From the NCBI GenBank assembly GCA_030998225.1, contig JAPYXD010000738.1, positions 1 through 64,000 on the forward strand: DNA of 64,000 nucleotides. The letters run 5' to 3'. Shown here one piece after another: positions 1 to 64,000 of the stretch. Every line of letters starts with the position of its first letter. Within the stretch, counting starts at the first letter, position 1. Made by a program: the position numbers and the translations under genes. This stretch comes from Diplolepis rosae. Its lineage: Eukaryota > Arthropoda > Insecta > Hymenoptera > Diplolepididae. The notes under the pieces were generated by a model. It did no database searches, was not told the DNA's origin, and saw only the letters and a list, made by a program, of their open reading frames with translations.

Positions 1-2
1 AC

Positions 3-18
3 AACATTCAATTTTTTT
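3..18. repeat. 5' target-site duplication of the I-clade element
   Basis: AACATTCAATTTTTTT directly precedes the element and is repeated exactly after the poly(A) tail at 5465-5480. The T run is nine long here and seven long in the 3' copy, so the last few bases of the 5' boundary are ambiguous. Confidence 0.85.
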
Positions 19-200
19 TTGCATTCGTGCGGAATTACCTGTTGTGATCGGGCGTGTTTGTGTGTGCGCTCCATATTTATTTATTGACTGCCTGTACCAC
101 TCTCTCTCTATTTACTCTGGTGAAATTTGAAACCGTGCTATCCGTGTGGGAGGAGATTCCTTAGTGTGGAAGTGTGCATTTTTAATGCACCCTTCAAATT

Positions 201-1626
201 GTGGATAACCAAACGGTAAGCCAACCTTCTGAAAATACCCAAAGTCAAAACATCCCTATAAATGGAAATCTAGGAAACTCAACAGACAACAGGAGCAGCT
301 ATGCAGCCGCAGCAGAACGAGACTCATTCCCCAAAAAAGACCAAGCAATTGTCATAGAATCCCTTCCCCAAATTCCTATATCGGAATATCTGGTTGAAAT
401 AGGTAGAATTATTGGCCCCTCCAATATCAGATTTGCTGCTAAAATTTCCAATGGACGTGTGTGTATGTTTCTTGCGAGTAAACAGGTAGCTGACGACCTC
501 ACAGATAAACACTCGAGTGTCAACATTCGGGGGCACTCGTTGGAGCTCCGACCTCTAATTACTAATTACAAGAAGTTGATATTATCTAATGTTTGTCCAG
601 TGATCCCACACTCATTCATTAAATCTGAGCTTGAAAGGATTGGTGTTCAAACGGCTTCTGAAGTAACCTTTCTAAGAGCTGGAATGTCAGAACCTGGGTT
701 TGCTCATGTACTCAGCTTCCGTAGGCAGGTTTACGTTCATCCAGATAGTGCTTCCAAAATCCCGGAGTCCTTGCAAATTAATTTTGAGGACACCGCTTAT
801 TGGATTTATTTAACAACTAATACTCTGCTCTGCTTTCTTTGCAAACTCGCAGGGCACATTGCAAAGAATTGCAAGACCGACAGTAAAGAGTCTTCTGGTA
901 ATCTGAATTACACAAATCTGAACCAAATGTCAACACCACCTATTCTAATCTCCCAATCTCAGGACCAAACTCAAAGAACAAAAAATAATGACCATCTTCA
1001 ATTTCCCCCTTTACCTACTATACCTAATGAACGTTTAAATTCCGGAAATAAACGCCCTCTCTCTGAAGCAAGCTCATCTATATTCTCTGATGGGCCTCCA
1101 AAGAAGGAATCGCAAACGGCACCAAGCAACGACATAAAAAAAAACAAACGAAGATTGGAAAATTGTAAAAACACAAAAAAGCAAAAAACCTAAGAATGAG
1201 ACACAAGAGGGTGGAAAAAATATCACTCCAACAACTGAGAAGACCACAGATGAACTGCTTGCCTCAATTAAAACAGTACTTGAAGAACCTACAGCAAATT
1301 ATCCCCTAAATTATACACAATATAACAATTTTTTTGACAGAGCTACCGTATCTCCTGATCCTGCCACTATCGCGAATGACTACACTGATGACATCCAGTC
1401 TCTCTTTTGTATGATGAAAGAGCTCTATCCACACTTGACTGAACGCTCTGCAAAAATAAGGAGCACAAAAATAACTAATATCCTGCTCAAATCAATAAGC
1501 GGTTTAGCCTCTTCAGGTTCAGGCTCAGATGATGAGCCTCTCTCAATGTCGGAGGAAATAGAAAAACTATTAGAGCCCACATCCAACCTCGACGATGGTT
1601 CTAAATATCATCCAATGGAATCTTAA
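201..1626 (+). pseudogene. ORF1 (gag-like RNA-binding protein) of the I-clade element, frame-shifted
   Basis: Encodes the ORF1 protein, which coats the element RNA and acts as chaperone during target-primed integration. The first part (201-1193, about 330 residues) has an RNA-recognition-like middle and one CCHC zinc knuckle, CFLCKLAGHIAKNC (C-x2-C-x4-H-x4-C), followed by a polar, lysine-rich tail. The protein stops at 1191-1193 just after an A-rich tract (about 1135-1187). A second frame stays open through the tract and continues an acidic tail to 1626, so a one-base slip in the A run probably split a single ORF1 of about 475 residues. The first codon at 201 is GTG with an in-frame stop just upstream, so the original ATG was probably lost or the true start is unclear. 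The tail overlaps ORF2 by about 32 bp. Confidence 0.75.
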
Positions 1627-4600
1627 TGGGTTCTTCCCTCGTCGTGATAATGTGCAGTTACTCATCAAAGAGTTTAATCCCGCATTGATCTGTCTGCAAG
1701 AAACGAATTTCAAAGATGCCTTCTGTGCAAAAATTGGAGGATACGATTCTGTATTTAAAAATCGTACACACACAAATTTCGCGAGTGGAGGTGTTGCAAT
1801 TTATATTAAAAAATCTATCCACCAAACAAAAATACACCTCAACACTAATCTGGAAGCCGTTGCTCTGTCTTTTATCGCCCCTAATGAAATATGTATTTGT
1901 AATGTATATATACCAAATCGACACGATTTCAATCTAGCAGATTTGAAAAATTTAATTGACCAACTACCTAAACCTTTCATTCTGGTCGGTGATTTTAACA
2001 GCCATAACCAACTCTGGGGGTCAAAAAGCACTGACTCGAGAGGAAAAAAGATCGAGAAGCTTCTTCTTGAAAATGACGACATCATTCTTCTAAATGACGA
2101 TCAACCCACTCATTTCAATATATCAAACGCTTCCTTTAGCTCGATCGACTTATCCTTTTGTAGTGCTAGTATATCCCATAGACTAGATTGGGAAGCTAAG
2201 GAAGATCTCTACGATAGCGATCATTTTCCCATCAAATTGGAACTACAAAACCCCCTGCCTACTCTGTTTAACTTTACTTCTAGATGGAAATTTCCAAAAG
2301 CTGACTGGGTGTTGTACGGTGAGATAATGAACTCCAAAATTGAACAATTGAAAATCCCCTCGTCTGGAAACGGAGTTGATATAGATGATCTAGTTGCGGA
2401 ATTAGTTGAAACTATAACTGAGGCTGCAAACATCTCGATTCCAAAAACGACTCAAACCTCCTTTAAACATCAAGTCCCTTGGTGGAATTCTGAAATCGAT
2501 GAGGCTATCAGAAAAAAGAAGCATGCCTTCAATGTTTACAAGAAACATAATACCACTGAAAACATGATTGAATTCAAGAGGTTACGAGCCTTTTCCAGAA
2601 GGAAGATTAGATCTAGTTCTAGAAAGTCATGGACTGACTTCATCTCATCACTAAAATTCAATACTCCCAGTTCTGAAATTCGAAGGAAATTGAATGCAAT
2701 TGGAGGGAGGACTACCACGACGCGTATCACAGCATTGCAAAAAACTGATGGGTCAATAACCACAGATTCCACTGAAATTGCCGATGAACTAGCTGATAAC
2801 TATGCATCAAATTCCAGTGACACCAATTACGATGAACACTTTCTCGCTTTCAAACTGGAAAATGAAACCATTTCTGATCCTGGATTCAAGGAAGAGAAGA
2901 ATCTAATCATTAACTCTCCTCTCCTTTTGACTGAGCTTATATCAGCACTTGAGTCCACGAAAAATTCTAGCCCCGGTCCGGATAGAATACCGAATATCCT
3001 CCTGAAAAACTTACCTCTGAAAGCTCTGAACTATCTACTGGTTGTGTTTAACTATATTTGGATTCAAAAGTGCTTCCCAAAAAAGTGGAGAGAGGCCCAC
3101 ATTGTCCCAATTGCCAAACCAGGAAATGATAAGTTGAGAGTAGGGAGCTATCGGCCCATCGCACTAACCTGTAATATGTGTAAACTCATGGAGAAGATAG
3201 TTAATAGGAGGCTCAGATGGTTTCTGGAAAAGGAAGGCTTCTTCAACGTTCATCAGAGCGCTTTCAGAGAACATAGATCTACCCTCGACGCCCTAGCTAA
3301 TCTTGAAACTAATATATGTGATGCTTTCATCAATAACCAACACCTCTTGGCAGTATCATTGGACATCGAAAAGTGTTATGAAATGGTCTGGCGATATAGA
3401 ATCCTTCAGATGCTTGTGGCCAGTGGAATTGACGGAGCCATGCTCATTTTCGTTAGACATTTCTTAATGAAAAGATTCATTGAGGCCAGGGTAAACGGAT
3501 TTCTCTCTAAAAGGGTCGAACTTATAAATGGAGTGCCCCAGGGGTCTGTCTTAAGTGTCACACTTTTTTCTAATTACCTTCAATGATATCACTAGATGCA
3601 TCCCTCGGCCGATCAAGAAAAGTATTTTCGCAGACGACCTTACAGTCTACTGCAGTGGGAAAGATCTGCTTACTACCCAAGAAATACTTCAGGACTGTCT
3701 TGACAATCTACTAAAGTGGGTCCAAAAAACTGGTTTTAAATTCTCAAATTCAAAATCTGTTTGTATTTCTTCTCTAAAAGTAAAACCGGAAACCAAGAAC
3801 CAGCCCTCTACCTGAACAATCACGAATTAGAAGTAGGGAAAGAGACGAAAATTCTGGGCCTCATTTTTGATACAAAACTCACCTGGATCCCGCATCTGAA
3901 ATATCTGAGAACGGATTGCAATAAAAGGCTGAACATTATAAGAACACTTTCGAAGAGGAACTGGGGAGCTGACCAGAAGCTATTGACTAACACTTATAAA
4001 GCCACTGTAAGGGCGAAACTCGATTACGGTACCATCTTTTACAATTCTGCCAAACAAAGTACTCTGGATATGATTTCTACCATACACAACGCCGGACTTA
4101 GAATTTGCATGGGTGCGTTTTTCTCCAGTCCTATTAGTAGCATACTGCCTGAAGCTGGAGATACTCCACTTGATTTTAGAAGGAAACAACTCACCCTGAT
4201 CTATGCTAGTTCAATAGCCTCTACCCCTTCAAACCCTGCTTATGCAAATATCTTTCTTGGAAAGTTTCAGGACTTATATATGGACCACCCCAGAGCCGTA
4301 CTCCCCCTATATATCCGAGTAAAATCTTACTTGCAAGAAATTAACCTTGAACTTCCTTTGACCGCCAAAAGGAGATTTCATGACTTCCCTTTCTGGGATT
4401 TCTCAGCTCCAACTATCATTACTGAGATGCGCAAATTGCCCAAAAATCAAACGAGCTCCAACAGTTACAAAAACGTTTTGAATGCTATACTTGCTTCTTT
4501 CCCAAATTACACCCATATCTACACTGATGGATAAAAATCAAAGACAGGATGTGGTTGTTCAGTTATCACTCCTAATGAAGAGTTACAATTCAATTTACCG

Positions 4601-5320
4601 GAATACTACTGTGTATTTAGATGTGAAACATTCGCGATTCTACAAGCCTTGAAATTCATAGAAAGAAGCAGCGACCTTCTCTTCGTCATCATGTCCGATT
4701 CGTTGTCTGCTATTGAGGCTATTACAAGTGTGAACAAGTTCGACCACATCACTCAAGAAATACAGGAGACACTTTTCAGCCTGAGAGAACGAGGAAAAAA
4801 TATCACAATTGTCTGGGTTCCTTCGCATATGGGCATTGAGGGCAATGATAGGGCTGACTTTCTGGCAAAGTCTGCATGTTCACTTCCAGCTCCTGAGGCC
4901 CCTATACCAGTGTATTACAAAGATCTTAAAAATTTGATCACGATCTCTGTTAAAAATCTATGGAACGAAAAGTGGAAGACTGACGAAATCACCAAATTAC
5001 ATCAAGTGAGGAAAGATATTTTCGAGAAAACCCAGATCCTCCTCGAAAACAGAAAAGACCAGGTCGTACTCACTCGGTTGAGAATTGGCCATACACACTT
5101 AACTCATTCTCACTTGATAAATAAAGTGGATCCAGAAAACTGCGACACCTGTGAAGTGACTCTCTCCATCAAACACATTTTGATGGATTGCCCAAAATAC
5201 TTAACGAGAAGGAATCATCATAAAATCGGAACAAACTACAGGAGAATGCTCAACGATCCAGTTGCCTTCGATAAAGTGCTTAAGTTCTTAGATAATATTG
5301 GAATCAGACATAGTATTTAG
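1595..5320 (+). pseudogene. ORF2 (endonuclease, reverse transcriptase, RNase H) of the I-clade element
   Basis: ORF2 nicks target DNA, reverse transcribes the element RNA and degrades the RNA strand. It starts at ATG 1595. The endonuclease occupies about the first 230 residues, with QWNLNG, LQETNF, VGDFNSHNQLWGS and DSDHFPI all present. RT follows with NSSPGPDRIPN, SYRPIALT, DIEKCY, GVPQGS and FADDLTVYC (catalytic DD intact). RNase H has YTDG, CETFAIL, MSDS and GNDRAD, so all four acidic residues remain. Breaks: a frame change at a T run near 3565-3590, a return to the original frame near 3760-3815, and a TAA at 4532-4534 directly after the first RNase H aspartate motif. After that stop the same frame is open to 5320. 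Few lesions over 3.7 kb indicate a young copy. Confidence 0.9.
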
Positions 5321-5464
5321 TGCCTGAAGCGGCCTTGAGCCCACAATGTAATATAGTGATACCTTTTCGATACGAAAAACCAGCCTCTTCATGTATACTT
5401 TAATAGTCGCTAATAACCTTTGCTGTTGATGCGATTTTAAACTACCATTAAAAAAAAAAAAAAA

Positions 5465-5480
5465 AACATTCAATTTTTTT
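5465..5480. repeat. 3' target-site duplication of the I-clade element
   Basis: Exact partner of the 16-bp sequence at 3-18, directly after the A run. Its first two A residues may belong to the poly(A) tail. Confidence 0.85.
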
Positions 5481-5930
5481 ATTTATTGCTTAACATACTC
5501 AAATAATATTGAGTAAAAGTAAATGTCTAGATATTATAATAATTTATGTTTCTGTAATGCCTTGCTTGCAAATTCAATGTTAAATGGATTGTCCGTGAAG
5601 CTGATATAAATAAATCGTTTCTTGAAAAATACACGCCTTCGTCCACTCGTGAAAATCACCATAAACGTTTCGAATTTCTTTACTAGGTATAGGACAATAG
5701 TCTTCTTCAAGAAGCAAAAGAACATCTCAGGATTTCTTATATAAAAAAATTTTCGGTCAGCAAAGCCACATGGCTTGAGTGGGTTTTTAAAACAGTTCAG
5801 ATCATTCTGTGAGAGACTCCGGTAACAAAGTCTTCACGAAAAGTTTAAAAATGTAAACCTTGTTCGCGTTCTGCCATTGATGAGCAATTTGGCATCCTTT
5901 TTTAATAAAAATTTTTTTAAATTGCGGTCG
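5481..5930. other. AT-rich spacer without a recognisable gene
   Basis: Flanking DNA of the I-clade insertion. Reading frames are short and show no domain. Base composition turns sharply GC-rich from about 5935, where the next element's LTR seems to begin. Confidence 0.5.
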
Positions 5931-6248
5931 GTTCGTGTGAAAATATATCGTCGAGTTCGGCCTCTTGTCCAGGGCGCGTTGACCTTTCGTCTGGGTCGTA
6001 TGTCCGTAAGTCTGTCGTTCCCAGCGGTATCTGGGCAACGCCTCGCCCTCTAGACCTCGGCCACGGCGGTATCCGTAGGGCCGAGGTTTCAGGTAAGTCA
6101 GGTCGGTCGGTCTGTCTGTCGTGACGGTTGGGTCTAGACGCCCTGGGAGAGGTCGGTTACACGCGGTATGTGTTCGGAAATGTGTCGTTAGTGCTCGGGT
6201 GTGCGGACGGTAAGTGTTCGGTCGCGTTCAGTAGGGGTCGGGAGCATT

Positions 6249-6440
6249 AGGGAGTGTTCGGGAATGTTCATGTCGGTTCGGTCGTGTTCGTAGTACGGTC
6301 AGTTAGCGTTCGGTAGTGTCCGTCAGCGTTCGGGAGTGTTCGGGTTGGTTCGGTCGTGTTCGTAGTGCAGTCGGTTACCGTTCGGTAGTGTTCGTCAGTG
6401 TTCGGGAGTGTTCGGGTCGTTTCGGTCGTGCGTCTGGATT
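6249..6440. repeat. 72-bp tandem repeat in the element A LTR
   Basis: TTCGGTCGTG recurs at 6277, 6349 and 6421, giving an exact 72-bp period over about 2.5 copies. The units are rich in GTTCGG. Tandem units in an LTR often carry transcription-factor sites; that role is inferred. Confidence 0.75.
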
Positions 6441-6526
6441 TTTGCGGACAGGTTCAATGGCCGCCCCAGGTAGAACTCGGTCAGGGGCACCTGACGCCGA
6501 GCTCTACGCTTCGCCGAGGACCAATC

Positions 6527-6764
6527 ATGGGAGCGCCCATCCATTGACGCTCGACGTGGGGGACCACTAGCCGTCTGTCGGGTCATCGTCTGGGAGACCA
6601 TTTCCTGGAGGATCCTGATCAGCACTCAGTCACGAGCACCTGACGCTGAGTGCGCACTCACACCGAGAGCTGACCATGGGAGCGCCCATCCGTCAACGCT
6701 CGATCCGGTTTCTTCAGGTATGGGGTCGGTCGGTACGGAGTTACCCTTCTATGGGAGCACCCAT
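6527..6764. repeat. Three copies of a near-palindrome ATGGGAGCGCCCAT
   Basis: ATGGGAGCGCCCAT occurs at 6527-6540 and 6676-6689, and ATGGGAGCACCCAT at 6751-6764. The first two lie within a larger duplicated block beginning GCACCTGACGC (about 6487 and 6630). They may be protein-binding sites in the LTR; no function is shown. Confidence 0.6.
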
Positions 6765-6934
6765 CAGAAGAGGCATCTCCTGCCGTCCGTCCACTGCGAC
6801 GCTCCGTTGTGACCCGGCTCGCCGCCCCAAGCGAACTGCCGTTCCAGTGCTGCGGTCCTTCCCTATATCTCGTTCGTACGTTGTGGGGGACCACTGCGCG
6901 CGCTGCTTGGCGTAAGCGGGGGAAGCTGTGACGT

Positions 6935-6952
6935 GTGTACAGGGATGTACAC
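6935..6952. repeat. 7-bp inverted repeat close to the LTR edge
   Basis: GTGTACA, a GGGA loop and TGTACAC sit 9 bp inside the U3 end of the element A LTR. It could be an integrase or transcription-factor recognition feature. Confidence 0.6.
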
Positions 6953-6961
6953 TTCGTTACA

Positions 6962-6972
6962 TTCCCCCCTTA
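6962..6972 (-). promoter_or_regulatory. Polypurine tract of element A
   Basis: The minus strand reads AAGGGGGGAA directly before the LTR start TGTAAC. Such tracts prime plus-strand DNA synthesis in LTR retroelements, and the position fixes the LTR edge. Confidence 0.7.
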
Positions 6973-7880
6973 CTTCGGAGAGCGAAAGCTCGCCTAGTCG
7001 AGGTTTCGTTCTGGTCGCTATTTTCTACGCAAGATTTATAGCAAAACTCACATGTTTTGCAGCTGATGATGCTGCGGAGGGTCCCATCGCGGTTCATCCG
7101 TATGGTGTATTTGCGCCTGCCTACGGTGGCCCGGTGACGCATTACGCCAGCTGGTACACAAATAGTGGGCGCGTCTGGTGCGATGACTGCCGTGTGTCCC
7201 GCTGGTCTGGACGGCCCCGCTGGAGTGAGCGGTCCTGCTGGTCTGGGCGGCTCGGCTGGTGTGAGCGGCCCTGCTGGTTCGAGTAGCCCAGCTGGTCTGG
7301 GCGACTCGACTGGTGTGGACGGCTTTGCTGGTTCATGTGACCCGGCTGGTCTAGGCGACTTGACTGGTGTGGGCGGCCCTGCTAGTTCATGTAGCCTGGC
7401 CGGTCTGGGCGGCCATGTTGGTCTGGGCGGCCCTGCTGGTCTTGGCGGCCCTGCTGGTTTGGGCATCCCTGCTGATTTGGGCTTCTGGAAACTTTGCGCG
7501 ATTTTGACTCTCGCGAGCTCCAGTGCTTCCTGCAGTCTCTGGCTTCTGCGTACGTTCCCGTCATTCCGGGGTAGAGCGGCCTTCTGCTCCAAGCTTCCAG
7601 GGCTCTTTAATTCTCGCCCGTAGTTCAAATAGGCGGGTGAGTGGCCGGTGGATCCGTGCTGGGCGCTATTGTAGGCGAACGCCAGTTCGGGCACGTTCCT
7701 ATCCCAGGTCTTCTGATTCTTCGCAATGCTGTGGGCTATCATAGTTTTTATGACCCGTTTTGTCCGCTCCACGGGGTTGCACTGCGGTGTATACGTCGGG
7801 GTTGGCTTGTGCTTGACGTGTCATGCCTTGAGGAGGTTTAGTACTCTCCCCTGTTCGGTTCGGGGCAAGCATACTTTCCA
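6973..7880 (-). pseudogene. Integrase C-terminal part with proline/alanine/glycine repeat tail, element A
   Basis: The N-terminal part carries the end of the integrase core: PVERTKRVIKTMI holds the third catalytic residue (E), followed by WDRNVPELAFAYNSA and HSPAYLNYGREL, standard for Gypsy integrases. The HHCC zinc domain and the two catalytic aspartates are absent, since the sequence jumps from the RNase H end (about 7915) straight into this part. Downstream is a tail of six-residue repeats of the PRPAGP type (about 7187-7490), then a basic segment and a stop at the polypurine tract. There is an in-frame stop near the left end of the integrase fragment. The tail is unusual; it may replace a chromatin-targeting domain, which is inference. 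Confidence 0.75.
7187..7490. repeat. 18-bp coding minisatellite in the element A pol tail
   Basis: Units near GCTGGTCTGGGCGGCCCT repeat about 16 times with drift, and a 36-bp higher-order pattern is visible. On the minus strand they encode PRPAGP-like hexamers. On the plus strand they read as PAGLGG, a collagen-like pattern that is a by-product. Confidence 0.8.
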
Positions 7881-7914
7881 CTGGCTACCGGGGTCGGCTT
7901 CGTTGAAGTCTAAC

Positions 7915-8290
7915 GTGTGAAGTATGAGACGGTATAGCATTCCATTCCTGATGGTATTTGATGGTGAAGTCCCACTGACTGAGTTCCATCGCCCACCGAG
8001 CGAGTCGGCCGGAGGGGTTGTCCATTTGCCCCAGCCACTTTCGCGACAGGTGGTCTGTTAGGATGGTAAAATAGTAGCCCTCGAGGTAATCTCGCATCTT
8101 CCAAATGCCCCATTTAACCGCCAAGCACTCGAGTTCGGTGGATGAATATTTCCTCTCGGCTTTTGTTAAAGAGCGGCTGGCATAGGCAACGATTTGTTCC
8201 CCTTGTTCTCCTGGTTGAGACAGGGTGGCTCCGAGTCCTTCCTGGCTGGCGTCCGTCTGCAGTGTGAATGCCTTGTTCCAGTTGGGGCAT
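7915..8290 (-). pseudogene. RNase H domain of element A
   Basis: The frame is open for about 120 residues. It reads LQTDASQEGLGATL (catalytic D), YASRSLTKAERKYSSTELEC (catalytic E) and TILTDH (catalytic D), then a WAMELSQWDFTIKYH end typical of Gypsy RNase H. This enzyme removes RNA from the RNA-DNA hybrid during reverse transcription. A residue pair after TDH is missing relative to the usual DHLALKWL pattern. The frame stops soon after (about 7885), where the integrase deletion begins. Confidence 0.8.
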
Positions 8291-8299
8291 ACAAGTACT

Positions 8300-9113
8300 G
8301 GTTTTTTTGGTGGTGTACCTCTAAATGTTTTTCGTATGTAGCCGTGTATACGACTATGTCGTCTAAGTAGGCAAAAGCGTGCGCGGCCATATCGGGAGTA
8401 ATGACACGGTTTAGAAGTCGCTGGAACGTGGATGGCGCGGAGTGTAGACCAAAGGGCATGACGTTAAACTTGAAGAGACCTCTCCCGTAGACGGTGAATG
8501 CGGTAAGCGGTTTACTGTCCTCGGCTAGTGGCACGTGCCAGTAGCCATTCTTCAAGTCGATCGTTGACAGGTATCTGGCCCCCCGCAGTTTGTCTAGAGT
8601 TGCGTTCACTTGTGGGAGCGGGTAGGCGTCCCTCCTGGTGACGCTGTTTAATTTCCAGAAGTCGATGCAAATCCTTGGCTTGCCGTACTTCCGGCGGTTT
8701 ATAACAACCGGCGAGCTCCAAGGGCTGTTTGAAGGCCGCACTACCCCTTCTTCTAACATCTTGTCCAATTCCTCATCAATTATCGCCTGCATAGCGGGAT
8801 TCCTCGGGCGGTATCGTTGCTTGACCGATGTTGGGTCTTCGAGTACGATCTGGTGCTCGATGAGGGGGGTTTTTCCTCTGACCTGGTTGAAACGTCCCAG
8901 ATGTTTTTCCAGGAACCGCCCGGCCTGGGTTTGTTTTTCTATTTCCAGGTCGGTCATTTGGATTGGCCAGCTGATGACGAAAGTGGCTCCTCTGCCTTTG
9001 TTTCTCCCCGGTGTGATGTCTGTTCCATTTAGGAGGATCTGGAGCCCTAACTTAGACAGAATGTCCATCCCCAGAAGGACGGCAGGGTTCAGAGTTGGTA
9101 GCTCGAGGAACAC
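8300..9113 (-). pseudogene. Reverse transcriptase of element A
   Basis: Contains KPRICIDFWKLN, DAYPLPQVNATLDKLRGA, LSTIDLKNGYWHVPL (catalytic D), FNVMPFGLHSAPSTFQRL and AYLDDIVVY (catalytic YLDD intact), in family order. The thumb and connection region is lost: after the YLDD block the frame runs out around 8340 and the next in-frame homology is the RNase H. Upstream residues join the protease region. Copying function is certainly lost in this copy. Confidence 0.85.
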
Positions 9114-9260
9114 CGCGGTGATAGTGAGACCGGCTGCCGTGATATCTCCGGTGAGTTTATCCCCTAAGGATATTTCGGACCCGTCGGCAAGAATTTCTAC
9201 CTCGGCACCGTCTTCCCTCTACCAGCTGTTTTCTCGGCATTGGTGGCTCGTCCTTCGGTC

Positions 9261-9620
9261 CTAGTAGGAACGGACGGAACCTGGATCTACTAGGGCCGTT
9301 GCCCGTGGGGTGCCTATTCGGACCTGGATGAAGGCCCTTGGGATGTTGACGTTGCTTTCTTGGACCGGGCGGTGAATAAGGTGGGCCCGGTCCTCCTGGC
9401 GTTTCCCGATTTCGGGCAAGAGCAGTCTCGCATCAGTACGTCCTTCTTTCCGCACCACGAGCAGAGCCTTTTCGGCGGGTTGCGGCATCTGCATTTGCCA
9501 TTGCCCTCGTTGCCCGCATCTCCAGCAGCACTCCTCCCTTACGAAGGCCGCTTGAAGGGCGTGTCCGGTTCGGTCCGATTTGGCCTGTGCCCTAGCTTCG
9601 CTCTGGATTTTCCGTGGCAA
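9261..9620 (-). pseudogene. Zinc knuckle and protease region of element A
   Basis: Starts with a cysteine-rich stretch, CCWRCGQRGQW, resembling a damaged CCHC knuckle. It ends with TALVDPGSVRSY, where a retropepsin DTG active site would be expected but the middle residue is P. Several frame changes occur in between. The nucleocapsid and protease roles are inferred from position between gag and RT. Confidence 0.55.
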
Positions 9621-9715
9621 GTGTGTTTACACTTCTTCGATTTCCTGGACCTGTTGTATGAGCTCCTCTGGCGATGTAACCTCCTTAAGGCGTAAGTGTA
9701 ATCGCAACCCTGGCT

Positions 9716-10190
9716 TCATGTTATAATAGAGCGTCTCCATGACCCTTTCGTGATCGAAGCCGCCTCGTTACCTAAGGAGGGTGAGCAGTGCCGTTGTGTA
9801 TGCTCGAATAGGCTCCCTGGCTCCTTGTCACCGCTGCGTTCTCTCGGCGACAGATAGAAACTCCGGATTTGGCGATCGAGATCGTTCCAGGTCGTCAAGG
9901 ATGAGGCGCAGTTGCGGTACCACAGCTGGGCGTCCCCTGGGAGGAGCTCCGGGAAGCCCCGTAACAGCTGATGGTCCGTAAGCTGGTAAGCCCTCTGAAG
10001 TTCCCGGACGCGTTCCAAGAACTCATACACCCCCTTTCCGTCAAAGTGGCAGTTCCACTTTCTCATTTGGTCGAGGGTGTGGCCGGTGTTGTCCCTGAGG
10101 TTTTCCGGGTTCGGCATGCCTAGGGTCTCTGGCGCCCTTTCTCGAGCGGTGCTTGGAACTTGCAGAAATAAATCTATCATCAAAAGAAGC
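9716..10190 (-). pseudogene. gag fragment of element A
   Basis: The segment WNCHFDGKGVYEFLERVREL followed by LLRGFPELLPGDAQLWYRN and DLDRQIRSFYLSPRE fits the retrotransposon gag family (capsid core). The N-terminal part is missing because the element is cut off near 10190. Downstream the frame is damaged before the zinc knuckle at 9620. Confidence 0.7.
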
Positions 10191-10234
10191 TTTTTGCTCC
10201 CACTAAGAAGTAACAATGGTACTTCGAAGCTTTT

Positions 10235-10558
10235 GTGAATCTGCGTATGAAGCAGAGTGAAAGTGTGAGCGATTGTTATGACAGGACGTTGGGTCTTCTT
10301 AGCGGAGCAAAGCACTCACTCGAACAAAAATATAGTGGATCAATCGATAATACCGCTAGCATGATGAAACCTGTAACGGACTGTGCCCTCGATGCATTTA
10401 TTCGCGGACTATCGGATGAAATGTTGACGTTTGTTGACACCCGAAACCCTCGAACCCTGGATGAAGCTTACGACTACGCGCTTCACGTGGAGGAACGACA
10501 GAAGTACACCGAAAAGGCTAGGGTTGCATTGGTGTCGACTTATCACGTTGCACGGTAG
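10235..10558 (+). pseudogene. gag fragment of element B
   Basis: The fragment reads NLRMKQSESVSDCYDRTLGL, then ALDAFIRGLSDEMLTFVDTR and TLDEAYDYALHVEERQ, the C-terminal capsid region typical of errantivirus gag. It begins abruptly at the junction with element A and ends at a stop at 10556-10558. The next 480 bp hold short, frame-shifted remnants with many P and Y codons, probably the gag tail. Confidence 0.7.
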
Positions 10559-11040
10559 GATCGAATCTCCGACCGGGCTAGATCACCTAGCCCATATACT
10601 AGGCAAATGGAAGATAATGGCAAGCGAACAAGATTAGAAAAACCAGCAGCGGGCGCTCCATAGTACCCCTCCCTATCCTACCCATCTTTTCCTAATCAAC
10701 TCCCAATGTACCCTCACGCATAGCCGCCCCACTTCCAGTATCCCTATCCTGCGCATTATGGATATCCATACTCACCACAATACCATAGCACACCAGCTGA
10801 CAGGGCCAATAACTTGCCTTGGTCGTAATCTAACCTGCAGCGTGGTGGTACGGGATCGATCTCATCAAAGCCTACGTTTTTAAACTGCTCTCAGGACCGC
10901 CGTCAGGACGCCAAGACGAGTCCCATACTGAAGGAGCGTCCCAAAACAGTACAGTTTTTGGCGGAAGGAAATGGATCTTCAGAACCAGATACCACAATGA
11001 AGACTGCCCCGTCGTCTAGCTGAACGCGCCAGAATTTCAG

Positions 11041-11304
11041 AAAGGAAAAGCCCTATTTTTAGTGGATCTGGGTGCAAATGTAAATTTAATTAAACTCCAA
11101 GCGCTGCGATGTGACATAATAGTGAGTGACGAATTGGTTCAGATCACAGGCATGGCTGAAGAATCAGTTAATACTGTGGGTACTGTAATAGTTAAACTGC
11201 TTGATGACTCGGTGGAGTTCCATGTCGTGTTTAACGATTTTCCCATCTCGGTTGAAGGAATAATAGGACGTGCATATCTCCGCCAAGAGCAAGCGCAGTT
11301 GTAA
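11041..11304 (+). pseudogene. Retroviral-type protease of element B, active site altered
   Basis: About 85 residues including LFLVDLGANVNLIK, where DTGA is expected, and EGIIGRAYLRQ, matching the usual second motif before the flap end. The residue after the catalytic D is L instead of T. The segment ends in a stop before the RT region begins in another frame. Confidence 0.65.
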
Positions 11305-11431
11305 CTTCGACACAACTGCCTCGTAATAATATCAAAACCTGTTAACCCTATACCTTTTATTGACCGCGAGTCTCAAGCAGCACGAGAGAAACTGAAGGAA
11401 GAAATAAAAACCTCTTTCTCGTACACTAAAG

Positions 11432-12660
11432 TTGAAAGCGCGCGCACAACAACTAGTGCCCATTGATGCAGTTAACCAAGAGCTGCCCAAAGGATATCTG
11501 CCACGCGTGGAAGCACCTAATGGCGTTTACATAGGGAAAGGACTAGTTACAAACAATGAGGGTACATGCCACACATACGCTTATAACACAACCGAGGATG
11601 AGTTAGAACTTGAGATTCAACCACAGGAAATCAACCCCTTCGAATACTGGGAATTCCCTGGAGTAAATTCTGAGGATCCGGAACTCGAGGAGGATGGTGG
11701 TCATGTGGATCGAATTAGAAAAGTCATCAATAGCCTTCACGTAGCTCACCTAAATACACCAGAAAAAGATTTAGTGCTGGGTTGGGCAAAGGATTTCTCG
11801 GATATATTCCACATTAATGGCGAAATTCTCAGTGCAATCGCTCCATCAAAATCCCCCTATAGTTCACCCGTACTGATCGTCCCGAAGAAGCTCGATACTT
11901 TCGGAGAACGAAAGTATCGTGTAGTGATTGACTATATGAGGTTAAATGAAAAAGTGATAGGAGACGCGTATCATCTGCCCAACATCACAGATATATTGGA
12001 CAGATTGGAAAAAGCACAGTACTTTTCTGTGTTCGATCTTGCGAGTGGTTATCATCATGTGGAAACTCATCCCGATGACAGGGCTAAAACAGCTTTCTTG
12101 ACCCCAGACGGTCACTTCGAATATCAGCGAATGCCCATGGGTATAAAGAATGCTCCAGCAACATTCCAGCGATTGATGGATACGGTCCTCACCGGAATGT
12201 TGGGAACTGGAGCATTCGTGTACTTGGATGGCGTCATTATCTATTCAAAAACGCTGGAGAGGCATGACGTAAAAGCCAGGAGACTCTTCAAGCGACTATG
12301 GGAGGCCAATTTAAAATTGCAGCCACACAAGTGCGATTTTTTGTGCCCTGAAGTAGCCTATTTGGAACACATATACGGACGCGAAGGAGTAGGACCGAAT
12401 CCGGCTAAAGTAGCAGCGATCAAGGAATTCCCCCAACCTAAAACTGTACGCAACGTGCGTCAGTTCTTGGGGTTATCGGGATATTACCGACGATTCATAG
12501 AAAAGTACGCAAAGTTAGCAAAACCGTTGGCTGACTTGTTGAAAAAGGAAACAAAATTCATCTGGGAACTAGATCAGGAAGAAAGTTTCTGCAAGTTACG
12601 AGAAACCCTGTGTCAAGAACCGATCCTAAAGTATCCAGGCTTCTCGAAGACCTTTAAATT
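11432..12660 (+). pseudogene. Reverse transcriptase of element B, YLDD changed to YLDG
   Basis: A long open segment with RKYRVVIDYMRLNEKVIGD, DAYHLPNITDILDRL, FSVFDLASGYHHVE (first catalytic D), FEYQRMPMGIKNAPATFQRL, FVYLDGVIIYS, KCDFLCPEVAYLEHI and RQFLGLSGYYRRFIEKYAK. These are the fingers, palm, thumb and connection of a Gypsy/errantivirus RT. The catalytic YLDD is YLDG: GGC at 12230-12232 replaces the codon for the second D, so the enzyme would be inactive. The frame itself is otherwise undisturbed. Confidence 0.9.
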
Positions 12661-13020
12661 AACTACAGACGCATCCACATATGCAATAGGCGCTGTAATC
12701 ACGCAAGAGACAGACAAAATGGACGTGTCAATTGCCTACTACTCATAAATTATGACAGGTATAGAACAACGATACGAGGTAACAGAAAAGGAATGCCTTG
12801 CAGTGGTGTATGCAATCAATAATTTCCGACCCTATCTCTATGGTCAATAATTTATCCTGGCCTGTGACCATGAGCCGGTTCATTGGATTACCTCTGCGGA
12901 GAACCCTGGGCCACGACTGATTCGCTGGAGATATAGACTCAAGGACTACTAATTCATATTTGAGTACAAAAAGGGTAAGCTGAATCGCGGGGTAGAAGCC
13001 TTATCTGGAAACCCTATAGT
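12660..13020 (+). pseudogene. Gypsy-type RNase H of element B
   Basis: Follows RT in the same frame: LTTDASTYAIGAVI (catalytic D), [19 protein letters not shown] (catalytic E) and ACDHEPVHW (catalytic D). Three TAA codons at 12746, 12848 and 12950 interrupt it, each a one-base change from a sense codon. This is the element's own RNase H and is separate from the second RNase H at 13.7 kb. Confidence 0.8.
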
Positions 13021-13687
13021 AAAAATAAACTGTGACCCCAGCAAAGTTGTCTATGATCCCGCGCAACCAGAAGATCCTTCGGGGAAATCACACCAAAACA
13101 AAAGAGGTAAGCTGATCTGGGCATCACATCCTACTCGAACAGTATATCGCGCATTGCCGCTTAAAACGAAACCAACCGAAATGAGTGAAAGAAAGAGGAA
13201 TAATCCGATTTCTCAAACAAAGTCAACAACTGGTCGAGTAACGCGGTCTCAAGCAGCGCCATTATCCAACCCTTCAACAAGCTCAGGATTTAGAACATCC
13301 ACATCGATACAAAAACGCCCAACGACTCAAGCTACTGGAATTGCGACTCGAAGACACAGACTGCATGCAGTGTCGAATACTGATGATTTAGATAGCTCGT
13401 ATCAACCTCCCGCACATTACAGGAAGCCTATCCTTGATCAGAGTTCGATAGCAACTAGACTGAGACAACGGTCACGTCGAGGAGAAAGGTCTAAACCATT
13501 CATCAACACCGAAGAAAACTTATCATCGGAGGATACTTCATCTGAAGGTAGTGAGGATTCTAGAGCACCTGTCTATAGGAGGGATCACAGTGCCTTCCCT
13601 AGCCTGAAGCCTACTCTCGCTCCCCCAAAGGAGGCTGCTCCTAAAAGGACATCCCCATATTTCCCAAATCCATGGTTTCCTGCTTAA
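13021..13687 (+). CDS. Charged Ser/Thr/Arg-rich linker of the element B polyprotein
   Basis: This stays in the same frame as RT and RNase H with no stop until TAA at 13685. It contains SERKRNNPISQTKSTTGRVT, repeated RxR-type basic patches, an acidic serine run NLSSEDTSSEGSEDS and a proline-rich end. No domain is recognised. In Gypsy elements the region between RNase H and integrase is variable. Here it separates two RNase H domains and could be a flexible tether; that is inference. Confidence 0.6.
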
Positions 13688-13710
13688 TGCAGTAAGCCGA
13701 CCGAAGTTTA

Positions 13711-14163
13711 TGTCATATAGATGCAGCGTGTGTCCACAATCGTAAGGGAGAACCCGAGGGAGGCGTGGGTGTATGGTTTGGCTCTAATCACCCTTGAAAC
13801 ATCTCAAGGCCTACCCAAGGACGGCAAACTAATAACACTGCCGAGGTACAGGCTGCTACAGCTGCGGCTGAAAAGACCACTGAGAATGGTGTGGACAAAT
13901 TATCAATCTTTACAGACTCCAAATTTTTAATCGACAGTTGTACAAAATGGATACACACATGGAAAACAAATGGATGGAAAACTGCAGATAGAAAGTCAGT
14001 TGTCAACAAGACGGAATTTGAAGAACTATTGAAAGCATTGGTTCCTTTAGAGGTAGTATGGAATCATGTTCCTGGACATCAAGGGATTGAAGGGAATAAG
14101 GGCGCTGATCACATAGCTAGAGCCGCAATAAAGAAAGACGAACCAGAAGTTATGATTCCTCTA
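13711..14163 (+). pseudogene. Second RNase H, cellular RNase H1 type, inside the element B pol
   Basis: The fit to eukaryotic RNase H1 is residue by residue: IDAAC (first catalytic D, codon 13720), GGVGVWFGSNHP, GRQTNNTAEVQAAT (catalytic E, codon 13843), LSIFTDSKFLIDSCTKW (D, 13915), NGWKTADRKSVVNK, WNHVPGHQGIEGNKGADHIA (D, 14107). All four DEDD residues are present. One TGA at 13795-13797 and a one-base shift near 13700-13720 break it. The N-terminal hybrid-binding domain of RNase H1 is absent. Its frame is linked on both sides to the pol polyprotein, so it looks like part of the retroelement, presumably captured from a host or related gene. Errantiviruses normally have one RNase H. Confidence 0.85.
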
Positions 14164-15260
14164 GAGGATGGAACATTCCATAAGGACTCTATCGACGAGC
14201 CTAAGGGAACTACGGAGACGATGATCTCCATCAGGACAGCGATAGTCCTGATGGAGAACCGGATGCACCTGAAGCAGTATCCGAAACACAGAACGAGGCA
14301 ACTGGGATGCTCAACGCCCATACTAGGAGAAGAGAAGTTCAAAAATCCGTGGCCAAATTCGAAAAATCCATTGCAGAACACCAATCCTATTTCTGAGACC
14401 AGGAGGGTCTGGACCAGTCGAATTCAAACGCATGTCTTCGATTAAACATTACTGCATTCTCTGAAGGAGAAGAAGATCGGGATCTCTTACTTTATCTAGA
14501 GAATATGGATCCCTGTGTGGACATAGACGATCCTCTGCCCGAGCAAATAAATAAATTTTTAGAAGCACTTCAAAAACACTTAGATCAAGGAAATAGTCAG
14601 GAACCACCAACAGGAACTGTACAAATTGAGCGACTCGATCAATCTGAACAACGCCCGACAGAAAGGGAAAGCAGAAAGAGCACTGTACGATTTAAGGAAG
14701 CCCCGGAATTTATGGATTCTCCCATATTGGGACAGCGACATTCACGACGCTCTCTGTTTCAAACGCCAACCATGGCACCTGTACCTTTCGCGCGATTAAC
14801 TCCAACTCAACTTGCAACTGAACAACCTACTATGCTAATCGGTGATGAACAAAAACCCGAAAAGGATTTCCCTCCCTTTCAGTCTAAAAAGGACTTTCCT
14901 TTGATCCGGTCACCTATTGACATAAGGTTGCCACCTTTCGATCTTACTCCTCCGCTTTCAGAAGAAGAAGTAATGAAAATATGAGAATACCATAGTAGTC
15001 TCCCAAAAGCTTTAGAAATCGCTCCATCCATTCGTCACGAATGGACCGAACCAATAACCTATCGCCGCGATAACTATGCCCATTTTATTTCAGAAGATTG
15101 TGAACCTTCTAACAATATTTTTAAATTACTAATCGCCCCAGACCGTGTGGACCCAGAAGAATTATGAGAGAAACGACCACGAAAGGGTCAAATCCTAGTC
15201 ACTCCTTTAGGAAAATACAAAACCTACCACCAAATACCAACCACCCGTGAAGTTTAAAGC
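14164..15260 (+). pseudogene. Unrecognised acidic/proline-rich block between second RNase H and integrase, element B
   Basis: About 360 residues of coding sequence with stops at 14443, 14982, 15165 and 15255. The left part continues the RNase H1 frame; from about 14450 the frame is the one later used by integrase. It contains VRFKEAPEFMDSPILGQRHS, runs of P, F and L, and later IRHEWTEPITYRRDNYAHF and RKGQILVTPLGKYKTYHQ. I recognise no known domain. Placed before the HHCC domain, it may be an N-terminal extension of integrase or a separate cleavage product. Confidence 0.5.
14225..14257. repeat. 13-bp perfect hairpin in the element B coding region
   Basis: TCTCCATCAGGAC, a 7-base loop and GTCCTGATGGAGA. 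It lies downstream of the second RNase H within coding sequence. It could be an RNA structure of the genome-length transcript or chance. Confidence 0.55.
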
Positions 15261-15419
15261 CGAAAGGCGGTTCCGCGGGCGGTGTATTGGTTCGAGAGAG
15301 GGGGTTTTTTGGTTTCAACAGGTATGCCTAGACCCGTACTAGGAGAGTCCTGTACAACGTCTATAAAAGATTTTGCCATTTTTCCTCCTCACCAAAAAAA
15401 TAAAAAAAAAAAAAAAACC

Positions 15420-16493
15420 TACTCAATAGCTATACAAAAAAATAATTTCGACGACACTAAATGGGAAGACGTCCGGACAAGTCTACTGAATTTTAAAAAT
15501 GCGTCAGAGCGCGATCAGTGCGAAACGTGTAGGATGGCTAACTCTGGCGACCTGCTGGGCGCATTGTCACAAAGCAGAATGACGGAGCTGCTGTCGGACA
15601 TGTTCTTCAATGGCCCGCGCACTATAACACTCTGCCATGGGAAGATAGAGGTACCCCCAGTTGCAGGCCGTCTCCAGATTATATTCGAAAATCACGACAG
15701 TCTAATCGGAGGACATAAGGGTATAACCAAAACATACCGACGCATACACGAAAGATGCACTTGGCCTGGTTTTCGAAATGACGTACATAGTTACATTCGG
15801 AACTGTAGAAGCTGTTAAGAAAAGAAGTTGGTGCGGGCGCGTACCCACGATCCTATTGTAATCACTGACACCCCACTGGGAGTGTTTGATAAGGTCTCTT
15901 TAGATACCGTAGAGAGATTGTCGACCACTCCTAGTGGAAACCGATATATACTCACTATGCAAGACAATTTTTCAAAACTATGCATTGCAGTGCCTATACC
16001 AGACTTAAAAACAGAAACCGTTGCTCATGCCATCGCGCAATACCTAATAGCTCAATACAGAACTCCCCGTTGTATCCGCACAGACCGAGGGAGAAGTTTC
16101 ATAAGCAGACTTATGCGAAAACTGGGAAAGATATTTGGGGTTAAGCAATTAACCACTTCGGGATATCGGCCTCAGACTAACGGTTCACTTGAGCCTAGCC
16201 ATATAGTACTCACTGATTATATAAAACATTATGCAGATGGTTTCGACGACTGGGACCGATTGTTGACTTTCGCGATGTTTGCATATAATACATCCTTCCA
16301 TGAATCGACCAATTTTTCATCATTCGAATTAATTTATGGACGAGTAGCACGTATGCCTAGTTCATTCCCAACCACAGATAAACTTGGGACGTATGGCTCC
16401 TATCTCCGAGAACTGATTATTCGGCTAAACGAAATTCAAAAAATCGCCGCGAAAGATATGATCCGTTCCAAAGAGCAGGGTGATGATCTTTAA
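15420..16493 (+). pseudogene. Integrase of element B
   Basis: The HHCC zinc domain reads IIFENHDSLIGGHKGITKTY followed by WPGFRNDVHSYIRNCRSC. The core carries VFDKVSLDTVERL (first D), CIRTDRGRSFISRLMRK (second D) and RPQTNGSLEPSHIVLTDYIK (E), then FDDWDRLLTFAMFAYNTS and FELIYGRVARMPSS. The DDE residues are intact. A TAA at 15816-15818 separates the zinc domain from the core in the same frame. The integrase inserts the cDNA into host DNA. The C-terminal end after 16493 is frame-shifted. Confidence 0.85.
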
Positions 16494-16742
16494 GGATGCT
16501 CGCAAGAACAAGTTTGATAAACGTGCCGTTGGAACTTGTACCATAGTGGGTTTCACAGAAAATCATAATGTGACTCTTGAAGCCGACGATAGTACAAGAT
16601 TCACCAAACATGCCGACAAGTTCTCGGTCGTTCACTGTTAACAACGACGTAACTTCAAACCATGTTAGTGGCACTATTTTTAATTCTAATTCATCTATTA
16701 TTCAGATTCGTTTCCTACTGATGGGTCGAAAAAAAAAACAAA

Positions 16743-18688
16743 ATGTATTCTCGTCTTCTCACCATGTTGTTTCTCTCCTGCGTCGCCTGGACCAGCACCA
16801 CAAGAGCAGAAACCCCGTATAAACATCTACAATTTGAAGCTAGCGCTGGGATGTACTATGAGCACCAGGGACCAGTAAGAAGAAGGATCAGTAACTGGAG
16901 AATTAACACATTTTTCCATGTCGAAAATCTTTATGACTCATTGGCCTACTATCAGCTGAAGATGAAAGCTTTAACCAAACACTGCCGTCCCAGGATGGAG
17001 GAAGAGTGTCAACGTATAGTTACCGATTACGATCTCCAACCAAAATTGGATGCAGCCAGTCGACTTCAAGATATAATTCATCAAGAGGTGGAGAATTTGG
17101 CATTTCAGTCTGCCAGAAAATTACCGATTAATCTACCAAGTGGTGTGAGGGCAACAAGAGCCACACCCATGTTAGGCTTCGTAGGAGGGATAGTCGGTCC
17201 AGTTGCAGGATTACTCACCTGTGAAGACAGAGTAATGATGGATTCCAAAATTGACGATCTAAATCAGGCTCAGGCGAACTTATCACATCTAGTTGGAACA
17301 CAAACTCATCTAGTTCGTTCCCAACTTGAACAGCTACATCAGACAGTCGAGGAACAGGAAGGTCAAATGTACGGGCTTAAATCTAAATTACTATCAAAAA
17401 TGGCTCATGCAAACGAGATAGCAACGTCCGTGTACCATATCACACTTACGTAGACGATCACTGCAGTCCTTCATTCTGTTGAGCAAAGAGTAGATGAATA
17501 CCTGAGGTCAGCCCACCAGCTTATAGACGTCGTATACGCAGCAAGGGACGGAAAATTACATCCCTCGCTTCTTACATCCCAACAACTCGAGCCAATATTC
17601 CGGGATATTCAAGACCATTCTCCAAAAACATCATTTCCGCTGTCAGGACCAAACATCAGTATTGAGAAGCTGACACAAATTTCTGAAACGATAATCGTCT
17701 GTAAGAATGGAACGTTCCAAGTAATTATTGACATTCCCTTGCTAGATGTAGCCGAATATACCTTATACGAAATGCACGCACTACCGGTGCACCAACCTAT
17801 TTTTGGAAACGGCACAGGAAGAGAATTCATCCAGAGACCAGTTACACATCTCGTCATCGAGGATACCAGACGCACGTATGTGCTTCTAACTCGTCCGAAT
17901 CGCGCAATCTGTAGGGATCTGCAAAACTATATAATGTGCCCAGGACTTTTCCCTATCTACGAGACGGCAACTTATCCTAGATGTGACTTACAACTGCTTT
18001 TGGATCCAACGCTCGCATATTTCAAATACTGCAACATCCAAGTTGCATCCAAATTGCATCCATATTGGCAAGCTATTCGTTCACTTAACGGCTGGCTCTA
18101 CTCTACGACCAAGGAGATCGGCGTGGAAATGAAGTGTATCATTAAGAAGACAATTAACATCAAGATCAATGGATTAGGACTTATCAGAATTCCACTAGGC
18201 TGCGAGCTGCGAACGAACTTGGCAACTCTACTTGGGCTAGAAACCATTTCCGGAACTTCTTTGATAGTCTATGAACCTAGCATTCATTTGGATTTGACCA
18301 AGTTATCTACAAAGTTTCACGACAATCTTCCGTGAGATTACCATTACCTACTTCTCCACCAACTCCACAAGATCAACGATACCAAGAAGGTGACAGGGCA
18401 CTCGACCAGCTGGAACAGCAGCTCTGTGACTTTAGCTTACAACGGCAAGAAAAGGCGAGTCATTCCAACCTGATATATGGATCCTATGCAGGGATTGGAT
18501 TGATAGCACTACTCTTTCTGGTGTACGCTTGTCATGCTAAAATCTTAATTGTTGCATCAACCTGCTGGACGTGTTGCCGTAGGAAGAAGTCTCGAACTTT
18601 GGGAGAACCGGACTCAGCTACGACACGGACTAGACAATCCAGAGACGCCTGCTTCGTCTCAGGATGTTTTAATACCTCTGTCAAATGA
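16743..18688 (+). pseudogene. Envelope-like gene of element B (baculovirus F-like), broken
   Basis: A protein with an N-terminal signal peptide (first about 22 residues, hydrophobic core LLTMLFLSCVAW), a glycine-rich hydrophobic segment around codon 145 resembling a fusion peptide, heptad-type coiled coil after it, and near the C-terminus a membrane segment (GIGLIALLFLVYAC) followed by a basic cytoplasmic tail. This order matches the envelope of errantiviruses, which is related to baculovirus F proteins. Breaks: a TAG at 17451-17453 with the same frame open afterwards to a TGA near 18335, and a frame change just before the membrane segment. In this state it cannot make a full envelope protein. 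Assignment rests on position after integrase and the domain order. Confidence 0.75.
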
Positions 18689-18893
18689 TAATAAGAAAGC
18701 TCCAGGATCCGTAACTATTCAGTCGTTACGCCAACATCAACACCTCGGATCAGCATTCCTAAACAAACGCTTCAACCAGCCTAGATTCAGGAACTACTCT
18801 CTTACTGCGACAGGGTCTCGTAGAGATTCCAGTGCCATTTCCAACAAGAAAGGGATCAACATCCTGCTTCCAGCAACGTAGTGTCTGATAGGG

Positions 18894-19160
18894 ATGTTAT
18901 TTGTGCCGTATTATAGTTTGTAAGCTTTTTATCGTCTAAATCAAACCACCACTCTCCTGGTGAATAAAAGTGTATTATTCCTCGGTAGTGCCGGGTCGTA
19001 AACATTTTGGAAAATTTTAATATCAACAAAAGTATGTTATTTGCGACACATTACAATTTTTAAGAATTGTCTTTGTCTAAATAAAACCACCACTACTCTG
19101 GTGAATAAATTTGGTGTCATTTCACGGTAAATTGGAGCTTAAAGTTATTTGAAAACTTTA
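18894..19160 (+). repeat. Two tandem copies of a segment of about 140 bp at the 3' end of element B
   Basis: A block beginning ATGTTATTTG and ending with CACCACTCTCCTGGTGAATAAA at 18894 recurs at 19034 with drift. Each copy holds an AATAAA signal. It is probably part of the 3' LTR or 3' UTR. No 5' LTR remains to compare, so LTR edges are not assigned. Confidence 0.55.
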
Positions 19161-21110
19161 ACGCTTTCAGGAATTCAAGGCTAGGCAGCGAAAGGTATTT
19201 CCCCAGGAAATAGAGCTCAGAGGACGATTCCCCACAATAAATAAAATTAACAAAGTGATGTGAATTACTTTGGCTGTTTGGTTCCTCCGATGAGCAAACT
19301 AAGGCAATTACTTCTCATTCTTCTCTCGTAACACCTCTTTTCAGGTCGTTGAGTGGGATAGTTGCTTTTAAAAATTTTGGTTAAAATCAAAATTGCCCGC
19401 TCGTAAGACAATTTTGTATTATAACGATTTATCGTATTTTGTATACAATGATTTAAATGAAAAATGGAATTTAGATATTGATTTTTTTCAAGTTTTGACG
19501 TACTGTAACTATTCCTAATTTTAGTTTAATCAGAAAATGTTATGAGGATAATCAGTAAACATTTATTAACACTATCAAAAACCAGTATTGGAATTTTTGA
19601 TTTTTTCCAAAATACAAAAATGGTCTAGTTTTCTTAATTTTGGTTGGATGTGGCTGGTTACTTACTTACTTACTTCCCTTACTTTTTCGATTCTAGTTTT
19701 TTCTGAATTAGGGATTCTCGAAACGTTAAGATTTGATGAAAATTTTGAAAGTCATTTTTCACATGAAACTAATAATTTCTCATCCATGATGAGAATGTAA
19801 AAATCGTGCCTGCAACTCTACCTCCTCGGTGGTTTGGAAAGGAGTTTTTCCTATCAACACCTGATTACTCACGGGGAAAAACAGCTAGGGCCCCACCGCA
19901 ATCCAATTAAAATCTCTGTTGCCTAGAAATTGTAACTCATGATTCAAAATTTTCACCTCACGTTTTTGTGGCCTATGCATATAGATTTTTAATAAAAAAA
20001 TTGGAAAAATCTACGAAAATAAAGAATTTTCTGATTAAAATAGTTGACTAACAAAGCTACTAAATTTCCAATCAATACCTTAACTTGAAATTTTAAACAT
20101 TTATTGACTATGGAATTTTGTTGATACTTCAAAAACATTCGCCTAATATAAACATTTTTGAGATTATGTGAAATTCTTAGAAAATTCTTAGTAAAATTTA
20201 AAGTCAATAAATCTTTGAAGATTTGAATCAAGATATTAATTAAAACATGTTTCAAGCTTATAAATTTGATCAAGTGCATCAATTAGAAAATTTTGCCTTT
20301 GTGTAAAGAATTTCTTTTTTTCATTGAAAAGCTTATGCATATAAGCCACTAAAACGTTAAATGAGAGCATATTTACCTACTAACACCATTTCATTAGGAA
20401 ATTAGATTTTTAACCTTAATTTCTTATTTTTATTAAATAAAATATTTCTCACTAAATTTTTTAATTGATACAGTTGATTAACGTATTATAAAAAAATTTT
20501 TTAACTATTTTATTCGAACTAAATATTTTATATTTGTATTTTATATAAGAGCAATCGTAAAGTGTAATTTTGTATGTAAATTTATATGTCATTTTGGTTT
20601 TTTGAATACTGAAACCTTTTATTCACAGTTTTATAATGAAATTCATATGTGAATAATATTACGTATTTCAAAAAGTTTTCATAGTATTTTATGCGAATGA
20701 AATTTTTTTCAATGTTGCTTTATACCAGAGAAGAAACTCTACTGTATAATTTCGAGTGTATAATTAGATATAATTCATGTATTACTTAAGTATTATAATA
20801 TTTTATTTTTTAAACTCCAATAGTATATTTTAACATTCCTTAATATATAATATTCTTTAAATAATTTTATAACTGAATTATTTGATTTGCATAGCTAAAA
20901 AATATTGAAATTGATATTTTGTTTTGAAACTTTTGAAAATGTATTGACTTTAAATTTCAACAGTAAATGATTTTTTAAGTGTTTAAATCATCCTGAAATA
21001 TTGGATCTATAACTTAATTCGTGCGGTTTGCTAAGAGATGGCATAACTTGATTATTATTCCATCGTTCCAATATTCCGAACATGCGTTGGAAAGCTACTG
21101 TCATTGTGCG
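19161..21110. other. AT-rich DNA without recognisable gene
   Basis: Composition is very AT-rich. Only short chance frames are present, including one that happens to encode hydrophobic residues near 19600. I see no repeat structure or element ends here. Confidence 0.5.
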
Positions 21111-21172
21111 TCCTTTTCAGTATATGTCATTCATTTAAAGCGTAAACAACAATAATTTTTTTTCACTTAAAT

Positions 21173-21871
21173 ATGTCAAACTTTGTGCCAGAAAAAGTGT
21201 TTTTGTAGGGAGTTCTTCTTTATTACTTTAATATGAGGAAAAATGCTGCCAACAGTTATCGTATATTGGTGGAAGTTTATGGTGAACATGCTCTAGCTGA
21301 GCGAACGTGCCAAAAGTGGTTTGAACCATTTAAAATTAGTGATTGTGGCTTGGAAGACGAAGAACGTCCTGGGCAGCCAAAAAAGTTTGAAGGTGAAGAA
21401 CTGGAAGCATTACTCGATAAAGATTTCTGCATAACACAAGAAGAGCTCGCAGAATCTTTGGGAGTCACTCAAGCAGCCATTTCAAAACGTTTGAAAGCAG
21501 CCGCATACATTCAAAAGAAAGGAAATTGGGTTCCACATGAACTCAAAAGCCGAGAGATGTTGAAAGGCGTTTTTGCATGTCTGAAATGCTGCTGGAACGC
21601 CACAGAAAGAAGTCATTTTTGCATCCGATTGTTACTGGTGATAAAAAATGAATCCATCACGACAAATCCAAGGCCAAAAAATCATATTTGAAAGCCGACC
21701 AACCAGCCAAAGCAACGGCAAAGTCGAATATCATGGCGCGAATGTAATGCTCTGTATTTGGTAGGATCAGAAGGGTGTGCTGAATTATGACCTGCTAAAA
21801 GCGGGTGAAACCATCAATGGAAAACGCTACCGAACACAATTAATTCATTTGAAGAGAGCAATAGCCGAATA
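21173..21871 (+). pseudogene. mariner transposase fragment 1
   Basis: Begins MSNFVPEK at 21173, then a stop at 21206-21208. Next come the paired helix-turn-helix DNA-binding regions, with ERTCQKWFEPFKISDCGLED, PGQPKKFEGEELEALLDKD and EELAESLGVTQAAISKRLKA. The start of the catalytic domain, with a TGDEKW-like motif after a frame change near 21640, follows, and then MLCIW and KRYRTQLIHLKR. It matches the mauritiana/Mos1-like mariner group. The sequence ends at 21871, where the LTR of the next element begins, so the rest of the catalytic domain is missing. Terminal inverted repeats were not recognised. Confidence 0.8.
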
Positions 21872-22623
21872 TAGAAATACCCTTTTAGTTACCCTGAGTT
21901 TAAATTGGTTGATGATCAATTGAGTCCAGTAAGCGAATGTGGTCAGTTGAGTGTAACTTGTAATCTTGAGATAGTTGCAGTTGTATAGTAAATTCGTAAT
22001 CTAGACGGTTGATCTAGTTGATTCTTCGATCCCAGTTCGAGAGAATTTGGAAGGCGATTCCCCTTCACTTTCTAATGTCGTTGAACTCAGCGCCGAGTTA
22101 GAATTCGGGTTGAGTAGCGGTAGAAATCTGGTGAAGCTGGACTGACTGGATTGCACTCGCCGTATAGATTCGATGGCACTGGACTGGACTCGCGTTGGTC
22201 ACATTGTAGAAATCGGACGTTGACTAACTAACTGAACTCGCGGTGTAGAGATGATGGTACTGGACTGACTTCTCTTGGAACTTTCGCTTTTTATAGAACT
22301 TTGAAAGGTCATGTATGAAGAGTAACATGCTATGACCAGTCGCATGTTATTACAAGTAACATACTATTGCAAGTCGCATGTTGTGACGGTAGTGTGTTGG
22401 TATTGTAGGGCTTCATTCACTTTCTCTCTGGGTCAGTCGATTTGTTATCATGTGTGGGTATTATAACGACACATAATAATTTCATATTGATCATCCTACT
22501 GATCTGTAGATTTGTCTATAACTTGCGTCGATAAAATCACACTCGCTGTAATGCTGTCTTGATCCCTTTATTGGTTTCTTAATCCGCTTGTTACTTGTGG
22601 CGATAGAGTCGCGGGACATGACA
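21872..22623 (-). repeat. 3' LTR of element C, outer end truncated
   Basis: Matches 31825-32567 almost base for base from TAGAAATACCC to TGACA. The 5' LTR continues at least 190 bp further left (to about 31629), and that part includes the poly(A) signal. The outer end of this copy is therefore missing. Confidence 0.85.
22321..22388. repeat. Four 17-bp tandem units in the element C U3
   Basis: Exactly 4 x 17 bp: AGTAACATGCTATGACC, AGTCGCATGTTATTACA, AGTAACATACTATTGCA and AGTCGCATGTTGTGACG, alternating two subtypes. The other LTR has the same array near 32268-32335. Likely enhancer or binding-site repeats. Confidence 0.8.
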
Positions 22624-22636
22624 CCTCCCCCCTTAA
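22624..22636 (-). promoter_or_regulatory. Polypurine tract of element C
   Basis: The minus strand reads AAGGGGGGAGG immediately before the LTR start TGTCATG. It primes plus-strand synthesis in LTR elements. Confidence 0.8.
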
Positions 22637-24187
22637 TTCAAACGCGGGGAGTTAACGATCCGCGATCGAAACTTCGGTAGAAGATTGCATTTTAAATCCA
22701 AGATGCTTACTCAATCAAGTACATATTTTTAGTTGAATTTAACAATTCATAACATAAAAAATTTCGTTTATACATAGGAATTTACATTTTAAATTATTGT
22801 TGCGAATTAAAAATTTATAACAAGTTTTTCATAAATGCCTAGTAATAACAGAGGATACAATTCTGGAGATATTACGATCATTGATTACATATGTTATAGT
22901 GGTATTGGGTAATTTGACAATTTTTTTTTATTGAAAATAACTATTTAAACTTACAACATGATGATTGTTGATGAAAAGAAGATTAAAAATTGTAAAATTT
23001 TATCAATGAGATATAAAATATTAAGGAGTAATTTCCAAGAATTACGATCGTTAAATGTATACATTAGTAAAAATAAAATCTAAAAAGCCTTATAAATGAT
23101 TGATTATACATAAAAGAAATTGACATATATAATATTAATAGAAATTAAAAATAATATTAAGATTGTTGATTACATATGTGAATTAATAGACGTTGTAACT
23201 TGGTACATTGAAGAGAAAAACTTGGTTAAATCTAAAATTGATTTCTTCAAAACATGGCATTGCTATTGCTTATTATTACTTTTACATGTTTCTAAAACTT
23301 AATTTCATGAACTTCAATTTCATTGGTGTATTATTAAATGAATAAAATAATCATAAGAAAAACAATTTTATATAATAACAGGGGAATAGATTTTCCTACA
23401 ATTCTCGTACTTTTAATTGTTTTTCTAATCTTTCTTGTAAAATTAATAGAGTTATTTGTGCATGAAACATATGAAGAATAGGAAATATTCAATTTTTTAT
23501 TGTTTTACGTTAATTTTTATTGGAAAAGCAATTTTTACATTAACAATTTTGTAACGCCATCGCACAGTTTACATTTACAGACTCAATATTTGTAGAATCT
23601 GTTCTTCCAATAGGATGGGAATCAAGAAAAGTTCCCTTGACAGAAGAAAATCAAAATTGAAATTATATTTATGATGGGACCAATTATGAAGTGCTTATTT
23701 ATTCTTGTCAGAAAAAGTCATTTTTTCATCCAAAAAAGAAGAAAAATGCAAATATTTCTATATTTTTCTTTAAATGATAAAATAAAATGTTCATTTGAAT
23801 AAAAACTAGCATTTGTCTTACTAAAAAGGTTATTAGTTTGTTTTTTAAATATTCAATGAACAAAAACAAAAATGATTGAATCAAATATAAAGAAAGTATT
23901 TATAAGAATTTTAAAGAGGTATAATTTTTTTGTGATGATATTAGATTTTTAGTTTGTATTGAATTGTTTTACATTAATATGTAATTGTATTGAATTGAAT
24001 ATTGAAATTTTTTCATTGCAATTTGAAGGTACAGTGAGCTTCTCGAATCTCTGAAATAGAAAAATATGATTAGAATAAAATTTCAAAGTATCTTTTTTTT
24101 TAAAACATCTCCTGGTTTAGTTATTCTAAACGCTTTGGTTTTATGCAAATTTTATACTATTTTAAGTTTGAATTTAAATTCAGTTAA
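22637..24187 (-). other. Long AT-rich 3' untranslated region of element C
   Basis: About 1.5 kb between the integrase end and the polypurine tract, without a frame long enough for an envelope. The part at 22640-23300 is clearly related to 44054-44720, so it belongs to the element family. An envelope may have been lost, or the lineage never had one. Confidence 0.6.
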
Positions 24188-24409
24188 TCAATTTTGTATA
24201 TTTATGTGCGATCTTTTTATTCGATTGACGTGAACTACTGTCGGTTTTCCTTTTATGTTGATTTTTACATTTCCTTTTCCTAGTACATCAAAAACTTCGT
24301 GAGATCCTGTGTATTGATTATCCAGCTTTTTAATTTTTCTTCCTTTTAATAAAAATACATTAATCCCAATTTTTATTTCCAAGGGATTTATTTTTCTGTC
24401 GTGGTACAA
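24188..24409 (-). pseudogene. Integrase C-terminal end of element C
   Basis: About 70 residues, with INVFLLKGRKIKKLDNQYTG and KINIKGKPTVVHVNRIKRSH, the SH3-like end of Gypsy integrases. It is separated from the integrase core by a frame change at a pyrimidine run near 24410-24425. Joined by a one-base slip it would complete the protein. Confidence 0.75.
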
Positions 24410-24412
24410 TTT

Positions 24413-25675
24413 TCATTTTTCTTTTGCCTTTATGAGGTTTTCTCTTGCTTGTGTTTGCATTTCATGCAGTTGTGTGACGAAGTTGATCAAATAATCACCA
24501 TAGGTTTGCAATTTTTCATTTTGTGATAGAGGTTCACTAGATGGTTCACGGGCTAATTTGCCTAACACTAATTCGTAAGGCGTACATTTTGTGGCTTCGT
24601 GTACACTTGTGTTATATGAGAACATTGCTAATTCTAGCCAATCGTCCCATTCTGAGTTTTTTGCTACAAATTGTTTGAGATATTCACCTAAGACATGATG
24701 TGATCGTTCAAGTGATCCATTGGATTGAGGGTGAAAAGCTGTGGTACGAAATTGTTTGATTCTAAAGCGTTTTGCTAGTCTTTTTAATAAATTGCTCAAA
24801 AAATCTCTGCCTTGATCCGTTAGTACTCCTTTTGGTGATCCAAATATGCAAATAAATTTTTTGACGAACGCGTCTGCTATTGTACCAGCTTGATGATTAG
24901 GAAGGTGTATTGCTAGAGAGTATTTTGTAAAATTGTCTTGTATAGTAAGAATATACAGATTTCCAGACATTGTTTCTGGTAGTGGACCAACAATATCCAT
25001 TGATATTTTTTCGAAGGCAGTAGTGGGTGTATCAGTAATAACCATAGGATTTTTGGTTTTAACCCGAACTAATTTTTTTATTTGGCATTGTAAACAGCCT
25101 TGAATATACATTTGAATATCGACTTTCATATTTTCCCAAAAAAATTGTTGGCGAATTCGATTATAGGTCTTTGTGACGCCTTTATGGCCTCCTAATGCTG
25201 AGGAGTGTGCTTCTTCAATTAATTGTGATCTTTGTTCTTTTGTTGGATATTGCGTTATGCCATTACAAACTATTATTTTTGTAAGTGAATTTGCAACAAC
25301 TAAATTAAATACTAATTTTATTTCTTCCCAAGCTATATGGTTGATTTTTGAAGTCTTTGAAATACTAATTGATCGTAAATTCAATTTTTGAGATAATTCG
25401 TGTAATGAATAAATTGACAATTTTATATTACTCAAGGTTTCAGATAAATTGTCTTGAATTTCTCCTTCAATCGGAAGAGCAAAATGATAATAGTTTCCTT
25501 TTTTAATTTCTTTCGCTGTTCCCTTCTGTAAGTTTTTAAATTTTGGTAAGGTTCCACGTTTTTCTAGACTTTTTGATCCATTATCTCGAGGATTTCCATT
25601 TATTGTAACAAAATATACATAATTATCTTTTCGCATCGTTAATTGATCGCGACATTCAACGATATTTTTATTCAT
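24413..25675 (-). CDS. Integrase of element C, catalytic residues intact
   Basis: A 420-residue open frame. The HHCC zinc domain at about residues 155-200 reads EEAHSSALGGHKGVTKTYN and YIQGCLQCQIKK. The core has ISMDIVGPLPE (D), VLTDQGRDFLSNLLKRL (D) and HPQSNGSLERSHHVLGEYLK (E), then WLELAMFSYNTSVHEATKCT. The first 150 residues are a less conserved extension. DDE residues and the zinc ligands are all present, so the domain itself looks functional apart from its detached C-terminal end. It inserts cDNA into host chromatin. Confidence 0.9.
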   Translation of the reverse strand: MNKNIVECRDQLTMRKDNYVYFVTINGNPRDNGSKSLEKRGTLPKFKNLQKGTAKEIKKGNYYHFALPIEGEIQDNLSETLSNIKLSIYSLHELSQKLNLRSISISKTSKINHIAWEEIKLVFNLVVANSLTKIIVCNGITQYPTKEQRSQLIEEAHSSALGGHKGVTKTYNRIRQQFFWENMKVDIQMYIQGCLQCQIKKLVRVKTKNPMVITDTPTTAFEKISMDIVGPLPETMSGNLYILTIQDNFTKYSLAIHLPNHQAGTIADAFVKKFICIFGSPKGVLTDQGRDFLSNLLKRLAKRFRIKQFRTTAFHPQSNGSLERSHHVLGEYLKQFVAKNSEWDDWLELAMFSYNTSVHEATKCTPYELVLGKLAREPSSEPLSQNEKLQTYGDYLINFVTQLHEMQTQARENLIKAKEK

Positions 25676-26031
25676 TAAAATTTGCCTGGTAGATTTTGAG
25701 TTGAGTGGAGGGGGTTCTGGGGTGGATGGTTTTCTTCGAATTCTGAATTAGTATAATTTTCGAGATTTTCCCTGGTTTCTATTTGTCGATTTTTGTTTAT
25801 TTCAGAATTTCGTTCATTAAAAATGTCTTCGATATTTTCATTTTCAAAAATTTCTTCAATACAAGATCTTTCAGAGCTCTCTTCATCTTCAGGTTTCATA
25901 TCACTTACTTCGTCTTCAAAAGTAGAAAAATAATTTTCGCTTTTTTCCTCTTGAGGTATAATAAATTGTTTAAGCTTTTTGCCATTTTTATTTCTTTTAT
26001 TTTTTGCTTGGATTTCCTTTAAATAGTCCAA
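25675..26031 (-). CDS. Acidic linker segment of the element C pol
   Basis: 118 residues starting MDYLKEIQAKNKRNKNGKKL, then strongly acidic (EDEESSERSCIEEIFENENI). It overlaps the RT-RNase H frame by 13 bp and meets the integrase frame at 25675, so one polyprotein was probably split by small indels. No domain is recognised. It lies between the AT-hook region and integrase. Confidence 0.55.
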   Translation of the reverse strand: MDYLKEIQAKNKRNKNGKKLKQFIIPQEEKSENYFSTFEDEVSDMKPEDEESSERSCIEEIFENENIEDIFNERNSEINKNRQIETRENLENYTNSEFEENHPPQNPLHSTQNLPGKF

Positions 26032-27584
26032 AATTCAGGATCAGAATCAGGAGCAGAGTCGGAATCTGATTTTACTTTTGTTCGGCTTCCTTTTTGCGTA
26101 TTTATTTCTGGTAATTCATTTTCATATATTTGTTTTCTTGGTCTACCTCTCTTTCTTTTTGTTTGAGAGGGAATAATTTTTAAATTGGTAAGTAGATTTT
26201 CTCTTGGCCTACCTCGAGGTTTTTTCACAAGAGGTTTAGAAGAAAAATTTTCGTCTAATTCTTCTTGGATTTTATTTTGATTTAAATTTTCTAGATTTTT
26301 ATGCTGATTTGAATTTTTCAGTTGTTCTTGTTTTTTCTTTTTACCCCTAGTAGTCATGGTTTTCCATGGCGAATTTTCATAATTTTTTCCAAATATTGGA
26401 CTTAAGAGTATAATAGTCATAAACAGAAGCTTTGATGCTAAAAGTTTCAATAAACTTGTATATTTCAGAAAATTGTTACAAATGTTATTAAATAATTCTT
26501 CATTGGGAGAAGCATTAAAAGTTTCTAAAAATATTGGATCTTGTGAGGATTCACTAAAGTCAATTATATCATCTTGGGTAAATATCGAATTGAAATATTC
26601 TCTTTTAGAATTATTTCCTTTTTTGATATTATTTTCTTCGTTATTTTTTATAAAAGCATTCTCAAGATTCAGTTTTTCTTGAGATGTCATGAAGGAATCG
26701 TCATCATCTTCGTGTAAATTTCTTGATCTTTCTTCATTAATAATAGGGTTTCTTGAAAGAGCGTCTGCATTGACATTCATTTTTCCTGCTTTGTATACAA
26801 CATCAAAATCATATTCAGCGAGTTTTAACCTCCAGCGCGAAACTCGTGAGCAAGCGTCCTTAGAATTTTGAAACCAAACTAGTGGTTTATGATCGGTTAC
26901 TAGGGTAAATTTTCTTCCATATAAATAAGGACGGAAATGAGTGACACAAAATATTATTACAAGTGCTTCTTTTTCATATGTGTCATATTTTTTCTCGGCG
27001 TCACTTAAACTCCGTGAAGCATATGCTATTGGCTTATTTTTGCCAATTTTACCTTGTGATAATATACCTCCTATTGCGTATCCTGAGGCATCTGTTGTGA
27101 GAACAAAGGGTTGAGAAAAATCGGGTCGTTGTAAAAGTGGTTCTTCACATAATCTTGATTTTAAAAAATCAAAAGCTGTTTGCTGTTTATCGGTCCATAT
27201 GAAAGGGGTATCCTTTTTTAGAAGTTGATTAAGAGGATTGGCAATTTTTGAAAATCCTTCGATAAATCTACGATAATATCCTGCTAATCCTAAAAATTGT
27301 TTGACATTCTTTTGTGTTTTTGGAACTGGAAATTCTTTTACGGCTATTATTTTTTTGGGGTCCGGTCGAACTCCATTTTTATCAATTATATGACCTAAAT
27401 ATCCTATCTCAGGTCGTAAAAATTCACATTTGTCTGGTTGTAAATGAAGGTTTGCTTTTCGAAGACGTTGTATTAGATTATTAAATTTTTTCTCATGTTC
27501 TTCTAGTGTATAAGCAAATATGACTATGTCATCAAGATATACAAAGAGTTCTGTCCCTATTAATCCAGTTAAAGTAATATCCAT
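26019..27584 (-). CDS. RT C-terminal half, RNase H and AT-hook linker of element C
   Basis: 521 residues. The RT part has ELFVYLDDIVIF (catalytic DD intact), KCEFLRPEIGYLGHIIDKNG and KQFLGLAGYYRRFIEGFSKI. RNase H has LTTDASGYAIGGIL, YDTYEKEALVIIFCVTHFRP and TLVTDHKPLVWF with the D-E-D residues in place, ending YKAGKMNVNADALSRN. The remaining 240 residues are a polar linker containing two AT-hook cores, KKPRGRPRENLL and KRKRGRPRKQ, at about 26201-26216 and 26132-26149. AT-hooks bind the minor groove of AT-rich DNA, so they could tether the integration complex to AT-rich chromatin (inference). The frame joins the RT N-terminal half with one frame change near 27600. Confidence 0.9.
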   Translation of the reverse strand: MDITLTGLIGTELFVYLDDIVIFAYTLEEHEKKFNNLIQRLRKANLHLQPDKCEFLRPEIGYLGHIIDKNGVRPDPKKIIAVKEFPVPKTQKNVKQFLGLAGYYRRFIEGFSKIANPLNQLLKKDTPFIWTDKQQTAFDFLKSRLCEEPLLQRPDFSQPFVLTTDASGYAIGGILSQGKIGKNKPIAYASRSLSDAEKKYDTYEKEALVIIFCVTHFRPYLYGRKFTLVTDHKPLVWFQNSKDACSRVSRWRLKLAEYDFDVVYKAGKMNVNADALSRNPIINEERSRNLHEDDDDSFMTSQEKLNLENAFIKNNEENNIKKGNNSKREYFNSIFTQDDIIDFSESSQDPIFLETFNASPNEELFNNICNNFLKYTSLLKLLASKLLFMTIILLSPIFGKNYENSPWKTMTTRGKKKKQEQLKNSNQHKNLENLNQNKIQEELDENFSSKPLVKKPRGRPRENLLTNLKIIPSQTKRKRGRPRKQIYENELPEINTQKGSRTKVKSDSDSAPDSDPEFWTI

Positions 27585-27613
27585 TAATCTTTGAAATGTT
27601 GCCGGGGCGCTTT

Positions 27614-28042
27614 TTAACCAAAGGGCATTCTATCAAATTCATAATGGCCATGAGGTGTAGAAAATGCAGTTTTATGAGAGTCTTTAGGGTCCATTTTTAT
27701 ATGGTGAAAACCAGTAGCTAAATCGAATACTGAAAAATATCTGGAAGATCCGAGTGAATCGAGTATATCATTTATGTTAGGTAGTGGGTAAGAATCTCCG
27801 ATTGTTTTTTCATTAAGTTTTCTGAAGTCAAGAACCATTCGCCATTTTATTTTACCTATAGAGTCTGGTTTTTTAGGAACAATCCAAACTGGAGTGTTAT
27901 ACGGTGATTGTGAAGGTTTTATTATTTTATTTTTTAATAATTCGTCAACTTGTTTTGTAATTTCTTCTTTATGAACAGGGGGAAATCTATATTGTCTTGA
28001 AAAAATTGGAGAATCATCTGTAGTTGGAATTGAATGTTGCAA
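27614..28042 (-). CDS. RT N-terminal half of element C
   Basis: 142 residues with KNKIIKPSQSPYNTPVWIVP, WRMVLDFRKLNEKTIGDSYP, YFSVFDLATGFHHIKMDPKD (first catalytic D) and HYEFDRMPFG, where it stops. The next residues continue after a frame change at 27590-27612, near a run of five A on the coding strand. With the following segment it makes a complete palm domain. Confidence 0.9.
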   Translation of the reverse strand: MQHSIPTTDDSPIFSRQYRFPPVHKEEITKQVDELLKNKIIKPSQSPYNTPVWIVPKKPDSIGKIKWRMVLDFRKLNEKTIGDSYPLPNINDILDSLGSSRYFSVFDLATGFHHIKMDPKDSHKTAFSTPHGHYEFDRMPFG

Positions 28043-28102
28043 AACGTTAGTAGCTTCAAGTGGTTCTCCTGGGATTTGAAATCTGTCTGCACTGTTAATA
28101 AT

Positions 28103-28318
28103 TTATCTTTCTACATGTTCGTATTCGTCTTGATTCAAATGATCCAAATGAAGAAGTTTTTTGATGCATTCTATTCTTTCTTCACCTGTTATATTAAAAA
28201 ATCTGCATGGATTGTTGAAAAAATTGTCGGTTTTTAAGAAGCTATTCAGAATTTGGTTAGATAAATTTACGGAATTTTGTTTAATCAAATTACGACCAGC
28301 ACCGGTATCTATCATCAT
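28103..28318 (-). pseudogene. Protease region of element C
   Basis: Contains MMIDTGAGRNLIKQNSV, the retropepsin DTGA active site with the following N-L-I-K found in errantivirus-like elements. It ends at a TAA near 28100, with the same frame open beyond it into the RT start, so a single nonsense change separates protease from RT. Confidence 0.75.
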
Positions 28319-28437
28319 CCGAGCAGGGCTTTGAAGACCGTCTGCGCATATCTTTATCGATGGAATTATACTTGGTTTGGAAACGCTTATCTTTATAGCC
28401 GGTTGATCGTTAAAAGTGGATGCTTCTGGTTCTTGCC

Positions 28438-29258
28438 TTACGCTTTCCTCAGTGCATCCGTACTGGGGAGAGAGTTTGAGTTTTCCGAATTTTGCGATTG
28501 TTGTTTATTTAATCTAATGTTACAATTTCTTATAATATGTCCTGGTTTTTTACAATAGTTGCATATAACTTCTGGTTTTTGTGGATAATTTTGATTTGCT
28601 CTACTTAATTGCTGATTTCGCATTTCACGTTGGCTATTTTGATTTAGAAATTGTCTGTGATTTGCATACCTGTTGTGATCTAGATTGTCTTGTCTATTAT
28701 CATTATTTCTGTTTTTCGAAAAATTATTATTATTGTAATTATGGAATCTATTGCTGTTAGGATAATTATTTCTGTCACTTGAAAAGTTATTGTAATTGTT
28801 GTTCCTGTTCCTCGAAAAATTGTTATTCGGATAATTGTTTTGTGCAAAGTTATTATTATCATAATTGTTATTTCTGTTTCCTAAAAAATGGTTATTCCGG
28901 TAACTATTTCTTGCAGAATTATTGTAAATATTTTCTCGTCGTTGGTGATTATTACTAGGCTGTTGATTTTGCATAACAAAACTAGTATTTTGTTTTCTGG
29001 AAACTGCTTCTTGTGCTTTGGTTAAATGATAACAATTTTCAGCAACATGACCTGGTTTTTTTTACATATTATACAATTTATGTTGTTATCTCGTGCAACA
29101 TTGAACCGAGTTGTTTTATTATTTCTATTATTTATAGAATCATCCATTTTTAAATAATCTGAATTTTTATTTCTCCGAAGTGCAGATGATGCTGCCAAAT
29201 CTCTTTCTACGTTGATTGTGTCATTGAAAACTTCTTCAAATGTTCCCTTTGTTTTTAC
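28438..29258 (-). pseudogene. gag nucleocapsid region with N/R-rich repeats, element C
   Basis: Two zinc knuckles are visible: CIICKKPGHVAENC (about 29035-29080, separated by a frame change at a run of eight T) and CNYCKKPGHIIRNC (about 28510-28560). Between them lies a low-complexity stretch of repeated N, R, F and Y residues (NNYDNNNF, NYPNNNFSRNRNNN type), about 28630-28930. Zinc knuckles bind the genomic RNA. The N/R-rich part is unusual and may promote RNA condensation (inference). Upstream it connects to the capsid frame after one stop near 29259. Confidence 0.75.
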
Positions 29259-30353
29259 TCAAATTGCTAATTCAGGACGCAGACCGCGAATAAAGCATTG
29301 AATAACGTCTTTTTGACGATTTCGTTTTAAGGGATTATCTACTTGTCCATTATTGTAGAGTCTATGAGCGTCTTCGATTCTGTCGGCAATCTCCTTAATT
29401 CTGGCTGCATAGGAAAGTACGTTCTCTTTTTCCCACATATAGGTATTCCCTAATTCTCCTTGTAACTGATACACACTTTTTGCTGGGGCGTATACTCTTT
29501 TGAGTTTCTCAATTAATTCCTCCATATTATTATAAGTCGATCCAAAGATACATTTTCTCGCTTCTCCTGATAATTTACTTCGCAATAATCGTCCTAAATT
29601 TTCTTGAGCTGCGGGTGTTGGCAGCATTGCCTTTGCCTCATAACATCCTTCAATAAAATGAGATGATGGAATGTTACTTCCATCAAATAAGGGTACTACT
29701 TCTAACGCGTCGCGTAAAGATACTTGTTGATTATTAGGTAGGACCATTTCGTTGTTTCTAATTGGATTAACGTTTTCTGCAGGATTTTTGTGAACAATTT
29801 GTTCCATTTGTTCGTTGTCGGTACTATTATCGTCGCTATCGTTATTACTTAAAACTGTTTGGCGTTTAAGAGAGTTTTCTGATAAATTTATTTTAATTCT
29901 TTCGTCGACTGTGTTTTTTGGAATTATCGTTGAACTAAGTAAACTTATATCTTCGTTGTCAATATAAGTAGTTCCGTTTTTTAATGTTTCGTCCTGATCA
30001 ATTGATCCACAAATAATACTTGAATTAGTTTTTGAACTTGAATTAAGCCAATTATTCGAATGAGATAAATTGCTTGTTCCGGCAGTTTCGAATTGTTCAA
30101 ACGTTAAGGTTTTCTCTAAAGTAACATTATCTAATTGCAAACTGATATTTGTTTTGTCCTTGTTGAAAATATTTTCAAAATTATCTTTAGTTACCTTTTT
30201 CTTTACAGTAACTGTTCTTTTTGGTTTAAGGGGACCAGTTTGATTTTGTGCCACAATTTTTGCAAGTTCAGTATTTTTCTTCACTTGACTGCGCGTAATA
30301 GGATTTTCTTGAATTTGTGATTTCCCTAATCCACTGGGATTGGGTCCCGACAT
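29259..30353 (-). CDS. gag N-terminal and capsid part of element C
   Basis: 364 residues beginning MSGPNPSGLGKSQIQENPIT. The first 200 residues are polar and basic; a capsid core follows, with LRDALEVVPLFDGSNIPSSH, LLRSKLSGEARKCIFGSTYN, VYQLQGELGNTYMWEKENVL and DVIQCFIRGLRPELAI. This matches the errantivirus-type gag family. It ends at a stop near 29259, after which the same kind of sequence continues as the nucleocapsid. Confidence 0.85.
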   Translation of the reverse strand: MSGPNPSGLGKSQIQENPITRSQVKKNTELAKIVAQNQTGPLKPKRTVTVKKKVTKDNFENIFNKDKTNISLQLDNVTLEKTLTFEQFETAGTSNLSHSNNWLNSSSKTNSSIICGSIDQDETLKNGTTYIDNEDISLLSSTIIPKNTVDERIKINLSENSLKRQTVLSNNDSDDNSTDNEQMEQIVHKNPAENVNPIRNNEMVLPNNQQVSLRDALEVVPLFDGSNIPSSHFIEGCYEAKAMLPTPAAQENLGRLLRSKLSGEARKCIFGSTYNNMEELIEKLKRVYAPAKSVYQLQGELGNTYMWEKENVLSYAARIKEIADRIEDAHRLYNNGQVDNPLKRNRQKDVIQCFIRGLRPELAI

Positions 30354-31592
30354 AGGTTATTATAAAATAAATTTTACTGATACGTACATGGAGATACTTT
30401 TAAAATTGCAATACATGAATATTAATTTGGATCAACAGAACATTTTTTCAAATATCTTTCGTTTTAAAATATTTTGTAATGAATAAATGTGATTAATAAT
30501 ATGTTATTAGAAAATATGAATTGTCGCAATGTTCCGAGTCAGGTAAATTTATAATCATCAATCAAAATTCTTAAAATAATATACCTTAATTCTACCAATT
30601 TCCATGTGCTTACAGAAAAAATATTTATTTAGAATTTTTTGTTTCAAATTTATTCTTATTGAAACTAATTTTGTTCCTTGTCTTACCTGGGATACTTGAT
30701 ATGTTTTTTTTTTATATAATTGTCGAATGGTATAGGTCATAAATGGGTTTTAAATAATTGTTACACTCACAAAAAAAAATTTTGTTATATTTTTTATTAT
30801 ACACACATAAACAAAATTATAAATTATACAGAATTTAATTAATGCAAGATTGGGCAAGCCTGACTCAAGCACAACATCTTGGTCAATCTTTTGTAATTAA
30901 AAATATTCTGTTAGTTAACAGAGTTAAAACAAAAGTTTCAAACGATACTGTATGAGCACTTGAATTTTGCCTTACCCAATTGATCGTCATCAAATGGTGA
31001 CCGTTCAACGAATCTGAAAAGGGCTTATAGTCTCTTGTGCTGCTTTTTCTCGTTTTAACTCGAATTAAAACTTAGTCAACAATTTAGAATTAAAGAAGTA
31101 CGAGATTAGACAGGCATGACTCAAGCACAAAATCCTATGTAATCTCTGCACTTTCAGAAATTCCGATAATAAAATTTCAAATAAAATAAGTCTTTTGATC
31201 ACTTAGGTTAGCCTCAAGGTCAAATCCCTGCGTGAATCAACAGAATTTATTTTATTTTAACACTGTTTGTACAAAATAACTAGAAATAAGGAAATTAAAC
31301 AGTTTTTCAAATAAAATAATTATATAATCACTTAGGTTAGCCTCAAGGTCAGATCCCTTTGTGATTTGATAAAATTATTTTATTTTAACAAGATATGTGT
31401 ATAAAATTTCAAATAAAATAAAATGATTATTCAATCACTCAAGTTAGCCTCAAGGTCAAATTCTTTCGTGATTTTATCAAATTTATTTTATTTTAACAAA
31501 ACGTTGTGAAATCATATAAATTATAATTGTACTTTATCAAGTTTTGATTTATAGTAATTATAAAATTTAAATATCCCATTCACTGACTAAGT
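30354..31592 (-). other. Leader of element C between primer-binding site and gag
   Basis: About 1.2 kb without a coding frame. It contains three repeats at 31168-31500 and a repeated GACTCAAGCACAA phrase (near 30860 and 31110). A stretch near 30980-31110 resembles 47025-47125 next to a mariner copy. Long leaders with repeated protein-binding sites are known in the Drosophila gypsy element. Confidence 0.55.
31168..31500. repeat. Three leader repeats, each with TCAAGGTCA
   Basis: Each unit has CAAATAAAATA, then ACTYARGTTAGCCTCAAGGTCA, then GTGATTT and TTATTTTATTTTAAC. TCAAGGTCA lies at 31214-31222, 31343-31351 and 31450-31458 (spacing 129 and 107 bp). The flanking AATAAAATA and TATTTTATT form an inverted pair. 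TCAAGGTCA matches the known monomer site of FTZ-F1/ERR nuclear receptors; binding here is inferred. Confidence 0.7.
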
Positions 31593-31612
31593 GATTCCCG
31601 GCCGATGCACCA
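31593..31612 (-). promoter_or_regulatory. Primer-binding site complementary to tRNA-Gly (GCC)
   Basis: The plus strand reads GATTCCCGGCCGATGCACCA, identical to the 3' end of insect tRNA-Gly(GCC) plus CCA as I know it. The element transcript (minus strand) is therefore complementary over 20 nt, the standard primer for minus-strand DNA synthesis. It sits right next to the 5' LTR. Confidence 0.85.
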
Positions 31613-32567
31613 AAAAACAGATTGGGTATGTTACGTCAGAAACGTAAAATTTCTCTTCTTAAAAGATCTCCTCGTTTTATGTCAGGATCAGAAGGATACT
31701 CTCTAAGGGATGAGGAATAGTCAGTGATTGAGAAGGGTTAGGTATATAAAATATATTTATTGACAATTGAAATTATATCGGGTAAGCACCATGGAAATGT
31801 AAATATAGAATCGAAATTAGAAATACCCTTTTAGTTACCCTGAGTTTAAATTGGTTGATGATCAATTGAGTCTAGTAAGCGAATGTGGTCAGTTGAGTGT
31901 AACTTGTAATCTTGAGATAGTTGCAGTTGTATAGTAAATTCGTAATCTAGACGGTTGATCTAGTTGATTCTTCGATCCCAGTTCGAGAGAATTTGGAAGG
32001 CGATTCCCCTTCACTTTCTGATGTCGTTGAACTCAGCGCCGAGTTAGAATTCGGGTTGAGTAGCGGTAGAAATCTGGTGAAGCTGGACTGACTGGTTTGC
32101 ACTCGCGGTATAGATTCGATGGCACTGGACTGGACTCGCGTTGGTCACATTGTAGAAATCGGACGTTGACTAACTAACTGAACTCGCGGTGTAGAGATGA
32201 TGGTACTGGACTGACTTCTCTTGGAACTTTCGCTTTTTAGAACTTTGAAAGTTCAAGTATGAGGAGTAACATGCTATCACCAGTCGCATGTTATTACAAG
32301 TCACATGCTATTACAAGTCGCATGTTGTGACGGTAATGTGTTGGTATTGTACGGCTTCATTCATTTTCTCTCTGGGTCAGTCGATTTGTTATCATGTGTG
32401 GGTATTATAACGACACATGGTAATTTCATATTGATCATCCTATTGATCTGTAGATTTGTCTATAACTTGCGTCGATAAAATCACACTCGCTGCAATGCTG
32501 CCTTGATCCCTTTATTGGTTTTTTAATCCGCTTGTTACTTGTGGCGGTAGAGTCGCGGGACGTGACA
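31613..32567 (-). repeat. 5' LTR of element C
   Basis: Starts TGTCACGTCCCG (minus strand, right edge 32567). It carries the 17-bp repeats and an AATAAA (near 31758) and ends between 31613 and 31629; the sequence ACGTAACA at 31629 would mirror the start. It drives transcription of the element and supplies polyadenylation signals. Confidence 0.75.
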
Positions 32568-32967
32568 TTATATTTGAATCGCGTGTAACTTTCAAGATCA
32601 TTCCCAATCTACAATCAATAAAAATCGAAGTCATTTGTAAGTTAGGTCAGTGTAATAAACGATAACTTTTACATTTCGTATTTTACAGGTAGTGTACTTA
32701 CATTCAAACGATCCTGGAAACAATAATAATGTGAATTGGTAGGAGTGTCACGACATTCTTTTTGGCATCGATGGGAACGTGAACGAACACTTTATCAGGA
32801 TTCGTTTTGAAATGTTCCCGCACAACGGAACGAAACATGCTCGATAGCCTTTTAAACTTCGCTTGGTTGTTACCTGTGTTTTTTTTCGCTCATTGTGCAA
32901 TAAATTAGTGAAAACAATCTATTGCAACTTGCGAGTCTATCAAATCCTACGTTAACGTATCTCAGTT
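32568..32967. other. Flank of element C, no gene seen
   Basis: Moderately AT-rich. It does not continue the mariner fragment that flanks the other side of element C, which fits a rearranged left edge. Confidence 0.4.
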
Positions 32968-33420
32968 TTATGATCGTGACGTTACAGGGCCTTCTGCCAG
33001 CCGCGCGCCATGATTTTGGCGCGTTTGAATCTTGTTTGAAAATGTGCAATTTTCAACAATTAATTTTACAGGAAAATATTCGACAACTCTGATAAGCTTG
33101 TATAACTTAACATTTGGATGTATGAAATCTTTATTTATTTTTGCAAATCGTCTCAAACTTTCAGGTAACTGATCACAAGAAAAAGATATCGTATCTGCAT
33201 TAATTTCAGAAGTAGTCAAAAATGCATTTAAGCATGTCAAACACTGAGTGTGCTGTTTAATGTAAGCAGTTATACGACCAGTTGTGTAAAAAATCAAACA
33301 ATCTCTAACAGCTGGTAAAGCATAATCGTGCGCTATTGCATCTACAAAATCACTAAAATTAGTGTCTTCACAATCGATTAATGCTTTTAACTTTTCTCGA
33401 ATTTTTTAATTGCAATTTTA
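32968..33420 (-). pseudogene. C-terminal fragment of a P-element/THAP9-like transposase (tentative)
   Basis: About 150 residues with VRDCLIFYTTGRITAYIKQ, CLTCLNAFLTT and LRRFAKINKDFIHPNVKLYK. The pattern of a conserved YxxG stretch, then CxxC, then a short helix is seen near the C-terminus of P-like and related transposases. The upstream half is missing and the frame is broken near 33300-33410. The family call rests on pattern memory, so treat it as tentative. Confidence 0.35.
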
Positions 33421-33490
33421 CTATTCGACTGATCTCATACTTTCAATTTTGAAATTGTTATTAAGGGCTGTGGAGGGTTGCCATCAAAAG

Positions 33491-33880
33491 TACTAAACTC
33501 AGAAAAAATATTTGATTGAATCAAAAAAATTATTTGTTCAAAACACTTTCTTTGATGTAAAGAAATGTTTTGTTTTAATGAAACAACATTTTTTTTATTC
33601 AAACAAAATATCTTTGGATCAAATAAATATTGGTTCAAATCAAATAAATTTCTGCCTTAAATCAAACAAATTATATCTTTGACAATATATCAATGCATTA
33701 ATTTCTATGTTTTGAAGAAAAATTAATTTGATTCAAACAAATATTTATTTGGTTCAAAGATATTTTGTGTGAATCGAACAAATTTTATTTTATTTAAACA
33801 AATCATTTCTTTAAATCAAAGAAAGTTGTTCAAACTAATCATTATATTTGATTCAATCAAATCTTTTTTCTGAGTGTACA
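33491..33880. mobile_element. MITE-like inverted-repeat element
   Basis: The ends are inverted copies: ACTCAGAAAAAATATTTGAT on the left and ATCAAATCTTTTTTCTGAGT on the right. The arms continue inward as a poor-complexity palindrome of TTTGATT/AATCAAA motifs. Length is about 390 bp with no coding frame. A target-site duplication is not clear. Confidence 0.6.
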
Positions 33881-35228
33881 ATTTCCAAGCTTTGGAAGTT
33901 TCAAAATGCTAAAGGCAGCTAATATATTGTATATTTTCAAGAAGGTTGGTGTACAAGGATGATCGCTTGTTCCTCCAGCTAATCTGATAGTGCCAAAAAA
34001 TCTCTAAACCAAAGGAAAGGAACACAAAATCAGTGAAACTTTTATACAGTATTGATAATATTCCATTCGAAATCTCATACTGAATAAAATATTTTTATCT
34101 TGTTCAGATAAATTTTCTGAAATTAAGGAAACTTAAGAAATACTAAATGGATTTTAAATGCAACATCAACGACACTATATTTTTTATACAAATCCACTTA
34201 CACTTACACTTTTTTCAGAAAATCACCCGTTCAACACAATGCTTTTGTACAGCGTGACGCGTGCAACGCGCTCTGGTGAGAAAATTTTGCACATAGAAAC
34301 TATAATCACTAAGGGAAGCAAGTTCTCGCCGTTGCAGGCAGGGAGTCGGATAGGGCTGGGCTCAACAGCTGAAAGCGTGAAATCGAAGCGAGGAAGTGGG
34401 GACACACCGACACGGCGTGCTTGATTGTGTGTGCTCCCACAAGGGAGCGTGGTGGGGGCCGCCAGCTACCACGTTCTGGAAACACTGCCGACAGTGTCCC
34501 AAGTTCGCGGTGTGCCCACTGCTATAGGCCAAGTGGCGAAAGAAAAATAGTAACTGCTACGTCCCCTAGTCGCCGCTAGTGTGTCATCGAAATGAACGTC
34601 GCGCGGAGTCGACATGTTGTCACTTGTCTGCATGTTTTAATTCATTAAAATTCATAGCGATTTCAAGTGATTTTAATGAAATTCGATCTATAAAGTGCTA
34701 ATACCTAATGTGCCAACAATTAGCAGTGCTTCACTGTTTGTCCTCCAAATTAAAATAGTTGTAGCTGCAAATCGGGTAAGTTACCAATAAATTTTGTTTT
34801 TAATCTAAAATAAAACTCGTAAAGGCTTGGTTTCTCGTTTTGTGTATACAAATTCATGACGTATTATCATATTGCAAAACCCGGCAAGAAAGCTTGCATT
34901 AAAAAGTAGTTTTGTCCTTCAGTTTTAAATCCGCATTTAAGTGTCGATAAAGATAAAACTCCAGTCCCCTTCAAAGCCGATTCAAGCCATCCAAAGTAAC
35001 CTCAAATATAATGAAATCCGAATTTTTCCTTTTTCGCATGGGATGGGGAAAATTTCGCGCCCTTCATTACTGGATCTGAAGTGGAGGGGGATGGGTAGTT
35101 TTCGTGCAATCTAGTTCCTGCTACGTCCCCTAGATGTCGTTGATATAAATTCATTCGCCCCGCCACCATCTGTAAGTACCCCTTCAAAATACATGGGAGT
35201 GGGCACACCGTGTCTTAGTCGCTTCGGC

Positions 35229-35730
35229 ACTTGTAACTGTATCGGAGGTGAATTTTGCTTATGCCACTTTCATGGTGCATGTTTTGTAGTGAAGTGAGGC
35301 AAGGTAATTAAATTTTTCCATATGTGACTTATTCTTAAGTTAAAGATTATTGTCAAAGATAAGTTTAATTAATTTTACGACAATTACTGATATATAAGAT
35401 AAGTAATACAAAAATACTTGAATATAAAAAGCAAGAATGATACCACATAACCACTTTTTGAAAAATATGTTCGGTATAACTAAGTAACTTCTAAATTAAA
35501 ATGTTAAGAATTGTATAATACCTATTGAAGAAATTGTTTGAAATAATAATCTTATGTTGTGTGCATAAAAATTTTTCCGCATTTTCAAAAATGTCTGGTC
35601 ACTGGAATTGCAAAATATTTCAATTTCCAGTACTTGACACATTTCAAATTAGAACCTTGCTTCACTTCACTACAAAACATACACCATGTATGTGGCATAA
35701 GCAAAATTCACCTCCGACACAGTCGCAAGT
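35229..35730. repeat. 77-bp inverted repeat pair
   Basis: The sequence at 35229-35305 (starting ACTTGTAACTGTATCGGAGG) is the inverted copy of 35654-35730 at about 85-90% identity. The spacer is about 350 bp. It could be the ends of a small foldback element. Confidence 0.7.
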
Positions 35731-35768
35731 GCTAAGCAACCAAAAAAAACTTGCGACTGTGTCGGAGG
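35711..35768. repeat. Perfect 20-bp hairpin
   Basis: CCTCCGACACAGTCGCAAGT, an 18-base loop and ACTTGCGACTGTGTCGGAGG. The left arm is also the end of the 77-bp inverted repeat, so the same 20-bp phrase occurs three times in alternating orientation. Confidence 0.85.
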
Positions 35769-36512
35769 GGTCGAAGAAACTTGGGAGTGGCGAATACAAG
35801 CCGCTTAGACTGGCATAGACCAACAACTAGCAACACTGTGGAAGGTGGCCAATACAAGTTTCCGTCGTAATGAGGACAAAAGCAACAGCATCTTCGGTAG
35901 CGTGGACCAATACGAGAAAGATTCTAGTTCTCTATTGGAGTGTGCATCTACTGGCACACACACAACTGTACAAATGATCAGACATTTACTGCATCCTTAC
36001 TGACAGGGAATCTAGATTCAGGCTGAAATATCACTCAAGGGCTGTAGCAGCGTCGAGGGTCCTTACGGGATGTGAAATATCTTCCTCCCTCAATATGAGC
36101 ACTCTGGAGAACAGGGTTACGCTTCCAGACGAATAAGTCATTTTTCAGAAACGTGAAGTCTTTGGGCCCCAATTTCTTCCGTTCTGACGGCATCCCAAGT
36201 GATTCCAAAGTGTCAGGGGTGTAGGTATCGGCATACTGAAGTGGTGGGAATCCAGCCAAGCTAGGCTGCGATACATAATTTTGGAGAGGCAGTAATCGAC
36301 CCCGAGTTCTCTAGGCGTCCCCAGAGCCTCGATGTCCCTCGTAGTGTAGAGCTCGAGCCAAGGTCATACAAAAGGAAGTTAAGCATATTTTAATTTTAGT
36401 TCTTAAGTTTAACTAATTACTAATACAAAAGTAAAATGAAACAAAGGAAAATAAAGGAAACCCCTGGAGTATCGTGCGACATCAAGATGGGATGATTTTC
36501 TAGCTGGGATAA

Positions 36513-36520
36513 TCACAGAC
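36513..36520. repeat. 8-bp target-site duplication, left
   Basis: TCACAGAC directly before the CAGTGTGTCC end; identical to 42632-42639. Confidence 0.9.
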
Positions 36521-38945
36521 CAGTGTGTCCAGATTTGACACGCGAACGTTACGCACACAACGCCAACAGCAGTACGTACGTGAGAATGGTTGCGGGCGCA
36601 GCGTAGTGTGTCTGCTGTTCGCAGTGGTTCTCTGAGTTTTCTCTGTTTGAAGGCTCCTTGTACCTACAGCTGAAATTGCGTGCGCGAGGAATCACATGTA
36701 CGCACTGTTAGCTAAAGTTGTGTAAGTTAGATTGCTATATGAAACTCAACAGTGTGTAGGAGCACTGCTTACAAAATACAAATTGACAGCTTGCTCGGTT
36801 TTCATGTTTCTTTCGACTCTGCTGGATTGCGTGCAAAAGAGGCGCGAAAGAGATGCCGCATTTGAAATGACGGAAGATATAATTTGAAAACTTAACCCTT
36901 AAATCAAAATTTTATGATGTGTAAAATCTTTTACATGATAGTTTTAATAAACAAGTGTTAATTAAGGGGTTCAATATTTAAGCAAGTTAATAATTTATAT
37001 TCTAATTCACATACGAAATTACAATTACTAAACAATTTTTTTGTATGAACTTGATTCGACAAACCTTTACTATTGAGTAAAATACTTTAAATACCATTTT
37101 TTGAAATACATAACATCTTTTACGTGACAATTTCAATATATAAGTGTAAACAAAAGGTTTCTTTTTTTTTTTTTTTGATGATGATGAATAAATTATATTT
37201 ACATTTTCATACGAAATTACTCATTGTGATTCTTTGTTATTAAGTAAAAGTGACAAATATTATAAAAATGAAATACTTTTAAAAAAAGTTTTAGAATACT
37301 TAAAAATTTGTATATGACAATTTTAATGTATAAATGTAAATGAAAGGTGTGATTATTAAAAAAAGCCAATTAAGGCCATGGACCAACCTGGTCACGTGAC
37401 TAGATTCCTACTTTACCGGCATTTAAGTTTGTGTAACCCCATTTCTATAAAAATTGAGAAAAGTAACTGAAAATTTGTAGAATCAAATAAAATACATTAT
37501 TATAGGTCTCTCTGGTCATAAATGTTCATAATTATGAAAAGAATTTTCTTTGCAAACATTTTTTTTTTATAATTATAAACATTTATAACCAGACAGACTT
37601 GCCTTTGTGCATTCCATTTACTCTCACAAATTATCAACTTATTATCTCATTTTTTACAGAAATGGGGTTACACAAATGGAAAATGATGATAAGGTAGGAA
37701 TCTAATCACGTGATCCGGTTGGTCCATGGCCTTAATTATATCTGAATTCGCATGCGAAACTACAAATTGAGATTCCTTTGGTATGAAGATAATTCGACAA
37801 AGTTTTACTGTAAATTAAAATACTTTAAATAATTTTTTTGAAATACGTAAAAATCGTTTAAAAGATAATTTTAGTATATGCACTGCCATAAAAAATTACA
37901 GGTTCACTTGTACTTTTATCTACTGCTAAAGCATCTTCATTTTTATAATAAAATGTGATGTAAAAGATTTGAGCTATTCCACAAATTTTTAATGATATTT
38001 TATTCGAAATAAATATTTTTCCACTTCATATCAGAGAAATCTCAACATGTAATTTAGTATTCAAATTTAAATATAATATATTTGATATTTGAAGAATCAA
38101 ACTATTTATTCACACTTGGATATTCTCTAAATAATTTATATCCAAATACAATATAATTCATTTTTGAATAATCAAATATTTTATTTACATTTATTTGATG
38201 AAATTGTCATGTAAAAGGTTTTAAGTATTCTAAAAACTTTTTTGAGGTCCTTTATTCTAAAGGAAATTTTTTGAAATTTATTTCTTACTAGACAAATTTT
38301 AAATTTTAATTTCTTATGCAAAATTAAACATGTTTTTTAATTTTTTATATAATCAAATCTCTTATTCACACTTGTATATTAGAATTTTCTAAAAATTATT
38401 TTGGATAAATAAAAAATTTTGTTTCCAAATAATTGATTATTGAATTTGTAAAATTTATTTTATATTATAAAACTCCTCAGATGCAATTTCATATGAACTT
38501 TCAGCAGATATTGCGTGCGCGAAAGTTGTGTAAGTTTGATCGCTATATGAAATCGAAGCGTATATTAAAGAACTTCTTAAAAATTGACAGCATGCTCAGA
38601 TTTTATGTTTTTCTCGATTCTATACAAAAAAGGCGCGAAAGAGACGCCAAATTTGAAACATATTATTTGAAAAATTAACCAAATACGTGTTTTACTTTCT
38701 TAAAGTAATGAAAAAATTAATTTAAAAAATATGATATAATTACTACTGGAAAGGTACACTATCTTCTGTGCTTAAATTTCGTTTCAAATCTTTTTTCATA
38801 AAATCGCTTTTTCACCAAAATAGCATTATTCTCTCAATTTAAGGAGGTTCGACCGTGACTAGGAAGCCCTTGGAAAACTTGACTAATTCCCAGTTTAAAA
38901 AATCTGAATGCTGTTATCCTATGCATAATATTAGAGAAAAATGTT
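36521..38945. repeat. Left arm of the giant inverted repeat
   Basis: Inverted copy of 40205-42631. The first 400 bp are GC-balanced with several CGCACGCAA/TTGCGTGCG phrases; the rest is AT-rich. It contains a nested TTAA-flanked MITE. An 81-codon frame at 38433-38678 has a mirror copy in the other arm and no known domain. Confidence 0.9.
37370..37735. mobile_element. TTAA-flanked MITE inside the left arm
   Basis: The element GGCCATGGACCAACC...GGTTGGTCCATGGCC, 358 bp (37374-37731), is flanked on both sides by TTAA. The arms are inverted copies of about 150 bp, including TGTGTAACCCCATTTCT. A TTAA duplication points to piggyBac or Kolobok-type mobilisation. Confidence 0.8.
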
Positions 38946-39270
38946 TGCGCATTGAATTTAATAGAAAAATCAGCAATTTTTAAACATGTATTGATGCCAA
39001 TAGTAAAAGAAACCGTTAATTAAATTATGAAAGGGAGACATCTCGATGGAAAATTTGAGATCGGGTCTATATAGTGAACCTATCTTGGTCGCCAGTCGTT
39101 CAAGATTGGGATATTTTAATTTTTAAATCTGCTTTGTAAATAAATGTGATCATAATTTTCTAACATAAAAAAATCACTAATGTTTCATTCATAGAAATAA
39201 ATTTTTGAATAAAAGATTAAAACATATTTTATGTGAAAAATCAATTTTTAAAATTTAAAAATTTTTTATG

Positions 39271-39777
39271 TTCTTAGCTGGCTTTAGGGTCCAGAAAAAA
39301 TGTATCTCAAAGTTTCATATTTTCAAACGTTTCGACTCAGATTGGAGTCCTCATCAGTGAGAATTTACTTCTATAAAAAGAATACAGGAAGAAACTTAAA
39401 AATTGCCCCTGTGACGGATAAACATTGTGGTAAAAACGATATAAATGAATTGTACATGTATAACCATGAAATTGGTCTAAATAACTAAATTTACAAAAAT
39501 TAAAACTACAAAAAAATTTTTTCTGTAAAAATACTGTGGGGAGAATCTTCCAAAATAGCACTATTTAGGCAGTTTTTACAGCTTTCACACGTACACACAC
39601 GTTACATCGATTGTTACCACAATGTTTATTCGCCACACAGGCAATTTTTAAGTTGTTTCCTTTGTATTTTTTATAGAAATAAATTCTCACTCATGAGGAC
39701 TTCAATCTGAGTCGAAACGTTTGAAAGTATGAAACTTTGAGTTACATTTTTTCTGGACCCTAAAGCCAACTAAGGAC
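39271..39777. mobile_element. Nested foldback element in the centre of the giant palindrome
   Basis: The left arm 39271-39442 and right arm 39608-39777 are inverted copies (TTCTTAGCTGGCTTTAGGGT at the left end). They include the phrase CAAACGTTTCGACTCAGATT. The central spacer is about 165 bp. A shorter relative with the same ends lies at 56888-57000. Confidence 0.75.
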
Positions 39778-39902
39778 ATCAACAATTTTTGAATATTAAT
39801 ACTAAGGGTCGATATAAGTTCTGTTCATTATTAATTTTTAGATCAATCAAATATTAATATTTTATATATGAAGAAATTTGAAAATCTTTCTGAGGAAAAA
39901 AG

Positions 39903-39960
39903 ACGCTTTCGACTGCGCTGGGATTCGAGCCCAAGTCTTTCGATTGCCGATCGACTGCTC
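39903..39960 (-). other. tRNA-like or SINE-like fragment
   Basis: The minus strand has GGGCTCGAATCCCAG, which matches a T-arm/Pol III B-box, preceded by GATCGGCAATCGAAAGACT, which could be an anticodon-arm remnant. The 5' half and the A-box are not evident. It is not a functional tRNA. Confidence 0.3.
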
Positions 39961-40204
39961 GTTAAAAAATTATGATTAAATTGATACAAAATTTTAAATT
40001 GAGATGTATGAAATTTCATAGTTTAATTAATAGTTTCTTTTACTGTTGACGTAAGTAAATTTTTGAAAATTTCTGATGTGTCTATCAAATTCGATGTGCT
40101 AATTGAATTAGTGAAAAATGTACAAATTTGAGGAGGCTCAACCTATCGTAATTGGTACTAGAAAGGACATTTTTTATATTTTCTAATTTTGTCTCGGTAA
40201 AGCG

Positions 40205-42631
40205 AACATTTTTCTCTAATATTATGCATAGCATAACAGCATTCAGATTTTTTAAACTGGGAATTAGTCAAGTTTTCCAAGGGCTTCCTAGTCACGGTCG
40301 AACCTCCTTAAATTGAGAGAATAATGCTATTTTGGTGAAAAAGCGATTTTATGAAAAAAGATTTGAAACGAAATTTAAGCACAGAAGATAGTGTACCTTT
40401 CCAGTAGTAATTATATCATATTTTTTAAATTAATTTTTTCATTACTTTAAGAAAGTAAAACACGTATTTGGTTAATTTTTCAAATAATATGTTTCAAATT
40501 TGGCGTCTCTTTCGCGCCTTTTTTGTATAGAATCGAGAAAAACATCAAATCTGAGCATGCTGTCAATTTTTAAGAAGTTCTTTAATATACGCTTCGATTT
40601 CATATAGCGATCAAACTTACACAACTTTCGCGCACGCAATATCTGCTGAAAGTTCATATGAAATTGCATCTGAGGAGTTTTATAATATAAAATAAATTTT
40701 ACAAATTCAATAATCAATTATTTGGAAACAAAATTTTTTATTTATCCAAAATTATTTTTAGAAAATTCTAATATACAAGTGTGAATAAGAGATTTGATTA
40801 TATAAAAAATTAAAAAACATGTTTAATTTTGCATAAGAAATTAAAGTTTAAAATTTGTCTAGTAAGAAATAAATTTCAAAAAATTTCCTTTAGAATAAAG
40901 GACCTCAAAAAAGTTTTTAGAATACTTAAAACCTTTTACATGACAATTTCATCAAATAAATGTAAATAAAATATTTGATTATTCAAAAATGAATTATATT
41001 GTATTTGGATATAAATTATTTAGAGAATATCCAAGTGTGAATAAATAGTTTGATTCTTTAAATATCAAATATATTATATTTAAATTTGAATACTAAATTA
41101 CATGTTGAGATTTCTCTGATATGAAGTGGAAAAATATTTATTTCGAATAAAATATCATTAAAAATTTGTGGAATAGCTCAAATCTTTTACATCACATTTT
41201 ATTATGAAAATGAAGATGCTTTAGCAGTAGATAAAAGTACAAGTGAACCTGTAATTTTTTATGGCAGTGCGTATACTAAAATTATCTTTTAAACGATTTT
41301 TACGTATTTCAAAAAAATTATTTAAAGTATTTTAATTTACAGTAAAACTTTGTCGAATTATCTTCATACCAAAGGAATCTCAATTTGTAGTTTCGCATGC
41401 GAATTCAGATATAATTAAGGCCATGGACCAACCGGATCACGTGATTAGATTCCTACCTTATCATCATTTTCCATTTGTGTAACCCCATTTCTGTAAAAAA
41501 TGAGATAATAAGTTGATAATTTGTGAGAGTAAATGGAATGCACAAAGGCAAGTCTGTCTGGTTATAAATGTTTATAATTATAAAAAAAAAATGTTTGCAA
41601 AGAAAATTCTTTTCATAATTATGAACATTTATGACCAGAGAGACCTATAATAATGTATTTTATTTGATTCTACAAATTTTCAGTTACTTTTCTCAATTTT
41701 TATAGAAATGGGGTTACACAAACTTAAATGCCGGTAAAGTAGGAATCTAGTCACGTGACCAGGTTGGTCCATGGCCTTAATTGGCTTTTTTTAATAATCA
41801 CACCTTTCATTTACATTTATACATTAAAATTGTCATATACAAATTTTTAAGTATTCTAAAACTTTTTTTAAAAGTATTTCATTTTTATAATATTTGTCAC
41901 TTTTACTTAATAACAAAGAATCACAATGAGTAATTTCGTATGAAAATGTAAATATAATTTATTCATCATCATCAAAAAAAAAAAAAAAAAGAAACCTTTT
42001 GTTTACACTTATATATTGAAATTGTCACGTAAAAGATGTTATGTATTTCAAAAAATGGTATTTAAAGTATTTTACTCAATAGTAAAGGTTTGTCGAATCA
42101 AGTTCATACAAAAAAATTGTTTAGTAATTGTAATTTCGTATGTGAATTAGAATATAAATTATTAACTTGCTTAAATATTGAACCCCTTAATTAACACTTG
42201 TTTATTAAAACTATCATGTAAAAGATTTTACACATCATAAAATTTTGATTTAAGGGTTAAGTTTTCAAATTATATCTTCCGTCATTTCAAATGCGGCATC
42301 TCTTTCGCGCCTCTTTTGCACGCAATCCAGCAGAGTCGAAAGAAACATAAAAACCGAGCAAGCTGTCGATTTGTATTTTGTAAGCAGTGCTCCTACACAC
42401 TGTTGAGTTTCATATAGCAATCTAACTTACACAACTTTAGCTAACAGTGCGTACATGTGATTCCTCGCGCACGCAATTTCAGCTGTAGGTACAAGGAGCC
42501 TTCAAACAGAGAAAACTCAGAGAACCACTGCGAACAGCAGACACACTACGCTGCGCCCGCAACCATTCTCACGTACGTACTGCTGTTGGCGTTGTGTGCG
42601 TAACGTTCGCGTGTCAAATCTGGACACACTG
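40205..42631. repeat. Right arm of the giant inverted repeat
   Basis: Inverted copy of the left arm, differing in scattered single bases (for example near 42358 and 42370). It contains the mirror copy of the TTAA MITE. Confidence 0.9.
41415..41780. mobile_element. Mirror copy of the TTAA-flanked MITE in the right arm
   Basis: Same 358-bp element (41419-41776), TTAA on both sides, in the mirrored position. It was either inserted before the arms were duplicated or copied by gene conversion. Confidence 0.8.
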
Positions 42632-42639
42632 TCACAGAC
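42632..42639. repeat. 8-bp target-site duplication, right
   Basis: TCACAGAC directly after the right end GGACACACTG of the giant foldback element. Confidence 0.9.
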
Positions 42640-42671
42640 TTACCAATGTGACGGGGTAAAATTTTACCACG

Positions 42672-43320
42672 TTACACCTCTTAAATCAATACTGCAAAAA
42701 ATTTATTAATATATTCTTGTACTTAATTCACCAGGAATACATTTCCACATTTCGAAATATTCTTTACGTGGTATTTAGAGACGGCAATAATCATTGAAAT
42801 CTGTATAACTCTAACCTCTAGGAATAAAATATTTTTTATGTGTCCTAAATCACTACCGCAAAAAAATGTATTGAAATATTCTTAAAGACGATTATTCCTT
42901 TTTGGAATATACTAAATTTGGTATGTTATTGGCATCTTGTTGACATTTTACTGGTATAAAGTCGACGCACTTACGATAGATTTACCCATTTCAAAATATA
43001 TTGGGTGGTATTTAAGGACTGCAATAATTATTGAAATCTGTTTAACCCTAATTGACAGGCATAAAATATTTTCTATTTTTCTTCGCTTGATACTGCAGAA
43101 AATGTATTAAAATATTCTTGAAATCGAATTATATAATTATATATTTATAATTTATAATATAGATATATTTTACTTGGTATTCAAAGTCGGCAATAATTAT
43201 TTAAATTTGTCTGACCCTAACTTCTGGAAACGAAGTCTTTTCTAATTCCCTTAAATTGATATTGCAATAAAATCCATTAAAATATTCTTGAAGTCGACCT
43301 ATTTGTACATCATAATCACG
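42672..43320. repeat. Satellite array, about 166-bp unit (array 1)
   Basis: About four diverged units carrying AATATTCTTGAAGTCGAC, then CATTTC.AAATAT, then GGTATTTA.AGACGGCAATAAT, then ATAAAATATTTTCTA and TCGATATTG. The same unit forms the arrays at 51.2-53.6 kb. Confidence 0.75.
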
Positions 43321-43329
43321 TAAGTACTT

Positions 43330-44053
43330 ACTTTATTCGAAGGTTCCTCATTTTGAGTCAGGAACACATGTTCCTCGCTTAGGGATGGGGATAGGTCAAT
43401 GAAAGACACAATGGTTATAAGATTATACAAATTACATTTTATTAAACAAGTTAATAAATTTTATAAACAAATTAAAACATTGGCGAAATATTAGCACAGG
43501 TTAGTAGAAAAAAAAAAGAAGATAGGGAGAGTAGTTACGGTACCTTGTAGATTTTATCTAATTCGCAGATAATCTCTTCAATCGTCAAGTGAAACGGAGT
43601 GATGATCCCTATAAGTATGAATTTGTTTGTGTAAACGATCCCCACACGCGTAACTGCGATGAAACGACTGTCCTCACGGATGTGAGAGAACAAGCGATTA
43701 TTCATCATTGACTCTCGAACGGTTTGCAGACGAAGTATGGTGGAATTTAACGATCGCGCAGAATGTTAATTCTTGGAGTTTATTTTGATGAAGATGCTGT
43801 ACTTTCCCTACTCGCGAAACCGACGTTAAATTGTGAAGAAAACTGAAGAAACTGCTCCTGTGGTTGACCTCTTTTATAGTTTATAATATAATACGGCAGT
43901 CAACGTTTTCCGTCACGTAGTCACTTTTTCCTAGAAGGGAGGGTTCTCTTTACTTCTCCTTAATTCTGGTTCCTATTTCACGATTCTCTAGTAGATTTTT
44001 ACCACCTAGCCTGTGCGTAATATATACCTTTGTATACTTCGCGGGACGTGACA
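43330..44053 (-). repeat. Diverged LTR of an element C relative
   Basis: The right end GCGGGACGTGACA and adjoining internal sequence align with element C. The left part aligns with 31640-31770 (AGGGATGAGGAATAG versus AGGGATGGGGATAGG). The left edge is estimated. Much more diverged than the two LTRs of element C from each other, so it is an older insertion. Confidence 0.65.
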
Positions 44054-44720
44054 CCTGACCACCGAGTTCGAACGCGGGGGCGAAACATCCGACATCGAAT
44101 CTTTGGAAGAAGAATGCATTTAAACCAGGGTGCTTACTTAATCAAGAAAATATTTTTTACTTTAATTGAGCAATTCATATTGCATAAAAATTTCGTTTAA
44201 CAAGAATTATAGGAATTAACATTTTGAATTATTGTTGGGAATGAGAAAATTATAACAATGTATTACATAAATGCATAGTAACAAAAGAAGAAACAATTCT
44301 GGAAATATTGTGATACAATTGTTGATTACATATGTTACATATATAGTGGTAATTAGGTAATTTGACATTTTTTTCTATTATGATTGATAATAATTATGTA
44401 AATTTACAACATTATGATTATCGATAAAAGGAAGTTAAAAATTACCAAAAAAGTAAAGAGCAATTCACAAGTATTACGATTCTTGATGTATAAATTAGTA
44501 AAAAAAAAATCTGAAAAGCATTATACATCATTGGTTATACAAAAGAGATAAATTAAGATACAGAATATGGATGATAGAGATTGAGAAATATTAAGATTGT
44601 TAATTACATATATCAATTAATAGACGTTGAAAAATGGTATACAAGAGGGAAAAATTTGTTTAAGACTAAAGTTGAATTCTTTAAAGAATGGCATTGTGAA
44701 TGCTTATTACTATTTTTACA
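44054..44720 (-). mobile_element. 3' UTR relic of the element C relative
   Basis: Parallels 22624-23300 along its length, for example TTGATTACATATGTTA and GGCATTG.GAATGCTTATTA. It is cut by a mariner insertion at 44721. Confidence 0.65.
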
Positions 44721-45875
44721 TCAGGTGCGCAACTAAGTTTCGGCTGTTTGTCAATAGATGGCTCCAGCAGTAAGTCCTGGTCTATTTTGACCTGTCCAAA
44801 ACGTCTTGAACCAAGCTTAGACATATGAAACAAACCGTTTTGATATATTAGTGATTTTGATTTGGCGTCATATACTTCTGGTTGTGTGAAAATGTCTGAT
44901 TTTGTGCCAAATAATCGTCATTTGCGGGAAGTATTGATTTTCTTCTTTCATTCGTAGAAAACGGCGGCTGAAGCGCATCGAGAGCTCCAAAAAGTTCACG
45001 AAGATGATGCTCTAAGTGAAACAACGGCTAAAAACCTTCGAAGACGCTGAATTGGAGGCATTGCTCGACGAGGATCCGTGCGAAACGTAAGAAGAATGAT
45101 TCAAAAACAAGGAACTTGGTTTCCCCATGATTTCAAACCAAGGGACGTTGAGTGTTGTTTTTTCGCCTGTGAACAACTGCTTCAGAGGCAAAAAAGGAAG
45201 GTTTTCTTCATCGCATCGTGACGGGTGATGAAAAATGGATTCATTATAGCAACCCAAAGAGAAGAAAGTCATTGGGACTGCCCGGTCATGCTTCTACGGC
45301 GTCGGCTCGGCCGAATATTCACGCTGCGAAGGTTATGCTGTGTATATGGTGGGACCAGCTCGGTGTTATTTATTATAAGCTGTTGAAACCGAACGAAACC
45401 ATCACTGGGGAGCAGTATCGAACGCAATTAATGCATTTGAGCCGAGAACTGCGCGAAAAACGGTCATAATACGAGCGGAGGCACGAAAAAGTGATTCTGC
45501 AGCATGACAACGCTCGGCCTCATGTTACCAAACCCGTTAAAACCTACTTGGAAACGCTCAAATAAGAAGTCCTACCCCACCCGCTATATTCCCCAGATAT
45601 TGCACCGTCTGATTATTACTTGTTCCGGTCGATGGCACATGGTCTGGCTGATCAATAGTTACGCTCATATAAAGACATCGAAAAATAGCATGATTCGTGG
45701 ATAGCCTCAAAATATGAACGCTTTTACCGTAACGGTATTCGAGCTCTACCAGAAAGATGGGCAAAAGTTGTAGCTAACGATGGGAAATACTTTGAATGAT
45801 TCATTTGTAACCATCTTCTCACAATAAAGTTGCATTTTCATAAAAAAAACAGCGGGAACTTAGTTGCGCGCCTAA
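44721..45875 (+). mobile_element. mariner element 2, full length, with inverted terminal repeats
   Basis: The ends are TCAGGTGCGCAACTAAGTTT and, inverted, TTAGGCGCGCAACTAAGTTC. The right flank is TA; the left flank is CA, a likely mutated TA target duplication. Inserted into the relic of an element C relative. Confidence 0.85.
44894..45800 (+). pseudogene. mariner transposase 2, multiply broken
   Basis: Starts MSDFVPNNRHLREVLIFFFH, with a stop soon after. Part of the DNA-binding region is deleted (jump near 45048 to a LEALLDEDP-like stretch). The catalytic part has IVTGDEKWIHYSNPKRRKS (first D), then VMLCIWWDQLGV, ILQHDNARPH (second D), and SPDIAPSDYYLF (third D), ending KVVANDGKYFE. This is a DD34D mariner of the mauritiana group. 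Frame changes and at least five stops are present. It cuts and pastes the element when intact; this copy cannot. Confidence 0.85.
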
Positions 45876-45941
45876 TAACACGTGGATCAATAAGTCCCGA
45901 TACTAACTAGGAAAAACACATTTTTTTGGCAAAACTCGACT

Positions 45942-46890
45942 TTATTCATCAACACAGTATCCTTCAAAAGCAACACAATCAGTCCAGGGCTTCTCTAATA
46001 TTTCAATACCTTTCCTGTAGAGCGATTTATCTTTGGCCTCGAAATAAGCGTTCGTTTCGGTGATTACTTCCTCGTTGGAGTAGAATCTCTTTCCTTGGAG
46101 CATTTTTTTGAGGTCTGCAAACAGGTAGTAGTCGCTGGGGGCCAGATCCGGTGAATATGGTGGGTGCGGAAGCAATTCGAAGCTCAATTCATTCAATTTC
46201 GCCGTGGTAGCGAGCGACTTGTGACACGGCGGATTGTCTTGGTGAAAGAGCATTTTTTTCTTCTTCATTTGGAGCCGTTTCTCACCGATTTCGTTATTCA
46301 AATGCATCAATTGGCCAATGTAACGTTCGCTATTGATCGTCTTACCTTTTTCAAGGTAGTCGATGAACAAAACTCCATGAGCATCCCAAAATACTGAGGC
46401 CACAACCTTACTGGCCCACATTTGCGTTTTTGGCCGCTTTGGACGCTTCTCACCGACTGCAGTTCACTCGGTTGACGACCGCTTTGACCCACGGAGTGTA
46501 GTGATGGATACAGGTTTCGGCCATTGTCACACACCGACACAAAAAATTCGGTTTATTTCGGCGAAACAACTCCAAACAGCGCTTGGAATCAACGACACGT
46601 TGTCGTTTTTGATCCACTGTGAGCAAACGCGGCACCCACTTTGACACACTGCCGTATGATATCTTTAAGGTATCAGCTATCTCATGCAATTTTAATTTAC
46701 GGTTTTCAAAAACGATGTGGTGGAATTTTTTGATGGTTTCCGGTGTAACTACCACATTTGGCCGGCCGGAGCGTTCAGAATTTTCAGTGTCTGTACGACT
46801 ACGTTTAAACTCAGCATACCACCGAAAAATGGTTGTTTTTGATGGAGCAGAGCCTCCGTAGCACTTTTCAAGCCATTGCTGAGCTTGCAC
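45942..46890 (-). pseudogene. mariner transposase 3
   Basis: Two adjoining frames. The N-terminal part (46890-46450) has KTTIFRWYAEFKRSRTDTEN, SGRPNVVVTPETIKKFHHIV and KLKLHEIADTLKISYGSVSK. The C-terminal part (46421-45942) has MLFHQDNPPCHKS and PYSPDLAPSDYYLFADLKKM. The first catalytic D is replaced by A (VTMAETCIHH, where DETWIHH is usual). There is a frame break near 46430. It belongs to a mariner group different from copies 1 and 2. Clear terminal repeats were not found. Confidence 0.85.
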
Positions 46891-47174
46891 TGTGTTTTTT
46901 TTTCATCAAAAAACAATGGTTAAACACACGAAATTGTTTCGAATCTATTGTTTTGAGAATATCAAGACTAGCGTCACTTAAATCACTGTAACTCGTGGAC
47001 CTTACACAAATGTTCGTAATCCATGGTGACCGCTCATCGAAACTAAAACGGACTTATACGATCGTGTGCTCTTTTTTGGGTTTGCTTTGAACTTAAATCA
47101 AAACTCAGTTAACAAATTAGAATAATTTTTTAAATATCAAGTGTACAAATACGTTTGCGCCGTTTTTTATCAAA

Positions 47175-47465
47175 AATTGGGCATTTATTGTGAAAGAGCG
47201 GAACCTTGCGTTTTATTCGAAATATTGTCCATCGTATTGTTTTTCTTGCGTTTGGCACAAATCTTGATCCAATAATGCTTCCAATTTCGTGTCTTTATAC
47301 ACTTTCGGCATTCCGCTACGTTCTTAGTCTTCGATGTCAAATTCACTGTTCGTAAACTTTTGACACCACTCACGACACCTTCTCTCACTTAAGGCAGCCT
47401 CACCATATGTTTCTACAAGCAATCGATGCGCCTTAGCTGCAGATTTTTTCATATTAAAGAAGTAA
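47175..47465 (-). pseudogene. mariner transposase fragment 4 (DNA-binding part)
   Basis: Reads LSERRCREWCQKFTNSEFDI, then KVYKDTKLEALLDQDLCQTQ in a second frame. This is the N-terminal part of a mauritiana-group mariner. Only about 290 bp remain and the catalytic domain is absent. Confidence 0.7.
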
Positions 47466-49340
47466 ATCAAAAGTTTCCGCAAAAAAGAGAATTGAAATAT
47501 TTCGACTTTCTTTTATTTTTTATTTCTTAACATTTAAATATTTTGAAACCGAATTTTGGCCTAATTTGGCCGAAAAGTTTTGCTTTCAAGTTGAATTTGA
47601 AGTTTACGTTTTAAATTTTTAAATTTTATCAATTTAAAAATTTTTAAAAGCAATTTTGCCCAGTTTTGCCTCAAAATTACTCTTTTAAGAGAATATAATA
47701 CTTTGGGTCGCACGAAGGGGGAAAATTTGTATCTGAAATGTACAAAACAGAATATTTAATTTTTCGTGATTTCGCGCGGCTGTGCGTTCAAAAACACGTT
47801 TTAATTTGGGGGTTTTTTCCTACGCCTGCAAGTAAATGGGTCTGACCAATGGATTTCACCAATGGCTTTCTTAGTATACAACATGTGTGACTATCCCAGT
47901 TTTTCAAAATTCTCCTTCCCCTTTACGAGAGTCTAATCTTAATAAAAGGCGGCATCAGGATGGACAGTGCACTGCAAAAATTAGCGATACAGGCCTGCCA
48001 TAGTTCATCATTTGCCAACCTCCCTCGTTATAATTAATTTTTCTATAAAAGCACGCATAACTCGGCAGGTTTTACTCATTGGAAAAAAGGAATTGTCCAG
48101 CAAGGGAAGCTCCCCGAGGGGATTCGACACTTGCGTGGTGTGAATGCCAGGAGAGACTTATCGGGCGAAGCTCCCGGTGGGGATTAGACACCTTTTAAAC
48201 CCTCCCTTGCTTATTTTTATTTTGATTGCGAGGAATGCCACGTTCGATGTGTCTCTCGATATGAGAGTTCACACTACTGGTGGCATGAGCCGAGCTAACC
48301 GAGTTATTGGAAGAATTTGAAGCGACCGTATTGGAAAAAATTCCCAAAAATTTAAACAAGACGAACGAAAGCCATTGATCCCTACCTATGGGGGGACACG
48401 AAGCATATACAACCGAGTTCTGAAAAGATTAGGTGCAGTGATGCTACAATGCACCACACCCAATCTCAGGCCTCGATCTATTTGTGAATTAGTGTCGCGC
48501 AGAGCGATCAGTCCTCACCTTAATAGGGTGCGGCACCGGACTAATTCTCGAGGATCTGCAACCAAACACATCACCTCGGATTTCCAACTCTTTGATTAAC
48601 TCCCATCTCAATTAATATGCGCGTGCTTCAATTAGCGACCGCGATCAAATCTACTGCGATCAATAAATTATGAAGTTTGTAAACGATGTTTTCCCCCCTT
48701 TAGAGACTGCTTTAGAGCTGGAAATTGGTGTCAAAGAAAGATAATGTTTTCGTGATTATGATGATGTCTTTTAAAATTCAAACGGTCGCATATTATGTCC
48801 GGTGGATGCGTTTGAAAATTCTTATGCAGTGGAAAGAGAAAGCATGCCGCGTGTTAACAAGGAGAACGTTTTTCCCCTATGCCGTTTCTCCTGGCACGGG
48901 TTACGGTGTACGAAAGGCATGGATAGCGTAGGCGCTCGCTGATTGGCCGCTCGTGTCTCCAGGCCCCAATCACACGCGATCTCTGTGCCGACGCGCGCTC
49001 CTATTGGGCAGCAGCATGCGAAGGTTTGAACCTCATGTAAAAATTTAAAATATTCCACGGACGATTGAAAAAATGATTAAATGGTGGCGCATTATTTATT
49101 TATTTATAAGATTGGTATTTTGTTCATCATCTAGGAAGTTTTAATATTGTTATTAAATTGATATTGATCTATTTAAATATAAATTAACATTTATACTCCA
49201 ACACAATAAAATTTACAACTACTAAATAATTAATGTAGTATCCGAATATTTTAATTATTATTAATATTTATTAATTAATTTATTTATTTATCATTAAAAA
49301 ACGGCCTACATGTATAGTAATAAATAAATTCATAACAAAT
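47466..49340. other. Intergenic DNA with a promoter-like GC patch
   Basis: No gene is recognised. At 48900-49020 a CG-rich patch holds CCAAT boxes in both orientations (GATTGG near 48940, CCCAATC near 48963, TATTGGG near 48999). The phrase GAAGCTCCC with GGGGATT recurs near 48110 and 48170. Confidence 0.4.
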
Positions 49341-49345
49341 AGTGC

Positions 49346-49455
49346 AAAAAAAAAGGCAAAAGAGAGATGAACGCGGGACGCCCATCCAGCAACCATGCAC
49401 AAGGCTGCTTAACCTAGGTGATCGGTTGAGTGGCAGCACCCGCAGTTTAGTGCGG
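49346..49455 (-). ncRNA. 5S-rRNA-derived sequence with T-run (pseudogene or SINE head)
   Basis: On the minus strand CCGATCACC, then GTTAAGCAGC, then GGATGGG appear in the order and spacing of the internal promoter region of 5S rRNA (bases about 35-90). Downstream there is a run of nine T (49346-49354), a Pol III stop signal. The 5' third is diverged. It could be a 5S pseudogene or a 5S-derived SINE. Confidence 0.6.
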
Positions 49456-49771
49456 CGCTCTTTGAGAGTACGAACGAAAATGTTGGTGAAAACTGGATCA
49501 CCGCGTTTGAGCCACATGCACTTCCGGTTTGGAAGTTAATCACTAATTGCAAAGCGAAGACTTAACGAAACCTCGCAATTCTTTCGTGCGAGTTTCGTGT
49601 GACTGTGTTCGTTCTTATCTCGATTCTATTTTCAAGGATTTCGCTCCAGTTTCCTCGCAAAAGGCGGAAATTCGAGGCTGGGCCGTTTCAGAATATATTA
49701 TACTGATAAAAATTCACTAACATTTCAAGGTTATGTTGTTGACAGGTGTTCAACCTTACGACAGTGACGTA

Positions 49772-50331
49772 CTACTGTGATCAAATTGAAAGCTGAATTT
49801 TGTTATAAAATGAAAAATCTTTATGTATTTATCCAAATCAATTTCATCCCCTTCAAAGTAATCCCCTTCCGATATAATGCACTTATGCCAACGTTTTTTC
49901 CAATCGTCGAAACACTTGTTAAATTCGATTTCCGGAATTGCCTTTAGAGCCTTCAGCGATTCGGTTTTTATCTCCTCAATCGAGTCATAACGGTGTCCCC
50001 GGAGCGGTCTCTTGAGTTTGCTGAACATCCAGAAGTCAAACGGAGCTAAATCAGGTGAATACGGTGGTTGCGGAACGATATTTGTTGAAGTTTTGACGAA
50101 ATGATCGCGTAAAACCAGTGCCGTGTGTGATGGTGCATTATCATGCCAAGAGTTGTTGTCCCATAAATCCGGCCTTTTTCTGCGAACAGCTTCACAATAA
50201 TGAATATTTTGATGTGAAATTTGGCACAGATGTCACTAACAGTACTACCAACTTATGGAAAAAAAAATTTCAGTTTCGAAAATCCCGGGAAGTTTAAATT
50301 TAAAATTCACCTTTCAATTTGATCACAGTAG
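49772..50331 (-). mobile_element. mariner deletion derivative with intact ends
   Basis: The 29-bp ends (CTACTGTGATCAAATTGAAA and on) are inverted copies with a single mismatch, flanked by TA at 49770-49771 and 50332-50333. The inside keeps only the C-terminal third of a transposase: NNSWHDNAPSH (second D), PYSPDLAPFDFWMF (third D) and KLKRPLRGHRYDSIEEIKTE to SEGDYFEGDEID. The DNA-binding domains and first catalytic D are deleted. Non-autonomous but with ends suitable for mobilisation. Confidence 0.85.
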
Positions 50332-50424
50332 TATTACATCATTCAATTTCAACCAAAACTTACTGGTGGCACCAACTTTTGTGAAACAGCGGAAACTTAT
50401 TTGTACACCTGATAATAGTATATT

Positions 50425-50559
50425 ACGTGCCTAGGCGCACAATGAGGGTTATTGCGTGACGAGCGACAATGCTCGCAGGAGATCGAAGCCGAGGCGCGAT
50501 CAGTCCTGCGAGCATTGTCGCGAGTCTCGTAATTTCCCGAATTGTGTGCATTGGCACGT
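50425..50559. repeat. 135-bp imperfect palindrome with an 18-bp perfect stem
   Basis: Inner stem GCGACAATGCTCGCAGGA (50463-50480) with TCCTGCGAGCATTGTCGC (50504-50521). The outer parts ACGTGCCTAGGCGCACAAT and ATTGTGTGCATTGGCACGT pair with a few mismatches. It could be a tiny MITE or a microRNA-like precursor. Confidence 0.75.
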
Positions 50560-50873
50560 ATTCTATTTTATGTGACTTCGGTGCGTATACGAGTTTTTAT
50601 GCTTACACTCGAATCTAATCTAGTATTGTACTTGTTTGCGGCACTAGTCATTACACTTGATATGTGACGACTACCACAGTCCCGGGCATTTTGATTTTAT
50701 CGATCTTGTGTAGTAGTAATGGATTTTAATAGACGCATGCGCAGTTCAAATGTACAAGGCTTTGCCAGTAAGGTGCTAACGCTGTACGAAGGAGAAGAAG
50801 ATTAAGAAGAAGAAAAAACGAGTTTGCGCGCCGGTGGCACATAAAATAGGTTACTTAAACATTTATTGGGTTG

Positions 50874-51235
50874 TCCCAGAAGTAATTGCCGATTTTTACA
50901 TCAAAATTGAACACATTTTTAGAAATACAAGGAATTAACTTTAATCAATGATATATTTTCCATTTTGTTCAATGACCTCTTGCCATTTTTCTGGTAACTT
51001 CATGATTCCACGCTCATAGAAATTCTAGTCTTTATTGGCAAAAAACTTAACCCAGTGCGATTTCACAGCTTGATCATCATTGAAAGTTTTACCTTTCAAG
51101 AAGTTCTGCAAAGATCGAAATAAATAGTAATCTGATGGTGTAAGGTCAGGGCTATGTGGCGGATTTAACATCACTTCCCAACCAAGCCTTAATCATTTTT
51201 GGCGAGTGGCTAAGAATGTGTATAGTGTATCGTTG
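50874..51235 (-). pseudogene. mariner fragment 6 (C-terminal part)
   Basis: The left end TTGGGTTGTCCCAGAAGTAA at 50876, next to TA, looks like a mariner terminal repeat. The minus strand reads NPPHSPDLTPSDYYLFRSLQ (third D), GKTFNDDQAVKSHWVKFFAN and MKLPEKWQEVIEQNGKYIID with a stop at about 50942. An internal stop follows NKD. The rest of the element to the right is missing. Confidence 0.75.
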
Positions 51236-51239
51236 TTGT

Positions 51240-51955
51240 TGTAAATACTGCAAAAAAAAATGTGTTGAAATATCCTTAAAGTTGACTCATGAAAGATGCA
51301 TCACCATATTTTGAAATATACTATGCGTAGTATCCAGACCAGGTAATAATTATTCAAATCTGTAGAACCCTAGCCGCCAGACATGAAATATTTTCTAAAT
51401 CCCTTAAATCGATATTCTACTAAACATCTATTTGAATATTCTAGAAGTCGACTCATTAAAGATGCATTTCCACATTATGAAATATATTTTGCATGGTATT
51501 TAGACACGGCAATAACTATCAAAATATGTTTAATCCCAACCTCCGGGCATGAAATATATCATATTTCTCTTGAATTGATACTGCATAAAGATTTGTTAGA
51601 ATATCGTTAAAGTCGACTTATATACAATACATTACCATATTTCATAATATATTTTACTTGGCATTCAGAGCCGGCAATAATTATTCAAATCTGCTGAACT
51701 CTATCCGCAAGGTATGAAATATTTTCTAAATCCCTTAAATCGATATTGTAATAAAAATTTATTTGAATATTCTAGAAGTCGACTAATTTAAGATACATTT
51801 CCACATTTCGAAACATATTTTACGTTGTATTTGCAGACGGCAAGGATTATTGAAATGTGTTTAACTCTCACCTCGAGGCATGAAATATATTATATTTCTC
51901 TTGAATCGATACTGTAAAAAAAATGTATTAGAGTATTCTTAAAATCGACTTATTA
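51240..51955. repeat. Satellite array, about 166-bp unit (array 2)
   Basis: The phrase AAGTCGACT or a variant occurs at about 51279, 51447, 51611, 51777 and 51944, giving spacings of 164-168 bp. Units vary by roughly a fifth. A unit near nucleosome length is common for centromeric or pericentromeric satellites; location is inferred. Confidence 0.8.
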
Positions 51956-52400
51956 AGGTACTAGTACACTTTAGAAGGCTAAAAATAAGGCAATTTTGAA
52001 TGATTTTTTTCTCAGTCCCATTGATATATATTTATATGAAACTTTTTTTATCATGTAAATACATGTTTGTGGAGTACAAACAAATTTTTATTTAAAATTT
52101 TTGTTTTATGGCCCAAATCCAGGGAGCGCCAAAACCGAACATCAAAAAAAAAATTTGACGCACGGTCGACAGTTTATCTCTGGATCGGCAAGTCTGAAAC
52201 AAAAAAATGAAATGGTTTCTCTGAAAGGAAGGTTGCTTACGTGACAATTCATCACATTTTTAAAAAAATTAAGAAAAAAAATGGCGGGCGTTTGAAAAAT
52301 TCATTGAAAAAATGGCCTATTTTTCCGCTGTTTTTTGGGTCAATAAAATATTAAATTTGTATTTTTTGGCTTAATTGCGGTAAATTGTCATACAGGACAT
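51956..52400. other. Non-satellite insertion in the array
   Basis: About 440 bp interrupt the satellite after GACTTATTAAGG. It has no coding frame. The satellite resumes at about 52400 with GGTATTTACAGACGG. Element ends not recognised. Confidence 0.5.
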
Positions 52401-52490
52401 ATCAATTTTGCGTGGTATTTACAGACGGAAATAATTATTGAAATCTGTCGAACCCTAATCACCAAACATAAAATATTTTTTAATACGTTA

Positions 52491-53102
52491 AGGGGTTATA
52501 TGGCTCTGAAAAAGACGATTCGATTTATGTAGAAAAAAAATCTTTTACTATGTATAAAATGCTTCTGAAACTTTGAACGCATTTTTTTCAAAACTATATT
52601 TTTAAAGTCGGTGTGCACGAATTCACGGATACGGCTGAACCGATTGGTCTAAACATTTTACGTAAGCATTATAAATATAGTTTTCAGTAATTTAACCAAG
52701 GTTTTTTCTGACCAATAAATATTTTCCATTTTATGAATAATTTAAGGCTGAAATTTTGACAAAAAATGAATTTTTTTTCGAAAAGCCGCCATTTTGTTAA
52801 AAATTGATATAATGCTTATTCCTTCGTAATCACGAGATAACACTTTATATAAAGGAAATATTTTTGGTCTTTTGATTTCAGCTAATCCAGTCATGAGATA
52901 TCGTGCACAACGCAAGACATCTGTTTCTTGAGGAACACCCGGAGATAGTCTACAGCGGCCTTGACACTTAACATTATTGGAAATAAAAAATATTAGAATA
53001 AAGTTTAAAGTAACTGTTATAAACATAACAATTTTCAAGTTATTCGATGAAAATCTCTATCGAGAAGTTTTTGTTGGCCTCCTGAGTGCGTATAACCCCT
53101 TT
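52491..53102. mobile_element. About 610-bp insertion with short inverted ends in the satellite
   Basis: The left end AAGGGGTTATATG and right end CGTATAACCCCTT are inverted copies with one mismatch. The satellite is interrupted exactly between AATACGTT and TTAAATCGATATTG. TTAA occurs at the edges, so a TTAA-targeting element is possible. A 98-codon minus-strand frame (53038-52742) starts with a hydrophobic stretch but has no known domain. Confidence 0.55.
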
Positions 53103-53640
53103 TAAATCGATATTGTAATAACAGACTATTTAAGTATTCTAGAAGTCGACTCATTATAGATACATCACCATATTTCGAAATATTTTTTTCGTAGTATTTA
53201 GAGGCGGCAATAATTATTCAAATCTGTCTAATCCCATCCGCCAGGCGTGAAATATTTTCTAATTCCCTTGAATCGATATTGTAATAAAAATCCACATGAA
53301 TATGCATAAAGTCGACTCATTATAGATGCATTTCCACATTTCAAAATATGATTCACGCGGTATTTATAGACTGCAATAATTATTGAATTGTGTTGAACCT
53401 TAACCTCCGGGCCTGAAATAATTTCTAATTGCCTTCAATCGATATTATAAAAAAATGTATTGGGAGGTTCTTGAAATTGACTCAGGATACATTTTCACAT
53501 TTTAAAATATATTTTACTTTATGTTTAGAGACGGCCATATATATTGAAATATTCCGAACCCCAACCACCAGGCATGAATTATTTCCTGATTTCTATAAAT
53601 CTATATTGTAATAAAAATCTATTTGAATATTCTTGATGTT
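53103..53640. repeat. Satellite array, about 166-bp unit (array 3)
   Basis: About three units with AGAAGTCGACTCATTATAGA, GGCAATAATTATT and TCGATATTGTAATAAAAATC. It continues array 2 after the insertions and stops abruptly at 53640. Confidence 0.75.
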
Positions 53641-54914
53641 ACGTACGGGTGGTAGGAATAAATGAATAATTAAATATCATTTACAATAATTTAAGATTTA
53701 TTTAGAAGATGAAAAAGTTTACGTGGAGGCTCACAAACTGTGGGACAATTTTGTGTCCCCCTTTTTTTTTATTTTTAAGCAGGATCACTTTCCGGTATTT
53801 TTCCCCACTTTCAATTCGCTAACAAGAGAAACTAAATTTCAAGAATGCCGAAATTTATTTTGATGAAAATTCCTATTTAGAGAATTTTGATCGGAAGGTT
53901 TTACTTACACTTATTATAAACAAAATAGTTTATTAAAATTGTAACGACATGGCTTATCAATCGATGTTATTAATTCTACCAGTTGGTAGAATAAGGGCTG
54001 GAGAAGAAGGCTGTCTTCGACGTTACCCTTAATTTTCTGACCCAACTGGGCTTCAAAGATTGGCGAGGCGTGGCTAAAACTAGTCCCTCTTGTTCGTTCT
54101 TTTTACCAGTTACACGTGGTTGCAACTAGCACACACGCACACGAGTTTCGGCGCTTTTGCCCTGTTAATTCTATAAAGATTAGAAGATGGATGTTTTCGA
54201 ACCAGAAAGAAAACAGTACTTTCAAATTGTTTTCTTTGTCCACTTCTAATCGTTTACAACCTTAATATGGCTTCTCGAAAAATACCCTCTCGTCGTTTTG
54301 AGATTCGATGCCAGCATTATTAATTTATAACGATTCCTGGAATGTTCTAACTCCAGATTTTTATATGGTTACATTTTTAATTTAGGATCTGATACCTTAA
54401 CAATTTTTCATATTTTCAGGAAAATGTTGGTTCAGATTTTATGGCAACACGTCACTCACTGGCTAACAATATTTCGTTATCCAAGTTTTAAATTAATTTT
54501 GATTTACAGTAAGGGTATTCAGTGGACTCCAGGTAGGGACAATGACTTAAAAGATGTTATTTCGTATATAACATTGATGCCAGCGATTAAGGAGCTCAAC
54601 AAATATTTTTCAGCGTGCATAGGAATCGCCAGAGCAGGTGCGTACGGATGAGCGTAAGCTGCGTAAGGTCATCATGGCGTCGCCGCAAGGGTTTACGCGC
54701 GCTCACAACCATTAAGTTTTGGCTCACGTGTGTGCTCGTAGAATTGTTCTATTCTTTCCATTTTCCTTTCTTCTCCGTCCTTATCCCACCTACCTGCGCG
54801 CATCGTTCTTCCATTCTCTCATTCCGTTGTTTTGTTACACAATTTAGTTTCTTATAACAACCATTACATTTACCCATCCCCTTGTACATTTTCGTCTCGA
54901 TTCCTAACAATGTA
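53641..54914. other. Unassigned DNA after the satellite
   Basis: Begins TGTTACGTACGGG at the satellite break, similar to the LTR end TGTTACGTCAG of element C, and contains AATAAA early. It could be a solo LTR of a distant relative, but no right edge or duplication was found. No gene is visible. Confidence 0.3.
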
Positions 54915-55090
54915 TATAGAGGGTGTCTAAAAAGTCCCGAGACGGTTGGATATTTCTCAGGTAAAATATTTTTCAAAAAAGTGAAGGTCATTCCGGAAGT
55001 AAATTTCAACAAGGAATTCAATGGTGACCTTCATTTTGACTTTGAAGTTGACCTTCATGGCTTTTTGAAGGTCAACTTTGTTTTTTAAAT
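54915..55090. repeat. Dispersed-repeat-like segment with four AAGGTCA motifs
   Basis: AAGGTCA or its complement occurs at about 54982, 55024, 55050 and 55068. The last two form a 13-bp perfect hairpin (AAGTTGACCTTCA, 55045-55057, with 55066-55078). The start GGGTGTCTAAAAAGTCCCGA looks like an element end, but the partner end was not found. Confidence 0.55.
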
Positions 55091-55305
55091 GGAAACCCCC
55101 TTTTTTTACATCTGCAATCGATAGAGCGAAAAATTCTACGATCAGATACGTACCCAAGCAGGCACGGCCAAGTCTTATTGGGATTTGACACACTTGAAGT
55201 GACCCCCCGTGGCAAAAAGTGAAAGTAGAGAGAGCCCGGGCTTTACATTGTATGCTATTGGGATTTGGATAAAATCATTTATTATTAATAAAAAAAGTTA
55301 TTAAA

Positions 55306-56778
55306 ATGGAGTTTAAGGAGTTTCCACCACAGCAGAAGAATGCCAATACCGATGTGTGTGCAGTGAAAGGTTGTGAGAGTAGGGCACACCGAAATTTAAG
55401 CGTTAGTTTCCATCGCTTCCCAACGCCTGACGCACGCTTCGTAAGCAAGCCAAACATTTTTGGCGACTCCGAAAAAATCGACATAACCGAAGCATGGAAA
55501 AGTATTTTAAAAATTGATAATATTACAAAGAGAACAAAAGTTTGTTCGCTGCACTTTACAAAAAATGATTATTTTGCCCCAGGTAAGGTATTATTAATAT
55601 TATTATACATAAAAAAGTGAGGTTAACCTTTTAGAATATTGTCATGATTATATCTGAATTTTGTTTTAGGCGTTAAATTAAATAAAAGGTTCTTAAAAAG
55701 AACTGCAGTACCTTCATGCAATTTGCCTGGTGATGAAAAAGAGAAGAACAAACGGAGCAATGCAAGTGATGTATATGTAGAAATGGAGAAATCTCAAAAC
55801 CAAATTGAAGAAGCACAGGAACAAGTCCTTACTGTTCAAGATGATACACACAAGGATAATGATGAATCTGAAATAAGTATCAGTGAACCACAGGAAGAAC
55901 GCAGTGTACAAATAAGTGTGCAAAATGTGATACCAGATGAGATCCAAAATCATGTCAACAAAGCAGAAGATCAGCAACCAAGTGAAAATGTACAGTTTCT
56001 CTTCGAAAAGTTTAATAAACCTGCGAGTCCAGAGCCCTTGATTAAAGATATTGGAGTGCAAGTGAACACAGATTGTTTTGTGCCAAGTATCATAAAGTGC
56101 ATACAGAGTGATAGTTTTTTAGCCATTTGTTTTTCTTGTTATTCATCAAAACACTGTCAAAGAGTTATCCACGATTCTATCAAAATATTAAGCAAGTGTT
56201 TGAAAGCAGCAATACCGTGGCCATCAAGACAGGAAATATCAAAAAATAAACCCAAGTGCTTTGAAGGATTTGAAAGTGTCCGTATCGTGCTGGATTGTAC
56301 AGAAATTTCCATACAACATCCTGCAAATCTTTGTTGTCAAGTGATAACTTACTCGCATTATAAGGGTCAAAATACGGCAAAAGTAATGACAGGTGTATCA
56401 CCAGCTGGGAACATTACATATTTGAGTGAAGTTTATGGTGGGTGAGCGACAGATTCAATAATATTTGAACAAAGCAGTTTGATTAAATTGTTGGAACCTG
56501 GTGATGGTGTTATGGTGGATCGAGGATTTTTAATAGATGAAGTTTGTGGGAAAAATGAATGGAAATGCATCAGACCTCCATTTCTAAGACAAAAAAAAAC
56601 AATTTACCAAGGAAGAATTGAGAGATCCAATCAAAGGATCAAAGCATTTAAAATACTTGGATCCACTCTGCCTTCTACGCTTGTGCCACTAATAGAAGAC
56701 ATTTTTACTGTTATTTGCGGTACAGTCAACATGAGTGCGCCAATTTTAAGCGATTCGAAATTTATAAATGTTGAATAA
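55306..56778 (+). pseudogene. THAP-domain DDE transposase (ISL2EU/IS4EU-like), one intron, one premature stop
   Basis: Exon 1 (55306-55582) encodes a THAP zinc finger: CAVKGC, SFHRFP, the invariant W in ITEAWKS, and KVCSLHF (C-x4-C...C-x2-H), a site-specific DNA-binding module. An 87-bp intron (GTAAGG at 55583, AG at 55669) keeps the frame. Exon 2 has an acidic linker and a DDE_Tnp_4-type catalytic domain: IVLDCTEISIQ (D), VMVDRGFLIDEVC (D) and RIERSNQRIKAFKILG (E). All three catalytic residues are present. A TGA at 56443-56445 (CGA to TGA would explain it) interrupts it, with the frame open afterwards to TAA at 56776. Total length without the stop is about 461 codons. Segments before the first D and before the E look shorter than in relatives. 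Terminal repeats were not identified. Confidence 0.85.
55583..55669 (+). other. Intron of the THAP-DDE gene
   Basis: Donor CAG|GTAAGG, acceptor TTTTGTTTTAG|GC. Removing it fuses the two reading frames in phase and puts the APG motif next to VKLNKRFLK, as expected at the end of a THAP domain. Confidence 0.8.
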
Positions 56779-56887
56779 TTAATTTCCATAATAAAATAAT
56801 AACATACATATGTACATCAGTGATTTTTCATCAATTTTATTGAAAACGTAATTTTTATAGTACAAAACATTTTACAAGCTAATAAAC

Positions 56888-57000
56888 TTAATATTCAAAT
56901 ATTGTTGGTGTTTCAGTTGGCTTTAGGGTCCAGAAAAAATGTAACTCAATTTTCTGGACCCTAAAGCCAACTAAGAACATCAACAATATTTGAATATTAA
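56888..57000. mobile_element. Minimal foldback element, 113 bp
   Basis: Almost a pure palindrome: TTAATATTCAAATATTGTTG at the left and its inverted copy at the right, with TTGGCTTTAGGGTCCAGAAA in both arms. It is a shortened relative of the nested foldback at 39271-39777, with which it shares about 35 bp of end and about 50 bp of right flank. Confidence 0.75.
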
Positions 57001-57385
57001 TACTAAGGGTCGATATAAGTCTTGTTTCATTATTATTACTAATAAACTTATTTTAAACAGGTATACTTTGATCACAAATGTTTCTTATTATGTATGAACA
57101 CAGTCTTTGTTTCTTTTGATTGTCACAACTTAGTCAAATGTTAATACAAACAATTTTTGGTACGAATACATTTAAATCACTTTGGTTATCACAGCCTATG
57201 CTGCTTCAACAACTTGATCAGCTTCAATTTCAACAGAATTGCCTTTTTATAAACAAACAGCATGCAACTTATATTTGAAATACGCTTTTTTTAAAGCAGT
57301 TAACATTGTAGCAATAAATACATTATCTCTTTCAACTCTTAAATAAAATATTCTTTTCTTTTCAGCCAGGTGGCGAGATCCGGGA

Positions 57386-58492
57386 TCAGGCGGTAGGTCC
57401 ATCTCCCAGTCTGCTCACCATGCCATCTGATCTGCCATTTCTCAACGAGTCTGTGCCTTCCATCCTTGCGGATGGCCTCCTTCGCTGTAGAGTTTCATTG
57501 ATACTCAGCTCCAGGATTCCGACGCTATCAGCGGCGCACACGACAAGTGCGTCATCCGCGAAGCCGATGATGCTCGTTCCAGCAGGTAGGTCCATGCGCA
57601 GGAAATCAACATATCATACGTTCCAAACGACTGGACCCACCCGCGATCCTTGAGGGGCGCCGCATGTTATCTCTTCTTTGAGAGAACACTTGTCGCCCTC
57701 ATGTATCACCCACCTGTCGCTCGGATAATCATCTATCATTCGCAACAGGTAGTCTGGAACCTTTTTCCGCACCATTGCCTCGATGCAGATGTTTCATCTT
57801 GCGGTATTTTTCTTGCATTTGTGACGATGTTAACCACAGCTTGGATAGCGTCTACAGTGGACCTGCCTTTCCTGAATCCGAACTGGTTTTCCTAGAGAAC
57901 GTTCTCCCCGACCAAGAGGGCCCGAGCCGTTGTAGAATCAACTCCTCCAGAAGCTTCCCCATCGTATTCAATAGACATATTGGTCTATACGACCAGGCAT
58001 CCCCTAGAGGCTTGTTGCCCTTCCCACGCAGGAACTTCGGTCCTGTCTTTGGAACGGCCCCACGTGTGGTAACAAGCGACTCACAATGTACTTGACTCGA
58101 TCGGGATTGTCCAGGCCCGCGGTCTTTCTTCTAGTCACCAATTTCTTGGTGAGTATTTTGAAGGCGAGACCCCATGGGTCCTTCTCGACCTCACCGATCA
58201 AGTCTTTCCAGCATTAAAGTCGGCTTTTCTTTATGCCTCACCTCACAGCAGCTTTTGCCCTTTTCCATGCCTCGTGCAGCAGAGAATCACCCTTTGAGCA
58301 GGTGAATCTCCGCTGCGCTGCAAGGCATTCACGACGTAGGGCAGCCAGCTGGTCATTCCACCAATACATCGAGCCCTTGGCTTGCCTGCGCTTACGGCGG
58401 GGCATCGAGTAGTCGCAAGCTGCGACCAGCTTTTGCCTCGTCGAGCGCACAGTGTCCTCCAACGACCCAGCAGGCTCGACCAGGGTTGCCAC
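57386..58492 (-). pseudogene. Reverse transcriptase pieces of the R1-clade relic
   Basis: In order on the minus strand: TRQKLVAACDYSMPRRKRRQ with WWNDQLAALRRECLAAQRRF (pre-RT segment), NPWGLAFKILTKKLVTRRKT, NQFGFRKGRSTVDAIQAVVN, a PQGSRVGPVVWNV-like stretch, and IIGFADDALVVCAADSVGIL (catalytic FADD). The pieces fall in different frames with stops. The C-terminal end after FADD is missing. Confidence 0.8.
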
Positions 58493-58500
58493 AAGTTTCA

Positions 58501-59350
58501 GTATCCTAATTTCCCTGACTTTTCCCTGACTTTTCCCTGACCAAAATCTATTGTAAGAGGACTCATCTCTGTGGAACTATATTCCTATAATAGAATATTT
58601 GCGTGTTTTTCCCTGTTATTTTTCAACAGAGAGGATGTTAAATAAGAGAAGGTAAGATAATGAATTGGCGTGCCTTTTGTGCTTTTTTCGCGCGGAGTCA
58701 GGAAAAACATACATAATTTTACCAATTCAACAATTTTAAATAGTTATAGCACAAAATTTTTGCAAATTTAGTAGATATTTTAATACAATTCACCGCTTTT
58801 TGGAAAGTATAATACATTTGCTGATAATCATTACCAAAATGCAAGTAAAATTAATAAAATAAGCAATTTTCTTCAAAATGTTGATTTTAACAGGCATTTC
58901 CGTAATATTTATCGACAAAACTATTATTTAAACAAAATTTGTTTCAAAGCATTTTATTCAAACGAAACAGTCTTCAACTTTACTTTATAGCAGAGAAATC
59001 TCATGATGTAATTTCGTATCCAAATTCAGGCATGATTTCTTTTTAAACAATGATAACTTTTATTCGCACTTGGGATTCGAAAACGACATTTCATAAAAAA
59101 TGTTACATATTTCAGTCAGTAGTGGGGGCCGAAAAGTTCCACGATCTGAGAACACTTTTGCTAGCCTGTGTCTGCTGCGGCGAGTTAACCGAGCAAGAAG
59201 GAAGAAGAGTTGGAAGAACTGACCGCGGCACAGTGAAAAGCAGTAACGCACGATCTGGCCAAAGCGATTCCCTGACTAAACCTTAAATTCCCTGACTTTT
59301 CCCTGACTTTTCCAGACCACTACGATTTCCCTGACTTTTCCCTGACTTCC
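58501..59350. mobile_element. Insertion flanked by TTCCCTGACTT repeats
   Basis: Interrupts the R1-clade ORF2 between the endonuclease and the region before RT. Both edges consist of several direct copies of TTCCCTGACTT (58512-58541 and 59289-59357). The inside is AT-rich with a GC patch near 59130-59260 and no coding domain. Confidence 0.55.
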
Positions 59351-59754
59351 CTGACTTGTGGCTCGATGCACCGGTGGTCACTCAAAGTTGTCTCCTCGAG
59401 AACGAACAAGTCACCTATCGTTGAGGCGAGGCAAGGTGCGGCAATAGTGAGGTCGATTATTGACCCCCCCCCGGCTCCTCGTTTGAACGAGAAGTAGCAG
59501 CTGTACACACGCTCACCCGCCACCTCCACCCAAACGAACCCCGCGTCGGACTCCAGGAAATCCCCGACGCTAAAATCAGGGCTATAAACAAGGATGCCGG
59601 CCCTCCTTGATGCATCCTGAAACCAAGCAGAGTTCTCAGACCATTTGTACTGCTCACTGATGAGCAGCACATCGGCCCCCCTCTCCCTGGCAGTCTGCAT
59701 CAGGAGGTCCTGGGCATCCCTCACCCTTCCAAGGTTGACTTGCAGGAACTTCAA
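59340..59754 (-). pseudogene. Endonuclease domain of the R1-clade relic
   Basis: Starts MKFLQVNLGRVRDAQDLLMQ, then ADVLLISEQYKW (catalytic E), GILVYSPDFSVGDFLESDAG and TTLSDHRCIEPQVRE (catalytic SDH). The middle part, which holds the GDFN motif, is deleted: SCYFSFKRGAGGG runs directly into SIIDLTIA. The domain nicks target DNA in intact elements. Confidence 0.8.
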
Positions 59755-59764
59755 TTCCTGCCCC

Positions 59765-60079
59765 TCAACCCAATGTCTTCGTGGCGGGGTGAGATACCAT
59801 GTTTTTCTGGAATTTCACTCCACTTTCCAGGAGGCACTTATGGGTGTTGAGCATTTCGCCCAACACATCAGTGGCCTCGTTCAGACTTTCTGTTACGTGG
59901 CGAGGGTTGTTTCTTAGCATACCCTGTTGTATGATGCTAAGAGCCCTCGCCAACCTCTCCATTTTTTCATTTTGCTCCTTCAGGAGCTGTAGGACGTCTT
60001 TCCATCCCTCAGTTCCTTCAGAAGCACCCAAGTCCACTTTCCTCACCGTTTTTTCCGTTAAATCCATAAATCTTTTCAC
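59765..60079 (-). pseudogene. ORF1-like fragment of the R1-clade relic
   Basis: 104 residues with a coiled-coil-like middle (VLQLLKEQNEKMERLARALS) directly upstream of the endonuclease start. No zinc knuckle is visible. Assignment is by position only. Confidence 0.35.
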
Positions 60080-60860
60080 CAGCGCATCGTGCGTAGAGGA
60101 GCGGGCCGGAATAGTTGGGAACGGGTGTATCCTCGGACCAAAGTCCTATCCCAGTTCCCTGAGGCACAACCTCCGCTTAGCCGGTCCTGAAATAGACGGA
60201 CAGACCGGACTCGCTCGAAGCAACACAGACTCCGAATATCTGTGTTCAATACGCACTACCTGATCAAGGTCCCGAAGGGGCTGGCTCCTGATTACGCATA
60301 GCACACCATCCTCGGCAGAGCTAAGCTCACATCAACCTCGCTTCCTCGTGGGCCGGGGAAGACACCACTCGGTGACGAAGCACTCCCAGTTGGATGTCAT
60401 AAGGAAACGATCGTTTGGACTGTTTTTGGTCACAGACTGCAGAGGCTTTGCAGTGTCCCCCAGGAGATTCCATACACCAATTTGCTGTTAGCCTCTTTCA
60501 AGAGAGAGACCGTCTATAGGTTCTCCTTTCACATTCGAAGGACACATATCACAGTCATGCGGCGTTGACATTCATTCAATTCACTTATTCCTCACAGGCA
60601 CTCGCAGACTCATTCTCAGCGTCACTACCTGGGGCATACATCATTCTCCATGCATGGGAATAGACGCGTTTATAGCGTCCCCCGCTTTCAACCTGGGATA
60701 GACCCGTTTATAGGGCACCCTTCACGCAATGGAAAGATGCCCGTCTATAGAGCCCCCTGCATTTGTTCACCGATTCATCGGGACACTACAGCCTCCATGA
60801 CCCGAGGGCCGTCTGCCAAGCCTCCCCACCCGTCCTTTTTTGGCATAGCCAAGAGAAAAC
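60080..60860. other. Unassigned DNA with three hairpin repeats
   Basis: At 60656-60755 a unit of about 45 bp repeats three times, each with a small hairpin around TTTATAG or TCTATAG (GACGC and GCGTC; CCC and GGG; GCCC and GAGCCCC). No gene is seen. It may be 5' sequence of the R1-clade element. Confidence 0.35.
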
Positions 60861-60879
60861 ATTAAGGTCAGTAAAATAT

Positions 60880-62348
60880 ATATCAAAAATTGATTACTGT
60901 TCGACATACCACCAAATGCCACTAGAAGAAGAATTAAGGCCACAAAACGTTAAGCAACTACAAAGAATTATAGGAATGACATCGTGGTACAGAAGATTCA
61001 AGTGAAACAGCTTTAGGAGCTGGGTTAACTCAAAACATGAATAGCAATAAGTAAGTAATAGCGTTTGCAAGTAGAAATCTCAAAGAGGCAGAGGAAAAAT
61101 ATTCAACCTCAGAAAAAGAGTGCCTAGCAGTAGTGTGGACAATACACAAATTCAGACCTTATTTAGAAGAATACTCTTTCAAAGCAATAACGGACCACAT
61201 TGCTCTGAAATGGTTGCATAATTTTTAGAAACCCAACCGGACGACTGGCAACATTACATTATATTCAGTAATAAGTACTTTATCAATAGTAGGGGAAAAA
61301 GAAAAATAGAAGCTAAATGAAGTCAAAGTTGAATGTTATAAGCATAAAATGATGCAATTCAAAAGCAAGTCATCAGAAAACCTAAATTTGCGAATAAAAG
61401 ACGACCAGCTGTATTTTTCAGATCAGACCCGTTAAAATCAAATTTAAATCTCGATAATAATCCTTGCAAAATTGACAATACGAAAAGAACTAAGAGACCA
61501 ATTGTTAGAAGAAAACCATGATAATAAGCAAGCAGGACACTTAGGCATGGAAAAAACATATGCGAAGATCGCAGAAATTTATTTTTGGCCAGGGATGTAC
61601 TCCAAAACCTTAAACTACGTAAAGGAATGCAATACATGCCAATGAATTTAAACTAAAATTAACGATGAAATAGTAAAAATGGGCAAGAGAATAATCGAAG
61701 AACCATGGACAGTCGTAGCTGCAGATATAATAGGCCCACTACCGAAGTAAAAATAAAAAAATCAGTATATACTTGTTTTTGTAGACACGTTCACCAAATG
61801 TCTGGAAATAATCCCGATAAAAAATAAATTAGCAACAACAGTAGAAAAAGAATTCCATAGGAAAATCATTTCTAAATGGGGAACACCAAGAATTTCATTT
61901 AAGGAAAAGAAAGAAAGAATTCGTAAACAGAATTATGGTAAAATTAAGACAAAATTTCGAAATACGACACTCAAACACATCACGATACCACCCACAATCA
62001 AACCCAATAGAAAGATTTAACAGATAAATTAAAACATCAATAAAGGCATAGCTAGAAAAAGACCACAAAGAATGGGACGAAAATTTGGACGACCTGAAAT
62101 TCGCGCTAAATATCAGTAAACTTTCACCAACAGATTTTACACCCGCATTTTTAAATTTTAGGAGGGGATTAGAACCAATACAAACTTCAACAAAGATATA
62201 GTAGACATAGAGGGAATAGAATTACAAAATGTAAGTAAATGGGTAGAAAGACTAAATAGGTTGAAAATAATGAAAGAAGAGGTACAAAAAAATGTAGAAG
62301 TAGCGAACGAAAAACAGGCAAAATGCTATAACTTAAGACGTAGACCAA
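60880..62348 (+). pseudogene. Degraded Gypsy pol relic (element D)
   Basis: Pieces in order: an RT trace (YCSTYHQMPLEEE) fused to the connection region (QLQRIIGMTSWYRRF); RNase H with [40 protein letters not shown] and [14 protein letters not shown]; the integrase zinc domain with QAGHLGMEKTYAKIAEIYFW and VKECNTCQ; the core with AADIIGPLP (D), LVFVDTFTKCLEIIPIKNKL and SRYHPQSNPIERFNR (E); then FALNISKLSPTDFTPAFLNF. Stops and indels are numerous. The RT palm is deleted. No LTRs were found. It is a different lineage from elements A to C. Confidence 0.8.
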
Positions 62349-62351
62349 TTA

Positions 62352-63658
62352 CACAGGTCTGCAAATAATGGGTGTGTATTTGTTGTTGGAAAACGAAAGA
62401 TCATTTCCGGGGTAATTTTTGACGTACAATCCGAATCCGAAATCAGAATCAGCCTATCGCGTCAGGATTTTGAGATATTTGAGATTATGTGCTCGAAAAA
62501 TGGGGTTTTTCGCTACTTTTGAGGTTACGTACAGGGCGCAAGAAATATTATTGGCTTTTTTCTCAAATGTCATCATTTAGCACTACTCTTTCCCTTCAAA
62601 ATGAGCTATTGAAGAGTCATGAGCTATTTTTCTTCACAAAGATACGGCCATATCAAGTTTTGACATTTATCCGAACAACCTTATGAGCATTCAGATTGAC
62701 TCGTTGGTGCATACCATTCTGCATTCGAAAATTTATCTTGAAAATTTATGCTTGCGGGTTTTGATGGTCTGTGAATAAGAATTTACAGTCAGAAAATTGA
62801 CATTTCCATTTCTAACATGGCGTATTCAAAATGGCGGATCGAAATTTACGAAATTAAACGATTTTGCTCTCTAAAAACTCTTACTCGGGGGTTTCGAAAA
62901 TGCTGATTACGAAAATGGGGTCACAAGATCTACATTTTCATTTACAAGAAGGCCGGTCGTTTTAAAATGGCGAACTGGAATTTACGGGGAAAACAATATT
63001 GGTCTCTAAAATTCTGTACTTGAGAGTTTTTTGAGTCACTGAGTACGAATGCATGTGTACAATATGCGAAGTTTTTTCTGTGTATTACGAAGGTTAACTT
63101 TCATGAGTCAATTTACTGGTCAAGCATAAATAACCTTAAATTACTCAGGGTCCGAAAATTTTTAGAGAGCGAAATCGTTGAATTTCGTAAATTTCGATCC
63201 GCCATCTTAGAAATGGAAATGTCAATTTTCTGACTGTAAATTCTTATTCACAGACCATCAAAACCCGCAAGCACAAATTTTCAAGTTAAATTTTCGAATG
63301 CAGAATGGTATGCACCAACGAGTCAATGTGAATGCTCATAAGGTTGTTCGGATAAATGAAAGAACTTGATATGGCCGTATTTTTGTGAAAAAAAATCGCT
63401 CGTGACTGTTTAATAGCTCATTTTGAAGGGAAAAATTAGTGCTAAATGATGACATTTGAAAAAAAAACAAAAAAATTTCTTGCGCCCTGTACATAACCTC
63501 AAAAGTAGCGAAAAACCCTATTTTTCGAGCACATAACCTGAAATATCTCAAAATCCTGACGTGATAGGCTGATTCTGATTCCGGATTCGGATTCTACGTC
63601 AAAAATTACTTCGGAAACGACCCATAGCTTTTCAACAACAAAACCTTGCAGACCTGTG
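62352..63658. mobile_element. 1.3-kb foldback element with TTA duplication
   Basis: The arms 62352-62885 and about 63145-63658 are inverted copies at roughly 85-90% identity. The ends read CACAGGTCTGCAA. TTA flanks both sides (62349-62351 and 63659-63661). A 3-bp duplication and ends starting CAC suggest the CMC (CACTA-like) group; PIF/Harbinger also makes TWA duplications. No transposase is encoded. It splits the Gypsy relic D. Confidence 0.8.
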
Positions 63659-63661
63659 TTA

Positions 63662-63835
63662 TTTATGAAAATGGGAACAGGTACTGAGGGGCGGAAAAAC
63701 GTTATCAAGTAAAGCAGATAATATTGCAAAAGAATTAAATAAAAATTTCAAAGGTCCATTTTTTATCAATGAAAAAATGTTATCAACGATATACGAAATA
63801 AAAAAGGTAAGTCACTTGGCAATTGAAAAATAAAA
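63662..63835 (+). pseudogene. Integrase C-terminal end of Gypsy relic D, right of the foldback insertion
   Basis: Reads SSKADNIAKELNKNFKGPFF followed by INEKMLSTIYEIKK, the GPY/F-like module that ends many Gypsy integrases. It continues the relic on the left of the foldback, so the foldback inserted into this older element. Confidence 0.6.
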
Positions 63836-64000
63836 GATATGAAAAAGTATATACTGAAAGCTAGATAAACAATCAAAAGCACGAACACAAAATAGTAGAA
63901 AAACGACACAAACCAATACAAAAGACAACAAAAACGGCTATATTTAGAGGTTATGGAGCAGCAATCAATACTAAAGTGTGGGCAGTGCTTTAGGGGAGAA

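Follow-up and report, generated by a model that had tools for sequence, protein, structure and literature searches.

A 6.1-kb palindrome of Diplolepis rosae is a hairpin-like mobile element, one of many related copies

Architecture and coding content of the palindrome

A 6.1-kb palindrome in contig JAPYXD010000738.1 of Diplolepis rosae raises the question of what kind of element has such a form, and bears on how the arms of foldback transposons stay nearly identical over kilobases. The window analysed is a 64,000-nucleotide stretch of this contig, and whole-genome searches were made in its source assembly of 757.7 Mb. The palindrome is a hairpin-like mobile element with many related copies and is composed of the following parts, numbered by their position in the window.

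36513-36520, strand not applicable: target-site duplication, left copy, 8 bp, TCACAGAC
36521-38945, plus strand: left inverted arm, 2425 bp
36521-36540, plus strand: left terminal 20 bp, CAGTGTGTCCAGATTTGACA
36521-36661, plus strand: end of about 141 bp, common to the 280-bp palindromic MITEs L059 and L060 (94-96% over 128-141 bp)
36711-36897, plus strand: sub-terminal domain, with a diverged copy (69.5%) at 38519-38680 in the same arm
36902-38424, plus strand: AT-rich stretch of diverged sub-repeats of about 190 bp in both orientations
38946-40204, plus strand: spacer, the outer part of which extends the palindrome at 77-80%
39248-39799, strand not applicable: second foldback MITE, in the spacer, its arms 78-88% alike by two measures
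40205-42631, minus strand: right inverted arm, 2427 bp
42612-42631, minus strand: right terminal 20 bp, identical to the left, CAGTGTGTCCAGATTTGACA
42632-42639, strand not applicable: target-site duplication, right copy, 8 bp, TCACAGAC

A first-pass annotation had reported two inverted arms with few differences, identical ends and an exact 8-bp duplication at both flanks, all of which was borne out. The arms are distinguished by nine substitutions (at 36784, 36803, 37879, 37944, 38091, 38304, 38397, 38604 and 38918) and a 2-bp difference in poly-T length after 37161; BLAST aligned them at 99.5% over 2430 columns, and an inverted-repeat search returned two long inverted pairs, 100% complementary after rounding. 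The two termini were the sole matches to the 20-bp end in the window with up to three mismatches allowed, where shuffling predicts none. Long inverted arms, a small or missing unique middle and internal sub-repeats, as in FB-type elements, are all present. The MITEs in the arms (described below), the MITE in the spacer and the sub-repeats of about 190 bp had been absent from the annotation, and pieces of the spacer MITE reappear at 56888-57035.

The longest open reading frame in this copy spans at most 84 codons. Pfam comparison of 10 of the 56 frames of at least 40 codons gave no match above the cut-off, four of the ten having one weak match each (E 0.019-0.2), while the seven frames in or overlapping the spacer had no match that attained the curated cut-off and Rfam gave no match in the element. 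A protein search narrowed the host no further than to the arthropods, the named relatives being from aphids, a psyllid, a bee, a wasp, beetles, a bug and spiders.

A dispersed family of palindromes

The 6.1-kb copy is a real member of a non-autonomous foldback/MITE family, whose palindromic elements range from 280 bp to 6.1 kb, have common ends and insert with 8-bp duplications. Across the genome, the 20-bp end was matched 879 times (455 + 424) with up to two mismatches, and about 219 arm sites were recovered (120 + 99 matches to the empty MITE site discussed below, same threshold), with controls of 0 in both searches. Arms of this length had been called rare, a description that the roughly 219 arm sites of this family in one genome do not support.

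Duplications were exact in 16 of the 20 elements read at both ends, carried one mismatch in two and were absent in two, a count that leaves out L036, L042-L044, L046 and L048-L054, which lack two readable ends. These 20 elements span the whole size range, and the 19 besides the 6.1-kb copy were picked by these ends; copies that differ in their ends and lack an 8-bp duplication, which would have spoken against the first-pass reading, were mostly absent among them (15 exact, two with one mismatch, two with none). Together with the short reading frames, this upholds the earlier description of a mobile, non-autonomous foldback. The short palindromic members L059-L062 (280-531 bp) have the same ends and exact 8-bp duplications in all four cases, and, among the first 100 of the 879 ends, 20 of 29 neighbouring matches less than 7 kb apart span 269-281 bp. 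The family is dispersed; the exact duplications speak for mobility, as does the absence of any match between flanks of different copies among those compared. L037 is a chimeric copy that lacks matching duplications. Five 17-mer matches to the end in viral contigs were dismissed because none extends past 17-19 bp, and a literature search for the end sequence returned, among the matches listed, only unrelated subjects.

The same foreign MITE in both arms

Each arm is interrupted by a foreign element at a TTAA site.

37374-37731, plus strand: foreign foldback MITE, 358 bp, in the left arm, with TTAA at 37370-37373 and 37732-37735
41419-41776, minus strand: identical MITE at the mirror position in the right arm, with TTAA at 41415-41418 and 41777-41780

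This MITE is present in both arms of the 6.1-kb copy and in no other arm compared. The exact filled junction, consisting of arm plus MITE, has two matches in the whole genome, one per arm of this copy, and a further match with two mismatches lies at C373. The site was empty in 30 of 30 other arms aligned, and the 20 copies first fetched contained no match to the MITE of at least 100 bits. No difference separates the two arm MITEs over the 362 bp searched, no copy elsewhere exceeds 99%, and the arm-identical tract around them runs from 37162 to 37878. Fourteen further positions, private relative to the 32 aligned arms rather than to all 219 sites, are present in both arms of this copy. The occurrence of the exact filled junction in the 6.1-kb copy only, twice, against 219 empty sites indicates that one arm templated the other. 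The foreign insert thus marks a copying event directly, and other copies, with their empty sites, one-arm inserts and chimera, act as controls. Among the matches listed in the literature on foldbacks and arm conversion, none describes a foreign insert carried over from one transposon arm to the other.

Homogenisation of arms is frequent but not universal

In the 32-arm alignment, the 6.1-kb copy has 8 differences between its own arms and differs by 2.1% from the nearest other arm. Over the outer 851 bp (arms covering at least 700 bp; L041, L042, L046, L054 and L057 have one arm or none there), own arms are clearly nearest to each other in 8 of 14 two-arm copies, are tied in three and are not nearest in three; two of the ties, L038 and L055, are nearer by a hair, which would make the count 10 of 14, and L083 is equal. 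In a tree of the same region own arms are sisters in 9 of the 14 copies. The median difference there was 0.77% within copies and 3.27% between copies, with none of 2000 random pairings as low as the within-copy value. In a longer alignment, with pairs sharing fewer than 900 columns skipped, the nearest relative of an arm is its partner in 5 of 10 two-arm copies (the 6.1-kb copy, L038, L042, L045 and L047), and partners are sisters in 6 of 11. The arms of L085 show no difference in 841 bp. One arm is closer to an arm of another copy than to its partner in L037, L039, L040, L041 and L046; an insert of 756 bp is common to L041 and L046, in each of them in a single arm, and one-arm indels are found in L038, L045 and L046.

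Since homogenisation has affected the arms at least partly, their identity does not date the insertion, a caution for the dating of such elements. The suggestion that this copy moved recently therefore loses its argument from arm identity and keeps the intact duplication, which alone argues for youth. The long double-stranded RNA or siRNA suggested in the annotation is a prediction for the case that the arms are transcribed. The orientation of the spacer was set aside as proof of recombination, as a palindromic element inserted either way looks alike.

How the arms came to match

We consider it very probable that this is a non-autonomous, CAGTG-ended, 8-bp-duplicating foldback into one arm of which a MITE entered and was then copied into the other. 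A transposase supplied in trans would cut and paste the element through the common ends, the MITE would first have landed in one arm, and templated inter-arm copying would have written it, with neighbouring sequence, into the other. The most likely route is gene conversion, set off by a break or arising at a cruciform, and the same copying, acting occasionally, may maintain arm similarity in many copies.

The MITE and the 14 private positions would also stand in both arms if one arm had served to rebuild the whole palindrome in a single step, through fold-back synthesis, template switching or inverted duplication in repair or transposition, and the undiverged arms of L085 are in keeping with this. 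Such rebuilding is nevertheless improbable. The two-arm copies read are already palindromes of the same arm design, so that it is not needed, and its occurrence at each transposition is hard to reconcile with the one-arm insert common to L041 and L046, whose right flanks (the side available for both) are unrelated, unless the insert was exchanged between copies. One-stroke rebuilding and gene conversion are both forms of inter-arm copying and differ in extent only.

The two remaining accounts do without copying between arms. Long palindromes are hard to assemble, and the evidence here is assembled sequence rather than reads, with the arm assembly taken on trust from the contig, but it is very unlikely that one arm was represented twice, given nine sites and one indel that differ along 2.4 kb, the same 8-bp duplication at both ends beside different flanks, and arms differing by up to 3% in other copies of the same assembly. 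It is scarcely conceivable that the MITE inserted independently in each arm, which needs two insertions of identical sequence at the same TTAA in mirrored orientation, the second of them in the partner arm among about 220 arms, or that it is ancestral and was precisely lost everywhere else. Precise excision is possible for TTAA elements such as piggyBac, but about 219 precise losses and two retentions would be needed, and yet the MITE and its nearest relatives are 99% alike. Site, orientation, identity and the 219 empty sites refute both versions in practice.

Comparison with known systems

So far as the cited accounts describe it, Galileo of Drosophila, of the P superfamily, resembles the present family in its long inverted arms with internal repeats, its chimeric copies without matching duplications and its non-autonomous size classes (PMC3573991, PMC4168063). 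The likeness shown is one of structure, and Galileo duplications are mostly 7 bp rather than 8 bp. In Galileo F of D. mojavensis, the two TIRs are reported to vary in repeat number independently of each other (PMC3573991), whereas about half or more of the copies here have homogenised arms. Tetris of Drosophila virilis is likewise reported as a non-autonomous foldback without coding capacity, with tandem repeats of about 220 bp in its arms, ends common with the MITE DAIBAM, 8-10 bp duplications and suggested homogenisation of its TIR-220 repeats (PMC4079207). Its authors assign it to Mutator; the family here makes 8-bp duplications, and its inter-arm copying is marked by a foreign insert. The Mutator/foldback Tm1 of root-knot nematodes also has foldback and MITE-like members, one copy of which contains a nested inverted-repeat element, but is described with 9-bp duplications and an average identity of 93.15% between the two TIRs of an element (PMC3169594), compared with a median of about 99.2% here (outer 851 bp, gaps excluded). 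Intrachromosomal conversion is also described as keeping the inverted arms of sex-chromosome palindromes alike; these are single structures (a 200-kb region in willow; PMC7023750), whereas the present element is a dispersed transposon.

With about 219 arm sites and 879 ends, palindrome gene conversion becomes measurable in its tract length, rate and bias. The arms might even be a self-repair device, mutual templates that preserve the function of both transposase-binding ends well past the time at which other transposons decay and that double landed elements, although we regard this as rather unlikely. If it were so, a MITE landing in an arm would multiply by host gene conversion, without a transposase of its own.

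Superfamily assignment

The element had been called hAT-like. CAGTG-type ends with 8-bp duplications are typical of hAT elements and are found here (the family end was taken as CAGTGTGTCC), and all 150 scored candidates, of 1155 first-look candidates, have hAT dimerisation domains. However, the terminal sequence is absent from all 20 hAT transposase 3' ends that were read among the 150 listed domains, their best matches being 11-14 of 20 against 10-14 for shuffles of one such stretch, so that the proposed search for a hAT transposase with these ends found none among these 20. On contigs up to C157, 23 of 34 hAT domains have a listed exact end (100 of the 879 ends) on their own contig, the nearest at 14.7 kb, and neither of the hAT target consensuses, nTnnnnAn and nnnTAnnn, is clear in 18 sites. 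The 8-bp duplication fits hAT and is not specific to it, as P elements share it. The assignment to hAT is not supported as worded, and a hAT-driven element has close to an even chance.

The P superfamily makes 7-bp or 8-bp duplications in the accounts cited (PMC1562414, PMC4168063), those of P elements and P-MITEs being 8 bp (PMC1562414), as here, and Galileo is described as a foldback of this superfamily (PMC4168063). P-type RNase-H domains are present in all 150 scored candidates, many in long open frames. Against this, a listed exact end (again 100 of 879) lies on the same contig for 27 of the 36 P domains located on contigs up to C157, the shortest distance being 4.1 kb. A P-element-driven foldback, as in Galileo, is a possibility we put at somewhat less than even. 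The element is thus CAGTG-ended and 8-bp-duplicating, and either hAT or P, the evidence not deciding between the two; the first-pass interpretation as a whole is partly supported. The P domain at 4.1 kb from a listed end adjoins a complete foldback, L057.

Structure of the palindrome

The 6.1-kb element at 36521..42631 was confirmed as the giant palindrome with near-identical inverted arms described by the first-pass annotation, and its foldback reading was right: left and right arms differ by nine substitutions and one 2-bp length difference, the 20-bp termini are identical, and TCACAGAC flanks the element on either side. Its parts are as follows.

36521-38945, left inverted arm
37368-37737, short foldback element inside the left arm
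40205-42631, right inverted arm
41413-41782, mirror of the short foldback element, inside the right arm

The spacer measures 1259 bp, and its outer part extends the palindrome at 77-80%. A sub-terminal arm domain has a second copy deeper in the same arm (69.5%), and the arms hold diverged AT-rich sub-repeats of ~190 bp that occur in either orientation. Open frames in or overlapping the palindrome reach 84 codons at most, and a Pfam search with 10 of its 56 frames of at least 40 codons gave weak hits in four only, all below the cut-off; this copy therefore codes for no recognisable transposase. If transcribed, the arms might yield long double-stranded RNA or siRNA, as the first-pass annotation proposed.

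Copying between the arms

The short foldback element is a TTAA-flanked MITE of 358 bp, identical in both arms. It was absent from the 20 loci first fetched (no match of at least 100 bits), and each of the other 30 arms in the alignment has a precisely empty site there, with one TTAA only. Genome-wide, the empty site gave 219 matches (control 0), while the exact filled junction was found in two places, the two arms of this palindrome, with a third hit at C373:8032344 carrying two mismatches. The MITE family itself is dispersed in the genome: the 40 candidates scored gave at least 86 matches, the closest at 99%. Around the MITE, the two arms are free of differences from 37162 to 37878. The only reading found that needs no coincidences is that the MITE entered one arm and templated copying then wrote it into the partner arm, and the palindrome is an unusually clean record of copying between arms.

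Point substitutions agree with arm-to-arm copying for this copy. Its arms differ at 8 sites over 1798 compared columns, with the nearest other arm 2.1% away, and 14 sites private to it among the aligned arms are present in both its arms. The eight differences comprise four changes in the left arm, two in the right, one in both and one unclear. By substitution count, the last homogenisation would be younger than most of the private history of this copy. Since arms copy each other, the earlier deduction from arm identity that the element had recently moved is unsafe.

A mobile family and the limits of copying

The palindrome belongs to a mobile family, a new one of an already known kind. Searching the 757.7-Mb assembly to which the window belongs with the left arm revealed dispersed related copies, with at least 238 matches from 40 scored of 5991 first-look candidates. 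We read 20 loci from this search and 11 further elements via arm or end hits; among the 20 elements with both ends readable, the window's copy included, the 8-bp duplication is exact in 16, has one mismatch in L045 and L056, and is unmatched in L037 and L084. Copies with other ends and no 8-bp duplication would have spoken against the first-pass annotation; of the 19 other elements, all chosen for carrying these ends, two lack the duplication. Comparison of flanks among copies gave no match except between L039's own two sides. The 20-bp end has 455 + 424 genomic matches with at most two mismatches (control 0). Among the first 100 positions listed, all exact, 20 of 29 neighbouring hits less than 7 kb apart span 269-281 bp; the two such pairs that were read are near-perfect 280-bp palindromes, both built of the family's 128-141-bp end and bordered by exact 8-bp duplications. 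Family sizes are 280 bp and 0.4, 0.5, 1.7, 3.6, 4.2-4.6, 4.9, 5.1-5.3 and 6.1 kb.

Across copies, homogenisation appears mixed, and copying between arms is occasional. Over the outer 851 bp of 14 copies with two usable arms, a copy's own arms are clearly nearest each other in eight, tied in three (L038, L055, L083; 10/14 under a strict comparison, which counts two of the ties) and not nearest in three (L037, L039, L040); the tree places them as sisters in 9/14. Median distance is 0.77% within copies versus 3.27% between copies (766 pairs), and none of 2000 random pairings reached the within-copy median. In a longer alignment, 5/10 two-arm copies have their own arms nearest and 6/11 have them as sisters.

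One-arm indels occur in L038, L045 and L046, and a 756-bp insert lies in one arm only of both L041 (4945-5700) and L046 (4547-5303), with 754 positions identical, two different and one gap. Its 190-codon frame carries a DUF4817 helix-turn-helix domain, so the insert is probably another transposon. The flanks of the two loci are unrelated where compared (L046's left flank lay outside the comparison), so a one-arm insert can persist through a transposition, which argues against palindromes being rebuilt each time; alternatively, the insert may have come to be common to both loci through exchange between copies. The arms of L037 are 3.0% apart over the outer 851 bp, their nearest neighbour there is foreign and the duplication is unmatched, but they are nonetheless sisters on the longer alignment. 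L037 probably arose as a chimera from two copies, a situation described for Galileo (PMC3573991); one of its arms is nearest to other copies, making ectopic exchange or a rearrangement breakpoint likely. In L084 the flanking 8-mers likewise do not match, but the arms are sisters, which may point to a chimera that was homogenised afterwards.

Transposase superfamily

Both hAT and P are candidate superfamilies. The ends and 8-bp duplication fit hAT, as first proposed, but the label is unproven, as none of the 1.2-kb stretches downstream of 20 hAT domains (of 150 listed) carries the end; the best matches there were 11-14 of 20, and shuffles of one stretch gave 10-14. An 8-bp duplication also fits P elements (PMC1562414). 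No clear hAT target motif was found in the target sites. Both hAT dimerisation domains and P-type RNase-H domains number at least 150 in the genome, these being all scored candidates of each search. Of the 36 P domains on contigs up to C157, 27 lie on a contig that also has one of the first 100 listed exact ends (nearest 4.1 kb); for hAT domains this is 23 of 34 (nearest 14.7 kb). The domain lists omit those of contig C169. The genome also contains many P-superfamily transposase frames, several exceeding 1000 codons and some scoring identically, which suggests recent P-element activity.

Surroundings in the window

Other transposons crowd the window.

11408-18335, + strand, Gypsy-type retroelement remains
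24413-30356, - strand, second Gypsy-type element with long open frames, one of which was scanned
42680-43300, 51245-51961 and 53143-53456, units of a 166-bp satellite, into which the palindrome's right flank runs

Within the first Gypsy-type remains, the frame at 16722-17450 gives a weak Baculovirus F protein match that narrowly misses the curated cut-off (E 3e-5). Outside the palindrome, 20495-20691 and 58951-59073 resemble the arms' AT-rich sub-repeats at 72-76% and may be dispersed relatives of them.
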